NCBI GenBank assembly: GCA_964016985.1
Contig: OZ024827.1
Coordinates: 17,055,374 to 17,119,373, forward strand
Direction of reading: 5' to 3'
From: Anodontia alba
Lineage: Eukaryota; Mollusca; Bivalvia; Lucinida; Lucinidae
Length of the DNA stretch: 64,000 bases
Shown: positions 1 through 64,000 of the stretch, piece by piece
How positions within the stretch are numbered: position 1 is the stretch's first letter
Layout of the letters: every line of letters begins with the position of its first letter
The notes under the pieces: generated by a model
Databases searched by the model: none
What the model was told of the DNA's origin: nothing
Seen by the model: the letters and a program-made list of their open reading frames with translations, nothing else
Program-made: the position numbers and the translations under genes

Positions 1-34
1 ATTTTTGTTTTATTTTTAATTGAAATTCCTGAAA

Positions 35-101
35 GCAAACAGTGAAGACCCTGATCAGAAGCCGCATGATGCGGCGTCTGATCTTGGTCTGCACTGTTTG
101 C
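35..101. repeat. CAGTGTAGATC-type hairpin element
   Basis: A 67-bp imperfect palindrome with GCAAACAGTG at one end and CACTGTTTGC at the other. The inner stem is CTGATCAGA..GCCGC with GCGGCGTCTGATC. It is followed by a conserved trailer (TGTCCCACAAAAGGGA) that also follows other copies. This is one of at least ten copies in the window. Confidence 0.8.
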
Positions 102-266
102 ATATGTCCCACAAAAGGGATGCCAGGCTTATTCGGGTTAACTATAATATTTTTTGTTTATTATCTTAATGCATTCTTGCTGACAAATACAGTTTGATAA
201 ATTATATTACGTTGCAGATAATGAAGTTTGCTGTCTATATAAACTTGGAGCGAAAATTCAGGTTTT

Positions 267-572
267 TGTTTGTGTGTGTGGAGGTTTTACGTTCCAGTCA
301 ACCCAGTGGGATCATGTCGAGAGCGGTCAGTTTACCTAACCACATGTTTACTAGGCAGACATAGTCCTCTAAGCGGTTAACCGGTATTGTGCACATTCTT
401 TCGCCAGAAACTGAAAACTGCCCTTCTTGAATCAGCGGAAGGGAGAGAATGACCGTAGTAATTATTTCATGATCTCCACGAAAGAATGTTACCGACCTTG
501 GCGGGGGTCGAACCCGCGACCTTCTGGTTTCCAGTCGGACGCGCATCCAACTGAGCCACCGAGGCGGCGAAA
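267..572 (-). mobile_element. tRNA-headed SINE (copy A)
   Basis: On the minus strand a tRNA-like head (about 568-494) carries an A-box-like GTGGCTCAGTTGGATG and a B-box GGGTTCGACCC. A body of about 200 bp follows, then a tail containing CGTAAAACCTCC. The anticodon stem has mismatches, so it is a tRNA-derived promoter head and not a working tRNA. Copies occur at 39832-40088 and 55054-55342. The body resembles mollusc V-SINE-type elements, but the family was not determined. Confidence 0.75.
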
Positions 573-746
573 TTCAGGCTTACACAGACTTTCTTAATAA
601 ATGCCAGCTTTTTTTTCTCGTCCCAATAAAAATCTGTGCCTGCTCGGTGCGAAGCAATTTTGATGTTTTGTCCATTTTGTCCATTTTGTCTTTGTTGGGG
701 TTTGTCTGCTATTCCGATCATCTGGTTGAGGACGTTTAGGAATGCG

Positions 747-1021
747 CATTACGAAAACATGCCTATTCAAATATATTGAAAATTTCACCACCAAAAACTG
801 AAAGTTTTCAGATAAAAACTCTATTTTTCATATTTCTGTTCAAAATATAGATTGTGGTACTCGTTAGAACCGCCTCGACGAGGCGGTTCTAACGAGTACC
901 CACAATCTATGTCTTTTTAGTAGAAATAAGAAAAATAATGTATACCCCTATAAACCCCAGTTTTACTATATAAAAGTGGGCTTTAAGGGGGTCATAATTA
1001 TATAGGTATGTTTTAGTGATG
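747..1021 (+). mobile_element. Palindromic MITE family A, copy 1
   Basis: The termini are CATTACGAAAACATGCCTAT and the reverse complement of CATCACTAAAACATACCTAT. A central hairpin of about 30-bp arms is built on ACTCGTTAGAACCGCCTCG / CGAGGCGGTTCTAACGAG. A second small palindrome (AAACCCCAGTTTTACTATAT / AAAGTGGG) lies near the right end. No coding capacity. It is paralogous to the inverted copy at 54605-54881. Confidence 0.9.
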
Positions 1022-1399
1022 GGAACTGGTTGCTTTGCTTTCCATTGGTTTGTAACTGTATGCTGTGCATTGTAGCTTGTTTACTCTTCCTCTTGGTGTC
1101 ATTGGTAGCCTATTTTTGGTTCGATTGTTTACAGTCGAACCATTGTATACAAACGCCAAAATTTCCTTGAGGTGATTCACACCGGGTAATCTCGTAAGGT
1201 GTAGCCAGTGGTTATGCACTCAAAATCTTTACGCGAACTTCCGGCCATGACTTCCGAGACATCCAACTGTCAACAAACGGGTTAGTTCTCCTGATTTATT
1301 GTTTTTCAGTCAGTTTCATAGAGATATTTTGAAAAATCGGACAATGCTATTCCCAACAACTTTTATGTCTGCATCGGAAAAGATAGGTGTTAGCTTGAA

Positions 1400-1472
1400 A
1401 AAACAAAAAAAAAAAAAAAAAAAACAAAAAAAAAAAAACAAAAAAAAAAAAAAAAAAACAACAAAAAAACAC
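1400..1472. repeat. Poly-A / A-rich low-complexity tract
   Basis: A run of A interrupted by single C bases. It creates a spurious lysine-rich reading frame. It is missing from the paralogous segment at 54230, so it expanded after the duplication. Confidence 0.9.
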
Positions 1473-1571
1473 AAGCGATTAATTTTTAATTTAATTTCGC
1501 CCGGAGAAGGGTTGTCCGATATTCCAGTTTTGACCGTATTAACCCCAGTATTGGGACAGACATGCACTTGA

Positions 1572-1629
1572 TAACAGACGAGGTCAGACACCACAGAACG
1601 CGGCTTCTGCTTAGGGTCTTCACTGTTTA
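1572..1629. repeat. CAGTGTAGATC-type hairpin, degenerate
   Basis: Starts GATAACAGACGAGGTCAGAC and ends AGGGTCTTCACTGTTTATC. The arms are less complementary than in other copies. The inverted counterpart is at about 54088-54150. Confidence 0.55.
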
Positions 1630-1729
1630 TCATCCATCCAGTAAATTTTGGGTGCAACAACATGTGATAAAATGGACTATTTTGTACTATAAATCCATTG
1701 AAGACTAGAGACCCCTCAACGGGTAACTG

Positions 1730-1796
1730 GCAAACAGTGCAGACCCAGATCATACGCTGCAGAACGCGGCTTCTGATCAGGGTCTCCACTGTTCGC
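1730..1796. repeat. CAGTGTAGATC-type hairpin element
   Basis: GCAAACAGTGCAGACCCAG pairs with the AGGGTCTCCACTGTTCGC end. Its flank (TTTTTCTTTAGGAATATCTA) is the same as that of the copy at 63437-63503, so these two are paralogous loci. Confidence 0.75.
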
Positions 1797-1887
1797 AAAT
1801 AGTTCAACCATTTTTCTTTAGGAATATCTATATCATGTAGCCTGACTTACCTAAATTCGAAAATGGACTCTTCCAATAAATAGTGTA

Positions 1888-3161
1888 CGAGGGTGAGTCA
1901 ATAAGTAACCAGCCTAACTTATTTCCGGTTGGGATCCACCTCTTCTTTTTTGATGTAATTGCCCTCTAGTGTGATGCACTTAGACCAACGGTGTTCAAGT
2001 GCCATCATCCCAGAACTGAAAAAGTCAGGGTCCTTTCCATTGACTCACTCCTCAACTGCCGTCACGACTTCTTCATCAGACCGGAAATGAAATCCACGGA
2101 TATCCTTTTTCAAGTTTGGGAATAGGAAGAAGTCGCTAGGAGCTAGGTCAGGCGAATAGGCAGGATGTGGTAATTCATACCCGTTTCGCTCTACAGCATC
2201 CATTGCAGCTTTGCAAGTGTGGACTCTCGTGTTGTCCAGTTACAGCAAAACACCTTTAGAGAGTTTACCTCGGCGTTTTTCACGGATGGCGGTTCTCAGC
2301 TGGTCTAACAAGTTTGCATAGTACACTCCAGTTATTGTACTTCTCTTGGGTAAAAAGTCCAACATCATAACGCCTTTTGCGTCCCAAAATACTATGGCCA
2401 TCACCTTGCCAGCAGATGGTTGCGTCTTGAACTTCTTTGGCCTCGGGGACCCAGGCCCTACCCACTGACGACTGCTTTATTCTCTGGCTCATACTAATGA
2501 ACCCAAGTCTCACCTACAGTCACCAGACGCAAAAGAAAATCATCTTTTAACCTAAAACGCTTCAACAAGGCGCTGCATACTGATGCTCCGGTTGCCGTTT
2601 GCTTATCGCTATGGGATTAGGGGACCCAACGGGCTGTTAGCTTGCACATACCTAAACGATCATGTAAGATTGTTGAAACGCTACTATGTGAAATGCCTAA
2701 TGCCTGCGCTATTTCTTCCGCCTGAATTCGCCTATCAGAGTATACCAGATCCCCAACTTTCTTACTCATTTCTTCGTTGGTGGCATCCAGTAGGCGTCCA
2801 GACCTGGCTTCATCTTCTAAAGACGTTCTACCGCGTTTGAATTCCCCTACCCAGAATTTAACTTGTGCATACGATGGTGCAGACGACCCATAAACATTGG
2901 TCAACTCGCAATGTATTTCTTGACCTGTTTTCCCTTTTAAGTACAAGGACCGAATTTCAGCACGGTACTCAACTTTAGATGAAAAGCTTACTTTTGCATC
3001 GCTAGCCATGTTTGACATTCAATATCTTATGAGTGAATGATATGATCTTGGTGCAATTTTGCCCTCGGGCCTAAAACATGTATTGAAACAAGGCATGAAA
3101 ATCTTGGGTGTCTCGGTCAATCGGAAATGGGATAGGCTGGTTACTTATTAACTTGCCCTCG
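1888..3161 (-). mobile_element. mariner-type DNA transposon (copy 1 of family M1)
   Basis: 1274 bp bounded by inverted ends CGAGGGTGAGTCAATAAGTA / TACTTATTAACTTGCCCTCG, with TA dinucleotides at 1886-1887 and 3162-3163 as the target duplication. It carries a decayed transposase on the minus strand. A second copy with the same ends is at 20881-22167. The paralogous sequence at 63540-63600 lacks the insertion. Confidence 0.93.
1919..3018 (-). pseudogene. mariner transposase, broken
   Basis: The N-terminal 133 codons (3018-2617) are open and contain the two helix-turn-helix DNA-binding units; the second is visible as AQALGISHSSVSTILHDRLG. A stop follows at about 2617. Fragments of the catalytic half follow in shifted frames (2513-2280), with the third-aspartate region near 2100-2160. 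Established for mariner: the D,D34D catalytic triad cuts and joins the element at TA. This copy cannot make a full protein. The M1 copy at 20.9 kb is broken in the opposite half. Confidence 0.88.
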
Positions 3162-3220
3162 TAGAAGAGTTTATTCAGTCTTTAATGGATTCGGGAATTG
3201 ATACACTTTCAGAGGAGATA

Positions 3221-4498
3221 CGAGGGTCCTGCAAAAAGTTTTGTCACTTGGTTCGGATTACATCAGTGCTACGTTTTATCAAATATATTTTTATCAAAAC
3301 CCTTCAAAGTATTCCCCCTTTACTGAAACACATGTTTTGTAACCTTTTTACCCAGTCGCGAAAAGCAGATAAATAGTCTTCTCTTGGTATCTGTTAGAGA
3401 CACTGATAAATAGCGCAGCCAAGAGAACTTCTAGACGTATACTTATTTTCAGAAAGCATTTTCTTAAGCCTTGGAAATAAAAAGAAGTCACAGGGACTCA
3501 GGTCAGGTGAATAAGGTGGATGGTTTAAAACTTTCTCCTTTTCAGAAGCCAAAAAAAGACTTAACAACCTCACACTTATGAGAGGAGGCGTTGTCATGTA
3601 AAAGATGGACTCCTGACCATCCTTTGCTTGGTCGTTTCTTATTGTAAAACTCTTTCAATTTCTTCAGTACAGAATTCTTGTAGAATCGGCCAGTGACTGT
3701 ATGACCAGAAGGACAAGGCACTTGAACGACTGGCCCACTTGAATTAAAGAAAATTGCGTACATCTTTTTCGAACTTATTGTTCTCTTGGTACTACATGGG
3801 CGTTTTTAATCTTTTCGGTTTGCTTCCATTGCTTATTATCAGCCCTTCTTTGTGACTCAAACATGTGCTATGTTTTCAAAAGTTCCCGGGCACATTTAAG
3901 GCGTTGTGTCTTTTGCTCCTCAGTGAGCAAATGAGGTACCCACCTAGCGCAAACCTTTCTCAGGTCCAAACGCTTTTTCAGAATTGTTTGCACACTGCCT
4001 TCTGATATGCCAGTACAACTAGCTATATCTTTGACAGACAATCGCGCATCCTGTTCGACCACAATCTTTACAGCAGCGATGTTAGCGTTGGTAACAGAGG
4101 TTTTAGGCCTTCCAGGACGGGTATCAACAGAAAATTTCCCAGCTTTAAAAGCTTTAACCCACCTAAACCTGTGCGCATTGAAATGGTCTTAGGTCCATAT
4201 ATACCACACCATTAAATATCTGCTTTGAATCTATATTAAGCCTAATGCGGCATTTAATATAGCTACGAATTTCAGTCTTCTGGTCCATGTTCCAATGTAA
4301 CAAGTAAATTGGTCAGTGTATATGACTGCATCTATCTCAGTTTGAAATAACTCGGCCAGTTGGAAAGCAATTTGGACGAAATAAACGGGTATCGTTAGCT
4401 ATTCAACACACCATTCAACTGCAGTGAAGCATTTTAAAACATACCTGGGATAAAACTAAGTAAGCCGATTAGTGACAGAACTTTTTGCACGACCCTTG
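3221..4498 (-). mobile_element. mariner-type DNA transposon, second family (M2)
   Basis: 1278 bp with inverted ends CGAGGGTCCTGCAAAAAGTT / AACTTTTTGCACGACCCTTG (mismatched) and TA at 3219-3220 and 4499-4500. The ends and transposase differ from family M1. It lies only 57 bp from the M1 copy. Confidence 0.9.
3394..4290 (-). pseudogene. mariner M2 transposase, broken
   Basis: Minus-strand fragments, in order: a helix-turn-helix segment with GISEGSVQTILKKRL (about 4062-3868), then a segment with LLHDNASSHKCEVV holding the second catalytic aspartate (3763-3542), then HPPYSPDLSPCDFFLFPRLK with the third aspartate (3597-3394). The usual PSD is PCD here, but the aspartate is kept. Stops and frameshifts separate the parts. 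The first-aspartate region lies near 3770-3870 and is not open. Confidence 0.85.
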
Positions 4499-4844
4499 TA
4501 TTTCCGTCAAAATTGTTTGGTATCCCTTCTAAAAGAATGGGTGTAGACCTTGCTCGCGTTGGGAGCAAATTATTTCCTTTTAGAGTACGGTGTGCAAGAA
4601 AGCAAACAGGAAGTCATAAAAGTCATATCTCTTGTCAACTAGAAAAGTGTCCGTGTGACACGGATACCCCCGCCAGATGCCCTTTATATCAAATAATGCT
4701 TAAATTACATGTCTAGAGTGGCGGTCTAGGGAGATAATGCAAACAACATAATAGAGATCTTCTAGTTAAGACAATAGAATCCATCACTGATATTCAATAG
4801 GGACGGGAAAATCCCAACTTTAGGATTCAACGTTCCACTGTGAA
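4499..4844. other. No recognisable feature
   Basis: Mixed-composition DNA between the mariner and the tandem array. A 67-codon open frame at 4513-4716 has no recognised motif and I treat it as chance. Confidence 0.5.
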
Positions 4845-6335
4845 ATGAGGCTGTGAAGTTTCATGAACATATTCCATACGGTTAAGGAGCTATGAGCCGG
4901 ACACGAAAAAAAGCATTGACACTACATGGATTTTAGGCAAGAGAGTTAATTAAAAAACCGAATTAGCCAAAGTGATCTTCCTTGTTCCCGACACGTCTCG
5001 ACATAATTTAGCCATCTGTGAAATTTCATAAATACATGAGTTACAAGCCAGATACAATATGGATTTTAGACAAGGGAGTTAATTCAAAAACCGAACTAGT
5101 CAACGTTGCCTTCCTTGTTCGCGACACATCGTATCAAAATGATTTAGCCATCTGTGAAGTTTCATGAATATATTCCATATGGTCTAGGAGTTATGAGTCG
5201 GACACGAAGAAAACATGTACACTCCATGGGGTTTTGGCAAGGGAGTTAATTCATGAACCAAATTAGCTAGAGGTATCTTCCTTGTTTGCGACACCTTGTC
5301 TTGATGTGATTAAGCCATTTATGAAGTTTCATGCATATGGTTTAGGAGAAATGAGCCGGACATGAGGAAAACATGTACACTACACGGGGTTTTGGCAAGG
5401 GCGTTTATTCACTGCCCAAATTAGCCTCGCGACACATCGTCTCGATATGATTAAGCAATCTGTGAAGTTTCATGAATATATTCAGCACGGTTTAGTTTTA
5501 AGTCAGACATGATTTTCAGCTTGAAACTACATGGGTTTTGGGCAAGAAGGGATAATTCCAAAGCCAAAGTACATGTGTAGCCAGTGTTCTCTTAATTATT
5601 GGCAACACATCGTCTGTATAGGAATCAGTCATCTATGAAATTTCAGGAATATATTCCATATGGTTTATGAGTTATGAGCCGGTCACGAAGCAAGCTTTTA
5701 CACTACATTTTTATTATTTTTTTTATTTTTATTTTTTTTTTGCAAGGGAGGGAGTTAATTCAAAAACCGAATTAGCCAGAGTTCTCTTTATTGTTCGCTA
5801 CATGTATCGTTATGATTTAGCCATCTGTGGAAGTTTCATAAATACATATTCCATAGGGAGTAGGAGTTATGAGCCAGACACAACACGGAGTTTAGGCAAG
5901 GGGAGTTAATTCCAAAACCGAATTAGCCAAAGTTGTCTGTCTTGTTCGCGATACATCGTCTCGATATGATTTAATCATCTAGAAAGTTTTATGAATGTAT
6001 TCTATATGGTTTAGGAGTTATCAGCCAGACACGAAGAAAGAATTTACACTACATGGGTTTTTGGCAAGGGAATTAATTCAAAAACCAAATTTGCCAGAAT
6101 TGTCTTCTTTGTTCGCAACTAATCGTCTCCATATGATTAAGCCGTCTGTGAAGTTTCATGAGTATTTTCATAACGGTTTAGGAGTTATAAGCCGGATAAA
6201 GGGGAACAATTCCAAAACCAAAGTAGCCAGAGTTCACGGACGGACGCACAGGGGTAAACTGTTAAAGGGTGTTAATTAAAAAAACATATATGCCAGAGTT
6301 GTCTTCTTTGTTCGAGACACATTGAGAAACGGAAA
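4845..6335. repeat. Degenerate tandem array, unit about 140-190 bp
   Basis: About nine units, each with GTGAAGTTTCATGAATATAT, then a GGAGTTATGAGCCGGACACGA-like block, ACTACATGG, GGCAAGGGAGTTAATTC and GTTCGCGACACATCGTCTC. Unit starts are near 4850, 5017, 5155, 5314, 5462, 5634, 5830, 5973 and 6146. Small open frames inside are by-products of repetition. The array ends in a GGACGGACG-like tract near 6240. Confidence 0.85.
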
Positions 6336-6346
6336 GACATACCAAA

Positions 6347-6715
6347 AATTGCCTCGTAGAATAAACCACAAAGCAACAAAGAGTAAGACTAACACCGGGA
6401 CCACCGCCTTAGAACGATCGGTAGAGCAAACCACCCGGTGTTAGTCTTACTCTTTGTTACTTTGTGGTTTATTCTAAACCACAAAGCAACAAAGAGTAAG
6501 ACTAACACCGGGACCACCGCCTTAGAACGATCGGTAGAGCAAACCACCCCATGTTAGTCTTACTCTTTGTTACTTTGTGGTTTATTCTAAACCACAAAGC
6601 AACAAAGAGTAAGACTAACACCGGGACCACCGCCTTAGAACGATCGGTAGAGCAAACCACCCGGTGTTAAAGACTTACTCTTTGTTGCTTTGTGGTTTAT
6701 TCTACGAGGCGATTT
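6347..6715. repeat. 113-bp hairpin unit repeated three times
   Basis: AAACCACAAAGCAACAAAGA begins at 6363, 6476 and 6589, exactly 113 bp apart. Within each unit the first about 38 bp is repeated as its reverse complement at the unit end (TCTTTGTTACTTTGTGGTTT), separated by a loop of about 37 bp. The sequence comes from the 3' untranslated region of the Penelope-like element found at 10.2-14.7 kb. Confidence 0.9.
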
Positions 6716-6936
6716 GTTGTATGTCTTTTTTTGTGTCATTTTGTTCTTGTGTTTTTCAGTCCTTTTAGTATTGCGATTACCTCGCTTGGGGAAGAGAGAG
6801 CTAATCTTAGTGCTTTTCGTACGTTTGTTCGGTTTGTGCTTGTTTAGATTTGTCGGTTTCCTCTTCCTCTTGGGTCTGGGAAGGGCTGCGGTTTGTGATT
6901 GTGGCACTCCCTGGACTTTTCTCTTAATTACCTTTT
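6655..6936 (+). mobile_element. Penelope-like element 3' UTR fragment
   Basis: Sense-strand match to the PLE 3' untranslated region, ending in the shared 3' terminus GGACTTTTCTCTTA. A truncated insertion with no retained coding. The antisense strand shows a lysine-rich open frame (KRKRKPTN..) repeated in every copy of this region. Confidence 0.8.
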
Positions 6937-6985
6937 TTGGCAGTAAGGGCTTTATTACGGTAGTTAAAGTCATTAAGATAAATAC
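6937..6985 (-). mobile_element. Short fragment of PLE reverse-transcriptase C-terminus
   Basis: GGCAGTAAGGGCTTTATTAC at 6941 matches GGCAGTAACGGCTTTACTAC at 11510 inside the PLE coding region, on the opposite strand to the adjacent 3' UTR piece. The junction records two PLE pieces joined head to tail in opposite orientations. Confidence 0.7.
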
Positions 6986-7159
6986 ACGGACGGACAGGGG
7001 TAAAACTAAACAGCCTTCCAACATTTTCCGATGGCGGGGGGAGGGGGTGGGGGTCGAAAGGGGTGGGGGCATAAAATGGCAGTAAAAAATCTCACAAGTG
7101 TATCCAGTTCCTTTGAGACAGGTACATGTATAATAAGAAGCTCAGGTGTTTTAATATTA

Positions 7160-8362
7160 AGGGAGAATACCGTGGAAGCTAAAAGTGTTGATCAACAGTC
7201 TCAACTGTTTGGTACTCAAACAGTATAGATCCACAGTATCAACTATTTGCTACTCAAACAGTGTAGATCCACAGTCTCAACTGTTTGCTACTCAAACAAT
7301 GTAGATACACAGTCTCAACTATTTGCTACTCAAACAGTATAGATCCACAGTGTCAACTATTTGCTACTCAAACAGTGTACATCCACGGTCTCAACTATTT
7401 GCTACTCAGACAGTATAGATCCACAGTCCCAACTATTTGCTACTCAAACAGTGTAGATCCAGTCTCAACTGTTTGCTACTCAAACAATGTAGATACACAG
7501 TCACAACTATTTGCTACTCAAACAGTATAGATCCACAGTGTCAACTATTTGCTACTCAAACAGTGTAGATCCACAGTCTCAACTGTTTGCTACTCAAACA
7601 TTGTATATCCACAGTCTCAACTGTTTTCCTTTCAAACAGTGTATATCCGCAGTCTTAACTGTTTACTACTCAAACAGTGTAGAGCCTTATTATCTACATG
7701 CTATTCAAACAGTGTATATCCACAGTCTCAACTGTTTGCTACTCAGCCAGTGTACATTGCATATCCACAGTCTCAACTGTTTGCTGTTCAAACATTTTTT
7801 ATCCATAGTCTCAACTGTTTGCTACTCAAACAGAGTAGATACACAGTCTCAACTATTTGCTTCTCAAACAGTGTAGATCCACAGTCTCAAGTGTTTGCTA
7901 CTCAAACAGTGTAGATCCATAGTCTCAACTGTTTGATATTCAAACAGTTTATAGCCAGAGTCTTAACTGTTTGCTACTAAAACAGTGTAGCTGTTTGCTA
8001 CTCAAACAGTGTAGCTCCACAGTCCCAACTCTTTACTACTCAAATAGTGTAGGTCCACAGTCTAGACTGTTTGCTACTCAAACAGTGTAGATCCACAGTC
8101 TCATCTGTTTGCTACTCAAATAATGTAGGTCCACAATCTCAACTGTATGCTACTCAAACAGTGTAAGTCCACAGTCTCAACATGTTCCTACTCAAACAGT
8201 GTAGGTCTGCAGTCTCAACTGTTTGCTACTCAAGCAGTGTAGGTCCACAGTCTCAACTGTTTACTACTCAAACAGTGTAGATCCCCAGTCTCAACTGTTT
8301 ACAACTCCAATAGTGTAGATCTACAGTCTCTACTGTTTGCTACTCAAGCAGTGTAGGTCCCG
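7160..8362. repeat. 38-bp minisatellite, about 31 units
   Basis: The unit is built from GTGTAGATCCACAGTCTCAA followed by CTGTTTGCTACTCAAACA. Early units are regular. After 7920 some units are shortened or rearranged. Because the unit is stop-poor and 38 is not a multiple of 3, it yields several overlapping cysteine/serine/asparagine-rich open frames that are not genes. The unit contains CAAACAGTGTAGATCC, identical to the arm of the dispersed hairpin family. Confidence 0.95.
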
Positions 8363-8364
8363 TA

Positions 8365-9163
8365 AATGCCAAGTTCCCAGAAATGCCAAGTTCTTCATAT
8401 TAAATTAAAACGAAAGCCATTCAACTCCTCGTACACTATTTGCTAGAAGAAGCCAATACTGCCAAATACCTTGGAGTGACTGCAGAACAACCTGAACTGA
8501 AACCAGCCCTTCAACGCTGCAGCTAGAAAGGCGAACAATACCAGAGCATTCATGCAGAGAAACTTTCAGCAGTGTCCCAAGAGAACAAAGGAACTTTGCT
8601 ACACTGGTACGACCGGTCTTGAAATATGCAAGTGTAATCTGGGACCTTTTCACAGAAAACAACGTTTGGGAACTGGAGATTGTGCAACGTAGAGCTCGCA
8701 TGGTCGTCTCAAACTATAGACTCACCAGCAGCGTCAAGCCTATCTTACAACAGCTCCAGTGGTCCACCTTTCAAGAAAGCAAAGACCGGTTACAGGTCTT
8801 CATGATGTACCGCATCGTCTATAACTTTGTAGACATCCAAGCGAACCACCTGACACCTACCATATCAGTGAAATGCCATAAAACGGGTTTCTGGTTCTCT
8901 ATGCTAGAGATCCTTCTTCCCAGACACCATTAGAATATGAAACAGCCTTACCCAGCCAGTAATCAGTTGGCAAACCCTCAATAACTTCATGAGGGAAGTG
9001 CAGGCCATCCCACTCCGCTAGACTCGTACTAGATAATTTGTATCAGCCCAGCTAGCATTCTACATAAATCTATAGCGGGCCGTTATCGGCCCGTCAGCTA
9101 CCTTGACGGGCCGATAACGGCCCAATATAGATTTATGTAAAATGCTTACTGGGAGCAGCGTAT
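8365..9163 (+). mobile_element. LINE 3'-end fragment (paralogue of 58313-59510)
   Basis: Carries the C-terminal part of the reverse-transcriptase ORF, recognisable as LEYASVIWD-type sequence (here LKYASVIWDLFTENN at 8613-8660) and QRRARMVVSNYR. Frameshifts are frequent. It lacks the insertion that splits the paralogue at 58553-59028, so it shows the pre-insertion state. The flanking DNA is also shared, so it was copied as part of a segmental duplication. Confidence 0.85.
9047..9153. mobile_element. CCCAG-type palindromic MITE
   Basis: A 107-bp near-perfect palindrome, from CCCAGCTAGCATTCTACATA to ATGTAAAATGCTTACTGGG, with central arms GGGCCGTTATCGGCCCGTCA and its complement. The paralogue near 59500 reads TATCAGCAGCG with no insert. 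The filled site reads TATCAG + element + AGCAGCG, giving a 2-bp AG duplication. Confidence 0.88.
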
Positions 9164-9264
9164 ATAGCCATTTTAGCCATCACTTTCTTGTTGAATGTTC
9201 CAGCACTACCTATATGCCAGTACGACGTACAACACTCTTCTTGACTTTATTGGAGGAAAAAATA

Positions 9265-9581
9265 CAGTCCACTCTCGTTATCTCGACGTCGCTAATCTCG
9301 AATAACCGTTTATCTCGAAGTGAAAATCTGGTCCCTGTTTTAACATGGAAATCCAACTATAGGTAATAAAATATTGAAAACAAAAAAATAGGAGCAATTT
9401 CTCCCCTTTTCCACAATATTTTCAATATATATCTCTATCTTCAGGAGTCAAATTACGAGACCCTCGTACATATTAATTTGTGAAATAGTGTTAGATGTCT
9501 TTTTTTCCACAATTCTGCAAATCTGATATGTCGAGGTATTTCAGAGAGTCCCTTTGACTTCGACATAACGAGAGTCGACTG
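9265..9581. mobile_element. pogo/Tigger-like MITE
   Basis: Ends CAGTCCACTCTCGTTATCTC and the complement of CAGTCGACTCTCGTTATGTC, flanked by TA on both sides. 317 bp, non-coding. The CAGT..CTCGTTATCTCGA terminus is typical of pogo/Tigger-derived elements. It occupies the same place as 59659-59990 in the paralogous block, so it predates the duplication. Confidence 0.85.
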
Positions 9582-9827
9582 TAATACATTAAAATATTAA
9601 ATAAAATATTCTTTCTTAATTAAACCAGTACAAGTTTCAAGCAATATCAATAAAAGTCTAGAGAAGAAGTCATATGCACAATTAAAACATAATTTATACA
9701 TATATATTTGTATACATATGTTTTTCATTTACGTTTTTTCGTATTTAATTAGGGCTTCACTAAGTAATGCATTCTCATTATTCATTGGATTTTATTTTAA
9801 TTTGCGTTTAAATGAATGGTTTCTGAA

Positions 9828-10020
9828 GGGCACTTATTTCAGATACATTTTGATTTTGTTCTAATTTGCATCAAAATGAATGGTTAGTTCAGGATACTCC
9901 TTTCAGATACAATTTGATTTTTTCCTAATTTGCACCAAAATGAAATGTTTGGAAAGAACAGTCATTTCAGATACAGTTTGATTTGTTCTGGTTTGCAGCA
10001 AAATGAATGATTTGTTAAAG
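9828..10020. repeat. 63-bp tandem repeats (upstream array)
   Basis: Units containing TTTCAGATACAATTTGATTT and TGCATCAAAATGAATGGTT. The same unit recurs at 15100-15273, 60240-60482 and 60755-60906, always upstream of a big-defensin exon. Confidence 0.8.
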
Positions 10021-10839
10021 ACACATATTCCATTGCGTAATATCCTAATGACCCTATTGGTGAAATATGCAGATAACAGGTAATACATCTTAGGTGACAT
10101 ATAGCTCTCAAACAGGCAGGGGCCATATATGGGAAATAAGTTTTGAGCAGAAGAAAAATGGCTAGAAGTACAAATTTCATTCATTCATTTATCCATTTGA
10201 TTAAAAAGTACGAGAAAAGTCCAGGGAGTGCCACAATCACAAACCGCAGCCTTTCCCAGACACCAGGAGGAAGAGGAAACCGACAAATCCAAACAAGCAC
10301 AAATCGAATAAACGTACGAAAAACACTAAGATAAGCTCTCTCTTCCCCAAGCGAGGTAATCGCAATACTAAAAGGACTGAAATACACAAGAACAAAATGA
10401 CACAAGGTAAGACATAAAACAAATCGCCTCGTAGAATAAACCACAAAGCAATGTTCAAAGAGTAAGACCAACACCGGGACCACCGCCTTAGAACGCTCAG
10501 TAGAGTAAACCACGGGGGTGGGGGTGGAGGCATGGTGGAGTTGGGGGAGAGGGGGTGGGGGGGGGGGGAGGGCGGGGGGAGCTTAAAGCACTTTTACAGC
10601 TAGCCAACCACCCTGGGTCTTAATACAGAAATACATAAAAATTCAGTTCGCATAAAGGCTCCCAACTCAGTCAATGCATCAAAGCGAAAACATAAAAATC
10701 AAATTAATCACTATAATAAACAAAGACGAGTACTCATGGCTAATTCTACTGTATGCCAGAGTAAATGAAAACCAGTAGCTGAACCAAGGCGGGCCAAGCA
10801 AAAGACATATCGTCAAGCCCCAACCCACTGGTTAAAGTT

Positions 10840-12873
10840 TTACGAAGAGGCCGTCATTGAGTCTGAGGCCCGAACCGCCGTCGTGCAATTAAAGAGTGAA
10901 GCATAGCCATCAACAATGATTGGGTTGACAACAACTAGGCATGTAGTCTGCCGCATAATATCCAGGCTATAGCCAATTCTTTTATAACGGTTAATAAGTT
11001 TTCTAAATGGCTCCGAAAAATAGATTTTCCTACAATTTTTCTAAATCTGTACACTAGGTCACCGTAAAAGTCTGGTTCCGATATACCTTGTTGCAGACTG
11101 ACGCTTTATTTTTCTAGCCAAAAAAAAAAAAAAAAGGTAAGAGAAAAGTCCAGGGAGTGCCACAATCACAAACCGCAGCCCTTTCCAGACCCAAGAGGAA
11201 GAGGAAACCGACAAATCCAAACAAGCACAAATCGATCAAACGTATGAAAAGCACTAAGATTAGCTCTCTCTTCCCCAAGCGAGGTAATCGCAATGCTAAA
11301 AGGATTGAAAACACACAAGAACAAAATGGCACAAGGTAAGACATACAACAAATCGCCTCGTAGAATAAACCACAAAGCACCAAAGATTAAGACTAACACC
11401 GGGACCACCGCCTTAGAACGGTAGCAAGGCACTGTGTCTGCGATAAAATTTCGAAAACGCCTTATGAAGTTTAAAATAACGAGAGCCCTGCCTAAGAAGT
11501 TTGGCAGTAACGGCTTTACTACGGTAGTTAAAATCACTAAGATTTGAAGAAGCTCTGGCGAATCTAATAAATTGAGATATGTATACCCCATATAAGGTAC
11601 GCCGGGGGACATCGCCATCCAGAAAAGGGAGATTGAATATATATAAATCAAAATCGTCCCGTTTATCATAAATTTTGGTGGAAACTGTACCATTAGATAT
11701 ACATAGATTTAAATCCAAAATAGGTGCCTCGGTATCGGAAGAATTTGCTCTATTTAATTGGAGCTCTGTAGGGTATATGCGGTCCACAATTTGGTCAAAG
11801 TAAATATTGTCAATATTTAATAAATCATCAAGGTATCTTGAAGTTGAATTTAAAGCCTTGATAATGTCAGCCTGATTTTCACGTGAGAGAGACTTCATGA
11901 AATCTCTCTCATAACAACAGAGAAACAAATCTGCAACAAGAGGAGCATAATTAGTTCCCATCGGAATACAAACAGTTTGCTTATAAAGTTTAGTTCCAAA
12001 TCTAATAAAAATATTATCCAAAAGATAAACAAGGGCATCACAGACTTTTTGACACGACCATAAATTGTGATTATTGTATACATTAGATGTGAAAAGAGCA
12101 CATTCTTCGTTGCAAGCCAAATATTGGGTATTCTCCCGAATAAACGTTCGTTAATTAAATCAATAAGTTTATATTTTCTAAGATGATGAGGTAACGTAGT
12201 ATACAGTGTAGAAAAATCATATGTAGACAATTTAGAAACCTGACAGTTTATAGATTTAAATTTATTGAGACCATCATTGGAATTTTTAATTGACCAAAAA
12301 TAGTACATTCTGTCCCTTTCGTAAACAGTATCATAGTATCTAATCCAGTGTTTTTTAACAGCAGTAAGGCATTAAGTTAGCAGTTTGGACAAAACAGTTG
12401 TCGTACATGAATTAGAATTAGCAATGAAACGTGTTTTGTAAGGTCGTTTATGAAGTTTCGGTAACCAATATAACGTAGGAAGTCTGCCTTGCTTTTCTTT
12501 ATTACTCACTGCAAATTTAGCAGTAATATCGACAGAATGGGTATTAACAATATCTCTCTCGTCAGTAGAAATCCGTTCATATGTTTTGGTACTACCAAGT
12601 TCTTGTATTAGAGTATTGATATAATAAAGTCGTCACACAACAACAACATTATTAGAAGCTTTATCAGCTGGGGCCTTGGATACCTTGTTTCAAATATCGA
12701 AAAGATAATTTAGGCTTAGGATGGAGAAGAGCAAGGTTATTAGAATAAAATAACACACGTTCATCAATGATCTTAAAAAGCATTATTTTCCAATTATTTA
12801 AAGCATTAGACTCAACATGCTTTCGTTTAGTTAAATCTAGCAGTAGAACGGGGAATCTGTAAAGAAGAAGCAA
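10840..12873 (-). pseudogene. PLE reverse transcriptase, decayed
   Basis: Reading 5' to 3' on the minus strand: an N-terminal KRKHVESNALNNWK block, PADKASNNVVVV, TLYWLPKLHKRPYKTRFIAN, motif A as TYDFSTLYTTLPHHL, the IPMGTNYAPLVADLFL block, and the YLDD catalytic motif in SRYLDDLLNID. The distal segment QQGISEPDFYGDLVYRFRKI lies beyond the nested insertion, and the C-terminus ends in RASDSMTASS at about 10843. Several stops and frameshifts are present (for example near 11025 and 12130). I see no GIY-YIG endonuclease between the RT and the stop, so the lineage looks endonuclease-less, or the domain lies elsewhere. In the cell such an enzyme copies its RNA into chromosomal DNA. This copy is dead. 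Confidence 0.87.
11119..11412 (-). mobile_element. PLE 3' UTR fragment nested in the PLE
   Basis: The GTAAGAGAAAAGTCCAGGG end is preceded by a run of 15 A, and the other end stops at ACCGCCTTAGAACG. It splits the RT frame between KFYRRHSALL and SLQQGISEP. It has the same relative orientation as the host PLE, so it is either a self-insertion or a template switch during reverse transcription. Confidence 0.85.
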
Positions 12874-13760
12874 AATGTAGCCTAATAGGAGAAATAGTAA
12901 TTTTGAATCTATTAGTGATACTCATATAGTTGTACAGGCAATAATACCATAAAGCAGTATTCGTACCATCTGTTATAGGCAGTAAGTAGCGATGCAAACA
13001 GGCGACAGGACCAATGCATACAGAGTATAACAACAGCCGACAATACATAACTAAGTCTAATACAAGTATAAAGAAACGTAAAGTAAGAAAAAGTTATAAA
13101 CGGGATACGAACATCGGTAAATATCTAACCTTCAATGAGGTATAAATTAGAATCATGAGGAAGAGAAATACGAAATGTGATTGTAAAGTGCAAACTCTGG
13201 CACTTGAAATAATAACACCCTTACAACCATTTTGATAAAGTATAGCATTCGAGGATTAAAAAATTTCATAAACACGTGTAACCTGCTTGATTTAAAATCA
13301 CTTAGATGTGTGTTATTTATTTATTATTATTTAAATCAGGAATTAAACATTTAATCCACTATTACACACACTCCATTATAACTGTGCAAGAACGTTTGCT
13401 GGCGCTTCATCTTTATAGATTAATTAATATAATGAGAGTAAAAAAGACAGTTATAGTAGACAGTGATGGATAGATAAAGAAATTTCACAGTATTGTTATA
13501 CTTGACTATTATTTTGTTCTTAATTTAAAACATGTGATAAAAGATTGGGTAAATAAAACAATGTCTGGCATTTCTTCGTCGCTCATTTTTTTTATTGGAA
13601 CATAGATTTAGAAAAAATCATTTTATAGCTTCAATCTAAGCTCAATGTGTTTTGTTTTATATAACAACTCTGATAACAATTTTGATCTTTAGAAGTGTTC
13701 CCCTTTTACCTAATACATAAGTAAGAGTAAATAAAGAAATAGATAAGAAACTGTGTCTTT
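12785..13760 (-). repeat. PLE 5' tandem repeat, inner copy
   Basis: A 976-bp unit, contiguous with the RT frame. It contains an open frame with YCRLLLYSVCIGPVACLHRY (13048-12827) leading into the RT N-terminus. Its close copy follows immediately at 13761. Confidence 0.9.
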
Positions 13761-14736
13761 ATTTTCCGATTATTTAAAGCATTAGACTCAACATGCTTTC
13801 GTTTAGTTAAATCTAGCAGTAGAACGGGGAATCTGTAAAAAAGAAGCAGAATGTAGCCTAATAGGAGAAATAGTAATTTTGAATCTATTAGTGATACTCA
13901 TATAGTTGTATAGGAAATAATACCATAAAACAGTATTTGTACCATTTGTTATAGGCAGTAAGTAGCGATGCAAACAGGCGACAGGACCGATGCATACAGA
14001 GTATAACATTAGCCGACAATACATAACTAAGTCTAATACAAGTCCAAAGAAACGTAAAGTAAGAAAAAGTTATAAACGGGATACGAACATCGGTAAATAT
14101 CTAACCTTCAATGAGGTATAAATTAGAATCATGAGGAAGAGGAATACGAAAGGTGATTGTAAAGTGCAAACTCTGGCACTTGAAATAATAACACCCTTAA
14201 AACCATTTTGATAAAGTATAGCATTTGAAGATTAAAAAGTTTCATAAACATGTGTAACTTAATTTATTTAAAATCACTTAGATGTGTGTTATTTATTTAT
14301 TATTATTTAAATCAGGAATTAAACATTTAATCCACTATTACACACACTCCATTATAACTGTGCAAGAACGTTTGCTGGCGCTTCAACTTTATAGATTAAT
14401 TAATATAATGAGAATAAAAAAGACAGTTACAGTAGACAGTGATGGATAAATAAAGAAATTTCACAGTATTGTTATACTTGACTATTATTTTGTTCTTAAT
14501 TTAAAACATGTGATAAAAGATTGGGTAAATAAAACAATGTCTGGCATTTCTTCGTTGCTCAATTTTTTTATTGGAACATAGATTTAGAAAAAAAACATTT
14601 TATAGCTTCAATCTAAGCTCAATATGTTTTATTTTATATAACAACTCTGATAACAATTTTGATCTTTTGAAGTGTTCCTCTTTTACCTAATACATAAGTA
14701 AGAGTAAATAAAGAAATAGATAAAAAAAAAACAACG
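13761..14736 (-). repeat. PLE 5' tandem repeat, outer copy (pLTR-like)
   Basis: Matches 12785-13760 with a constant offset of 976 bp and only scattered substitutions. The copy stops inside the beginning of the RT frame, as expected for a pLTR: a partial upstream copy truncated within the ORF. Confidence 0.9.
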
Positions 14737-14982
14737 TGTCTTTATTTTGTTTCTTTTTTGACAACTCTTTTGAAAACTAAGAATTCATTTATTCACTTTA
14801 TAATTCAATAAGAATACAAAAAAAGTAAAAAAAAATATTGCATAATTGAACTTAGAATTTATTCAATAAAATGTATAATTTAATCAAAATATTCAGATAG
14901 TTAGGTAAATCAATGGACACTTTGTTAGATTATATTTATTTCCCCCTTTCTGGCCCCACCTAAACAGACTTTAGACAATGAT

Positions 14983-15097
14983 CATCACCTCATAATCACT
15001 TAGATCAGCCCAGCCTTTGATTTGAGCAACCACTATCAGGGCTGTATATTGCGTGCAATCATGATGGACCACCCCAGCCATGAGGCAGAGAATACGA
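14983..15097 (+). promoter_or_regulatory. Conserved block upstream of BigDef-1, candidate promoter
   Basis: About 110 bp conserved with 60640-60752 upstream of BigDef-2. Shared parts are ATCACCTCATAATCACTTAG, ACCACTATCAGGGCT, TATATTGCGTGCAATCAT and GGACCACCCCAGCCA. The TATATT lies in a suitable place for a TATA box or first exon. The promoter role is inference from conservation and position only. Confidence 0.4.
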
Positions 15098-15099
15098 AA

Positions 15100-15273
15100 T
15101 ACCCTCCTTTCAGATACAATTTGATTTTGTTTTAATTTGCACCAAAATGAATAGTTATTAAGGATACTCCTTTCAGATACAATTTGATTTTGTTTTAATT
15201 TGCACCAAAATGAATGGTTATTAAGGATACTCCTTTCAGATACAATTTGATTTTGTTTTAATTTGCATCAAAA
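15100..15273. repeat. 63-bp tandem repeats upstream of BigDef-1
   Basis: Three units with TTTCAGATACAATTTGATTT at 15108, 15171 and 15234, i.e. 63 bp apart. BigDef-2 has two corresponding units. The MITE at 15276 interrupts the array. Confidence 0.85.
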
Positions 15274-15275
15274 TA

Positions 15276-15609
15276 CAGTCGACTCTCGTTATCTCGAACT
15301 CCAAGGGACTCTATGAAACACTTCGAGATATCCGTACTTTGACATATCAGATTTGTGGAACTGAGGAAAATAATTAATCGAACAAACACCGTAAACAGAA
15401 TGAATATGTAATTTGACTCCTAAGTTAAGAGATATATTGAAAATATTGTGGAAAAGAGGAGAAATTGCTCCTAAGGAGCAATTTCTCCTCTTTTTCACAA
15501 TATTTTGTTGCCTTTTGGTAGCTCTCTTTGTTAAAACAGGGGCCAGATTTTCACTTCGAGATAAGTGGTTATTCGAGATAAGCGAGTTCGAGATAACGAG
15601 AGTCGACTG
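15276..15609. mobile_element. pogo/Tigger-like MITE in the BigDef-1 5' region
   Basis: 334 bp with ends CAGTCGACTCTCGTTATCTC and the perfect complement, TA at 15274-15275 and 15610-15611, and a central palindrome GAGAAATTGCTCC / GGAGCAATTTCTC. The paralogue at about 60810 reads straight through (CATCAAAATGAATGGTTTGT), giving an empty site. Confidence 0.9.
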
Positions 15610-15758
15610 TAAATGGTTTGTGAAGACACTCATTTCAGATAAAATCTTCATCAATATTGCCTTTCCTTTTAACAATTACATTACAGGTCACCGTCAAATA
15701 CAAATAAACACTTATTTAGAGTGTATTTTATTCATATTTTTCAGCATACTCTATTACC

Positions 15759-15987
15759 ATGGACAGAAAACCTATTTTTGCTTTATTCTTTATCCTGTTG
15801 CTGATTTCTCCATATCCGATCCTGGCAGCCTCTGTGGAGAAGGAAACCGCTAGAAAAAGAGACAAACGTGTTCCTATTGCGCTGCCGTTGGTATACGTGG
15901 GAGCTTCTGTTAGTCCTTGGGTTTGGGCTGCCCTTGTGGCAGCATTTGGCGCAGCAGCACTGGCTGTAGCACGTGTAACAAGGGTGT
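15759..15987 (+). CDS. Big defensin (BigDef-1), coding exon 1
   Basis: Encodes residues 1-76 plus one base of codon 77. Residues 1-24 are a signal peptide with core FALFFILLLISPYPILA. Residues 25-37 are an acidic/basic propeptide ending RKRDKR, a furin-type site. From residue 38 runs the hydrophobic N-terminal domain (PIALPLVYVGASVSPWVWAA and following, ending ARVTR), which in big defensins aids membrane binding and self-assembly. The start sits in ACCATGG, 14 bases after a splice acceptor (TATTTTTCAG at 15744), so an untranslated first exon is likely. The donor GTATCC at 15988 gives phase 1, the only one of three nearby GTs that keeps frame with exon 2 at 28409. Spliced, the two exons give 117 residues, about 80 of them mature, the usual length. 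Established for the family: secreted antimicrobial effector of blood cells and epithelia. Confidence 0.9.
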
Positions 15988-16059
15988 GTATCCTTTTCAA
16001 GCGCCATTACATATACATTAACCTTCATCACCCTGCTGGGAACAAAATTCAGCCGGCGA

Positions 16060-16238
16060 CACACTGATTATATTTTTCTTATTATTCCCAGAAAATAGAC
16101 TTTGACATTTCGTGCAAATTGTCTTCGTAGGAGACGATTTGCATGAAGTGTCGGTCTACTTTCCAGTAAAAATAAGAAACAAAATATTTCGAAATGTAGT
16201 CTGCTGAAATTTTTACCCATGCATTCTACGCGTTAACT
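16060..16238. mobile_element. Palindromic MITE family C, copy in BigDef-1 intron
   Basis: The arms carry GACATTTCGTGCAAATTGTC and GACGATTTGCATGAAGTGTC. The right end is AGTCTGCTGAAATTTTTACC. The corresponding element follows exon 1 of BigDef-2 (61317-61480), so it was in place before the gene duplicated. Confidence 0.8.
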
Positions 16239-16265
16239 CTCTCTCTCTCTCTCTCTCTCTCTTTT
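16236..16265. repeat. (CT)n microsatellite
   Basis: A run of CT dinucleotides. The BigDef-2 paralogue has only a short interrupted version at about 61497, so it expanded in one copy. Confidence 0.9.
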
Positions 16266-16586
16266 GATCGCAACAGACTCCCCCTCCCCCACCACCACCC
16301 CAACCCACTGCCCTAGTCACCCTGGGGAATTTCGGTGGGCATAATTTTGTAAAACGCATTTAAAATCCTGTAGAATCAAACATATTAATAATTTTGCCGT
16401 TAAGGCGTTTACCTCGTGGCGGCCTGCTGAGCTTCATGTAGTTTTATTAGGGTTTTCTACTGCAAATTCTAAACTATCCGTCATCTTTGTTTCTTCATGA
16501 TGTTTGAAAGTGTTTTGATTGTTTTTCTATGTTGAGCAACTGACGAGCAAGAATCGAACTATTATGTGTAGCAGGAACGGTATCAC

Positions 16587-16836
16587 CATCACGAAAACAA
16601 GCCTATATAATTTTGACCCTGTTAAACCCCACTTTTATATAATAAAACGGGGCTGACAGGGGTATACATTATTTTTCTTATTTTGCTAAAAAACATAGAT
16701 ACTTGGTACTCGCTAGCGAGTACCCACAATCAATGTTTGAACAGAAATATGAAAAATATTAGAATTTTTTATCTGCTGAAAATTTTCATTTTTTGGTTGT
16801 AAATTTTCAGTATATTTGAATAGGCGTGTTTTCGCA
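16587..16836 (-). mobile_element. MITE family A, copy 2
   Basis: Begins CATCACGAAAACAAGCCTAT and ends TTGAATAGGCGTGTTTTCGC. The central hairpin is shortened to TACTCGCTAGCGAGTA. Confidence 0.88.
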
Positions 16837-16952
16837 AAGTAATCTACACGTTACTAGTCTAAGTGAGTCTATAGGATCATGATTATACCTAGTTAACAGA
16901 ACATAGCTGTTAGTGACTCGGCTTTTCCTAATTGCAGCATAGACCTTTGATA

Positions 16953-17200
16953 TTAAGCCGGTGCGCGACAAAATCTACAATAACACATTTGCGACCAGCA
17001 AAGACTCAAGTCAGTCTGCACATCCATCCAGTATGGTTAACTTGAGCTTTAGCCTTTCTCTCTTTGCATAATCTGACGGCTGCAGAAGGCTCATGCGACA
17101 AGCGAAGACTCTGATCAGACTATGCGGGTGCACAGGCTGATCCGATTCTTTGATGATCGCTAAGGTGTTATTGTAAGTTTTGTCTTATGTTGGCTCATAA
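16953..17200. mobile_element. MITE family E (GAGCC..GACAAAAC ends)
   Basis: The left end TTAAGCCGGTGCGCGACAAA and the complement of the right end, TTATGAGCCAACATAAGACA, are inverted repeats, followed by CAATAACAC in both. The interior has CTGATCAGAC..ATCCGATTCTT hairpin-like blocks shared with the copies at 17883, 27100 and 53387. Confidence 0.7.
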
Positions 17201-17461
17201 TCATATAGTATACGTACTATGGAACCATATGAACTACTAGTAATCTCCTTTAAATCATGATTTTTGTTGAGAACTACGTGTAGTTTATTCACAGTCTCAA
17301 TACTGGGCTGACTGATGGTTGTCTAGACCGGGCGTCATCTTGAAGACTCTTCCTACCACAATGGAACTTCCTTGCCCACCTTTACACATAGGCATCAAAT
17401 GGAGAAAGTTCACCATAAACTGCAGTCATTTAGGGATGTTTTACGGAGACCGACCTTCTAG

Positions 17462-17739
17462 CATCACGAAAACATGCCTATATAATTTTGACCCCCTTCA
17501 ACCCCACTTTCATATAGTAAAACTGGGGTTTACAGGGGTATACATTATTTTTCTTATTTCTGCTCAAAAACATAGATTGTGGGTACTCGTTAGAACCGCC
17601 TCGCCGAGGCGGTTCTAACGAGTACCCACAATCTATGTTTTGAGCAGAAATATGAAAATATCAGAATTTTTTATCGGAAAATTTCCTTTTTTTGGTTGTA
17701 AAGTTTTCAATATATTTGAATAGGCGTGTTTTCGTAATG
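17462..17739 (-). mobile_element. MITE family A, copy 3
   Basis: A complete reverse-oriented copy of 278 bp with a perfect central hairpin (CTCGTTAGAACCGCCTCG / CGAGGCGGTTCTAACGAG). Confidence 0.93.
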
Positions 17740-17882
17740 CGTCAAAAACTGGATCATTGCTCTCCAATCATTTTTGTCCGTATTTCTTTTCGTGGGGTGG
17801 GGAGGAAGACACAAAAATCGCTTAAAGTCTTTGTTAACAGTTATCTAAAATTCAGCAAAACCTCTAAAATAAATAAAGATAC

Positions 17883-18090
17883 TTTGAGCCAGTGCATGAC
17901 AAAACGTACAGAATGGCATTCGCCCAGTCTGATCAGAGTCTTCTCTGTCCTCATAAAGAAAGCTTGGGTCCTTAGCTACCAATTGAGCGCACAGCAAAGA
18001 CGCTGATCAGACTGAGCGGATGCCCAGGCTGACCTGAGTCTTCGCTGGGCGCACATGCTTTTTTGTTGGTTTTGTCATGCGCTGTCTCAT
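17883..18090. mobile_element. MITE family E
   Basis: Left end TTTGAGCCAGTGCATGACAA, complement of right end ATGAGACAGCGCATGACAAA. Interior CCCAGTCTGATCAGAGTCTT and the inverted TGATCAGACTGAGCGGATG. Confidence 0.72.
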
Positions 18091-18180
18091 ATATAAAATG
18101 TTAAATACAAATCCCTAGGCTACATACATGTATATCAGTAGCGAAACTTATTGATATAGCTTCGTATAAACATGTATAAT

Positions 18181-18460
18181 CATTACGAAAACATGCCTAT
18201 TCAATATATACTGAAAATTTTACTACCAAAAACTGAAAATTTTCAGATAAAAAAATCTGATATTTTTCATATTTCTGCTCTAAACATAGATTGTGGGTAC
18301 TCGTTAGAACCGCCTCGGCGAGGCGGTTCTAACGAGTACCCACAATCTATGTTTCTGAGCAGAAGTAAGATAATTAATGTATACCCCTGTAAACCCCAGT
18401 TTTTCTATATAAAAGTGGGGTTGAAGGGGGTCAACATTATATAGGTATGTTTTCGTGATG
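18181..18460 (+). mobile_element. MITE family A, copy 4
   Basis: A complete forward copy of 280 bp, ends CATTACGAAAACATGCCTAT and TATAGGTATGTTTTCGTGATG (last 20 considered), central hairpin perfect. Nearly identical to the copy at 24422-24701. Confidence 0.93.
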
Positions 18461-18625
18461 GTTTATGAAGTTTATTCTATAGATAAAGCTAGCTTGACTC
18501 GGTTATTAACCCATTTATGCCGAGTGGACTCTTCTCTAACTCTTCGGACTGGTCCAATTCCAATAGAAGGGGATCTAGATAGTTATTATTATTATGACGT
18601 TTTATAGAAAGTCCTGTATCTAATA

Positions 18626-18692
18626 CAAACATTGGAGATCCTGATCAGACGCCGCTTTCTGTGACGTCTGATCCGGGTCTGCACCGTTTGCC
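18626..18692. repeat. CAGTGTAGATC-type hairpin element
   Basis: ACAAACATTGGAGATCCTGA with GATCCGGGTCTGCACCGTTT. Inner arms CAGACGCCGC / GTGACGTCTG. Followed by the family trailer (TGTCCTTTTTATGGGATG). Confidence 0.7.
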
Positions 18693-18953
18693 AATGTCCT
18701 TTTTATGGGATGTTAGGCATAAATGGGTTAACACGCAGAAAGCGGACTGGTCGAGGCGCATCTAACTATTAATACGACTGGACTGGTCGAGGGGCATCTA
18801 ACAATTAATACGACTGACTGTCAGAAAAACTTATAAAAGCTGGATGCTCTGCTGGAGAGGCATCCGAATTAAACCTTTCAGCCTTGAGTGTCTGAAGTGG
18901 ACTCTTCCATTCTTGAATTTGAACTTGTCTACTAATACAAATAGCGGTTTCAG

Positions 18954-18984
<31 letters not shown>

Positions 18985-18991
18985 CAGAATG

Positions 18992-19055
18992 GCAAACAGT
19001 GTAGATCCTGATGAGATGGCTTCTTACGAGCCGTCTCATCTGGATCTACATTTTT
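18992..19055. repeat. CAGTGTAGATC-type hairpin, GATGAGAT variant
   Basis: Inner stem GATGAGATGGCT / AGCCGTCTCATC in place of GATCAGACGCC / GGCGTCTGATC. Both arms changed together. A poly-A run of about 28 bases precedes it (18957-18984). Confidence 0.75.
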
Positions 19056-19133
19056 AGCATATTGCATTGGTTTTGGTATGTGGGGGCTAAATGGGTTTAG
19101 CCTTCATTTCGGTAGACCAAAACATATACCTGT

Positions 19134-19443
19134 GCAAACAGTGTAGATCCAGATGAGGTGGCTCGTGACGAGCCGTCTTATCTGACCCCGAGATTATAAA
19201 ACTTTTTTCTTGCTCAGCTCAGCTGAGCTTGAAATTTTCTCTCCTAATAAATATGAAAAAGTCAACTATAGTTGGCATTTTCATATTTATTAGCAGAGAA
19301 AGTTTCATGCTCAGCTATTTTAGCAAGAAAGAATTTGGCATGATTGTTAGTAATTTGAGATTTATTAGCATGAAAAAGTTCATGCTCAGCTGAGTTGAGC
19401 ATGAAAAAAGTTTTATAACCTCGGGCCCAGATCTACGCTGTTT
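19134..19443. repeat. Hairpin element split by a nested palindromic MITE
   Basis: GCAAACAGTGTAGATCCAGA starts the outer hairpin and CCAGATCTACGCTGTTT closes it. Inserted within is 19187-19424, whose ends CCGAGATTATAAAACTTTTT and AAAAAGTTTTATAACCTCGG are inverted repeats and whose interior pairs ATGAAAAAGTC..ATTTTCATATTTAT and CTCAGCTGAG motifs. Confidence 0.75.
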
Positions 19444-20146
19444 AACATTCGACTGACATCCCTGTTTGCAATATTATATGTATCGAAAGTCAAAGACAGA
19501 AGAGTTCGTCTCAGTAACTCTTTGAAGAAAGGATTGAAGGAAGCACCTATTCACTCGAACAAATAGGTTAGACATGCCTCAGCAAGCAGTGTAGATCTTG
19601 AACTGTCAGTCATCCAACAGATTTTAGACACATCAACGGGTAAAGAAAAGGACACGTTCAAAACTCAGGACAAATATGGTAAGCAGTTAAGGTGTCTCAG
19701 TATTGAGTTTAAGCAGGGTGGCTGTCATGAATGAAGACTGGTCGGAGACGTTCTCATTCAGAAGTTCAGTGTGGTATGAGATGTCATAAATGAATTTCCT
19801 AAAGATTATTGTGCTAATGTTATATGCTGAATTTATCTGACAATAAAGGCCATATGGGGAGGTGGAAAATAAAATGATTCAAAACTCCCGAGTCTTGTGA
19901 CCTAATCAATTTACACTACGCTATACATATTGACAAGTCCTAACCAATCAAAATGGCAAATGCCATATGTCTTTGTAAATAGTACAAATAGCCTCGACGA
20001 GGCAAGACAAAAAAAAATGTGGAAATAATATAATAACGAGCTTAGGCTACCTGCGAAGCAGGTCGCCACTGCGCAGCAGGTGGCGGAGCTTAAGCTCGTA
20101 CTATAGGTATCGTGAGTCTCTCACATACTATGCAGAAGAATTCGCA

Positions 20147-20325
20147 TGCGGCGGCTGACTGGTTTCCCAAATCTACAGCGGAGTGTATCGGCTTAATGTT
20201 GAACCAAAAAACCAACGCTAATTTATGTCCGTTGCCAGTCTGAGTTCCGAAAAATATGATGATCAGATACGCTCCGCTGCAAACATGGAAAGCCAGTCAG
20301 CCGCCGCAAGCGATCTCATTGGCTG
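20147..20325. mobile_element. Long palindrome, MITE-like
   Basis: Arm GCATGCGGCGGCTGACTGGT..CAGCGGAGTGTATC pairs with GATACGCTCCGCTG..GCCAGTCAGCCGCCGCAAGC. The loop is about 60 bp. A smaller palindrome (AGCTTAGGC..GCTTAAGCTCGT) precedes it at 20038-20100. Positions 19445-20146 otherwise hold nothing I recognise. Confidence 0.65.
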
Positions 20326-20764
20326 TAATGAATCGTATAGCCAATGAAATAGAAGGATACATTTTTACGACATTTACACAGATGAATGCGTGACTGATCT
20401 GCGTTTTAGCCGCCATATTTAATCTGTGACTTCTCTCGCATTAAACAACATTTTCGGCGTATTTAAGTGTAAATACTGAAGTTTTGCCGTAAAAAATGGA
20501 TTACATTCCTACAGCACATAACAGGAATTATGCATGGAGAAGAATTTATCGCTGACAACATGATAAAGGTAGGACATGCGGTGATTTCAGTTGACTGGCG
20601 ATCAGCTGATCGTTCGCGGTATAGCTAAAAGGAGAAATCGATTTTTTTTTTTGACGAAATCAGCCTGTAAAAATAAATTTTCGGGGTACATGCATAATTC
20701 CTTTTACTAGATCTATAAGACTAAATATTTATTTATACACATGTAACAGGTGAAAAAAAATTAT

Positions 20765-20838
20765 GCCACGACCGGGGATTGAACGCGGGCCGTCCGCGTG
20801 ACAGTCGGACAGTCTACCACGTTGCTATAAGAGCCGGC
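20765..20838 (-). tRNA. tRNA-Asp-like sequence, probably a pseudogene or SINE head
   Basis: 74 nt on the minus strand. The anticodon loop CTGTCAC gives GTC (Asp) on a stem TCCG/CGGA. The T-arm CCGCG-TTCAATC-CCCGG has one mismatch. The acceptor stem pairs only in its first four positions (GCCG with TGGC plus a wobble) and the D-arm is poor. It lies 42 bp from a mariner. A functional tRNA is unlikely; a tRNA-derived repeat is the simplest reading. Confidence 0.4.
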
Positions 20839-20880
20839 TTATCTGAACGCAGTTCAAATATATCATATACCAACATCGTA

Positions 20881-22167
20881 CGAGGGTGAGTCAATAAGAA
20901 ACCAGCCTAACTTATTTCCGGTTGAGATCCACCTTTTCTTTTTCGATGTAAGTGTCCTCTAGTATGGTGCACTTAAACCAATGGTGTTCAAGTGCCATCA
21001 GCCCAGAACTGAAAAAGTCAGGGTCCTTTCCATTGACCCACTCCTCAACTGCCGTCACGACTTCTTCATCAGGCCGGAAATGAAGTCCACGGATATCCTT
21101 TTTCAAGTTTGGGAATAGGAAGAAGTCACTAGGAGCTAGGTCAGGCGAATAGGCAGGATGTGGTATAAATTCATACCCGTTTGGCTCTACAGCATCCATT
21201 GCAACTTTGCAAGTGTGGACTCTCGCGTTGTCCTGTTGCAACAAAACACCTTTAGAGAGTTTACCTCGGCGTTTTTCACGGATGGCGGTTCTCAGCTGAT
21301 CTAACAAGTTTGCATAGTACACTCCAGTTATTGTACTTCTCTTGGGTAAAAAGTCCAAAATAATAACGCCTTTTGCGTCCCAAAATACTGTGGCCATCAC
21401 CTTGCCAGCAGATGGTTGCGTCTTGAACTTCTTTGGCCTGTGAGAACCAGGCCCTACCCACTGACGACTCTGAGCTTTATTCTCTGGCTCATAATGATAA
21501 ACCCAAGTCTCATCTATAGTCACCAGATGCAAAGGAAAATCATCTTTTGACCTAAAACGCTTCAACAAGGCGCTGCATACTGATGCTCCGGTTGCCATTT
21601 GCTCATCGCTAAGGGATTTGTGGACCCAACGGACTGTTAGCTTGCGCATGCCTAAACGATCATGTAAGATTGTTGAAACGCTACCATGTGAAATGCCTAA
21701 TCCCTGCGCTATTTCTTCCATCTGAATTCGTTTATCAGAGTATACCACATGCGGGATCCGAACTTTCTTACACATTTCTTCGTCGGTGGCATCTAGTGGG
21801 CGTCCAGACCTGGCTTCATCTTCTAAAGACGTTCTACCGCGTTTGAATTCCCCTACCCAGAAATTAACCTAAGCATAAGATGGTGCAGAAGACCCATACA
21901 CATGGGCTAACTCGCCGTGTATTTCCTTGCCTGTTTTACCTTTTAAATACAGGTACCGAAATACAGCACGGTACTCAACTTTAGATGAAAAGCATGCCTT
22001 TGCATCACTAGCCATGTTTGACATTCAATATATTATGAGTGAATGACACGATAAGGGTGCAATTTTGCCCTCAGGCCTAAACCATGTATTGAAACAAGGC
22101 ATGAAAATCTTGGGTATCTCGGTCTTTTGGAAACGGGATAGGCTGGTTACTTATTGACTTGCCCTCG
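20881..22167 (-). mobile_element. mariner-type transposon (copy 2 of M1) in BigDef-1 intron
   Basis: 1287 bp, ends CGAGGGTGAGTCAATAAGAA / TTACTTATTGACTTGCCCTCG (mismatched inner base), TA at 20879-20880 and 22168-22169. Same family as 1888-3161, inserted antisense in the large defensin intron. Confidence 0.94.
20912..22017 (-). pseudogene. mariner transposase, C-terminal two-thirds open
   Basis: A 287-codon frame (21775-20912) covers the second helix-turn-helix (AQGLGISHGSVSTILHDRLG), the first catalytic aspartate in VTIDETWVYHYEPENK, the second in LLQQDNARVHTCKVAMDA, and the third in YSPDLAPSDFFLFPNLKK. Exactly 34 residues lie between the second and third aspartates, the D,D34D signature of mariner proper. 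The N-terminal 80 or so codons (22017-21776) are visible in other frames but broken, so the first DNA-binding unit is not in phase. It is likely inactive. Confidence 0.9.
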
Positions 22168-22196
22168 TATAACCGTACACTGTCCAAATCGGGTAG

Positions 22197-22392
22197 TTTT
22201 CATATTTCTGCTCGAAACATAGATTGTGGTTACTAGATAGAACCGCCTCGGCCATGCGGTTCTAACGGGTACACACAATCTATGTTTTAAACAGAAATAA
22301 GAAAATCAATGCATACCCTTGTAAACCCCAGTTTTACTATATAAAAGTGGGGTTTATAGGGGTCAAAACTATATAGACCTGTTTTCGTGATG
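22197..22392 (+). mobile_element. MITE family A, left-truncated copy 5
   Basis: Starts at TTTTCATATTTCTGCTCGAA, 30 bp from the mariner end, and runs to TTTTCGTGATG. The central hairpin is mutated (TACTAGATAGAACC / GGTTCTAACGGGTA). Confidence 0.85.
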
Positions 22393-22510
22393 GTTCACTC
22401 TTAACATGTGACTACTGTGAATGTTTTCACCTCTGATAACGGATTTTCAAAAAAATACTCAAACTTATTTCAAGAAATGACAAACAAATTTCATATTTGT
22501 ATTTAGCACA

Positions 22511-22790
22511 CATCACGAAAACATGCCTATATAATTTTGACCCCCTTAAACCCCACTTTTATATAGTAAAACTGGGGTTTACAGGGGTATACATTATTTT
22601 CCTTATTTTGCTAAAAAACATAGATTGTAGGTACTCGTTAGAACAGCCTCACTGAGGCGGTTCTAAAGAGTAGCCACAATCTATGTTCTGATATGAAATA
22701 TGAAAAAATATAGGAATTTTTTATCTGAAAATTTTCCTTTTTTTGGTTGTAAAATTTTCAATATATTTGAATAGGCGCGTTTTTGTAATG
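22511..22790 (-). mobile_element. MITE family A, copy 6
   Basis: Complete reverse copy, CATCACGAAAACATGCCTAT to GGCGCGTTTTTGTAATG. Hairpin with a few mismatches. Confidence 0.9.
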
Positions 22791-23190
22791 AGAAGTTTTC
22801 ACAATAGGTGCCGCAAAAATTTTGGAATTCGGTTGACAGATGAGGATTTTATGAGCAAAAATAGTTTTGAATAGAGAATTTTCTATAGTAAAACTGCTAG
22901 CAAGGGAAGTAATATTTTCCTGCAAAATTTTAAAACTCGTATTTTATCAAAGGTACCCGAAATTGGCATAAAATGATACAAAACCCTTACCATGGTTCAA
23001 AACATTGAATTTAAGCCACAAAAGTTGTCAGAATCGGAACTTTATGATTATGGATTATCTCCTCTGCCAATGTAAACTCCCTATTCCAAATTAATTCTGG
23101 TCATAAAATTTTTATTTGTGGAACGAATTTCGAAATTTTTGCAGGGCATGTTACAGGAAATTTAGTACCAAACGTTTGTTATAAAAATCA

Positions 23191-23435
23191 CATCACGAAA
23201 ACACGCCTATGCAAAGATGTAGAAAATTTCACCTCCAAAAACTTTTCAGATAAAAACCTCTGATATTTTTCATATTTCTGCTCAAAAAAAAAGGTTGTGG
23301 GGTTCTAACGAGTACCCACAATCTATATTTTTGAGAGAAATAAGAAAAATAATGTATACCCCTGTAAACCCCAGTTTTACTATGTGAAAGTGGGGTTTAA
23401 GGGGGTCAAAATTATATAGGCGTGTTTTCGTGATG
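23191..23435 (+). mobile_element. MITE family A, copy 7, left hairpin arm deleted
   Basis: Termini intact but the first arm of the central hairpin is lost (AAGGTTGTGGGGTTCTAACG). 22791-23190 and 23436-24421 hold no recognisable feature apart from a poly-A run at 24363. Confidence 0.87.
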
Positions 23436-24421
23436 ATCTATCCTTTTCTAAGTTTACTATTAGTAATCCCCAAAATTGTGTTTTCAGAGGACAAAAAAAG
23501 CGAACATTAAGTAAATTTTCTCGTTTAAATATTTTTCCGAAACGAGATTAAAATAAATTTAAGCAAGATCACCTTAGATCTAATCACACAGCGTGCTAAA
23601 TGAGGCATAAATGTGCATATTATGACACGCGTTTAACAAGAAATCAACGGAAGTGAGAGTTCAGGGCTTTAAAGTTGATCTGTCTTATTCAAACGAAATA
23701 AAACAAAATATATCATGAACCCAGGTTGATTAAATACTAAGCGCTAGTCGTACAGTCAAATTCAGCTCGGACCGAGCTATTGATGCGGTACAGTCAGTCG
23801 GAACTGACGGGTACAATTCAAAAGGTCATGGTTTACAAAATAGAAACATGTAGAGCCTTGCAGGAAATATACATAAAAAGACAATATGTGTTTGAAAGAT
23901 TTCACGTTCAAATTATCATGAAGCTGGCCTTAATTCGGAGTATATCGACCTGGATTCATCGAGTTTACGGGCGACAAAACCAGGAAAATCACTGATAGAA
24001 CAGCACGCGATAAGGTCTACTCGAAAAAAGAACTGACCACTGTCGGAGTTTGTGAGAAGGATACAGCTAAAATATATTCATTTCTACCCCCGATGTCGAA
24101 AACCGCATTATAATAGGATATTGCGTTGCTTTCTTATCTGTTAAAATCTCAGAGCTTCTGTCGCGAATTTCGTGTTCGCTTGTGATGTTTGGGCGTACAG
24201 AATGATGGTGCTTCCGATTTGACCACTGTACGGTTATACGCTGTGATACCTATAGCCGGTGATACACTAATGTGCAAAATTTCGTGGAAAAAAATTGTCC
24301 GATGTTGTGCACTTTGCCTCGAACCTACATTTAAACTGTCCGCGACTTTGCATACCTGATGAAAAAAAAAAAAAAAAAAAAATGCATAAAATGCTTAAAT
24401 CCGTTTCATAGGTAACACCTT

Positions 24422-24701
24422 CATTACGAAAACATGCCTATTCAATATATACTGAAAATTTTACTACCAAAAACTGAAAATTTTCAGATAAAAAATTCTG
24501 ATATTTTTCATATTTCTGCTCAAAACATAGATTGTGGGTACTCGTTAGAACCGCCTCGGCGAGGTGGTTCTAACGAGTACCCACAATCTATGTTTCTGAA
24601 CAGAAATAAGAGAATTAATGTATACCCCTGTAAACCCCAGTTTTTCTATATAAAAGTGGGGTTGAAGGGGGTCAGCATCATATAGGTATGTTTTCGTGAT
24701 G
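24422..24701 (+). mobile_element. MITE family A, copy 8
   Basis: Complete 280-bp forward copy, nearly identical to 18181-18460, suggesting recent amplification of this subtype. Confidence 0.93.
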
Positions 24702-25111
24702 TTTATTTCATATTAATCGCCATAACGCACAAACCGTTGAAAATATTTTGGTAATATTTGAAATATTGATAGACACTGAAGAGACCAAGCTAATGAACTT
24801 GTCAAAAGCAAGATTTCTTGAAAGATAGTCTTGCTGAGGCAAAACTATGAAAATATGTAACTGCTCGGATTATTTTGATAATTTTTGGCTTACTGATAGA
24901 TATCGACAAGATCTTATCAATGAACTTGCTACAAATGTAGACATCGAGAAGATATAATCAATGAGCTTGTCAAATGCCAATTTCTTCGACATTAGTACTG
25001 TTACTACTATCATTCATTTACAACACAATGCCGTTAGGATTAAATTTATATACAGTCCTGCGTCTCTCCTTCACATATAATGACCTATCGCTGATAGTTA
25101 GAAATGGTACA

Positions 25112-25208
25112 TCCCAGCAGGCACATACTGCTGAAACAACGTCGATTCAACGATGACGTTGAATCAACGTTGAATCGACGCTGTTTCAACGCCTTGTGCT
25201 CGCTGGGA
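25112..25208. mobile_element. CCCAG-type palindromic MITE
   Basis: Ends TCCCAGCAGGCACATACTGC and CCTTGTGCTCGCTGGGA. The interior repeats AACGTCGATTCAACG / GTTGAATCAACGTTGAATC. Related by its CCCAGC..GCACAT ends to 9047-9153 and 62259-62370. Confidence 0.8.
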
Positions 25209-25267
25209 TTGCATGTCAATGCATTACTGCGGGTCGTGCACCTTAGCGTAAGTTGATTTTTACATTT

Positions 25268-25690
25268 TTTGCCTCGCCGAGGCTATTTATAAAGAAATCT
25301 GGCATTTGACAATTTCATCGTCAATATGTGTCTGCATCCAAAATTTATCAAAATATTCCAAGCGATTTAAAGGTATAGCGATTTTCACAAACTGAATACG
25401 GACGAACGGACACACTTCGACGAGGCTATTTATTAGAAACTCTGGCATTTGACAATTTCATTGGTTAGATCTTGTCAATACGTATCTGCATGCCAAAAAT
25501 TATCGGAATATTCCAAGCGGTTTAAAAGTTGAAGCGATCAAAGCGAGGCTATTTATAAAGAAATCTGGCATTTGACAATGCCATTTGTTAGGTCTTGTCA
25601 ATATGTATCTGCATGCGAAACAAAATCAAAATAGTCCAAGCGGTTTAAAAGTTCAGCGATTTTTACAAACTAATTACGGACGGACGGACA
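25268..25690. repeat. Degenerate tandem repeat, about 130-bp unit, three units
   Basis: Each unit has GGCTATTTATAAAGAAATCT, GGCATTTGACAAT, TCAATATGTATCTGCATGC and AAGCGGTTTAAAAG. Ends in GGACGGACGGACA. Non-coding. Confidence 0.8.
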
Positions 25691-25764
25691 TGGTGATTAT
25701 AGAGCTCTTCTCGTTAGTCCTCCTTTCGGACCGCGTTACTGCGGATCGTGCAATTTTTGTGGTG

Positions 25765-25768
<4 letters not shown>

Positions 25769-25801
<33 letters not shown>
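25769..25801. repeat. (TG)n microsatellite
   Basis: Sixteen or so TG repeats after the tandem array. Confidence 0.95.
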
Positions 25802-25802
<1 letters not shown>

Positions 25803-25846
25803 CCCTCTATTTTATGTCCCCTAAGCTCGCTAAGTACAGATAGAAA

Positions 25847-26122
25847 CATCACGAAAACATACCTATATAATTTTTACCCCCTCAAACCCCACTTTCATAT
25901 AGTAAAACTTGGGATTACAGGGGTATACATTATTTTCTTATTCCTGCTCAAAAACATAGATTGTGGTACTCGTTAGAACCGCCTCGCCGAGGCGGTTCTA
26001 ACGAGTACCCACAATCTATGTTTTGAGCAGACATAAGAAAAATATTAGCGTTTCTTATCTGAAAATTTTCAGTTTTTGGGGTTAATTTTGCTATATATTT
26101 GAATAGGCATGTTCTCGTAATG
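25847..26122 (-). mobile_element. MITE family A, copy 9
   Basis: Reverse copy, CATCACGAAAACATACCTAT to GGCATGTTCTCGTAATG, perfect central hairpin. Confidence 0.92.
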
Positions 26123-26233
26123 TAAGTATGTGGGTGCCCAGTAAAAGATACAATCAAGAAACCTCCCATGGCACCGAACAAGAGTTGAAGGACATAAACC
26201 ATTAATGTCTAGCGTCCCATAAACGGGGACTTG

Positions 26234-26300
26234 GCAAACAGTGTAGATCCAGATCAGAAGCCGCGTTCTGCGGCGTCTGATCAGGGTCTACACTGTTTGC
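26234..26300. repeat. CAGTGTAGATC-type hairpin element
   Basis: The cleanest copy: GCAAACAGTGTAGATCCAGA pairs with the complement of TCAGGGTCTACACTGTTTGC. Inner arms CAGAAGCCGC / GCGGCGTCTG. Confidence 0.88.
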
Positions 26301-26397
26301 ATGAAATACAGAAATTTCTGCAAAACTGGTAATAATAATAATAATAATAATAATAGTAATAAAACTAATCAGACACCCCTTCTATCAGAAATGAACC

Positions 26398-26642
26398 TTT
26401 TTTTTTTTTTTTTTTTTTTTTTGATTTGGGTTTTACGGCCCTTTCAAGAATATTCACTTATATCGAGCCGATCGTTCATCAAAGGCGGGGGAAAACCGGA
26501 GAACCCGGGGAAAGACCACCTGACCATCCGTAAGCAGAACTTGGCTTTCCCACATGTGACCCGATTGAGGCTCGAACCACAGCGGTGAGAAACCTAATGG
26601 ATTAAGTGTCAACTCTCCTATCCACCAGGCTACGGGAGCCCG
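26398..26642 (-). mobile_element. tRNA-headed SINE, second family (copy D)
   Basis: On the minus strand the head contains an A-box-like GTAGCCTGGTGGATAGG and a B-box-like GTGGTTCGAGCCT. The body has GGTGGTCTTTCCCCGGGTTC. The tail GGGCCGTAAAACCCAAATC runs into a poly-A of about 25 (poly-T at 26398-26422). Head and body differ from SINE A-C, but the GGCCGTAAAACC tail is the same. Confidence 0.75.
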
Positions 26643-26814
26643 TTTAATGGACCTGGTAGAAGTGTCGAGTCAGCATAAATGAACGAGAGACGATTCGGGT
26701 TAAATGACAATATAAAGCTGTTCGAGAACAGAATGAACAAATGAAAAATTCAAAGAAATGCTGACTGAAACGGTCAGTATCACAATCTTTCATGGTAGGG
26801 AGGGGATTTATTTT

Positions 26815-27093
26815 CATTACGAAAACACGCCTATTCAAATATTTAGAAAATTTCACCTCCAAAAACTGAAATTTTTTCGATAAAAAACTCTGATATTTTT
26901 CATATTTCTGCTCAAAATATAGATTGTGGGTACTCGTTAGAACCGCCTCGGCGAGGCGGCTCTAACGAGTACCCACAATCTATGTTTTCAAGCAAAAATA
27001 AGAAAAATAATGTATACCTCTGTAAACCCCAGTTTTACTATATAAAAGAGGGGTTTAAGGGGGTCAAAATTATAGAGGCGTGTTTTCGTGATG
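26815..27093 (+). mobile_element. MITE family A, copy 10
   Basis: Forward copy with termini CATTACGAAAACACGCCTAT and GGCGTGTTTTCGTGATG. Confidence 0.92.
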
Positions 27094-27099
27094 ATTTGA

Positions 27100-27290
27100 T
27101 TCATCTCATGACAAAACCAACAAATGGTGAGTGCGCACAGCGAAGACTGAGATCAGTCTAAGTATCCGCCCAGACTGATCAGAATCTGCGCTGTCCGCAT
27201 TAAGAAACCTTGGGTCCTTAGTTACCCACTGAGCGCACAGCGAAGACTCTGATCATGCCATTTTGTTGGTTTTGTCATGAAGTGGCTCAT
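27100..27290. mobile_element. MITE family E
   Basis: ATCTCATGACAAAACCAACA at the left; TGTTGGTTTTGTCATGAAGT then GGCTCAT at the right. Interior has CGCACAGCGAAGACTGAGAT and repeats of TGATCAG. Confidence 0.75.
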
Positions 27291-27294
27291 TTCA

Positions 27295-27573
27295 TATTAT
27301 GAAAACACGCCTATTCAAATATATTGAAAATTTTACCACAAAAAAAAAATGAAAATTTTCAGATAAAAATTCTGATATTTTTCATATTTCTGCTCAAAAC
27401 ATAGATTAAGGGTACTCGTTAGAACCGCCTCGGCGAGGCGGTTCTAACGAGTACCCACAATCTATGTTTTGAACAGAAATAAGGCAAATAATGTATACCC
27501 CTGTAAACCCCAGTTTTACTATATAAAAGTGGGGTTTAAGGGGGTCCAAATTATATAGGTATGTTTCGTGATG
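27295..27573 (+). mobile_element. MITE family A, copy 11
   Basis: Forward copy starting ATTATGAAAACACGCCTATT, with a near-perfect central hairpin. It directly follows the family E element. Confidence 0.9.
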
Positions 27574-27761
27574 AATGATTAATTTATACCGGCAGCACAT
27601 TTAGGTAGCATGTCCCTCTAAAACATATATACATGTACATGTACTGTACATCTATAGAAAAAGTTCAACAATTTCTATCGCATAAACTGAAACAAAAGAG
27701 CAAATAAGTTAATAAAAAATATGATAAAAATAAACGAATAAATAGTAAAATTCATTTAATT

Positions 27762-27937
27762 CTAGCAGACGACATTCACATTCTGGAACACTTTTCTTAT
27801 GATTTCCTAAAAACAGGCCTTGTCATTTTATGCAAATTATCTCCTATGGAGCCAATTAGCATGAAATGTCAAAGCATGTTTTCTGAGAAGAATAAGAAAA
27901 ATATCATCAGTTTGTCGCCTGCTGACTTTGCCCACAG
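27762..27937. mobile_element. Palindromic MITE family C
   Basis: AGCAGACGACATTCACATTC at the left and CAGTTTGTCGCCTGCTGA at the right. Inner arms GTCATTTTATGCAAATTATC / GCATGAAATGTCAAAGC. Confidence 0.78.
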
Positions 27938-27983
27938 AGTGGCAAGGTAAAAAACTTTTGAAGATACACAGCCTAGTCTCGTT

Positions 27984-28012
27984 ATCTCGAACTCCAAGGG
28001 ACAAGAACTTCC
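27984..28012. mobile_element. pogo/Tigger-like MITE terminus, remnant
   Basis: TAGTCTCGTTATCTCGAACT matches the left end of the element at 15276. The rest is missing. Confidence 0.6.
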
Positions 28013-28168
28013 GGTTTGTAGTTTGAGATGAGTCGAAATGTAAAGAATGTATAACAAACAACATCAATACTACCCTATATTTCGTTTGACCAATGCACTC
28101 GTTTGAGTTATCAATGTTTCAGGTAACAAAAGTAAACTGTAAATGTCATATGAGTTAACGCTTAGCAT

Positions 28169-28335
28169 GCTGGGTAAAATTTCAGCAGACGACACTTTCA
28201 AATATTTGTCTTAGTGTTCACAGAAAATAGGGGCTTTGACATTTCATGTAATTTGAATAATATGTGAAAAGTATTTTTTTTCTGGAACAGATAGGAAAAG
28301 TATCATCATTTTGTCGTCTGCTGAATTAGTCCAGA
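28169..28335. mobile_element. Palindromic MITE family C, 70 bp before BigDef-1 exon 2
   Basis: AAATTTCAGCAGACGACACT and ATTTTGTCGTCTGCTGAAT are the inverted ends. The inner arms are partly eroded. Confidence 0.78.
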
Positions 28336-28408
28336 GAGTGGTAACGGTTAAGAACGCTTAGTTTTACAAAAACGTTTTGCTAGAAATGACCCTTAACACA
28401 TGTATCAG

Positions 28409-28533
28409 CTAATGACAATCATTCTTGTGCCAACAACCGTGGATGGTGTCGCAGTAGGTGTCGAAATTACGAATACGTGGACTACTACCATTCAGCTGTG
28501 TGTGGAAGGTATCATTGTTGTCGCTCAAGGTAA
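28409..28533 (+). CDS. Big defensin (BigDef-1), coding exon 2: beta-defensin domain
   Basis: After the acceptor ATGTATCAG (ends 28408) the frame runs from the split codon 77 through SNDNHSCANNRGWCRSRC to CGRYHCCRSR and a TAA at 28531. The six cysteines (residues 83, 90, 94, 108, 113, 114) follow C-x6-C-x3-C-x13-C-x4-CC, the big-defensin spacing, including the conserved NRGWCR block. The disulphide core is the antimicrobial, structurally beta-defensin-like part of the mature peptide. The exon is 125 nt and sits 12,421 bp after exon 1, in the same orientation, with matching phase and no intervening stop. No other exon with this cysteine pattern was seen. The remaining uncertainty is whether exon 1 at 15759 is its transcript partner. 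Confidence 0.92.
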
Positions 28534-28612
28534 CGGAAATAGCCGGGCGGAAAGAACCGAAGAAAGTCACCGTCGATACTGCTTTTTTTTATTATCTATT
28601 TCTTTTTATTAA

Positions 28613-28618
28613 AATAAA
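28613..28618 (+). terminator. Polyadenylation signal of BigDef-1
   Basis: AATAAA, 80 bases after the stop codon, followed by a GT/T-rich stretch (TGATAGTTGAGCTCTGTCAT). It fits the 3' end of the defensin message. Confidence 0.7.
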
Positions 28619-28698
28619 CACATATACAAATGATAGTTGAGCTCTGTCATATTTATTTCTTTTATTCTTTTGTCAAGTACTGGGACAGACAAATCTTA

Positions 28699-28764
28699 GC
28701 AGACAGTGTAGACCCAGATCAGACACCGCGTTTGCGGCGTCTGATCTAGGTCTACACTGTCTGC
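28699..28764. repeat. CAGTGTAGATC-type hairpin element
   Basis: GCAGACAGTGTAGACCCAGA pairs with the complement of TAGGTCTACACTGTCTGC. Inner arms CAGACACCGC / GCGGCGTCTG. 29053-29125 holds a half copy with the family trailer. Confidence 0.85.
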
Positions 28765-29125
28765 CGCTCATCCAGCAATTGTTAGACACATCAAATTGAC
28801 CCTATCTGGAGGTGCCCATGAAGACGACGCAATGATTGTGGCATTTGCGGGCGTAGACCAACAAAAGGAGTTAGACGCTGGGCCAACGGCGTTGAGCTCC
28901 TCTCTGCCTGACATTTCTCCGGTCCGTTTTATCTGTTTTAAAAATATAAAGAAAAAAAAAATGACTTTTAAATTCTCGAAGGTATTCAATTTGAAAAAAA
29001 AAAAAAAATCGCGCTTAGCATTCGAGGTAAAATTTTAAACAGACGACATTGAAAACGCGGCGTCTGATCTGAGTTTACACCGTTTGCCAATGTCCCTTTT
29101 ATGGGACGCTTGGCATGAACGGGTT

Positions 29126-29838
29126 GTTATTTTTTTGTCTGAGTTACTCCTCAAATTAATGCCGCAAATTATACGTCTAAATCGTCGTTAGGATCTATCT
29201 GAACGATGATTCGATGGACAACAAACTTTGTAGTGTACTACCTGGGGCTTCAAAACCTATTTATCTCCCTTAGACCTATTTCCGAAAAATGTATAGCATG
29301 CTGGGTAAAATTTTCAGCAAATATTTACGCAAACCCTATAATGTTTACGTTGAAAACGAAACTAAAAAATTTTAGAAATCTACGCCAAGAAAATAGTTCC
29401 AGGATTCCTGCTTGCTGGATTTATCGAAGAGAAAATGCCGTTTTGAATGGGTGTTTGCTGTGCGCCCGCTGTTTGCATATGATTTTCAACGCATGAAAAG
29501 GGTTCTTATGCAATTAGGGGACAACGCAGGCCCTGATCAGCCTGCGCGAGATATGGGCCTTCCTTGTCCGCTTACAGAAACAATGGATACTGTAGTATAT
29601 GTAGACAAAACAGAGAATGCACAGATCAGACTGTATGGGTGCGCACTCTCATCTAGATCTTCGCTGTTCGCCGATGGCATATCTGTAACAATAAAAACGT
29701 TTAACCCTCTTTACACCAACACTCGAAACTATAACAAATTTCGTTATAATGACAATTTAACTGGCACGAAACCTTCGCTGAAGAAGTGACAATCGATCAG
29801 AAATTATACAAGAATATTATATTTAATACTTCAAAATA
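29126..29838. other. No recognisable gene
   Basis: Two open frames of about 100-125 codons (29206-29496, 29412-29789) have no motif I recognise and overlap repeat fragments (ATGCTGGGTAAAATTTTCAG of family C at 29298). I treat them as chance. Confidence 0.5.
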
Positions 29839-29902
29839 TATGTTTTGGATATTTGTTAGAATCGCCTCAGTAAGGCGATTCTAACAAATATCCAAAACAT
29901 AT
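29839..29902. repeat. Perfect hairpin, diverged relative of the MITE-A core
   Basis: TATGTTTTGGATATTTGTTA..GAATCGCCTCAG then TAAGGCGATTC..TAACAAATATCCAAAACATA. Layout and the motif TTAGAAYCGCCTC are as in family A, but most arm positions differ and both arms differ together. Confidence 0.8.
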
Positions 29903-30305
29903 GTTCTGTTAGGAAATAAAAATAAAGCAAGCCATTTCTTACATGTTAATCTGCTGCGTTTAAGAATTCTTTACAACAGCAAATTAATTTAAACGGCAAC
30001 ATCTTTAGGAACAAATGCCATCATGGTAATTTCTTGAAGTAATTATACACACTGCATAATCTTTTATTCTTATTTCCTCACAGAATTGTACTTTTGTTGG
30101 AACTAACATTTGTAATCGCCTCTTTGAAGCATGATTTCTTGAAGTATTAATTTAAACACACTATCCTTACATAATTTCTGATTAATTGTCACCTCATGAG
30201 TTGAGAGTTCGTGCGCAGTCAAATTATCATAATAATGAAGTTTTGACGTTGTATCGAGTGTTGGCACAAAGAGGGTTGGTTGGCTGTATTAGCACATGCA
30301 TGAAA

Positions 30306-30306
<1 letters not shown>

Positions 30307-30346
<40 letters not shown>

Positions 30347-30355
30347 TCTCTCTCT
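30307..30355. repeat. (CT)n microsatellite
   Basis: CT dinucleotides with one CCC interruption. 29903-30306 otherwise holds nothing I recognise. Confidence 0.95.
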
Positions 30356-30604
30356 TCATGCGGCTCCACTATTTGCAAAGAAAAAAAAAAAAAAATTTTT
30401 TTTGACTGTTTCGGCCTTGCTCATTTTTGGGTGGGTTATTTTGACATTGAAGGCCAAATGTGATATTTGTGGAAAATGTTGGATTCAGATGAGAGCAGTC
30501 TCATATAGAGCCATCTCATTTGTTATCGAACTATTTGTCATTTTGTTTTCGATTTTGTACTGACACCCCTACAGTAATGGACATGCCCAAATTCAGTAGA
30601 GGAC

Positions 30605-30763
30605 ACATTCATGATGTATTTCTAATTTTCCTAGAAAAAGTCTTTGACATTTCATGCAAATTGTCTCCCAATTTGCAAGAAATGCCGAAACTTTTTTTTC
30701 TGGAAAAAAAAAATAAGAAAGAAAAAAAAATCAAAATGTCGTCTGCTGAAAATTTTACCCTAA
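30605..30763. mobile_element. Palindromic MITE family C
   Basis: GACATTTCATGCAAATTGTC in the left arm and AATGTCGTCTGCTGAAAATT at the right end. The left end is eroded. Confidence 0.7.
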
Positions 30764-30789
30764 TAAGCGTACTAACGCATAGCACTCTG

Positions 30790-30971
30790 AATAAAAATTA
30801 TAGCAGGCGACATTTTAAAATAATTTTCATATTTTTACCAGAAAACAGGTTTTGAGGTTTCTCGCAAATTGTTTCCAGCAGACAATTTGCATGAAACGTT
30901 AACACCTGTTTTGTGGAAAAAAAAATAAGAAAAAAAACATAAACAATTTGTTGTTGCCATCTGAATTTGCC
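30790..30971. mobile_element. Palindromic MITE family C
   Basis: TATAGCAGGCGACATTTTAA at the left and GACAATTTGCATGAAACGTT in the right arm. Lies head to tail 27 bp after the previous copy. Confidence 0.72.
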
Positions 30972-31014
30972 AAAAGGGTGGTAAAGGCTAATGTATTATG
31001 GTGACACGGAAGAA

Positions 31015-32375
31015 AACAAGAGCTGTCGTAGGACAGCGTAGCTCGCCTGCTGGGTACATTTTATATTGTAACATTTTTATCATTAAGAAAATCAAAATGA
31101 AATAATCTATGAAATAATTTTCAAGTTATATGGCGAAATCATTCAACCATATAATATAGGTCACACTGACCTAGATGTATTTGTATGTAAATCATTTTGT
31201 CACATAGATATAATAATCCAGGTATGACAATTCTCCATGAAATAGTAATAAAAATAAAAGGCAAAATCACTGAAGCATGAAATATAGGTCATAATGACCT
31301 AGATATAGTAAGTGGTCATTCATTGGGTCACATGGAACTAATATCCCAGGTGTGACATTTATCCAACAAATAGTATTCAAGATATAAGGCAAAATCACTG
31401 AACCATGAAATATAGGTCACACCAACAGAGATATATTTTGACGTCAATAATCGGGTCACAAGGAACTAATATCCCAGGTGTGACATTTATCCAACAAATA
31501 GTATTCAAGATATAAGGCAAAATCACTGAACCATGAAATATAGGTCACAATGACCTAGATATAGTAAGTGGTCATTCATTGGGTCACATGGAAGTAATAT
31601 CCCAGGTGTGACATTTATCCAACAAATAGTATTCAAGATATAAGGCAAAATCACTGAACCATGAAATATAGGTCACAATGACCTAGATATAGTAAGTGGT
31701 CATTCATTGGGTCACATGGAAGTAATATCCCAGGTGTGACATTTATCCAACAAATAGTATTCAAGATATAAGGCAAATTCACTGGACCGTGAAATCTAGG
31801 TGACCTGGACCGTAAAATGTAGGTCACAATGACCTTCACTCTCTTACACTTAAACCGATGTCACATAGTTAGCTGATGTATAACCAGTTGTGTCTATAAC
31901 CTGTAGGCATATAAGATTTTACAAATGTGTCCTAGATTTTGACCCCTAGCCCCACCCCAAGGCCCACCCTGAGGTATGAACCCAGGGGTATGTTCTTTTG
32001 GAATCTCAGATGACTCGTCCAGGTACCCAAATTCTAAATATGAATGCTCTATGAGGAGTGAAAGTCAAGATATAAGAATTTGAAAAACTTTAACACAGTA
32101 TTACAAAGGTGTCCTAGATTCTGACCCCTAGCCCCACCCAGGGGCATGAACCCAGGGGTTTATTCTCTGGGAATCTCAGAAGACCCTCCAAGGTACCTAA
32201 GTTCCAAATTTGATGCCTCTGTGAGGAGTGACTGTTGAGATATAAGCATTTGAAAAACTTTAACGCAGTGTGACGGGAACGGGAACGCAAACGCAAACGC
32301 AAACGCAAACGTGGACGACCGGGGTGACTACAATAGCTCTCCTTGTACTTCGTACAGGCGAGCTAATAAAATCGT
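31015..32375. mobile_element. 1.36-kb non-coding element with 128-bp subrepeats
   Basis: Starts ACAAGAGCTGTCGTAGGACA with TAGCTCGCCTG and ends with CAGGCGAGCTA, a short inverted match. The interior has about six units (128-bp period, markers TATCCCAGGTGTGACATTTA at 31350-31740; the last three nearly identical), rich in AGGTCACAATGACCT. Then two units of about 195 bp with GACCCCTAGCCCCACCC, and an ACGCAA run at 32284-32310. No coding. The transposon class is unknown. Confidence 0.65.
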
Positions 32376-32588
32376 TGTAAAAGAAATGCGATTGGTCAAA
32401 TATGCTGCTGGTATTAGACTGGTACCTATATTGTATTACATCCTGTTCGAGAGATTACAATCAACAATAACAATGGAAAACACTGAAATGAAATCCGTAT
32501 AACACGATACTCTTCAGTTTTGCGAAAAGTGCGCTGTTTCAGCTAGGGTAATACATACCAAACCAACATAAAGCCCCGCATAAAGCTT

Positions 32589-32869
32589 CATTCTACGAAA
32601 ACACGCCTATTCAAATATACTGAAAATTTTACCACCAAAAAATGAAAATTTTCAGTTAAAAAGTCCTAATATTTTTCATATTTCTGCTCTAAACATAGAC
32701 TGTGGGTACTAGTTAGGACCGCCTCGGCGAGGCGGTTCTAACGAGTACCCACAATCTATGTTTTTGAGCAGAAATAAGAAAAATAATGTATACCCCTGTA
32801 AACCCTAGTTTTACTACATAAAAGTGGGGTTTAAGGGGGTCAAAATTATATAGGCATGTTTTCGTAATG
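32589..32869 (+). mobile_element. MITE family A, copy 12
   Basis: Forward copy from CATTCTACGAAAACACGCCT to GGCATGTTTTCGTAATG, hairpin with two mismatches. Confidence 0.9.
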
Positions 32870-32929
32870 ATTTTACGAGTTGAACAGCGAGATTAGTGCA
32901 GAAAGATACCCACTCTTTTAAGCGCTAAG

Positions 32930-33080
32930 TACAACTACAACAGACGACATATTTTTTTTTTTTTTTTTTTTTTTTTGTTATTTCTTTCAAAGAATTTAAG
33001 ACTAGGCATTTCGCTTTCGAATTGTTTTCTAAAATGCCAAGCCTTATTTGCCATGAAAAATACACCACCACCACCACCAT

Positions 33081-33178
<98 letters not shown>

Positions 33179-33208
33179 AATAAATAAAAAAAGCCTGCTG
33201 AAGTTGTG
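32930..33208. mobile_element. MITE family C carrying expanded microsatellites
   Basis: Left end ACAACTACAACAGACGACAT, then poly-T (32952-32976), inner arm TGCCAAGCCTTATTTGCC, then ACC, CAA and AAT repeats that turn into ATT repeats (33063-33177), then GCCTGCTGAAGTTGTGC. The AAT-to-ATT switch makes a perfect palindrome of about 70 bp. Confidence 0.65.
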
Positions 33209-33671
33209 CAGCGCTTATCAAAGTTACTTTGGAATTAATTCACTTGAAATGCCAAAGCTATTTTCTGGGGAAAATGAAAGAATATTTCAGCATATGCTAA
33301 GTATTGACTTTCTGAAAATATCAATACTAGTAGTTGACCGACGGGTTCTCGTGATCCTGCCAAGTTTGCCAGCACTTGAATTATTCTGGAACCCGACTAT
33401 TTGGTAAAAAGAACCCCGAAAGTAGTAGTTTTCCATCGCTACCATAAATATCAAACATAGATACAAAGCAATTTTGAGAGAGTTGCCTGCCCTGAACATG
33501 TAACACCCTTACCCTGGTCCTGCTGAACCCGGATATGACTGACTTTCCTTTGCAAACAGTGTAGATCCAGATCAGTTGGCTTGATCTTGATATGCACTCT
33601 TTGTCATTAAGTATGTGAATTTGTATGAACAACTCGGGTGAAGTTATCTGATTGGGTAAAAATTAGAAGTG

Positions 33672-35736
33672 TCAAGTTTTAGCCGGTGTAACAGTTTATC
33701 TTGCCCCACCCCACCCCACCCGGGCAGCTTGTCACCCGGGGGCAAGATAATCCGGGGTATCTTGCCCCCTACCCTGGGCAGCTTCCCCACCCCCCCCCCC
33801 CACACACACACATACACACACACCCCGCAAACTCAATTCAAAACAATATTTATTTTTTATAACAAATTTATAACGCTCAATTATCAGAACAGGCCCAATG
33901 TATGTTTTTCATTATTTTTGTTCTCTTTATGGGAGAAGGATGGGGCTAAGATACTGTGGCCTAAGTGTTTCCTCCCAAACTCAGAAGTTCTTGCAGACAC
34001 AGTTTAGAAAGCTATTTTATCACTTTTAATAGAATTTCCCATTGAACAGGTCATTAGAGAAATCCCAGTGTTTTATATTACCTATATTTCTTCATATAGG
34101 AAGGGACAGGGTTAAGATACACTGGCCTGGGCAGCTTGCCCCCCTCTCTCCCAGAGGTGAAGATACCCTGGTCTGGGCAGCTTGCCTCCCCCCCCCCCCC
34201 CCCTGCGCCCAACTTATTGAGACTTGGCAAACTCAGCCCAGGAAGCTTATTCGATCATTTTAAATATAATTTTCTAATGCATAGACATAAGAAGTTAGTA
34301 AGACCTGCTTTTACCTAATTGTCTCTTTACGGGAATGCGTTAGGCTAAAGTACTGTGGCTCGAGGAGTTTGCTTCTAGTCTCAGAAAATCTTGCAAACAA
34401 AGTTAAGAAAATAATGTTTATCTTTTTAAAACAATTGCCCATTTAACAGGTCATTTGAATATTTCTGTTATTTACTTTTGTTCTATCTTTCTTTACATAG
34501 GAAAGGGTGGGGGTGAGACACCTTGGGCCTGGGCAGCTTGCCTCCCATGGGGTGAAGATACCCAGGCCTGGGCAGCTTGCCCCCCACACATGGAAATTCG
34601 ACAAGCTCAGATCAGATTTTTTTTTCATCATTTTAAACATACATTTCTAAAGCATAGTCATTAGAATTGTAGTAATACCTGCTTCTACCAACTTTTCTCT
34701 TTACGGGAAGGCGTTAAGGTAAAACAAACTGTGGCCTGAGAAATTTGCTCCCAACCTCAGAATGTCTTGTAAACAAAGTTCAGAAAATTATTTTTATCTT
34801 TTTTAAAAGAATTTCCCATTTAACAAGTCATTTAAATATTTCTATTATTTACTTTTATCTATCCTTTTTCACACAAGAAAATGTGGGGTTTTGATACCCT
34901 GGCCTGGGCAGCTTGCCCCCAACCCCTGGAAACTTGGCAAACTCAGATCAGAAAAGCTATTTAATCATTTACAACTTAAAGTTTTAATGCACCGACATTA
35001 GAATGTTAGTTGTTCCTGCTTTCACCTACTCTTTCACTTTACGGGAAGGTGCTAGATGCCAAATTACTGTGGCCAAAGAAATTTGCGCCCAAACTCAGAA
35101 AATCTTGTAAACAAAATTAAAGTTCAGAATACTATTTTTATCTTTTTTAAAATAATTTCCCATTGAACAGGTTATTTGAATATTTGTATGACAATATTAT
35201 CTATCATTCTTCAGACAGGCTGGGGTGAGGGTTAAGATATCCTTACCTGGGCAGCTTGTCCCCAACCCTCCCCGCTCCCAACACACACAGGGGTGAAGAT
35301 ATCCTGGCCTTGGCATCTTGCACTCCCCCACCCCACTCCCACCTGGAAACTTGCAAATTCAGATCAGAAAAGCAATTTAATCATTTTCAACTTAAAATTC
35401 TAATGCACAGATCTTAGAATGGTAGTAGTACCTGCTTTAACCTGTTTTTTTACACTTTATGGGAAGGGGTTGGGGCCAAAATACTGTGGCCCTAACGGTT
35501 CGCTCCCAGCCTAAGAAAATCTTTAAATAAAGTTTCAGAATACTATTTTCATCTTAACTATTTGAATTTCACATTTAACAGGACATTTGAATAATTCCAA
35601 TATTTACTATTTGCTGTCTTTCCTCAGACAAGAAGGGGTGGGGAGTTAGATACCCTACCCTGGGCAGCTTGCCCCTCCCCCCACACCCACCCCACCCCAA
35701 CCCACCTCAGAAACAAAGCTCAGGCAATTGTTTTTA

Positions 35737-35769
<33 letters not shown>

Positions 35770-36406
35770 AATTTCCCATTTAACAGGTCATTTGAATATT
35801 TCTTTATTTCTATTATTTACCATTATCTTTCTTTCTTCAGACAGGCTGGGGTGGGGAGTAAGATACCCTGGCTTGGGCAGCTTGCCCCGCACCCCTGGAA
35901 AATGGGTAAACTCAGATCAGAAAAGCTATTTAATCATTTTAACTTAATTTCTAATGCATAGGCATTACATTGATAGTAATACCTGTTTTTACCTTTTTCT
36001 TTTCACTTTAAGGGAATAGGTTAGGGCCAAAATACTGTGGTCCTAGCGGTTCACTCCCCGCCTCAGAAAGTCTTGTAAACAAAGTTTAGGAATATTATTT
36101 TTATCTTATTCCATTTGAATTTCATATTAAACAGAACATTTGAATAAATCCAGTATTAACAATTACCTGTCTTTCTTCGTACAGAAAGGGGTGGGGGTGG
36201 GGGTGGGGTGGGGAGGGTAAGATACCCTGGTCTGGACAGCTAGCTTGCCCCCCACCCCCAACCCACCCATGGAAACTAGGCAAACTGGGATCAGAAAAGA
36301 TTTTAATCATTCCGGAGATAAATTTGGGAGGGGGAGGTGTGGGGGAGGGGGTGGGGGGGGGGGGGGTGGACAGCCCAGAGGCAGCTGGCGCCACAGGCTA
36401 CTGTAT

Positions 36407-36444
<38 letters not shown>

Positions 36445-36549
36445 CTTGTATCGCAACCCCTCATCTGTCCATTCAGAGAAAAATAGGTTATGGTCGATGA
36501 ATATCCAACAGGAAAGTCTAAATAAGTGATAAACTATCCGCTGTATTTG
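33672..36549 (+). mobile_element. Foldback-type element, truncated copy
   Basis: Starts TCAAGTTTTAGCCGGTGTAA and is the reverse complement of 42892-45729 over its whole length. Built of about eight units near 350 bp, each with CTGGGCAGCTTGCCCC, AAACTCAGATCAGAAAAGCT, TTACGGGAAGG, AAATACTGTGGCC, TCTTGTAAACAAAGTT and AATTTCCCATTTAACAGG. Ends in a poly-T run (36411-36444) and a 100-bp piece of the opposite arm. G- and C-rich tracts are common. No coding. Confidence 0.85.
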
Positions 36550-38339
36550 TGGAATCGCTATTTTGCGGGCATGCGGGCAGCGGGCTGCGGGCATGCGGGT
36601 TGCGGGCATGCGGGCCGCGGGTTGCCAGCAATAGTATATGTTAAGCCAAAAATTTGTGATCAATGTTATTTTCTTGCCGCCTACTCCAATAAAAAAAAGA
36701 AAAGAAATAACAATGTACAATTATTAATACCATGTGCATTGTAGTAAAGAACCTATATGCACTATAAATGCAACTATCTGAGCCTCTGAACAGCCTGCTC
36801 ACCCTCGCAACCTGATCAAAGCGTGTGCCTGACAAAACTGACAAGCTCTCTAATCAGACTTGGTAAATATGCAGGTGCTGGGCTGGGTCTTTGCGGGACA
36901 CAAGAATACCATAAGAAACATATATTTTCTCATGACACAGCTGCTTATCTGGCATTCAGGACCAAAACAAAGTTCAAGATGCTGACAGGTGCAAAAAGGC
37001 AGAGCTGCAATAATTTAACTTTATTTGAAAGGTTTGTCCTGATGAACCAGTCAATAGGCCAGGCTTAGTGAATAATTTGTTTTGCAGTTGCCAGCCTACA
37101 AAGTTCCTGAGAGTAGATAGGCAAAAATATTGTCCTTTCTTAAAATACAATTCCATGAGGAAAAAAAGCTCATACATGTAGCAGTAAGTATCCTAAAAAC
37201 TGGAAAAAAAACATCTGGAGGTGCAATGAAATATGCATGCAGTAAACAGTGAAGACACTGATCAGACTCTCCATAGCTGTTTTCCCATTGGTCCTGATAT
37301 ACAAATGAAATATAGTAAAGTACAAAGAAAGAAAAACAAAGGACTCTGCCCAGTGATATAATATTTCGTTTTGTCTTATTATGGGAGGAATCGGGGTAGG
37401 TGTAGGCAATTACAAACAAACAAAAATTACTTTCGACCTTATCAACATTTCCACTATTTGAATCAAAACACTATAAAAAAATGTTGAAGAATATAAAAAT
37501 AAGGTTTAAAAGGATTTTCCCCCCTGAAACCTCCACTTCCTTACATGTGCTGTTAAAAGCTGAAGGAAGGATTGCTGCAAACATACTGCAGTTTTTCTTT
37601 TGCTATCTCATTTTTTGGCCGGCGCGGGAATCGCGCCGGTCTCTTAATATAGCTTTGGATTTTTATATACTGAGAAGTGTCGATTTGCGCAGAGCGCAGT
37701 TTGGTAAGTTTGAATATGACCTGCAGTCCATCTTTGGTAAGTTTGACTATGATCTGTGGTCCATACTTAAAAAGTTCAAACATATTCATATCTGATGCAT
37801 GCTAAAATAAGCTTCTAAATAAGATCTGGTAACTTATTTAAATTCTGGCATTTTTTTTTTTAAATAATAATATACAAACTAAATCTCGTGGAGATCCCAA
37901 TATGACTAGGATTCGCATATTGCTTGATCAAGAAAATTCATAAAGCTTAATAAAAGCATACATTAAAGAAACACATTGTTGTTCTTTTTTACCTTTTACA
38001 CTGAACATTTATTAAACTTTTGTATACCCGTGTCCCATATTTCTAAGTAAACATGAACAAAATTTGCGCCGGTACTTAGACGTTTACATCTAAATATTTT
38101 GTCTTGTCTGGTCTTGTTACTCAACATAATGCATCCTTTTCTTTTGCAATTTTGAAAGTAAAACAGAATGCAATTATAATGGACACTTTAACAATCTAAC
38201 ATTGTAAATAGTACCTTGTGCTTTAATAATAAAAGCATCGCAAACACTGCATGATAACTCAGAGTAAAGATGGCCAAGTTTTGATAAAAATTAATTTGGT
38301 TTAAACAACAGTCTATCCAAGAATAGACAATACAAGCAC
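36550..38339. other. Spacer, no recognisable gene
   Basis: Contains GCGGGCATGCGGG repeats (36565-36625), a 23-bp palindrome CCGGCGCGGGAATCGCGCCGG (37620-37640) and scattered repeat fragments. Open frames of up to 137 codons here are chance or antisense to repeats. Confidence 0.5.
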
Positions 38340-39165
38340 GAATGTCAGAAACTCACTAATTATTCGTCTGAAGCATGCGAAGTGAATTTTGCAGAAGAGT
38401 CAAGGGCAAATAACTCTTGTACAAAAGAACCAGAGTTGTGGCTTTTGTGCATCGTATGTAATCTTTGATCCTTTATATATCCATGTAGTTTCATTCAGAT
38501 AGTTCCAGAAGTAAAGGAACTAAGGGCCAAAAACCAATTTTCAGAAACTGAAAAAGGCCATAACTCTGTCGTTAATTAACAAAGTTCACTCATTAACAAT
38601 CCCATATCACTCATTCTAAATACTAATATATAAGGAATAAAAATGAAATTCATGAAGAAATACTTTAGTAATTGGTCAGAAATCAGATGGACAGATTGAT
38701 GGACAGACAGACAGACAGACATCAGAGAATATAACATAATACCGTGCCACTCCCTGTGGCAAGGTATAACAGAAACTCACAAGTCATTCGTCAGAAGCTT
38801 GCAAAGTGCATTTAGATGTGTCAAGGGCAAATAACTCTAGTATAAAAGCAATCAGAGTTGTGGCTCTTGTGCACAATATGTAACTTTTGATCCTTTATAT
38901 ATGTATGAAGTTTCATCCAGATAGTTCCAGAAGCAAAGGAACTAGGGGCAAAAAAAAAACAAAAAAAAAAAAAACAAAAAAAACAAAAACAAAAAAAAAA
39001 CAAAAAAAAAAACAACACTTTTCAGACACTGAAAAGGGCCATAACTGTCACCAATTTTGCTCATTGCAATCCAAAATCAGCTATCACTGGTGGTAATACA
39101 TATGCAAAATATGAATGAAATTAGTGAAGAAATACTCAAGTTATTGGTCAGAAACCACTTTTCAC
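38340..39165. repeat. Two-unit tandem repeat, period about 424 bp
   Basis: Both units share CAGAAACTCAC, GTCAAGGGCAAATAACTCT, ATCAGAGTTGTGGCT, CTTTGATCCTTTATATAT and CAGATAGTTCCAGAAG. An A/C-rich stretch (38950-39015) and GACAGACAGACAGAC lie between. 39166-39831 holds nothing further that I recognise. Confidence 0.8.
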
Positions 39166-39831
39166 GGGTGTGGCTAATTTTTTATATATAAGTCTATATT
39201 AGAGAACTTCAAAAAGTGTGTTTCTCTTGCAATACTGGTCAGAGTCGTAAAATGATATTATTTTAAAGGTCCTTAGATGAATATTAAAATAGGAATACAA
39301 ATGAACTTAATCAGCAAAAACAACAACAACAAAAAAAAAAACAAACAAAAAAACAACAACAAAAAACATGCCTATCATGGGCAGGGCAGCTGGCTAGTTT
39401 TTTTCCGTAGAGGTATTTATATATGAAACTTAAGCAGTCATTCTTTGTTGAACCAATTGTCAGCATATGATATGGTTATCATAATAATTTAACTGAAATT
39501 GCTAAAAATCATTTTGGTCAGCTAAGAAGCGACTCTAGGAATCAATGTAAACTACAACTACTAGCTTTTCAGAAAGTTTCATGATACTAATACTACCACT
39601 TCTCTTCTAGGCAGCCATAAATAAGACAGCATGGCATTAATATCATTATAATTGGCCACTAAGGCCTGTTACATCACTGTGCCCCCTCACCCACTTCCCA
39701 GCTCATCCCCAATATTCTGTTAATAATTGTTAGACTATGAAATTACCAAAAAAGCTGAAACTTTTCTAGTTTGGTATGTGATAGCCCAATGAATGCCCAA
39801 GTGGGAACTTAAAAAATCCCTGTATTGGTTA

Positions 39832-40088
39832 CTTTGTTTGTGTTGAGGTTTAACGGCCCAGTCAACCCAATAGGGTCATGTCGAGCGCGGTCAGTTTACC
39901 TAACCACACGTTTACTGGGCAGGCTTAGTCCTCTAAGCGGCTAACCAGTATTGTGCACATTCTTTCGCCAGAAACTGACAACTGCCCCTCTTGAATCAGC
40001 GGAAGGGAGAGAATGACCGTAGAAAATATTTCATGATCAATCTCCACGAAAGAATGTTGCCGACCTCGGCGGGGGTTGAACCCACGAC
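39832..40088 (-). mobile_element. tRNA-headed SINE (copy B), head truncated
   Basis: Tail TTTGTGTTGAGGTTTTACGG at the left, body as in copy A, ending in GGCGGGGGTTGAACCC, where most of the tRNA-like head is lost. Confidence 0.8.
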
Positions 40089-40224
40089 AATACAAGCATT
40101 AGCTGTTAAGATTTTTTGTTGCCTTTAAAACTTTACAACGTAGCGTAAACATGTTCATAATATGAGGACCCTGTAAACCCCACTTGATATGGTTGTAGTT
40201 GTTGATAACTAGGGTTTACAGGGG

Positions 40225-40986
40225 TAATTGCTCTTTTAACTTATTTTGTTCGGCCAAGTTTTCCCTTCAGTTGCCCATGTGACGTCACTTATTCCAGCCA
40301 AAAGATATTATGACGACAAAATGGTCTGCGACAATGAAATAACTCTTTGACCATATCATGTTATTATTATGTTTCTCTACATAAATTTAAGTTGTGAAAA
40401 AAATATAAGGGGGGTACCAATACGCTTCCATATTTAGGCCCATTTCGGTATTGATAGCGGAAATATCGAAATAATAATTTAAATTATCGCAATAACATTT
40501 GCAGAAAACTTTACAAATTATCAAGATAATATTTTTAGGAAATTTCAGGAATTTTCTTGATAGTTTCTGAAATTACCGCGATAGCTATCTAGCTACTATG
40601 GAAGCGTATTGGTACCCCCCATATATTTTTTTCTCAACTTAAATTTATGTAGAGAAACATAATAATAACATGATATGGTGACAAAATTTTGTCGACAAAT
40701 CATGATAAGTTAATATGATAATGTTATAACATATCGTATTCGCTACATATCTGTATATTGTTCACGAAATATTTGATCGTGTATGACATTTTCTTTACTG
40801 CGCAGAATTTTTATCACGCTATATTTTTATACGCTATACCAGTAGCTTTTTTCGTGCACTTCAAAGAGTTATTTCATTTTCGCAGACCATTTTGTCGTCA
40901 TAATATCCTTTGGCTGGAATAAGTGACGTCACATGGGCAACTGAAGGGAAAACTTGGCCGAACAAAATAGGTTAAAAGAGCAATTA
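40225..40986. mobile_element. 762-bp imperfect palindrome, foldback-like
   Basis: Outer arms of about 130 bp (TAATTGCTCTTTTAACTTAT.. with ..AGGTTAAAAGAGCAATTA), containing CCATGTGACGTCACTTATTC and its complement. Inner arms of about 95 bp (ATATCATGTTATTATTATGT.. with ..ACATAATAATAACATGATAT). The right side has a 170-bp stretch (40690-40860) without a partner, so one arm gained or lost DNA. No coding. Confidence 0.85.
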
Positions 40987-41198
40987 AAAGACACAGGGTT
41001 TTCATCGGTACTCAGTCACCATAACGGAAAGAAAAATGTCTAGCACACATGCTCAACCTTGCTTTGAAATACATATACACAATTTTTATGAACAAGTGGG
41101 CCGAATGATTATCCCTTTCTCAAAACTAAGATGTAAAAATGTACGTGTAACCTCGCGTGACCCAAGCTACAATGTATACAAATAAACACAAACCGAAT

Positions 41199-42401
41199 CG
41201 GTGTACCGGTTTATCTTGAATCCTGGGTAGCTTGCCCCATCCCCCACCTCCCCCACGGGGAATGAAACTGCCTTTGTGCAGCTTGTCTCCCCTCCAGGGT
41301 GAAGATACCCCGGGGCATGCCCCCACTTTGGACTGCTTGCCACCTCCCCTCAGTGGGGTGAAGATACCCTGGCCTGGGGAGCTTGCCCCCAGCCCAGAAC
41401 ACCTGACAAAACTTAATCCGGAAAGATTTTTGTTTTCATGGGATTTTTATGTGCATATGCATCTTTTACCTGAAAGGAGGAACTTGAGGGCCAGAATATA
41501 GTGGCCTTAGATGAATTTACCTGTGCCAGAAAACCTGGCAGCTCCATTCCAAAAGACAATTTATCACTTAATAGACTTTCCTATCAAACAGTCATTTGAA
41601 TATTCATAATATTGACCATTACCTATTTTCCTACAACTAGAGGTTGGGTGGGTGCGTGGGGGCGGGGGGGGGGGGGGGGGCGGGAGCGGGGGGGAGGGGG
41701 GGGAGGGGTAAGATACCGTGGCCTGGGCAGCTAGCCCCTTACCCCGAGAAAACCTGACAGAACGTTATTCAGATTTTATTGTTATTGAATAAAAATCTTT
41801 ATGATAGAAACATGGTAAAACTATTTTTTATGCACATATGCATCTTTTACCCGATAGAAGGAAACTGAGTGCCAGAATATAATAGTCTTAGAAGCTAACA
41901 CCTATGCCAGAAAACCTGACAGACTCCATTCCAAAAGATAGTTTATCACCTAATAGACTTCCTATTGAACAGTCATTTGGATATTCATAATATCGACCAT
42001 TAACCGTTTTCTCTAAACGGGAACCGTAAGGTACCGTGGAAAGGGCAGCTTGCATCCCCTCCCCCGCCCCTCCGGGACTGAAGATACCCTAGCTTGGGCA
42101 GCTTGCCCCCGCCTCAAGAAAACCTGACACAATTAAGTATTTTTTTCTTCTTTTAGATAAAAATCCTTATAACATAAACATGGCAAAACTGATTTTTATG
42201 TACATGTGCATCTTTTACTGGATAGGAGGAAATTGAGAACCTCAGAAGCTTGCACCTAAGCCAGAAAACCTAAAGACCATTCCTAAATGATAGTTTATCA
42301 CTAAATAGACTTTCCTATTGACCAGTAATTGAATATTAATAATATTGATTATCAACTATCCTGGGCAGCTTGTCTCCGCCCCCTCCACCTTTTAACTGAA
42401 G

Positions 42402-42449
<48 letters not shown>

Positions 42450-45400
42450 GTGAGGGTGAGATGCCATGGCCTGGGAAGATTGCCTCACCCCCACCTCTAG
42501 AAAATATGACAGATCTTTCTTTGAGATTTTTTTCTTTTTAAATAAATTAGGTGCATATTCATTTTTTACCTGATAGGATACACTTTTACTGAATAGTCCT
42601 GGAAATTGAGTGGCACAAATATAGGCTTTAGAAGCTTGCATCTATGCAAGAAAACTTGGCAGACTCAGATCCATTCCAAAAGATAGTTTATCACTTTAAA
42701 TAGACTTCCCCATTGAACAATCATTTGAATATTCATAATATATGTACATGAATTGTCAATTACCTGATTTTCTCTAAAAGGGAAGTGGGGTGGGTGATAT
42801 CGTGGCAGATTTCCTCAGATCTTCTAGTTTTCTGGTATAGGTGCAAGCTTCTAAATTTCAACATTCATAGCGACCAAAAGCTGGCAGACTCCAAATACAG
42901 CGGATAGTTTATCACTTATATCACTTATATAGACTTTCCTGTTGGATATTCATTTCGATATTCATATCGACCATAACCTATTTTTCTCTGAATGGAGAGG
43001 TCAGGGGGTGCGATACAGAAAAAAAAGAGAGATACAGTATCCTGTGGCGCCAGCTGCCTCTGGGCTGTCCACAGCCCCTTCCCCCCTCCCCCACAAAAAA
43101 AATTATCTCCAGAATGATTAAAATCTTTTCTGAGACCAGTTTGCCTAGTTTCCATGGGTGGGGTGGGGGAGAGGGGGGGGGGGGGGCAAGCTAGCTGCCC
43201 AGGCCAGGGTATCTTACCCTCCCCCTCCCCCTCCCCCTCCCACCCCTTCCAGTACGAAGAAAGACAGGTAATTGTTAATTAATACTGGATTTATTCACAT
43301 GTTCTGTTTAATATGAAATTCAAATGGAATAAGATAAAAATATTCTTCTGAAACTTTGTTTACAAGACGTTCTGAGGTGGGGAGTGAACCGCTAGGACCA
43401 CAGTATTTTGGCCCTAACCTATTCATTTAAAGTGAAAAAATAGGTAAAAAAAGGTATTACTATCAATCTAATGTCTATGCATTAGAAATTTAAATTAAAA
43501 ATGATTAAATAGCTTTTCTGATATGATTTTACCCATTTTTCTAGGGGTGCGGGGCAAGCTGCCCAGGCCAGGGTATCTTACTCCCCACCTCAGCCTGTCT
43601 GAAGAAAGAAAGATAATGGTAAATAATAGAAATATACAAATATTTAAATGACCTGTTAAATGGGAAATTGTTAAAAAAAAAAGATAAAAACAATTACCTG
43701 AGCTTTGTTTTCTGAGGTGGGTTGGGTTGGGGTGGGGGAGGAGGGGCAAGCTGCCCAGGATAGGGTATCTAACTCTCCACCCTTCTTGTCTGAGGAAAGA
43801 CAGGAAATAGTAAATATTGGAATTTTTCAAATGTCCTGTTAAATGCGAAATTCAAATAGTTAAGATAAAAATAGTATTCTGAAACTTTATTTAAAGATTT
43901 TCTTAGGCTGGGAGCGAACCGTTAGGGCCACAGTATTTTGGCCCCAACCCCTTCCCATAAAGTGAAAAAAATAGGTAAAAGCAGGTACTATATACTACCA
44001 TTCTCATGTCTGTGCATTAGAATTTTAAGTTGAAAATGATTAAATTGCTTTTCTGATCTGAATTTGCAAGTTTCCTGGTGGGAGTGGGTGGTGGTGCAAG
44101 TTGCCAGGCCAGGATATCTTCATCCCTGTGTGTGTTGGGTGGGGGGAGGGGGCTGGGCAAGCTGCCCAGGTAAGGATATCTTAACCCCCACCCCAGCCTG
44201 TCTGAAGAATGATAGATAATAGAAACATTCAAATAACCTGTTCAATGGGAAATTATTTTTAAAAAGATAAAAATAGTATTCTGAACTTTAACTTTGTTTA
44301 CAAGATTTTCTGAGTTTGGGCGCAAACTTCTTGGGCCACAGTAATTTGGCCCCATCTAGCACCATCCCGTAAAGTGAAAGAGTAAGTGAAAGCAGGGACA
44401 ACTAACATTCTAATGTCGGTGCATGAGAAATTTAAGTTGTAAATGATTAAATAGCTTTTCTGATCTGAGTTTCCCAAATTTCCAGGGGTGTTGGGCTGGG
44501 GGCAAGCTGCCCAGGCCAGGGTATCTTACCCCCACATTTTCTTGTGTGAAAAAGGATAGATAAAAGTAAATAATAGAAATATTCAAATGGCTTGTTAAAT
44601 GGGAAATTCTTTTAAAAAGATAAAAATAATGTTCTGAACTTTGTTTACAAGACATTCTGAGGTTGGGAGCAAATTTCTCGGGGCACAGTTTGTTTTACCT
44701 TAACACCTTCCCGTAAAGAAAAAAGTTGGTAAAAGCAGGTATTACTACAACTCTAATGACTATGCTTTAGAAATTCATGTTTAAAATGATGAAAAAAAAA
44801 ATCTGACCTAAGCTTATCAAGTTTCAATGTTGGGGGCAAGCTACCAAGGCCTGGGTATCTTCACCCTATGGGAGGCAAGCTGCCCAGGCCCAAAGTGTCT
44901 CATCCCCCACCCCCGCTTTCCTTTGTGAAGAAAGATAGAACAAAAGTAAATAACAGAATATTCAAATGGGCAATTGGTTTAAAAAGATAAACATTATTTT
45001 CTTAACTTTGTTTGCAAGATTTTCTGAGACTGGAAGCAAACTCCTCGGATCACAGTACCTTAGCCTAACGCCTCCCCGTAAAGAAAATATTAGGTAAAAG
45101 CAGGTCTTACTAACTTCTTATGTCTATGCATTAGAAAATTATGTTTAAAATGATCGAATAAGCTTCCTGATCTGCCAAGTTTCCATAGCCTGGGGGCGGT
45201 GGAGGAGTGGAGTGGGGGAGTGGAGTGGGGGAGGGTAAGCTGCCCAGACCAGGGTATCTTCACCCCCCGGGGGAAGGGAGGGCAAGGTGCCCAGGCCTGT
45301 GTACCTTAACCCTGTCCCTTCCTGTATGAAGAAAGATAAGTAATATCAAACACTGGAATTTCTCTAATGACCTGTTCAATGGGAAAGTCTATTAAAAGTG

Positions 45401-45718
45401 ATAAAATAGCTTTCTAAACTGTGTCTGCAAGAACTTCTGAGTTTGGGAGGAAATGCTTAAGCCACAGTGTCTTAGCCCCATCCTTCTCCCATAAAGAGAA
45501 AAAATAATGAAAAACATACATTAGTACTGTTCTGATAATTTAAGGTTATAAATTTGTTATAAAAAATAAATATTGTTTTGAATTGAGTTTGCGAGGTTTT
45601 CCTGGGTGTGGGGCAAGCTGCCCAGGGTAGGGGGGCAAGGTATCCCAGATTATCTTGCCCCCGGGGGACAAACTGTTCGGGTGGGGTGGGTGTGGGGCAA
45701 GATAAACTGTTACACCGG
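41199..45718. mobile_element. Foldback-type element with long arms of tandem subrepeats
   Basis: Left terminus CGGTGTACCGGTTTATCTTG; right terminus, read as complement, CCGGTGTAACAGTTTATCTTG (20 of it considered). The left arm (41199-about 43010) has roughly 350-bp units with GGCAGCTTGCCCC and AGTTTATCACTTAATAGACT. The right arm (about 43015-45718) has the same kind of unit in opposite orientation, eight or so. The arms are unequal (1.8 and 2.7 kb). No transposase. Architecture resembles Drosophila FB or Galileo foldback elements; kinship is not shown. A (TG)n run lies at 42402-42448. Confidence 0.75.
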
Positions 45719-45729
45719 CTAAAACTTGA

Positions 45730-46268
45730 TACTGACGAAGAGACAAACAGAGCTGAGCTTCAACAAATGTACCCGCTTAAATTACTTGGGTTATCTGGGA
45801 CTCTTGAATGATTTTCTCGCCGACAATAAGCATTCGGTCCCCCTGGTAGCCTCTTTTGATTGACAAATGATGTCAGTGTTTCGCTTTTGATTTTTGATCG
45901 TGCGTATGGCGATAAAACAACACAGATATCAAGATCCCTTTACCCCCACTTCCCTCCCCCAAGCAAACTATTCCCTCCCCTAAATCAGAATTTTTAATAT
46001 CCCCAACGCTATAATTAAATTTAAACATGACTATGCAATATACATTCATGCAGATTTTGACCCCAAACTACACCCCTAATTTTTGCCTCAAAATCGGCAT
46101 TTCCTTAACATTTGCACCCCCTTTACAGAATAGCTAAAGATTTGCACCCGCCATTTTAAAAGTCTGCGTAAGGGCCTGCATATGAGCCGTATAGAAAACA
46201 GGTATCACAAGGTGGTGGGCCTTTTTTGTGGTTTTCTCAAAAACTGAGAGTTAGATGTCGAACGTGGT
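45730..46268. other. No recognisable feature
   Basis: Unremarkable sequence between the foldback element and the next repeat, with C-rich tracts near 45940 and 46060. Confidence 0.5.
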
Positions 46269-47743
46269 GGTTGACAAAACACGGACCACTTACGGACACG
46301 GACCCATGGACTTATGGACCTATTGACAATACACAGACTGCATAACAAAATACGGACCAATTATTCGTGGGATCTCTTGACAAACCACGGATCTACAACT
46401 CACGGACGACAAACCACGGACCTATTAGTCACGGACTTGACAAAGCACGGACCGTTATTTAAATTACGGACGCCACTTATGATATATGAAAAAAAAGTAG
46501 GAGTAATATCAAAATTGGAATAACTTTATAACGTCACGTCACATTGTCATAGATACCTACAGGTACGTTGAAGTAATCCAATTGTACAGAGTTTTGATAC
46601 CCATCCTAATGATGTAGGTCTGCACTGGATTTGTATCTCGAAATTCAACTGCGACGATGATGTTGTCAGCTTGTATGATAGTGCAGGCAGTACTTACATT
46701 TCAAGTGCCGCTGAAATGGCAATTGCAAACATGATGTTTAGCCATATGCCGAAATCGTTGTTAGACACTCTAAATGCTCTGTACAAACGAATACAAATGA
46801 CTGTGGTTTTACACCATTGCAAATATGGTCAGCGTCCTCAATGGAATTAATCCTAGTGGCATACCATATACTGTCTCTAAAATGAGAGATCGTCTTATCA
46901 AAGGACTTGAGAATCAAAACGTAACATTTTCCCACACAGAAAATTATCAGTTGTGCTTCATTATAGGCTTTATCTGTGATTTGTTTGTTGCCCGTAATGA
47001 TTAATGGATGAGTTAGAAGACCTCCAAACGGACCGAACAAATATATATATATTTTTACATTTTTACAACTATGGAAGATGAGAGCGAGGGTTGAGATCCC
47101 TTAAAGCTGGCTTAAGCTCCCCCAACACGCTCCCCCGCATCCCCCCCCCCCCACACACACACATACACGCGCGCCCCCGAGTAATTCATTACTGGCCGTT
47201 CCCAGGCGGTACTTTCATTGTGGTACTTTTTGTTAGATGTTATGTAGTGTTTCACTTTCTAGTGTTTTACTTGCTTACCATCTATTCGTTTTGTGGCTGC
47301 TTAATTGTATTTTTCTGTCATTTCTTTTGGTGTTGGAGATTAGATGTGGATCTGACTGCGTGAGTTCCTGAGTTCACTTAATCACTTTGCTTAAAGTGAT
47401 CGGAATTCTACTGTTTTCTATCTGCCGCATTCCAGATTCTGGCTTTATGTTCACATGTTCAAAATGTCAAAAACTGTTTCGTCTAAGGTAAAAAAAAATA
47501 TCACACAGTGCGGGAAGTCAAATTATCCCCTCCCCACCCCCCCCACCCCCCCCCCCCCGCCACACACACAAAATCAAATAATTAGATTAGAGATCGTACG
47601 AGACAATGAATTAGAATTATGATTTATTATTTAGTTATTTTGTAGTTTTCAATTAACTGACCATGTTATTGCTGCTACGGACCATTTACGGACCAATTTT
47701 CGGACCATAACTGACTCACGGACCAATTAGTGACACGTCAACC
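46269..47743. mobile_element. Putative DNA transposon remnant with ACGGACC subterminal motifs
   Basis: Begins GGTTGACAAAACACGGACC and ends GACACGTCAACC, so GGTTGAC is inverted at the two tips. ACGGACC or close variants occur at least eight times in 46280-46480 and four times in 47676-47727, all on the same strand. A protease-like remnant lies inside. Boundaries are tentative. Confidence 0.4.
46570..46955 (+). pseudogene. Ulp1/C48-like cysteine-protease fragment
   Basis: Frame one reads QSFDTHPNDVGLHWICISKF..VVSLYDSAGS, matching the H-W and YDS landmarks of Ulp1-type domains found in transposon proteins. After CKYGQRPQWN the frame shifts and continues as ANMVSVLNGINPSGIPYTVS..MRDRLIKGLEN, the usual C-terminal part. 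The stretch that should hold the catalytic Cys (D-C-G) is lost at the shift, so it is inactive. The assignment rests on my recognition of the pattern and not on a search. Confidence 0.5.
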
Positions 47744-48012
47744 CTTGTGGGTCATTTTGTGTCGTCTCACAGAGAAAGGGAGAAGAGAGATAGATAATAG
47801 AGGAGATGAAAGAGAGGGACAGGGGAGAAAGGAAAATGAATGAAAGTGAAGAAACAGAAGAAAACAAAATCATATTCCCCCTCTACCTTTACCTGCTGCA
47901 AGGATAGCAGGCCTTGCCCAACTGTAAGCAAATATCAGTTGAACGATACCTTTGCCTCAAACAACCACCTCACCGGGCAACGTGAATATTCCGAGTTTGG
48001 AAAATAAAAACG

Positions 48013-48405
48013 TAAGAGAAAAGTCCAGGGAGTGCCACAATCACAAAACGCAGCCTTTCCCAGACCCCAAGAGGAAGAGGAAACCGATAAATCCAAACAA
48101 GCACAAATCGAACAAACGTACGAAAAGCACTAAGATTAGCTCTCTCTTCCCCAAGCGAGGTAATCGCAATACTAAAAGGCCTGAAAAACACAAGAACAAA
48201 ATGACACATAGAAAGATATACAACAAATCGCCTCGTAGAATAAACCACAAAGCAACAAAGAGTAAGACTAACACCGGGACCACCGCCTTAGAAGGGTCAG
48301 TAGAGTAAACCACCGGGGGGTTTAAAGCACTTTTACAGCTAGCTAACTTCACCCTGGGTCCCGATGCTACTCTTAAAACAGAAACACATAAAAATTCGGT
48401 TCTTG
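48013..48405 (-). mobile_element. PLE 3' UTR fragment
   Basis: Shares the 3' terminus (GTAAGAGAAAAGTCCAGGG on +) and runs to AAAACAGAAACACATAAAAA. On the + strand it shows the lysine-rich frame KRKRKPINPNKHKSNKRTKS, which is antisense to the PLE. Confidence 0.85.
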
Positions 48406-48441
48406 GAAACTTGTCAGAAAAATCATGTTGGATCTTGAATT

Positions 48442-48475
<34 letters not shown>

Positions 48476-48837
48476 TTTTGAACAGCGCAAAAGTCCTTAT
48501 CCAACAATGAGCAAATAAAATGATTGTCTATGTCCATCGCAGACGGATAAATATTTCTAAAAATGTGGATTGCCACCAACAACGGCTATTTTGTGAACTT
48601 TCGGAATCAAAGGGAAGTAATCAACTAGAGATAAACCGAAATCGGACGTAAACGAATTCAATGTAAACCACAGTTGGCGGAACACTCCTCGTCAGTGAAG
48701 TGAAATCAACTCCGGATTCATTGCAAATATTCCTGAATTTACTTCAATACGTCTATTAGATACTTCTGATACCCAGTTATTGCACTGGAGTACAAAAAAT
48801 AGAGTAAAATCGGTAAAGTATAACAAATTTTGGTATA

Positions 48838-48980
48838 ACCCCCGCCCCCAAAATTTCCCTACCCCCGCCCCCTCTTCCCCCGTCCCCCGCCCCCTTTACC
48901 CCCGTCCCCGCACCCTTTACCCCCGTCTCCCGCCCCCCTTATCCCCGTATCCCCGTCCCCCCACCCCTGTCCACCCTCTC
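48838..48980. repeat. C-rich simple repeat (CCCCCGTC-like)
   Basis: Tandem short units such as TACCCCCGTCCCCGC. It yields a proline/arginine-rich spurious frame. A poly-T run lies at 48442-48474. Confidence 0.9.
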
Positions 48981-49149
48981 AATGTGAGTGTCATTCTTGT
49001 AGAGGCCAACGGGACGAGATCTCATTTAGACCTCTCGAATCATCTTTTGCATTAGGGAATTTAGCCGATTTAGCCAAGATTTGCATATAAAGAACCAAAG
49101 ACTATTCCATAGAAGTACTAGATTTCAAAAAAGCTTGGTAAACGCTTAT

Positions 49150-49440
49150 CTCATTTAGTATATCAGATATCTTATTTAGTATGTTGGATATCTATTTTAT
49201 TATATAAGATATCTTATTTAACAAATAAGATATCTTATATGGTAAATTAGATATCTTATATGCGAAATTAAATAAGATATCTCATATATTATATCAGATA
49301 TCTTATATAGGATATAAGATATCTAATATAGGATATAATAGATATCTGAATTAGTATATTAGACATCTTATATCCTATATTAGATATCTTATATCCTATA
49401 TAAGATATCTGATATAATATATAAGATATCTATTTTGCCA
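49150..49440. repeat. Array of GATATC-centred palindromes
   Basis: AGATATCTTATAT-like units about every 13-25 bp, with at least 14 ATATC cores, all self-complementary, so the whole 290 bp can fold in many registers. Confidence 0.88.
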
Positions 49441-49785
49441 AATAAATAGTAAAACAGCTTGCCATAGAGGGGAGCTACCAATATGAGACACAGAGGGGGA
49501 CGGGAAGGTCAAAATCCACAAGGCGCGAGGCATCACATGTTAACTACTCTGCGTGTCTTCTTTTCTGTCTACTTATCAAGTGCCCTAGTAAAAGCTGAGC
49601 GAGAGGTATTGCTCGAATTGACCAGTTTGACCTTTATTTCTCGGTAATATAGGCGGGACGTTTTGTAGCAGATCATTTCGTACCGTTATAACAGTTAGTC
49701 TAAGTTCTGCTTCAGAATGTGCAAACAATAACAAAATAGTCCTCAAAATACTTACTTTCTACGATTATTATCAGACTAATATATA

Positions 49786-49958
49786 TAGTAGAACCTCGAT
49801 AATTCAAATCTCAATAATTCAAAATTCTCAATAATTCAAAATCATTTTGAAGTCCCGACTTAAATATGTGTATGCATTTTAACCCTCAATTATTCAGTCT
49901 CAATAATTCAAACAAAACTGTTTGGTCCCTTAAACTTTGAATTATCGAGATTCCACTG
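49786..49958. mobile_element. Short pogo/Tigger-like MITE
   Basis: 173 bp. Ends TAGTAGAACCTCGATAATTC and the complement of the right end CAGTGGAATCTCGATAATTC, embedded in TA. The interior repeats CTCAATAATTCAAA. Confidence 0.8.
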
Positions 49959-50574
49959 TATATATATATATAATTGGCATTCCCTGTCAACATAATACTA
50001 TCTGGTGGTTGTTTCCTTGTATTACCTCAAAATAAGCTGAATGCAATTCAACTTCTTAAATACTTTTAGTTCCGAAAAAAATTAAAATCGCGCGCGCGCA
50101 AAAAAAAAAAAAAAAAATGCTGGAATTTTCATTCTTTTTTTTTTTTTTTTTTTGTTACTGAAGCACACCCCGATCCAGTACATTAAACTGTGAGAGGCCA
50201 CCAGAAATCGATGCAAATCCCAACCTCTACAGTAATCTCTGAAAAAAAAAGTTACCCTAGCCGCGGTCCTACAAACTACAGAAAAAGGTCAGAGAAGGGG
50301 TCAAGCTAACTTTTGCACAACAAAATTGGCGGCCTACGCGAATAAAGTTTATATATGCTTGTTTGTAACAAAAAATATGGGAATGTTTGTAGCGATGGGT
50401 TCGACTGTAAAGAAATCAGCATCTTTAATGAATATCTTTGTGTTGTCTGTAAGAGACGAGCTGCGCCGTCCGTCATATTGGTATTGTAACCGGTGATCAG
50501 TACGCATGTAACAATCGGCGGGGAGGGAAGGGTGGGGGGGGGGGGGGGGGGGGGGTATCAGTTTACCATAAGGG

Positions 50575-51020
50575 CAATAGATAGAGATATCTTTATTTCA
50601 GTCATAAATACAGATTAACTGAAATGCAGAGATCTCTAACTGAAATACAGATATATGTATTTAATTTAGAAATTCAGACGTCTCATTTCAAATACGCATT
50701 TTAATAAGAGATACCTGTATTTTAAATGCAGGCATCTAGAATTCAGCTTAATTAGAGATATATCTAATTGAAATGCAGATATCTGTATTTGAACTGTAGA
50801 TATCTCTAATTGAAATGCAAAATGCAGATATCTATATTATGATCGAAAATAGAGATGTCTGTATTTCAAATACCAATATCTGCATTTCAGTTAGCGATAT
50901 CTTTATTTCAATTACAAATATCTGCATTTCAATTAAAGATATCTGTAATTCCAAATATTACAGATATCTGTATTTATTAAAAGAGATAAGTGTATTTGAA
51001 ATGCACATATCTGCATTAAA
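50575..51020. repeat. Array of AGATATCT / TGAAATGCAGATATCTG palindromes
   Basis: About 20 units pairing AAATGCAGATATCTGTATTT-like blocks. Related in style to 49150-49440 but with longer unit arms. Ends in a poly-A tract (51024-51053). A poly-G run lies at 50533-50555. Confidence 0.88.
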
Positions 51021-51023
51021 TGG

Positions 51024-51054
<31 letters not shown>

Positions 51055-51391
51055 ACGAACGGGTTGCCATTATTGAGTATTGTTTATATATTGCTTTTGT
51101 TTTTAATTTCAACGTAAATCCCAATCAGTTCAAGAGTTCAGGCAACCGTCCCCGTCAGCACTCTCAGTGCTTTGATTCTTTCTGTAACTGTTAACGTTTG
51201 GAGCAATGTATGTATAAATGGTTATTAAACAAAATATTAAATGAAGTTTCTAGGGAAAGGCACAATCATGAAGCACAGCCTTCCCAAGGCATCGAACGAA
51301 GAAGAGACGACAGAAACCCCACCCCCCCCCCCACCCCCCCCATAAAAAAAAAAAAAAAAAACAAGACAAAAAAAAAAAAAAAAAAAAAAAA

Positions 51392-51666
51392 CATTACGAA
51401 ATAACGCCTATTCAAATATACAGATAGTTTCACCTCCAAAAACTGAAAATTTTTAGATAAAAAAAGCACTGATATTTTTCATATTTCTAAAAACGTAAAT
51501 TATGGGTACTCGTTAGAACCGCGATCTATGTTTTTGAACAGAAATAAGAAAAATAATGTATACCCCTGTAAACCCCAGTTTTACTAAATAAAAGTAGTGT
51601 TTAAGGCGGGCCGGGCGGGGGTGGGGGGGGGGGGGGTGTCAAATTATATAAGCATGTTTCGTGATG
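51392..51666 (+). mobile_element. MITE family A, copy 13, central hairpin deleted
   Basis: Termini CATTACGAAATAACGCCTAT and CATGTTTCGTGATG. The core is reduced to CTCGTTAGAACCGCGATCTA, and a G-run has expanded near the right end. 51250-51320 shows a distant PLE 3' UTR match. Confidence 0.85.
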
Positions 51667-51903
51667 AATGACAAAACAGTACATGTATAATAATCGAAAC
51701 ACGAAGAAAAAATTAAAACGGAGGAACCGCTCGGAACTGTTAGCAGAAATAGAACCATTTTGTAAATCTTTGGCTATAGATTCAAGCAGTGAGACATAAC
51801 CTAAATACCGCACATACTTCTATCAGCGCACAGTCACGCAATTTCCGAGTCTTCAGAGTACAGCCCGTGTACGTACGACTTGTATATCCACTTCTATATA
51901 AAA

Positions 51904-51974
51904 CATATGTTGTGGGTACACATTTGAATTGCCTCGACCAGTCAAAGCAATTCAAATGGGTATCAACAACATGA
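51904..51974. repeat. Hairpin, second diverged relative of the MITE-A core
   Basis: CATATGTTGTGGGTACACAT..TTGAATTGCCTCGACC pairs with AAAGCAATTCAAATGGGTAT..CAACAACATGAG. Same arrangement as family A (CATA..GTGGGTAC..GCCTCG) with different stem sequence. Confidence 0.7.
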
Positions 51975-51985
51975 GCTTTTATAAA

Positions 51986-51991
51986 GAACTT

Positions 51992-52083
<92 letters not shown>
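51986..52083. repeat. (TA)n microsatellite, about 48 repeats
   Basis: An uninterrupted AT dinucleotide run of nearly 100 bp. Confidence 0.97.
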
Positions 52084-52085
<2 letters not shown>

Positions 52086-52129
52086 ACCCTCATGAAGTCC
52101 TCTGCTGAACTTCTCTCGTGGTTCAACTA

Positions 52130-52503
52130 TTGGTTTTCATTTACTCTGGCATACAGTAGAATTAGCCATGAGTATTCGTCTTTGTTTATTATAGTGATTA
52201 ATTTGATTTTTGTGTTTTCGCTTTGATGCATTGACTGAGTTGGGAGCCTTTATGCGAACCGAATTTTTATGTGTTTCTGTATTAAGAGTAGCATCGGGAC
52301 CCAGGGTGAAGTTAGCTAGCTGTAAAAGTGCTTTAAACCCCCCCGGTGGTTTACTCTACTGACCCTTCTAAGGCGGTGGTCCCGGTGTTAGTCTTACTCT
52401 TTGTTGCTTTGTGGTTTATTCTACGAGGCGATTTGTTGTATGTCTTTCCTTGTGTCATTTTGTTCTTGTGTTTTTTAGTCCTTTTAGTATTGCGATAACC
52501 TCA
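52130..52503 (+). mobile_element. PLE 3' UTR fragment, 3'-truncated
   Basis: Sense orientation on +: starts GGTTTTCATTTACTCTGGCA and continues through TGGTTTACTCTACTGACC to ATTGCGATAACCTCA, where it stops short of the normal 3' end. Its start is in the PLE just after the RT stop codon. Confidence 0.85.
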
Positions 52504-52985
52504 GGTATCCGGTGCCGTATTCCGGATATGCTGGAGTGTTTCACATTAGGAATGCTCGAAACAACATAATAGACTTCAAGGAAAACTTGAATCCGGATAT
52601 GCCATGTTATTTTCATGATTTAATTAATTAAGGGCCACTGATACACACTTAACCCTTAAACTGCCAACTGTTAACGTCAGATTAAAGTTTTGGGCCTCGT
52701 CAAGCGAAAAAGTGTCTTCGAGAATGCGCAAAACGTGCCTGTGCGTGCGAAAAGCCTCATCCGGGCCTTTGTTCTACACTGATACATTCTGTGGTACCAA
52801 AAGGTTTTGTTAGCGGACAGTATAGACCCTGATTAAACTGCACGGATGCCCGAAGACAAGTTTTCGCATGGCGCGGCCCAAATTTTAACCCTTGTCATGC
52901 TGAATAAATTAAAATGCTCACTTCTGATTTTCAGCCAATCAGATTGCTTTATGCGGATTGTTGCTATAAATTCACATACTCTATG

Positions 52986-53053
52986 GCAAACAGTGCAGAT
53001 CCAGATCAGTTGGTTTCTTCAGAAGCCAACTGATCTGGATCTACACTGTTTGC
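52986..53053. repeat. CAGTGTAGATC-type hairpin, CAGTTGG variant
   Basis: GCAAACAGTGCAGATCCAGA / TCTGGATCTACACTGTTTGC with inner arms TCAGTTGGTTTCT / AGAAGCCAACTGA. A third stem version with paired changes. Confidence 0.85.
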
Positions 53054-53386
53054 AAAGGCAGGGCATATCCCGGTTCGGTATGACAAGGGTTAATATAATA
53101 AAAACAAAATGTTTACATTATAGATTTTTTTCCCGGATGCTGTGTTATTACCATATATAAATTGTAATTAAAACAGTATAGTCCGTCAATAGGATTCAAT
53201 TTTCATTAATGCAAGAGCATTGAAAACAAATTTAATACGATACATGTAAGTAATTTTGTGATTATTATTATTTTTATTATTATTATTTTTATTATTATTG
53301 TTGTTGTTGTTAATTAGAATTGGATGTATTTCTTGGTATCCTTTCAAAATTCAGTATTCACATGTAGTCCAATATTATTGAAACCA

Positions 53387-53654
53387 ATAAGCCGGGGCAC
53401 AACATTTCCTACAGAACTGCATGTGAGCCCAGCGAAGACTCAGGCCAGCCTGCGCATTTGCATAGTCTGATCAGAGTCTTTGCAGGACACTCTTTGGGTA
53501 GCCAAGGATCCAAAGCGTCTTCAGAAGAGAGCAGATTGATCTGAATCTTTACTGGGCGCCCAGCGAAGATTTTGATCTTAAAGCACCTTAAGGCTGAGTT
53601 GAGCCTTTGCTGGGAACATCTGCATTTTGGAGGAAATGTTGTGTCCTGGCTCAT
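53387..53654. mobile_element. MITE family E, long version
   Basis: Left ATAAGCCGGGGCACAACATT; complement of right ATGAGCCAGGACACAACATT. Interior has CAGCGAAGACTCAGGCCAGC and the inverted CAGATTGATCTGAATCTTTA. Confidence 0.75.
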
Positions 53655-53763
53655 TAATTAACCCAAATTTTCCCATCCTTATACATGGGTGAGTCCATTT
53701 GTCATTTAAGAGTTGTCAGGTGTATTTTTTATTTTTGTTTTATTTTGAATTGAAAATCCTGTA

Positions 53764-53831
53764 AGCAAATAGTGAAGACCCGGATCAGACGCCGTAGTAT
53801 GCGGCGTCTGATCTTGGTCTGCACTGTTTGC
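53764..53831. repeat. CAGTGTAGATC-type hairpin element
   Basis: GCAAATAGTGAAGACCCGGA with TCTTGGTCTGCACTGTTTGC; paralogue of 35-101. Confidence 0.8.
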
Positions 53832-54604
53832 CTATGTCCCACAAAAGGGACGCCAGGCTTATTTGGGTTAATTATAATATATATATACAGTTTGATAAAT
53901 TATACTACGTTGCAGATAATGAAGTTTGCTGTCTATATAAACTTGGAGCGAAAATTCAGGCTTTTGTTTGTTTGTGGTTAGGTTTTACGGTCCAGTCAAC
54001 CCAATGGGTCTCTGGTCTTCAATGGGTTTAATGTACAAAATAGTCCATTTTATGACATGTTGTTGCACACAAAATTTACTAGATGGATGATAAACAGTGT
54101 AGACCCTGATCAGAAGCCGCGTTCTGTGGTGTCTGACCTCGTCTGTTATTAAATGCCTGTCTCAAAACAGGAATATCGGACTACCCTTCTCCGGGCGAAA
54201 TTAAATTAAAAATTAACCGCTTGTTTTTTCAAGCTAACACCTATCTTTTCCGATGCAGACATGAAAGTTGTTGGGAACAGCACTGTCCGATTTTTCAAAA
54301 TCTCTCTATGAAATTGACTAAAAATCAATAAATCAGGAGAACTAACCCGTTTGTTGACAGTTGGGTGTCCCGGAAGTTTGGCCGGAAGTTCGCGTAAAGA
54401 TTTTGAGTACATAACCTTTGGCTACCCCTTACGAGATTACCAGGTGTGAATCACCTCAAGGAAATTTTGGTGTTTGTATACAGTGGTTCGACTGTAAACA
54501 ATCGAACCAAAAATAGGCTACCAATGACACCAAAAGAAGAGTAAACAAGCTACAACGCACAGCACAGTTACTTTAAACCAATGGAAAGCAAAGCAACCAG
54601 TTCC

Positions 54605-54881
54605 CATCACAAAAACATACCTATATAATTATGACCCCCTTAAACCCCACTTTTATATAGTAAAGCTGGGGTTTACAGGGGTATACGTTATTTTTCTTAT
54701 TTCTGCTCAAAAACATAGATTGTGGGTACTCGTTAGAACCGCCTCGTCGAGGCGGTTCTATCGAGTACACACAATCTATATTTTGAGCAGAAATATAAAA
54801 AATATCAGAGTTTTTATCTGAAAACTTTCAGTTTTTAGTGGTGAAATTTTCAATATATTTGAATAGGCATGTTTTCGTTTT
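54605..54881 (-). mobile_element. MITE family A, copy 14
   Basis: The inverted paralogue of copy 1 (747-1021): identical insertion point, flanked by AACCAGTTCC and GCGCATTCC. Confidence 0.92.
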
Positions 54882-55053
54882 GCGCATTCCTAAACGTCCT
54901 CAACCAGATGATCGGAATAGCAGACAAACCCCAACATAGACAAACTGGACAAAACATCAAAACTGCGTCGCACCGAGCAGCCACAGGTTTTTATTGGGAC
55001 GAGAAAAAAAAAAGCTGGCAGTTATTAAGAAAGTCTGTGTAAGCCTGAATTTT

Positions 55054-55342
55054 GCCGGCCTCGGTGGCTCAGATGGATGCGCGTCCGACTGGAGACCAGA
55101 AGGTCGCGGGTTCAACCCCTGCCAAGGTCGGCAACATTCTTCATGAAATAATTGCTACGGTCATTCCCTTCCGCTGATTCAAGAAGGGCAGTTGTCAGAT
55201 TCTGGCGAAATAATGTGCACAATACCGGTTAACCGCTTAGAGGACTAAGTCTGACCAGTAAACGTGTGGTTAGGTAAACTGACCGCGCTCGACATGACCC
55301 CATTGGGTTGACTGGGCCGTAAAACCTCAACACAAAACAAAG
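55054..55342 (+). mobile_element. tRNA-headed SINE (copy C)
   Basis: Head GCCGGCCTCGGTGGCTCAGA, B-box GGGTTCAACCCC, body with CCGCTGATTCAAGAAGGGCA, tail GGGCCGTAAAACCTCAACAC. Inverted paralogue of copy A. Confidence 0.82.
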
Positions 55343-56794
55343 CTGAGGACTTGACGTGTGCGCACCAACATTCATAGTGGTAAAATGGACGTCCTTTTTG
55401 TACATCTCCATGCTGCTTATCATGAATTCTGCTAATACAGAGACAAACCCAGGACCTAGCAAGTTGATGAACCCTTGCCAGATATGCGAGAAGGCAGTAT
55501 CTTGGAAACGAAGAGTTGCCTGCGATGATTGTCAGCAGTGGTATCACGTTTTGACTGCATGCACATCCACAGTGGAGTATGAGGCACTCAACTACATATC
55601 TTGGCAATGCGACAGATGTTGGATGTCAAACTTCTTCACCAGCCCCTTTGAATCTTATATCATGTATTCAGCAGAAAAATCTTCCACTATTTTGATCCAC
55701 CAGTTCAAGTAGGATCAGTAATCCAGGACCATCTATCACGTGCTCCTCATGTGTAACACAAACTGCAGTAACCAAGCCAAAGCGTTCAATTGCAAACTTG
55801 AAGATCTTGAATGTGAACGGCCAATCTGTGAAGAACAGAAAGGAAGAGATAGGGAATCTAATTGATTCAGCAGACCCAATTGTGATCACGGGGACTGAGA
55901 CCTGACTCAACAGTGGAATACACAGCTAGTAGAATACACAGCTCTGAGATATTCCCAGCAAACTATGACTTTATGAGACGTGACAGAGAAGACGGCTATA
56001 GAGGAGTGCTGTTAGTCATTCGAAAGGATTACATTTTCGAAAAGTTTGAAATACCTGTGAATTAGAATTGATAGTTATGAAACTGACCCTCGACATGAAC
56101 AAAACTCTTTTCTTAGGAGCTTTCTACCGCTCACCAAGTCATGACAGCCATACATGGAAAACATGTGTAGTACATTGGAGTTATTCATAGATTCAAGAAT
56201 GTTGTTATTTGGATAGGAAGCGACCATAATCTTCCCGACATCGATTGGAGCACAAAAACAGTTGATGGAAATCAGAACTCTCCCCACTGTAATTTGGAAC
56301 AGAAGGTCACATTCCCAACCAGGAAGGAAAGTATACTTGACCTATTTCTGACAAACAGTCCCTCATCAGTAAACAGGTGCACCAGTATCCCCGGTATCGG
56401 CGACCAGCGTTGTTGCCATAAGATCCAAACCAGTCAAAAAGAAGATATATCTATGGAAAATGGCTGACTTAATCAAGTTTAAAGAGGAGGCACTTACCTT
56501 CAAAAAGCATTTCTTAGAGAAACACTCCATCACGAATTCTGTTCAAGACATGTGGGATGACATAAAATCAATCCCAATGGGAGCCCTAGATGCATGTGTA
56601 CTAAGCAAGATATCCTCAACAAGAAACAACCAACCCTGGATTACCCGTGAATTAAAACAACTTACCCGAAGAAAGAAAATAGTCTTCAAGAAAGCTAAAA
56701 AGACACAGAAAGCCAAGGACACCATGCGCTATTAAAATCTGAAAAGAACCTCGGAGAAGACTTGTAAATCAGTCTACAATGTTTATTTGAACAA

Positions 56795-57079
56795 CATTAT
56801 TGCATAAAACGCAACGTCGCATGTTATTAACAGCCGTGCATTAACCGGCGAATTAGCAAGGCAATTCACGCGCTGTAAATACACGGCTACGCAACTTTCA
56901 ATATGCTCGTACCGGGGCCACAGATTTGCTGCCGTTACGAGATGTGTATTTTCTGACCCTAGAACCAGCATAGTCAATTGAAATTACGTTTGCGAGACAT
57001 CGGTGAAAAGGCGAAACAAAAATGTGCAAGAAATAACGCGAAATGTAGCAAATATATTCAGTTTGTATGCAATAATAGC
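56795..57079. other. Foreign sequence inserted in the LINE
   Basis: LINE frame VYNVYLNN stops here and resumes as FDPYIVDTDSSENPDKLW after 57268. The insert has more CG dinucleotides (AACGCAACGTCGC, GCTACGC, GCCGTTACG) than its surroundings. I do not recognise it. Confidence 0.55.
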
Positions 57080-57268
57080 GATCGAACATGGTTTTTCAAT
57101 GCATTAACATTCGCCAGGTCCCTTGGGAGGTGTTGAAAAACCGAGGCCGAAGGCCTGCATTAACATTCGCCAGGTCCCTTGGGAGGTGTTGAAAAACCGA
57201 AGGCCTCGGTTTTCAAAACCTCCCAAGGGACCTGGCGAATGTTAATGCATGAAAAACCATGTTTGATC
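57080..57268. mobile_element. Palindrome with an internally duplicated arm
   Basis: GATCGAACATGGTTTTTCAA to TGAAAAACCATGTTTGATC is a perfect-type foldback. The left arm block (GCATTAACATTCGCCAGGTC..GGTGTTGAAAAACCGA) occurs twice in tandem, the right arm only once. Confidence 0.85.
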
Positions 57269-58552
57269 CCTATATTGTGGATACCGACTCATCAGAAAAT
57301 CCCGACAAATTATGGAGCGTCATCAAAACAAAATGACACAAGAATGACACAACTGGAGTATCTCCAATTAAGTCGAAGAACGGAATCACATACTCTGACA
57401 GTACCATGAAAATAAACATCTTGAATTGTATCTGTCTTTGATAAGGATGAAAACACCTCATCTATACCAAACATGGGACGTAGTCCACGTTCCTCAGTAA
57501 ACCGTATCATTGTAACCGAGGATGGCGTATGCAAGCTATTTACCAGTCGTCAGGTGAACAAGGCCATGGGTCCAGATGTGCTACCAATCAGAATACTTAA
57601 GGAATTAGCAGAAGAGTTAACACTGTATTTACTGTTTCCTACCGAGCCTTTCTGGATCAAGGCATTACACCAAATGACTGTAAAAAATCAGTAGCCGTCG
57701 TTCCGATCTTCAAGAAAGGAGACAGAAACAGAGCTGAGATCTACAGACCAGTTTCTCTAAATTCTATTGCCTGCAAGGCTCTGGAGCATATTGTGTGTAG
57801 TAATATTCACTGACATTTGGAGGCCCATAGCATATTTGCAGATGTCCAACATGACTTTCGAAAACGACGGTCGTGTGAGACGCATTAGATACGTTTAATA
57901 TTTAGCCAAGACGGTCGACAGTAAAGGTCAGACTGACATCATCCTGCTTGACTGTTTCAAAACATTTGACAAAGTGCCACTCGGACGACTGCGCCATAAA
58001 CTCAAGTTTTACGGTATCAGAGGCAGCTTACACAGTTGGATCAGCAGCTTCCTTGGGGACAGATCACAGAAAGGTCATCTAAACATCAGCTCAAGTCCTT
58101 TCCGGAGTACCCTAAGACAGCGTTTTGGACCCATTGCTTTTCCTCCTGTTTATTAATGATATACCGGAGTATATATCGCCGGAATCAACAGCCAGACTAT
58201 TTGCAGATGGCTGTATAATGTTTAAAACTTTAAATACTTAATCTGATGCTTGCGACCCTCAACGCAACTTGAATAGACTTCAGCAATGGGATAAGAATTA
58301 GCTCATGGAATTTCATTTCCAGAAATGCCGAGTTCTTCATATTAATTCAAACCGAAAGCCATTCAACTCCTCATACACTATTTACGGCCAGACACTAGAA
58401 GAAGCCAATACTGCCAAATACCTGGAGGTGACTCTGCGGAGCAACCTGGACTGGAACCAGCACTTCAACGCTACAGGCAGAAAGGCGAACAATACCAGAG
58501 CGTTCATGCTGAGAAACTTTCAGCAGTGTCCCAAGAGGACAATGGAAAAGAG

Positions 58553-59028
58553 GGTAAGAGAAAAGTCCAGGGAATGCCAGTCACAAACCGCAGCCCTTCC
58601 CAGACACCAAGAGGAAGAGGAAACCGACAAAACAAAACAAGCACAAATCGTACAAACGTACGAAAAGCACTAAGATTAGCTCTCTCTTCCCCAAGCGAGA
58701 CAATCGCAATGCTAATAGGACTGAAAATCATAAGAACAAAATAACACAAAACTAAATAAAATAAATCGCCTCGTAGAATAAACCACAAAGCAACAAAGAT
58801 CAAGACCAACACCGGGACTACCGTCTTAGAACGGTCAGTAGAGTAAACCACGGGGGTGGTGTGTGTGTGTTGGAGGGGGGGGGGGGGGGGAGGGGCGGAG
58901 GTGTTAACGCACTTTTACAGCTAGCCAACTACCCTGGGTCCCGAAGCAACTCTTAATACAGAAATACAAAAAAATTCGGTTCGCATGAAGGCTCCCAACT
59001 CAGTCAATGCATCAAAGCGAAAAGAACT
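58553..59028 (-). mobile_element. PLE 3' UTR insertion splitting the LINE
   Basis: From GTAAGAGAAAAGTCCAGGG (PLE 3' end) to TCAATGCATCAAAGCGAAAA (5' truncation point). The paralogue at 8575-8600 reads AAGAGAACAAAGGAACTTTG with no insert, a clear empty site. A G-run is at 58876-58890. Confidence 0.9.
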
Positions 59029-59658
59029 TTGCTACAAGACACTGGTACGACCGATCTTGGAATATGCAAGTGTAATCTGGGACCCTTTCACAGAATACAA
59101 CATAATGAAACGTGAGGTTGTGCAGCGTAGAGCAGCTCGCATAGTCCTCTCAGACTATAGATTCACCAGCAGCGTCACGCCTGTGTAACAACAGCTACAG
59201 TGGCCCACCCTCCAAGAATGCAGAGCCGAGTTAAAGGTATTCCTGGTATACAGCATCGTCTATAACTTTGTTGACATCCCAGCAAGCCACCTGACACCAA
59301 CCATATCAGTGAGATGTCATAAAACGGGGTTTCTGGTACCCTATGCTAGATTTCTTGTCTACCAGAGATCCTTCTTTCCAAACACCATTAGAATATGAAA
59401 AAGCCATACCCAGCCAGTAATCAGTTGCCAAACCCTCGATAACTTCATGGGGGAAGTGCAGGCCATACCACTCCGCTAGACTCGTACTAGATGATTTGTA
59501 TCAGCAGCGCATATAGCCATTTTAGCCATCTCTTTCTTGTTGAATGTTCCTGCAGCACCTCTGTGCCAGTGCGACGTACAATATTCCTCTTGACGTGTCT
59601 GCACTTTAGTGGAAGAAGAAGTAATACATTAAAAATATTAAAAATATTAAGTAAAATA

Positions 59659-59990
59659 CAGTTGAGTCTCGTTATCTCGACCTCGCTTATCTCGAATAAC
59701 CGCTTATCTCGAAGTGAATGTCTGATTCCTGTTGTAACATGGCAATTTAACAACAGGTAACAAAATATTGTGGAAAAGAGGAGAAATTGCTCCTAAGGAG
59801 CAATTTCTCCTCTTTTCCACAATATTTTCAATATATCTCTAATTTCTGGAGTCAAACTACATATTCATCCGTTTGATGTGGTTGTTTGATTTATTTTTTC
59901 CTTAATTCTGCAAATCTGACTTGTCGACCTACGGATAGCTCGAAGTATTTCAGACAGTCCCTTGGACTTCGAGATAACGAGAGTTGACTG
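59659..59990. mobile_element. pogo/Tigger-like MITE
   Basis: 332 bp, ends CAGTTGAGTCTCGTTATCTC / complement of CAGTCAACTCTCGTTATCTC, TA on both sides, central palindrome GAGAAATTGCTCC / GGAGCAATTTCTC. Orthologous in position to 9265-9581. Confidence 0.9.
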
Positions 59991-60239
59991 TATTCTTTCT
60001 TACTTAAACCAGTGCAATTTTCAAGCAATATCGATAAAAGTCTAGAGAAGGCGCCATATGCACAAATACAAACATATTTTTTGTATATATACGTTTGTTT
60101 TTATTATTCTTTTACGTTTTTCATATTTAATTAGGGCTTCAGTAAGCAATGCCTTCTCAATAAAATATTGAAAATGGCAACGCGCATTAAAGTAATTTTG
60201 AAACCTTTAGATCCGAATAATTTCCCCGTTATTCATTGG

Positions 60240-60482
60240 ATTTTATTTTAATTTGCGTCAAAATGAATGGTTTCTGAAGGGCGCTCATTTCAGATACATT
60301 TTGATTTTGTTCTAATTTGCATCAAAATGAATGGTTTGTTAAGGACACTCCTTTCAGATACAATTTGATTTTGTTTTAATTTGCATCAAAATGAATGGTT
60401 TATGAAAGACACTCCTTTCAGATACAATTTGATTTTGTTTTAATTAGCATCAAAATGAATGGTTTATGAAGACACTCATTTC
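60240..60482. repeat. 63-bp tandem repeats
   Basis: About four units with TTTCAGATACAATTTGATTT; counterpart of 9828-10020. Confidence 0.85.
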
Positions 60483-60639
60483 ACCAAGGTTGCCTTTTCT
60501 TTTAATGCATAATTAATCAATAAAATCTGTAATTAAATAAAAATATTCACATAGTTCAGGTAAAACAGTGAACACTTAATTAGATTATATAAATTCCTCC
60601 CCTTTTTGGTTTCACCAAAACAAACTTCAGGCAGTGATA

Positions 60640-60752
60640 ATCACCTCATAATCACTTAGATAAGACCAGCCTTTCATTTGAGCCACCACTATCAGGGCTA
60701 TATATTGCGTGCAATCATCATGGACCACCCCAGCCACGAAGCAGAGAATATG
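60640..60752 (+). promoter_or_regulatory. Conserved block upstream of BigDef-2, candidate promoter
   Basis: Counterpart of 14983-15097: ATAATCACCTCATAATCACT, ACCACTATCAGGGCTATATA, TTGCGTGCAATCATCATGGA. It keeps a better TATA-like TATATA than the BigDef-1 copy. Function inferred from conservation. Confidence 0.4.
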
Positions 60753-60754
60753 TC

Positions 60755-60906
60755 TTTAAGGACACTCCTTTCAGATACAATTTGATTTTGTTTTAATTTG
60801 CATCAAAATGAATGGTTTGTGAAGACACTCATTTCAGATACAATTTGATTTTGTTTTAAATAGCATCAAAATGAATGGTTTATGAAGACACTAATTTCAG
60901 ATACAG
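60755..60906. repeat. 63-bp tandem repeats upstream of BigDef-2
   Basis: Two units plus a partial. No MITE is inserted here, unlike in BigDef-1. Confidence 0.85.
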
Positions 60907-61020
60907 TCTTCATCTATGTTGCCTTTCTTTTTAACAATTACATTTCAGGTCACCATCAGTTACAAATAAACACTTATTTAGAGTGTATTTTATTCATATT
61001 TTTCAGTATCCTCTATTACC

Positions 61021-61258
61021 ATGGACAGAAAACCTAGTTTTGCTTTATTCTTTATCCTGTTGCTGATTTCTCCATATCCGATCCTGGCAGCCGCTGTGGA
61101 GAAGGAAACCGCTAGAAAAAGAGACAAACGTGTAGCTTTTGCGCTGTCGTTGGGAGCTATAGCTGCTATTCCTTGGCTTAAGGCTGGCCTAGTGGCAGCA
61201 TCTGGCGCAGTAGCACTGGCGGTTGCAGCACGTGCAAGTGCGCGTGTAACAAGGGTGT
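61021..61258 (+). CDS. Big defensin (BigDef-2), coding exon 1, partial gene
   Basis: Residues 1-38 differ from BigDef-1 at only two positions (signal peptide FALFFILLLISPYPILA, propeptide ending RKRDKR). The hydrophobic mature domain (AFALSLGAIAAIPWLKAGLV and following, ending SARVTR) differs at about half its positions and is three codons longer. Start ACCATGG lies 14 bases after acceptor ATTTTTCAG (61006). The donor GTATCC at 61259 is in the same phase as in BigDef-1. Reading on past the donor gives a meaningless tail into a MITE, so splicing is required. No beta-defensin exon with the six-cysteine pattern appears in the remaining 2.7 kb. Given the 12-kb intron in BigDef-1 it may simply lie outside; it could also be lost. 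Confidence 0.85.
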
Positions 61259-61316
61259 GTATCCTTTTCAAGCGTGATTATATATACATGAACCTTCACC
61301 ACCCCGCTGGCGGCGG

Positions 61317-61480
61317 GAAACTGATTATATTTTTCTTATTATTTCCAGAAAATAGTCTTTGACATTTCATGCAAATTGTCTTCGTAGGAGACAATATGCA
61401 TGAAGTGTCGGTCTACTTTCCGGGTAAAAATAAGAAACAAAATATTTCGAAATGTCGTCTGCAGAAATTTTTACCCAAGC
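61317..61480. mobile_element. Palindromic MITE family C in BigDef-2 intron
   Basis: GACATTTCATGCAAATTGTC / GACAATATGCATGAAGTGTC arms, right end ATGTCGTCTGCAGAAATTTT. Same location as 16060-16238 in BigDef-1. The following 350 bp are also paralogous. Confidence 0.82.
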
Positions 61481-61907
61481 ATTCTACGCGTGAACTCTCT
61501 CCCTCTCTCTACTTTGATGGCAAAAGACCCCGGCCCCCCTCCCCCAACACACATACACCACCACCATCACTACAACCACCACGCCCACTGCCTTAGTCAT
61601 ACTGGGGAATTTCGGTGGGAATAATTTTGTAAAACGCTTTTAAAATCCTGTATTAGGGCGTTTACCCCGTGGCGGCCTGCTGAGCTTAATGTAGTTTATT
61701 AGGGTTTTCTGTTGCAAATTTTAATCGAGTCGTAATCTTTGTTTCTTCCTGATGTTTGGAAGTGTTTTATTTGGTTTTCTATGTCGAGCAACTCATGAGA
61801 AGGAATCGAACTTTTGTGTGTAGCTGGAACTGTATCACGAATAAGGGCAAGATTTGGCTCCAGTAGAACCAGATGTAAGCTTCGCATCCCACCATACACA
61901 TTCGAAC

Positions 61908-62179
61908 CATCATGAAAACACGCCTATATAATTTTGACCTCCTTAAACCCCACTTTTATATAGGAGTATACATTATTTTTCTTATTTTGCAAAAAAAACA
62001 AAAAAACAAAAAAACATAGATTGTGGGTACTCGTTAGAACCGCCGAGGCGGTTCTAACGAGTATTCAAAATCTATGTTTTGAGCAGAAATATGAAAAAAT
62101 ATTAGATTTTTTATCTAAAATTTTTCCTTTTTTGGATGTAAAATTTTCAATATATTTGAATAGGCGAGTTTTCGTAATG
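61908..62179 (-). mobile_element. MITE family A, copy 15
   Basis: Reverse copy, CATCATGAAAACACGCCTAT to GGCGAGTTTTCGTAATG. The hairpin loop is shortened (CGCCGAGGCGG). Confidence 0.9.
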
Positions 62180-62258
62180 CACATTCAAACGACCATTCCA
62201 AGGCGGTTTTTCTAATACAGTTAATTCTCATTTTTCTTTCTTCTTAGATATACGAGTA

Positions 62259-62370
62259 CCCAGTGGGGTGATGGCGTTTATACAAAGTCACATTAACGTC
62301 GATGCAACGTAATGACATCTCCCATCGACGTTAATGTGACGTTGTATAAACGTCATGTGCCGCCCCTGGG
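62259..62370. mobile_element. CCCAG-type palindromic MITE
   Basis: 112 bp flanked by TA. CCCAGTGGGGTGATGGCGTT.. pairs with ..AACGTCATGTGCCGCCCCTGGG, core ATTAACGTCGATG / CATCGACGTTAAT. 62371-62889 holds no recognised gene; the open frame at 62355-62546 overlaps this repeat. Confidence 0.8.
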
Positions 62371-62889
62371 TAGCTTCGAAACTTTGCAATTCTTCCTCAG
62401 GAACACACAGGGTCTCAAACTCACATAGCCACAAAAACAGTGAACACAAAATAAAGCGAAGTCGAAGAGAAGCCAATGGAAGCATGCTGCGACGTTTGCA
62501 AACCAAACGCATACGTTGTAAGAGGAAAGTTTCCCTTGTGGAATAGAAAGCGAGTATTGTAGATAGCGCGTATTGACATTAGGGGTGTTGCAAAATGTAG
62601 AAATTTAGAAATGTAGGAGTTTCTTCGCCTACGAGAAACTTCAACATTTTGCGTTGATGTCAACGCAGAACATAGAATTGTCCACAGTTTAGTTTTATTA
62701 ATAGCGTCAACTCAAAATGTAGAATTTTCTATATTTTGCGTTGACAGATAGGATAGTCACGTTTTAGTTTGACTATACTAAATAAATACTACTATCTACG
62801 AACATCAGTCATCTATATAATATTATTTTTTCTGTCATGAGATGATGGTCGGCGTAGTTTGCTAGTGCCACTTCTGTAGACTATTGACC

Positions 62890-63420
62890 CTCAACACAAG
62901 CCTAAAGTACATCCATAAGTTCTTTGTCATCTCTGTACCTTTTCAACACAGATGCTTTTTTCAGTTTTGGGAACAGATATTGGTCACCAGAGGCAAGTTC
63001 AGGTTAATAAGGTGGGTGTGGCAACACCTCGATCCCCATTACGAAAACACGCCTACTCAAATATACTGAAAATTTTACCACCAATAAAAAAAAAAAAATT
63101 TCAGATAAAAATTCTGATATTTTTCATATTTCTGCTTAAAACATAGATTGTGGTTACTCGTTAGAACCGCCTCGGTGAGGCGGTTCTAACGAGTACCCAC
63201 AATCTATGTTTTTGAGCAGAAATAAGAAAAATAATGTATACCCCTGTAAACCCCAGTTCTACTATTTAAAAGTGGGGTTTAAGCGTGTCAGCATTATATA
63301 GGCATGTTTTCGTGAAGCACATTCTTTGCAGCATCCATTGCAATTTGGTTGGTGTGACCTGGAGCATTGTCCTGTAACACAAAAGCACCTTATCTTGAAC
63401 TGACTAATGTACCCTTTTCA
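62890..63420 (-). pseudogene. mariner transposase fragment split by a MITE
   Basis: On the minus strand LQDNAPGHTNQIAMDAAKN (second catalytic aspartate) lies at 63400-63320 and GIEVLPHPPY followed by a degraded PEL/LFPKLKKASVLK (third aspartate region) at 63035-62930. MITE A16 sits between them. No terminal repeats are seen. A third mariner lineage in the window. Confidence 0.7.
63037..63316 (+). mobile_element. MITE family A, copy 16
   Basis: Forward copy, CATTACGAAAACACGCCTAC to ATAGGCATGTTTTCGTGA, inserted inside a mariner transposase remnant. Confidence 0.9.
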
Positions 63421-63436
63421 TAAACCATTATAGTCT

Positions 63437-63503
63437 GGAAACAGCGCAGACCCAAATCAGACGCCGCAAAACACGGCGTCGGATCAGGGTCTCCACTGTT
63501 TGC
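63437..63503. repeat. CAGTGTAGATC-type hairpin element
   Basis: GGAAACAGCGCAGACCCAAA with TCAGGGTCTCCACTGTTTGC, inner arms CAGACGCCG / CGGCGTCGG. Flank paralogous to 1797-1880. Confidence 0.8.
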
Positions 63504-63668
63504 AAATAGTTTAGCCATTTTTCTTTAGGAATATCTAAATTCGACTCTTCCAATATATATATATAGTTTTGGGGAATTTATTCTGTCTACAATGGATTAA
63601 GCTGTGGCATAATATACAGAATTTATTATTGTGAAATGTGGTGAATAATCCATATGGATTAAATATTT

Positions 63669-63947
63669 CATCACGAAAACATGCCTATATAATTTTGTCC
63701 CCCATAAACCCCACTTTTATATAGAAAACTGGGATTTATAGAGGTATACATTATTTTTCTTATTTTGATAAAAAAAACATAGATTGTGGGTACTCGTTAG
63801 AACTGCCTTGCCAAGGCGGTTCTAACGAGAACCCACAATCTATGTTTTGAGCAGAAATATGCAAAATATCAGAATTTTTATCTGGAAATTTCCTTTTTGC
63901 AGGTTGTAAAATTTTCAATATATTTAAATGAGCGTGTTTTCGTAATG
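63669..63947 (-). mobile_element. MITE family A, copy 17
   Basis: Reverse copy, CATCACGAAAACATGCCTAT to GAGCGTGTTTTCGTAATG. The hairpin loop TGCCTTGCCAAGGCGG has paired changes. Confidence 0.92.
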
Positions 63948-64000
63948 GCTGTCCTAAACAATGATGGCCGTAATCATCTAACAACCTTTTGTCCGTGAAG

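Follow-up and report, generated by a model that had tools for sequence, protein, structure and literature searches.

The window analysed here is a 64,000-nucleotide stretch of the Anodontia alba genome (contig OZ024827.1), in which an earlier note had proposed a complete big defensin gene, divided between two exons by a very long intron. The locus raises the question of whether the two exons belong to one gene and, if so, by which splicing machinery they would be joined.

A big defensin gene in two exons

The coordinates proposed for both coding exons are exact. Exon 1A, identified by sequence, homology and profiles, occupies positions 15759..15987 of the plus strand (229 nt from the ATG at 15759) and ends in phase 1; exon 2 occupies positions 28409..28533 of the same strand (125 nt, including the stop at 28531-28533). 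Spliced in frame, they yield the predicted 117-residue big defensin precursor. Exon 1A codes for a signal peptide (about 15759-15827, by eye), a propeptide that extends to KRDKR at 15869, and a hydrophobic N-terminal domain (GRAVY 1.54) with its linker (15870-15987), all on the plus strand, and exon 2 for the beta-defensin-like domain with its six Cys residues. Both the basic processing site reported earlier (ARKRDKR, recognised by eye as a cleavage site N-terminal of the hydrophobic domain) and the pattern C-x6-C-x3-C-x13-C-x4-CC are present in the spliced product, and the 6-3-13-4 spacing of the latter falls within the big defensin range C-x(4-14)-C-x3-C-x(13-14)-C-x(4-7)-CC (PMC9786018). 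Furin-type cleavage after KRDKR would be expected to release an 80-residue cationic peptide, which probably kills bacteria as the known big defensins do. Upstream of the coding region, a putative U2-like 3' splice site AG (CATATTTTTCAG, positions 15743..15744, plus strand) would close an intron in the 5'UTR; the 46 nt that end at this acceptor (15699-15744) are identical in the paralogue described below. A candidate polyadenylation signal, AATAAA, lies downstream of the stop on the plus strand (28613..28618), with ATTAAA also at 28608.

The HMM search suggested in the earlier note bears out the family assignment: the spliced product scores 30.7 bits against Pfam PF14862 (Defensin_big; cut-off 25), exon 2 alone scores 20 bits, and exon 1 alone gives no match to this family. 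The spliced product also matches PDB 2rng with an E value of 1.4e-31 and no gap at the junction, and likewise the oyster proteins Cg-BigDef5 and Cg-BigDef1. A profile search returned 52 homologous proteins, and the junction is again free of gaps in an alignment with nine homologues. Profiles of the N-terminal and Cys domains, built from nine homologues with the window's own sequence left out, selected the frame at 15720-16064 (E 2.3e-14; runner-up 0.11) and that at 28390-28530 (E 4.6e-24; runner-up 0.026), respectively. A looser form of the Cys spacing occurs only once in the six frames of the window, and motif and profile searches of the window gave no further clear Cys exon or degenerate copy; a weak match to the Cys profile at 59234-59305 of the minus strand (E 0.026) was judged to be due to chance. 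A search for big-defensin DNA gave 95 pattern stretches from viral_contigs and 37 from genome_contigs, none of them a relative, and the whole window gave no Rfam match at gathering scores. In a tree that combines the window product with 26 of the 52 profile matches (27 sequences in all), the product sits near amphioxus and unionid sequences, and no starred branch contains it.

The intron between the two exons (15988..28408, plus strand) is a phase-1 GT-AG intron of 12,421 nt. Among big defensins, the rule is a phase-1 intron where the Cys region begins (PMC7203481, section 9), and the window conforms to it. The division into one domain per exon is as the earlier note described it; this arrangement has been published for big defensins, as has the idea that the two domains could be shuffled independently (PMC3182236, PMC7203481). 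The intron had also been called transposon-filled. Self-repeats do make up 54% of it, but this is the regional norm rather than an excess, the figure for the whole window being 58.5%. A MITE-like family has 18 copies or fragments in the window, ten of them inside the intron, which also contains a mariner-type transposon copy on the minus strand (20878..22172, 91% identical to 1885-3166; transposase ORF at 20912-21868, minus strand). A reverse-transcriptase-like ORF is found at 11413-12147.

Splice signals of the 12.4-kb intron

The donor and acceptor were examined on a grid of 13 GTs and 8 AGs. Only three of the 104 pairs are in frame, all three with the same acceptor, and the donor at 15988 is the only one that retains the whole N-terminal domain and linker. 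This sole donor for the full-length product reads GTATCCTTTT (15988..15997, plus strand), with T at position -1. It is overlapped by a U2-like donor, AGG|GTGTGT (15984..15989, plus strand), which is in phase 0 and out of frame with exon 2 and may act as a decoy or competitor. On generic weights for U2 donors, the site at 15984 scores 7.1 (97.8th percentile among plus-strand GTs of the window), and that at 15988 ranks at the 29th percentile.

The consensus of U12-type introns is RTATCCTTT at the 5' splice site and TTCCTTRAY at the branch site. RTATCCTTT is found at two exon 1 donors in the window, at 15988 and 61259, both of which read GTATCCTTTT. At the other end of the intron, a U12-type branch site CCTTAAC (28391..28397, plus strand) places the branch A at 28396, 12 nt ahead of the last intron base, and its extended form ACCCTTAAC agrees with the branch site consensus in 7 of 9 bases. 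U12-type introns lack a polypyrimidine tract; at the 3' splice site AG (28407..28408, plus strand) any such tract is at most indistinct, the preceding 20 nt being still 60% pyrimidine, versus 75% at the exon 1 acceptor.

Taken singly, neither the donor nor the branch motif is rare enough. RTATCCTTT occurs six times in the window versus 2.1 expected from shuffling, and CCTTRAC-N5-18-AG five times, under the 10.3 expected. Of the 6,987 GTs on the two strands, 3 have the string GTATCCTTT; exons 1A and 1B account for two of these with their donors, which count as one event because they are duplicates. CCTTRAC whose branch A precedes the intron end by 8-18 nt is found at 4 of 7,176 AGs.

U12-type introns disfavour phase 0 and show an excess of T at -1, tendencies that TGT|GTATCC in phase 1 fits, and one example of a U12-type intron given in the same source starts GTATCCTTTT (PMC7367187). 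Their branch site and 3' splice site are 11-13 nt apart (PMC3584512), and molluscs show a relative enrichment of minor introns (PMC10639083). By consensus matches, the 12.4-kb intron carries U12-type (minor-spliceosome) signals, and its removal most likely requires the minor spliceosome. Neither the U12-like donor and branch site nor the second exon 1 described below figures in the earlier note. Among the matches listed in searches of the openly accessible literature, no mention of a U12 intron in a defensin gene came to light, and the term U12 was not found in the main text of PMC9786018.

Read-through ORFs and competing readings

The earlier note had foreseen that exon 1 would be annotated apart from exon 2, and this has happened: exon 1A is present in databases only as P0001, an ORF that reads on into the intron. 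The window contains a tandem paralogue of this exon, exon 1B (61021..61258, plus strand), about 45 kb downstream, which is represented by a similar ORF, P0011; in both, the exon is read into its own intron with TGA as Trp. The leader of exon 1B is 98% identical to that of exon 1A, and its hydrophobic domain has strongly diverged, with in-frame indels. The U12-type 5' splice site GTATCCTTTT is kept (61259..61268, plus strand). No exon 2 partner was found between exon 1B and the end of the window. Positive selection on the hydrophobic domain was considered, but dN/dS between the two copies is 0.89, so it is not shown.

If the donor is U12-type, unspliced big defensin ORFs should continue with Cys-Ile-Leu directly after the linker. 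A check of all 52 homologues showed this in both read-through ORFs from outside the window, P0165 and P0170, and Cys-Ile-Leu-[Phe/Leu] in all four donor read-through ORFs of the set (P0001, P0011, P0165 and P0170); the four residues are the same in the first three and similar in P0170. Within the window, Ile-Leu-[Phe/Leu] follows at 14 of 6,987 GTs, its own two donors included. Over 77 residues, P0165 shares 98.7% identity with P0132, a spliced protein of Ruditapes, and diverges from it exactly at the split codon, with Cys instead of Ser. P0165 and P0170 are known as residues alone, and their Ile-Leu codons need not be ATC CTT; we predict GTATCCTT at the exon end in their DNA. Two gene models of Mya arenaria, P0167 and P0172, have tails of 43 residues that correspond to exon 2 when it is read in the +1 frame (all 40 residues compared in each, versus maxima of 54% and 44% for eight shuffled tails each), as would fit gene finders that miss the donor. 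A U12-type intron, if true, would explain why annotation breaks big defensin genes, both as read-through ORFs and as these wrong-frame models.

We consider it highly probable that the locus is a canonical big defensin gene with a U12-type phase-1 intron, most likely removed by the minor spliceosome. It seems improbable that the intron is of the ordinary U2 type, its donor being weak and its matches to GTATCCTTT and CCTTAAC coincidental. Weak U2 donors do exist, the terminal dinucleotides are GT-AG, a strong U2-like donor overlaps 4 nt upstream, and both motifs recur at other places in the window, with the branch motif below chance expectation. Against this, the donor ranks low as a U2 site on the generic weights, the two U12 signals fall together at the single phase and position demanded by homology, and Cys-Ile-Leu recurs in the two read-through ORFs from outside the window. 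The gap-free alignment of the directly joined linker to nine homologues and 2rng makes it very unlikely that the 15984 donor leads to an unseen small exon (3k+1 nt) within the intron and from there to exon 2, even if 15984 is by far the better U2 donor and big defensins differ in linker length (PMC7203481, section 14).

Just as unlikely, in our estimation, is that exon 1A and exon 2 are leftovers of different tandem copies rather than parts of one working gene. Exon 1B, with no exon 2 in view 45 kb downstream, does suggest a cluster in flux, and presence/absence variation and pseudogenes are reported for bivalve big defensins (PMC7203481, section 10); here, however, the phases match, the frames are intact, the splice and poly(A) signals follow in correct order on one strand, and the window offers no other clear Cys exon. 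Cys-Ile-Leu-Phe could also be conserved coding sequence at the end of a retained-intron isoform instead of a splice signal, as its likeness among the four read-through ORFs would allow. This seems to us the least probable reading, since past those residues the window, P0165 and P0170 are no longer alike by eye, and the DNA of the window at this point is an exact U12 donor.

Proposed mechanism and comparison with known systems

In the mechanism that we propose for a U12-type big defensin gene, a 5'UTR intron (acceptor 15744) would precede a first coding exon carrying the signal peptide, the propeptide with its terminal KRDKR, and the hydrophobic domain, and the minor spliceosome, using the T|GTATCCTTTT donor and the CCTTAAC branch site, would join this exon over 12.4 kb to the second, six-cysteine exon. 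Because the intron separates the two halves of the peptide, its yield may be limited by minor-spliceosome capacity, a suggestion much weaker than that of U12-type removal. U12 introns are removed slowly (PMC3584512), and in human cells U6atac is raised by the stress kinase p38 (PMC3728624). By analogy, this link could serve as a control, and these two properties would turn the intron, if U12-type, into a point at which control of an immune effector could be tested.

Big defensins count as ancestors of the vertebrate beta-defensins, and the conserved phase-1 intron is among the main genomic arguments for this (PMC7203481, section 9). A wider proposal, which we regard as possible rather than probable, is that this intron, whose position is common to vertebrate beta-defensins, is U12-type by origin, and that minor splicing gates innate immunity. 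If true, a class of antimicrobial peptides would be made only at the pace of the minor spliceosome wherever the U12 type was kept; innate immunity would have a post-transcriptional gate, possibly under a stress kinase; and the intron class would provide a new and rarer marker for beta-defensin descent, readable in existing genomes.

Among known systems, the big defensin of Tachypleus tridentatus (PDB 2rng) is like the window product in its hydrophobic domain, its linker length and its six Cys residues, which align without gaps, whereas the horseshoe-crab genes differ in having an extra phase-0 intron within exon 2 (PMC7203481, section 9). The oyster Cg-BigDef1 and Cg-BigDef5 genes also encode the N-terminal domain in one exon and the C-terminal domain in another, and they share the Cys spacing class (PMC3182236, PMC9786018); compared with these, the U12 signals and the length of 12.4 kb are features of the intron described here. 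Clam big defensins (Ruditapes, Dreissena, Mya, Mercenaria and Meretrix), compared as proteins alone, are 45-56% identical in the alignment with homologues described above, and the clam ORF P0165 shares the Cys-Ile-Leu read-through at the intron. The intron itself resembles U12-type GT-AG introns in its GTATCCTTTT donor, T at -1, phase 1 and CCTTAAC at 12 nt (PMC7367187, PMC3584512). Such introns are found mostly in information-processing genes (PMC3584512), in contrast to the present one, which lies in the gene of a small secreted antimicrobial peptide.

Gene structure and product

Re-reading of the sequence returned exactly the two exons of the big-defensin gene proposed in the earlier note. 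Exon 1 (15759-15987, plus strand) opens with the ATG at 15759, behind an acceptor at 15744 that is preceded by a pyrimidine-rich stretch, and exon 2 (28409-28533, plus strand) closes with the stop at 28533, with AATAAA downstream at 28613. The spliced product begins with MDRKPIFALFFILLLISPYPILA, a signal peptide as judged by eye, followed by ASVEKETARKRDKR, the propeptide; the mature peptide of 80 residues has a computed pI of 9.3 and is hydrophobic in its first half (GRAVY 1.54) and polar in its Cys half (-1.32). In the HMM search, the spliced product scored 30.7 bits against the Pfam big defensin model (cut-off 25), exon 2 alone 20 bits, and exon 1 alone gave no match. The best match among solved structures is the horseshoe-crab big defensin 2rng (E 1.4e-31, gap-free through the splice junction), followed by the oyster Cg-BigDef5 and Cg-BigDef1. 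The profile search yielded 52 proteins, many of them annotated big defensins of bivalves and amphioxus, the rest unnamed or hypothetical.

The gene is real, and its kind is already known. The partition into one domain per exon agrees with oyster big-defensin genes, for which a 2011 paper reports two domains encoded by separate exons (PMC3182236). Sections of a 2020 review describe a conserved phase-1 intron, a three-exon layout and tandem duplication, as well as the debate between exon-shuffling and intronization (PMC7203481).

The earlier note expected ORF calling to miss exon 2 and to make of exon 1 no more than a small unknown protein, and the databases contain exactly that. The top single-sequence match, P0001, is exon 1 continued into the intron, and P0011 is likewise a read-through ORF, from a second exon 1 (exon 1B, 61021-61258); neither has a Pfam match at E 0.001. 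In both proteins TGA is translated as Trp, so that the ORF caller seemingly used a TGA-sense code for an animal contig. The 810,069-bp contig listed for each is presumably the one that holds the window.

Splice sites and class of the intron

Among 104 donor-acceptor pairs (13 GTs within the exon 1 open frame and 8 AGs at 28300-28429), three are in frame, all with the acceptor AG at 28407-28408. The donor at 15988, selected in the earlier note, alone retains the whole hydrophobic domain and the linker, aligned gap-free to nine homologues. By generic donor weights, this donor is poor as a U2 site (29th percentile among plus-strand GTs), while the out-of-frame donor at 15984 (AGG/GTGTGT) reaches the 98th. 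The contradiction between homology and the poor U2 score of the only fitting donor would disappear if the intron were U12-type, i.e., of the minor-spliceosome class.

From 15988 the intron reads GTATCCTTTT, and CCTTAAC precedes the acceptor, placing the branch A 12 nt upstream of the final base of the intron. U12 introns are defined by the 5' splice site and the branch site (optimum 11-13 nt from the 3' splice site) and have no distinct polypyrimidine tract (PMC3584512); phase 0 is disfavoured and T overrepresented at position -1 (PMC7367187). The big-defensin intron is in phase 1 with T at -1. Pyrimidines before the AG amount to 60% at the exon 2 acceptor versus 75% at that of exon 1, a difference too modest to speak for or against the U12 class. 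GTATCCTTT occurs at 3 of the 6,987 GTs on both strands of the window, two of which are the donors of exons 1A (the exon 1 described above) and 1B, duplicates to be counted only once. Ahead of 4 of 7,176 AGs lies a U12-like branch site. RTATCCTTT was found 6 times (2.1 expected) and CCTTRAC-N5-18-AG 5 times (10.3 expected). Neither motif is convincing alone; it is their joint presence, at the one position and in the one phase required by homology, that argues convincingly for a U12-type intron.

The two classes of donor predict different read-through products. Where the U12 donor is conserved, unspliced big-defensin ORFs running past the linker in phase 1, with a split codon starting with T, should continue as Cys-Ile-Leu; with the GTRAG of a standard U2 donor, the second residue would be Lys or Glu. 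Inspection of all 52 profile matches revealed four donor read-throughs: P0001 and P0011 of the window, and, outside it, P0165 (1,745-bp JGI contig, ...YSVTRT/CILFYF) and P0170 (947-bp JGI contig, ...YGITEG/CILLMK). All four, including both outside ones, continue as Cys-Ile-Leu, whereas Ile-Leu-[Phe/Leu] follows a phase-1 GT at a background of 14 of the 6,987 window GTs, the window's own two counted. P0165 is 98.7% identical to P0132 of Ruditapes philippinarum over the first 77 residues, after which it has Cys and P0132 Ser, as expected from a codon split after T. The exon 1 part of P0170 shares at most about 56% identity with any other of the 52, and thus represents a separate lineage. Beyond the motif the residues of the window, P0165 and P0170 are dissimilar by eye, in keeping with intron sequence. 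These data suggest that the U12-type signals are common to a Ruditapes gene and one further lineage.

The remaining five of the nine matches without a full Cys pattern (P0135, P0157, P0158, P0167 and P0172) were rejected as read-throughs, having instead altered, truncated or wrong-frame Cys domains. P0167 and P0172 are submitted Mya arenaria models that exit exon 1 too soon, by four and seven codons as judged by eye, and translate the Cys exon in the +1 frame, resulting in unrecognisable "hypothetical" proteins. Each of their 43-residue tails is accounted for at 40 of 40 compared residues by Mya P0008 and P0152 (maximum for eight shuffled tails each, 54% and 44%). To judge from the offset, their first wrong-frame residue starts at base 2 of the same Ser codon as does exon 2 in the window, so that Mya seems to have kept the position of the acceptor.

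Minor introns are relatively enriched in molluscs, Limulus and Lingula, according to a pan-eukaryotic survey (PMC10639083), which makes the minor-splicing machinery plausible in this host. Term searches of 5.39 million open-access papers brought up no statement that the big-defensin intron is U12-type. The added finding is the presence of U12-type signals in the intron of a small secreted immune effector.

Intron content and the second exon 1

The 12,421-nt intron had been called transposon-filled. This holds in that self-repeats cover 54% of it, but the load is not exceptional: with 58.5% for the window, it is the regional norm. Members of a MITE-like family, about 280 bp long and with inverted ends CAT.ACGAAAACA.GCCTAT, occur at 745-1021, at 10 loci within 16587-27573 and at others up to 63947. 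The intron accounts for 10 of the 18 complete or partial copies (binomial P 0.0007 for the excess, copies treated as independent), and 3 stand behind exon 1B. A mariner copy in the intron is 91% identical to that at 1885-3166.

Exon 1B, with its donor at 61259, belongs to a tandem big-defensin copy and sits within a duplicated block. Exons 1A and 1B differ at 2 of 111 nt in the leader and are identical for 32 nt across the donor (15972-16003), but of the 112 positions aligned between their hydrophobic domains 21 are mismatched, and gaps of 6 and 15 nt add a further 21 columns. Relative to the non-coding flanks (61 differences in 611, simple-repeat stretch 16241-16319 excluded), divergence is lower in the leader (P 0.003) and higher in the hydrophobic domain (Fisher P 0.014, uncorrected, one of three tests). 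At 5.1 bits (E 2.9), the hydrophobic domain of exon 1B no longer matches the profile of the family. With a dN/dS of 0.89 between the copies, relaxed or diversifying change in exon 1B are both possible. The exon 2 of this copy, if existing, is beyond the window end.

Other repeats include a large inverted duplication (33668-36549 and 42892-45733; arms of about 2.9 kb, 87% identity) composed of diverged internal repeats, a head-to-tail duplication of about 990 bp (12783-13765 and 13759-14748, 95% identity) and a satellite array of about 30 38-bp units (7184-8360). A reverse-transcriptase-like ORF on the minus strand (11413-12147) has thousands of relatives, all 120 among the matches listed being on ENA contigs; this piece gave no Pfam match at E 1e-3.

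Proposed mechanism and known big defensins

The gene, its frame, its domains and its splice signals are shown by the sequence, and the following course may be proposed. The intron would be removed by the minor spliceosome, the precursor cleaved after KRDKR, and the mature peptide folded oxidatively with three disulfides. U12 intron removal is three- to fivefold slower in vitro and at least twofold slower in cells (PMC3584512), and in human cells p38 increases U6atac as well as minor splicing (PMC3728624). More speculatively, an antimicrobial peptide whose halves flank a U12 intron could thus be gated post-transcriptionally. Against such gating counts the view, put forward in the pan-eukaryotic survey, that neutral processes may underlie much of minor-intron evolution (PMC10639083). 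The peptide would be predicted to bind and kill bacteria, perhaps through nanonets by analogy with the oyster Cg-BigDef1 (PMC7203481).
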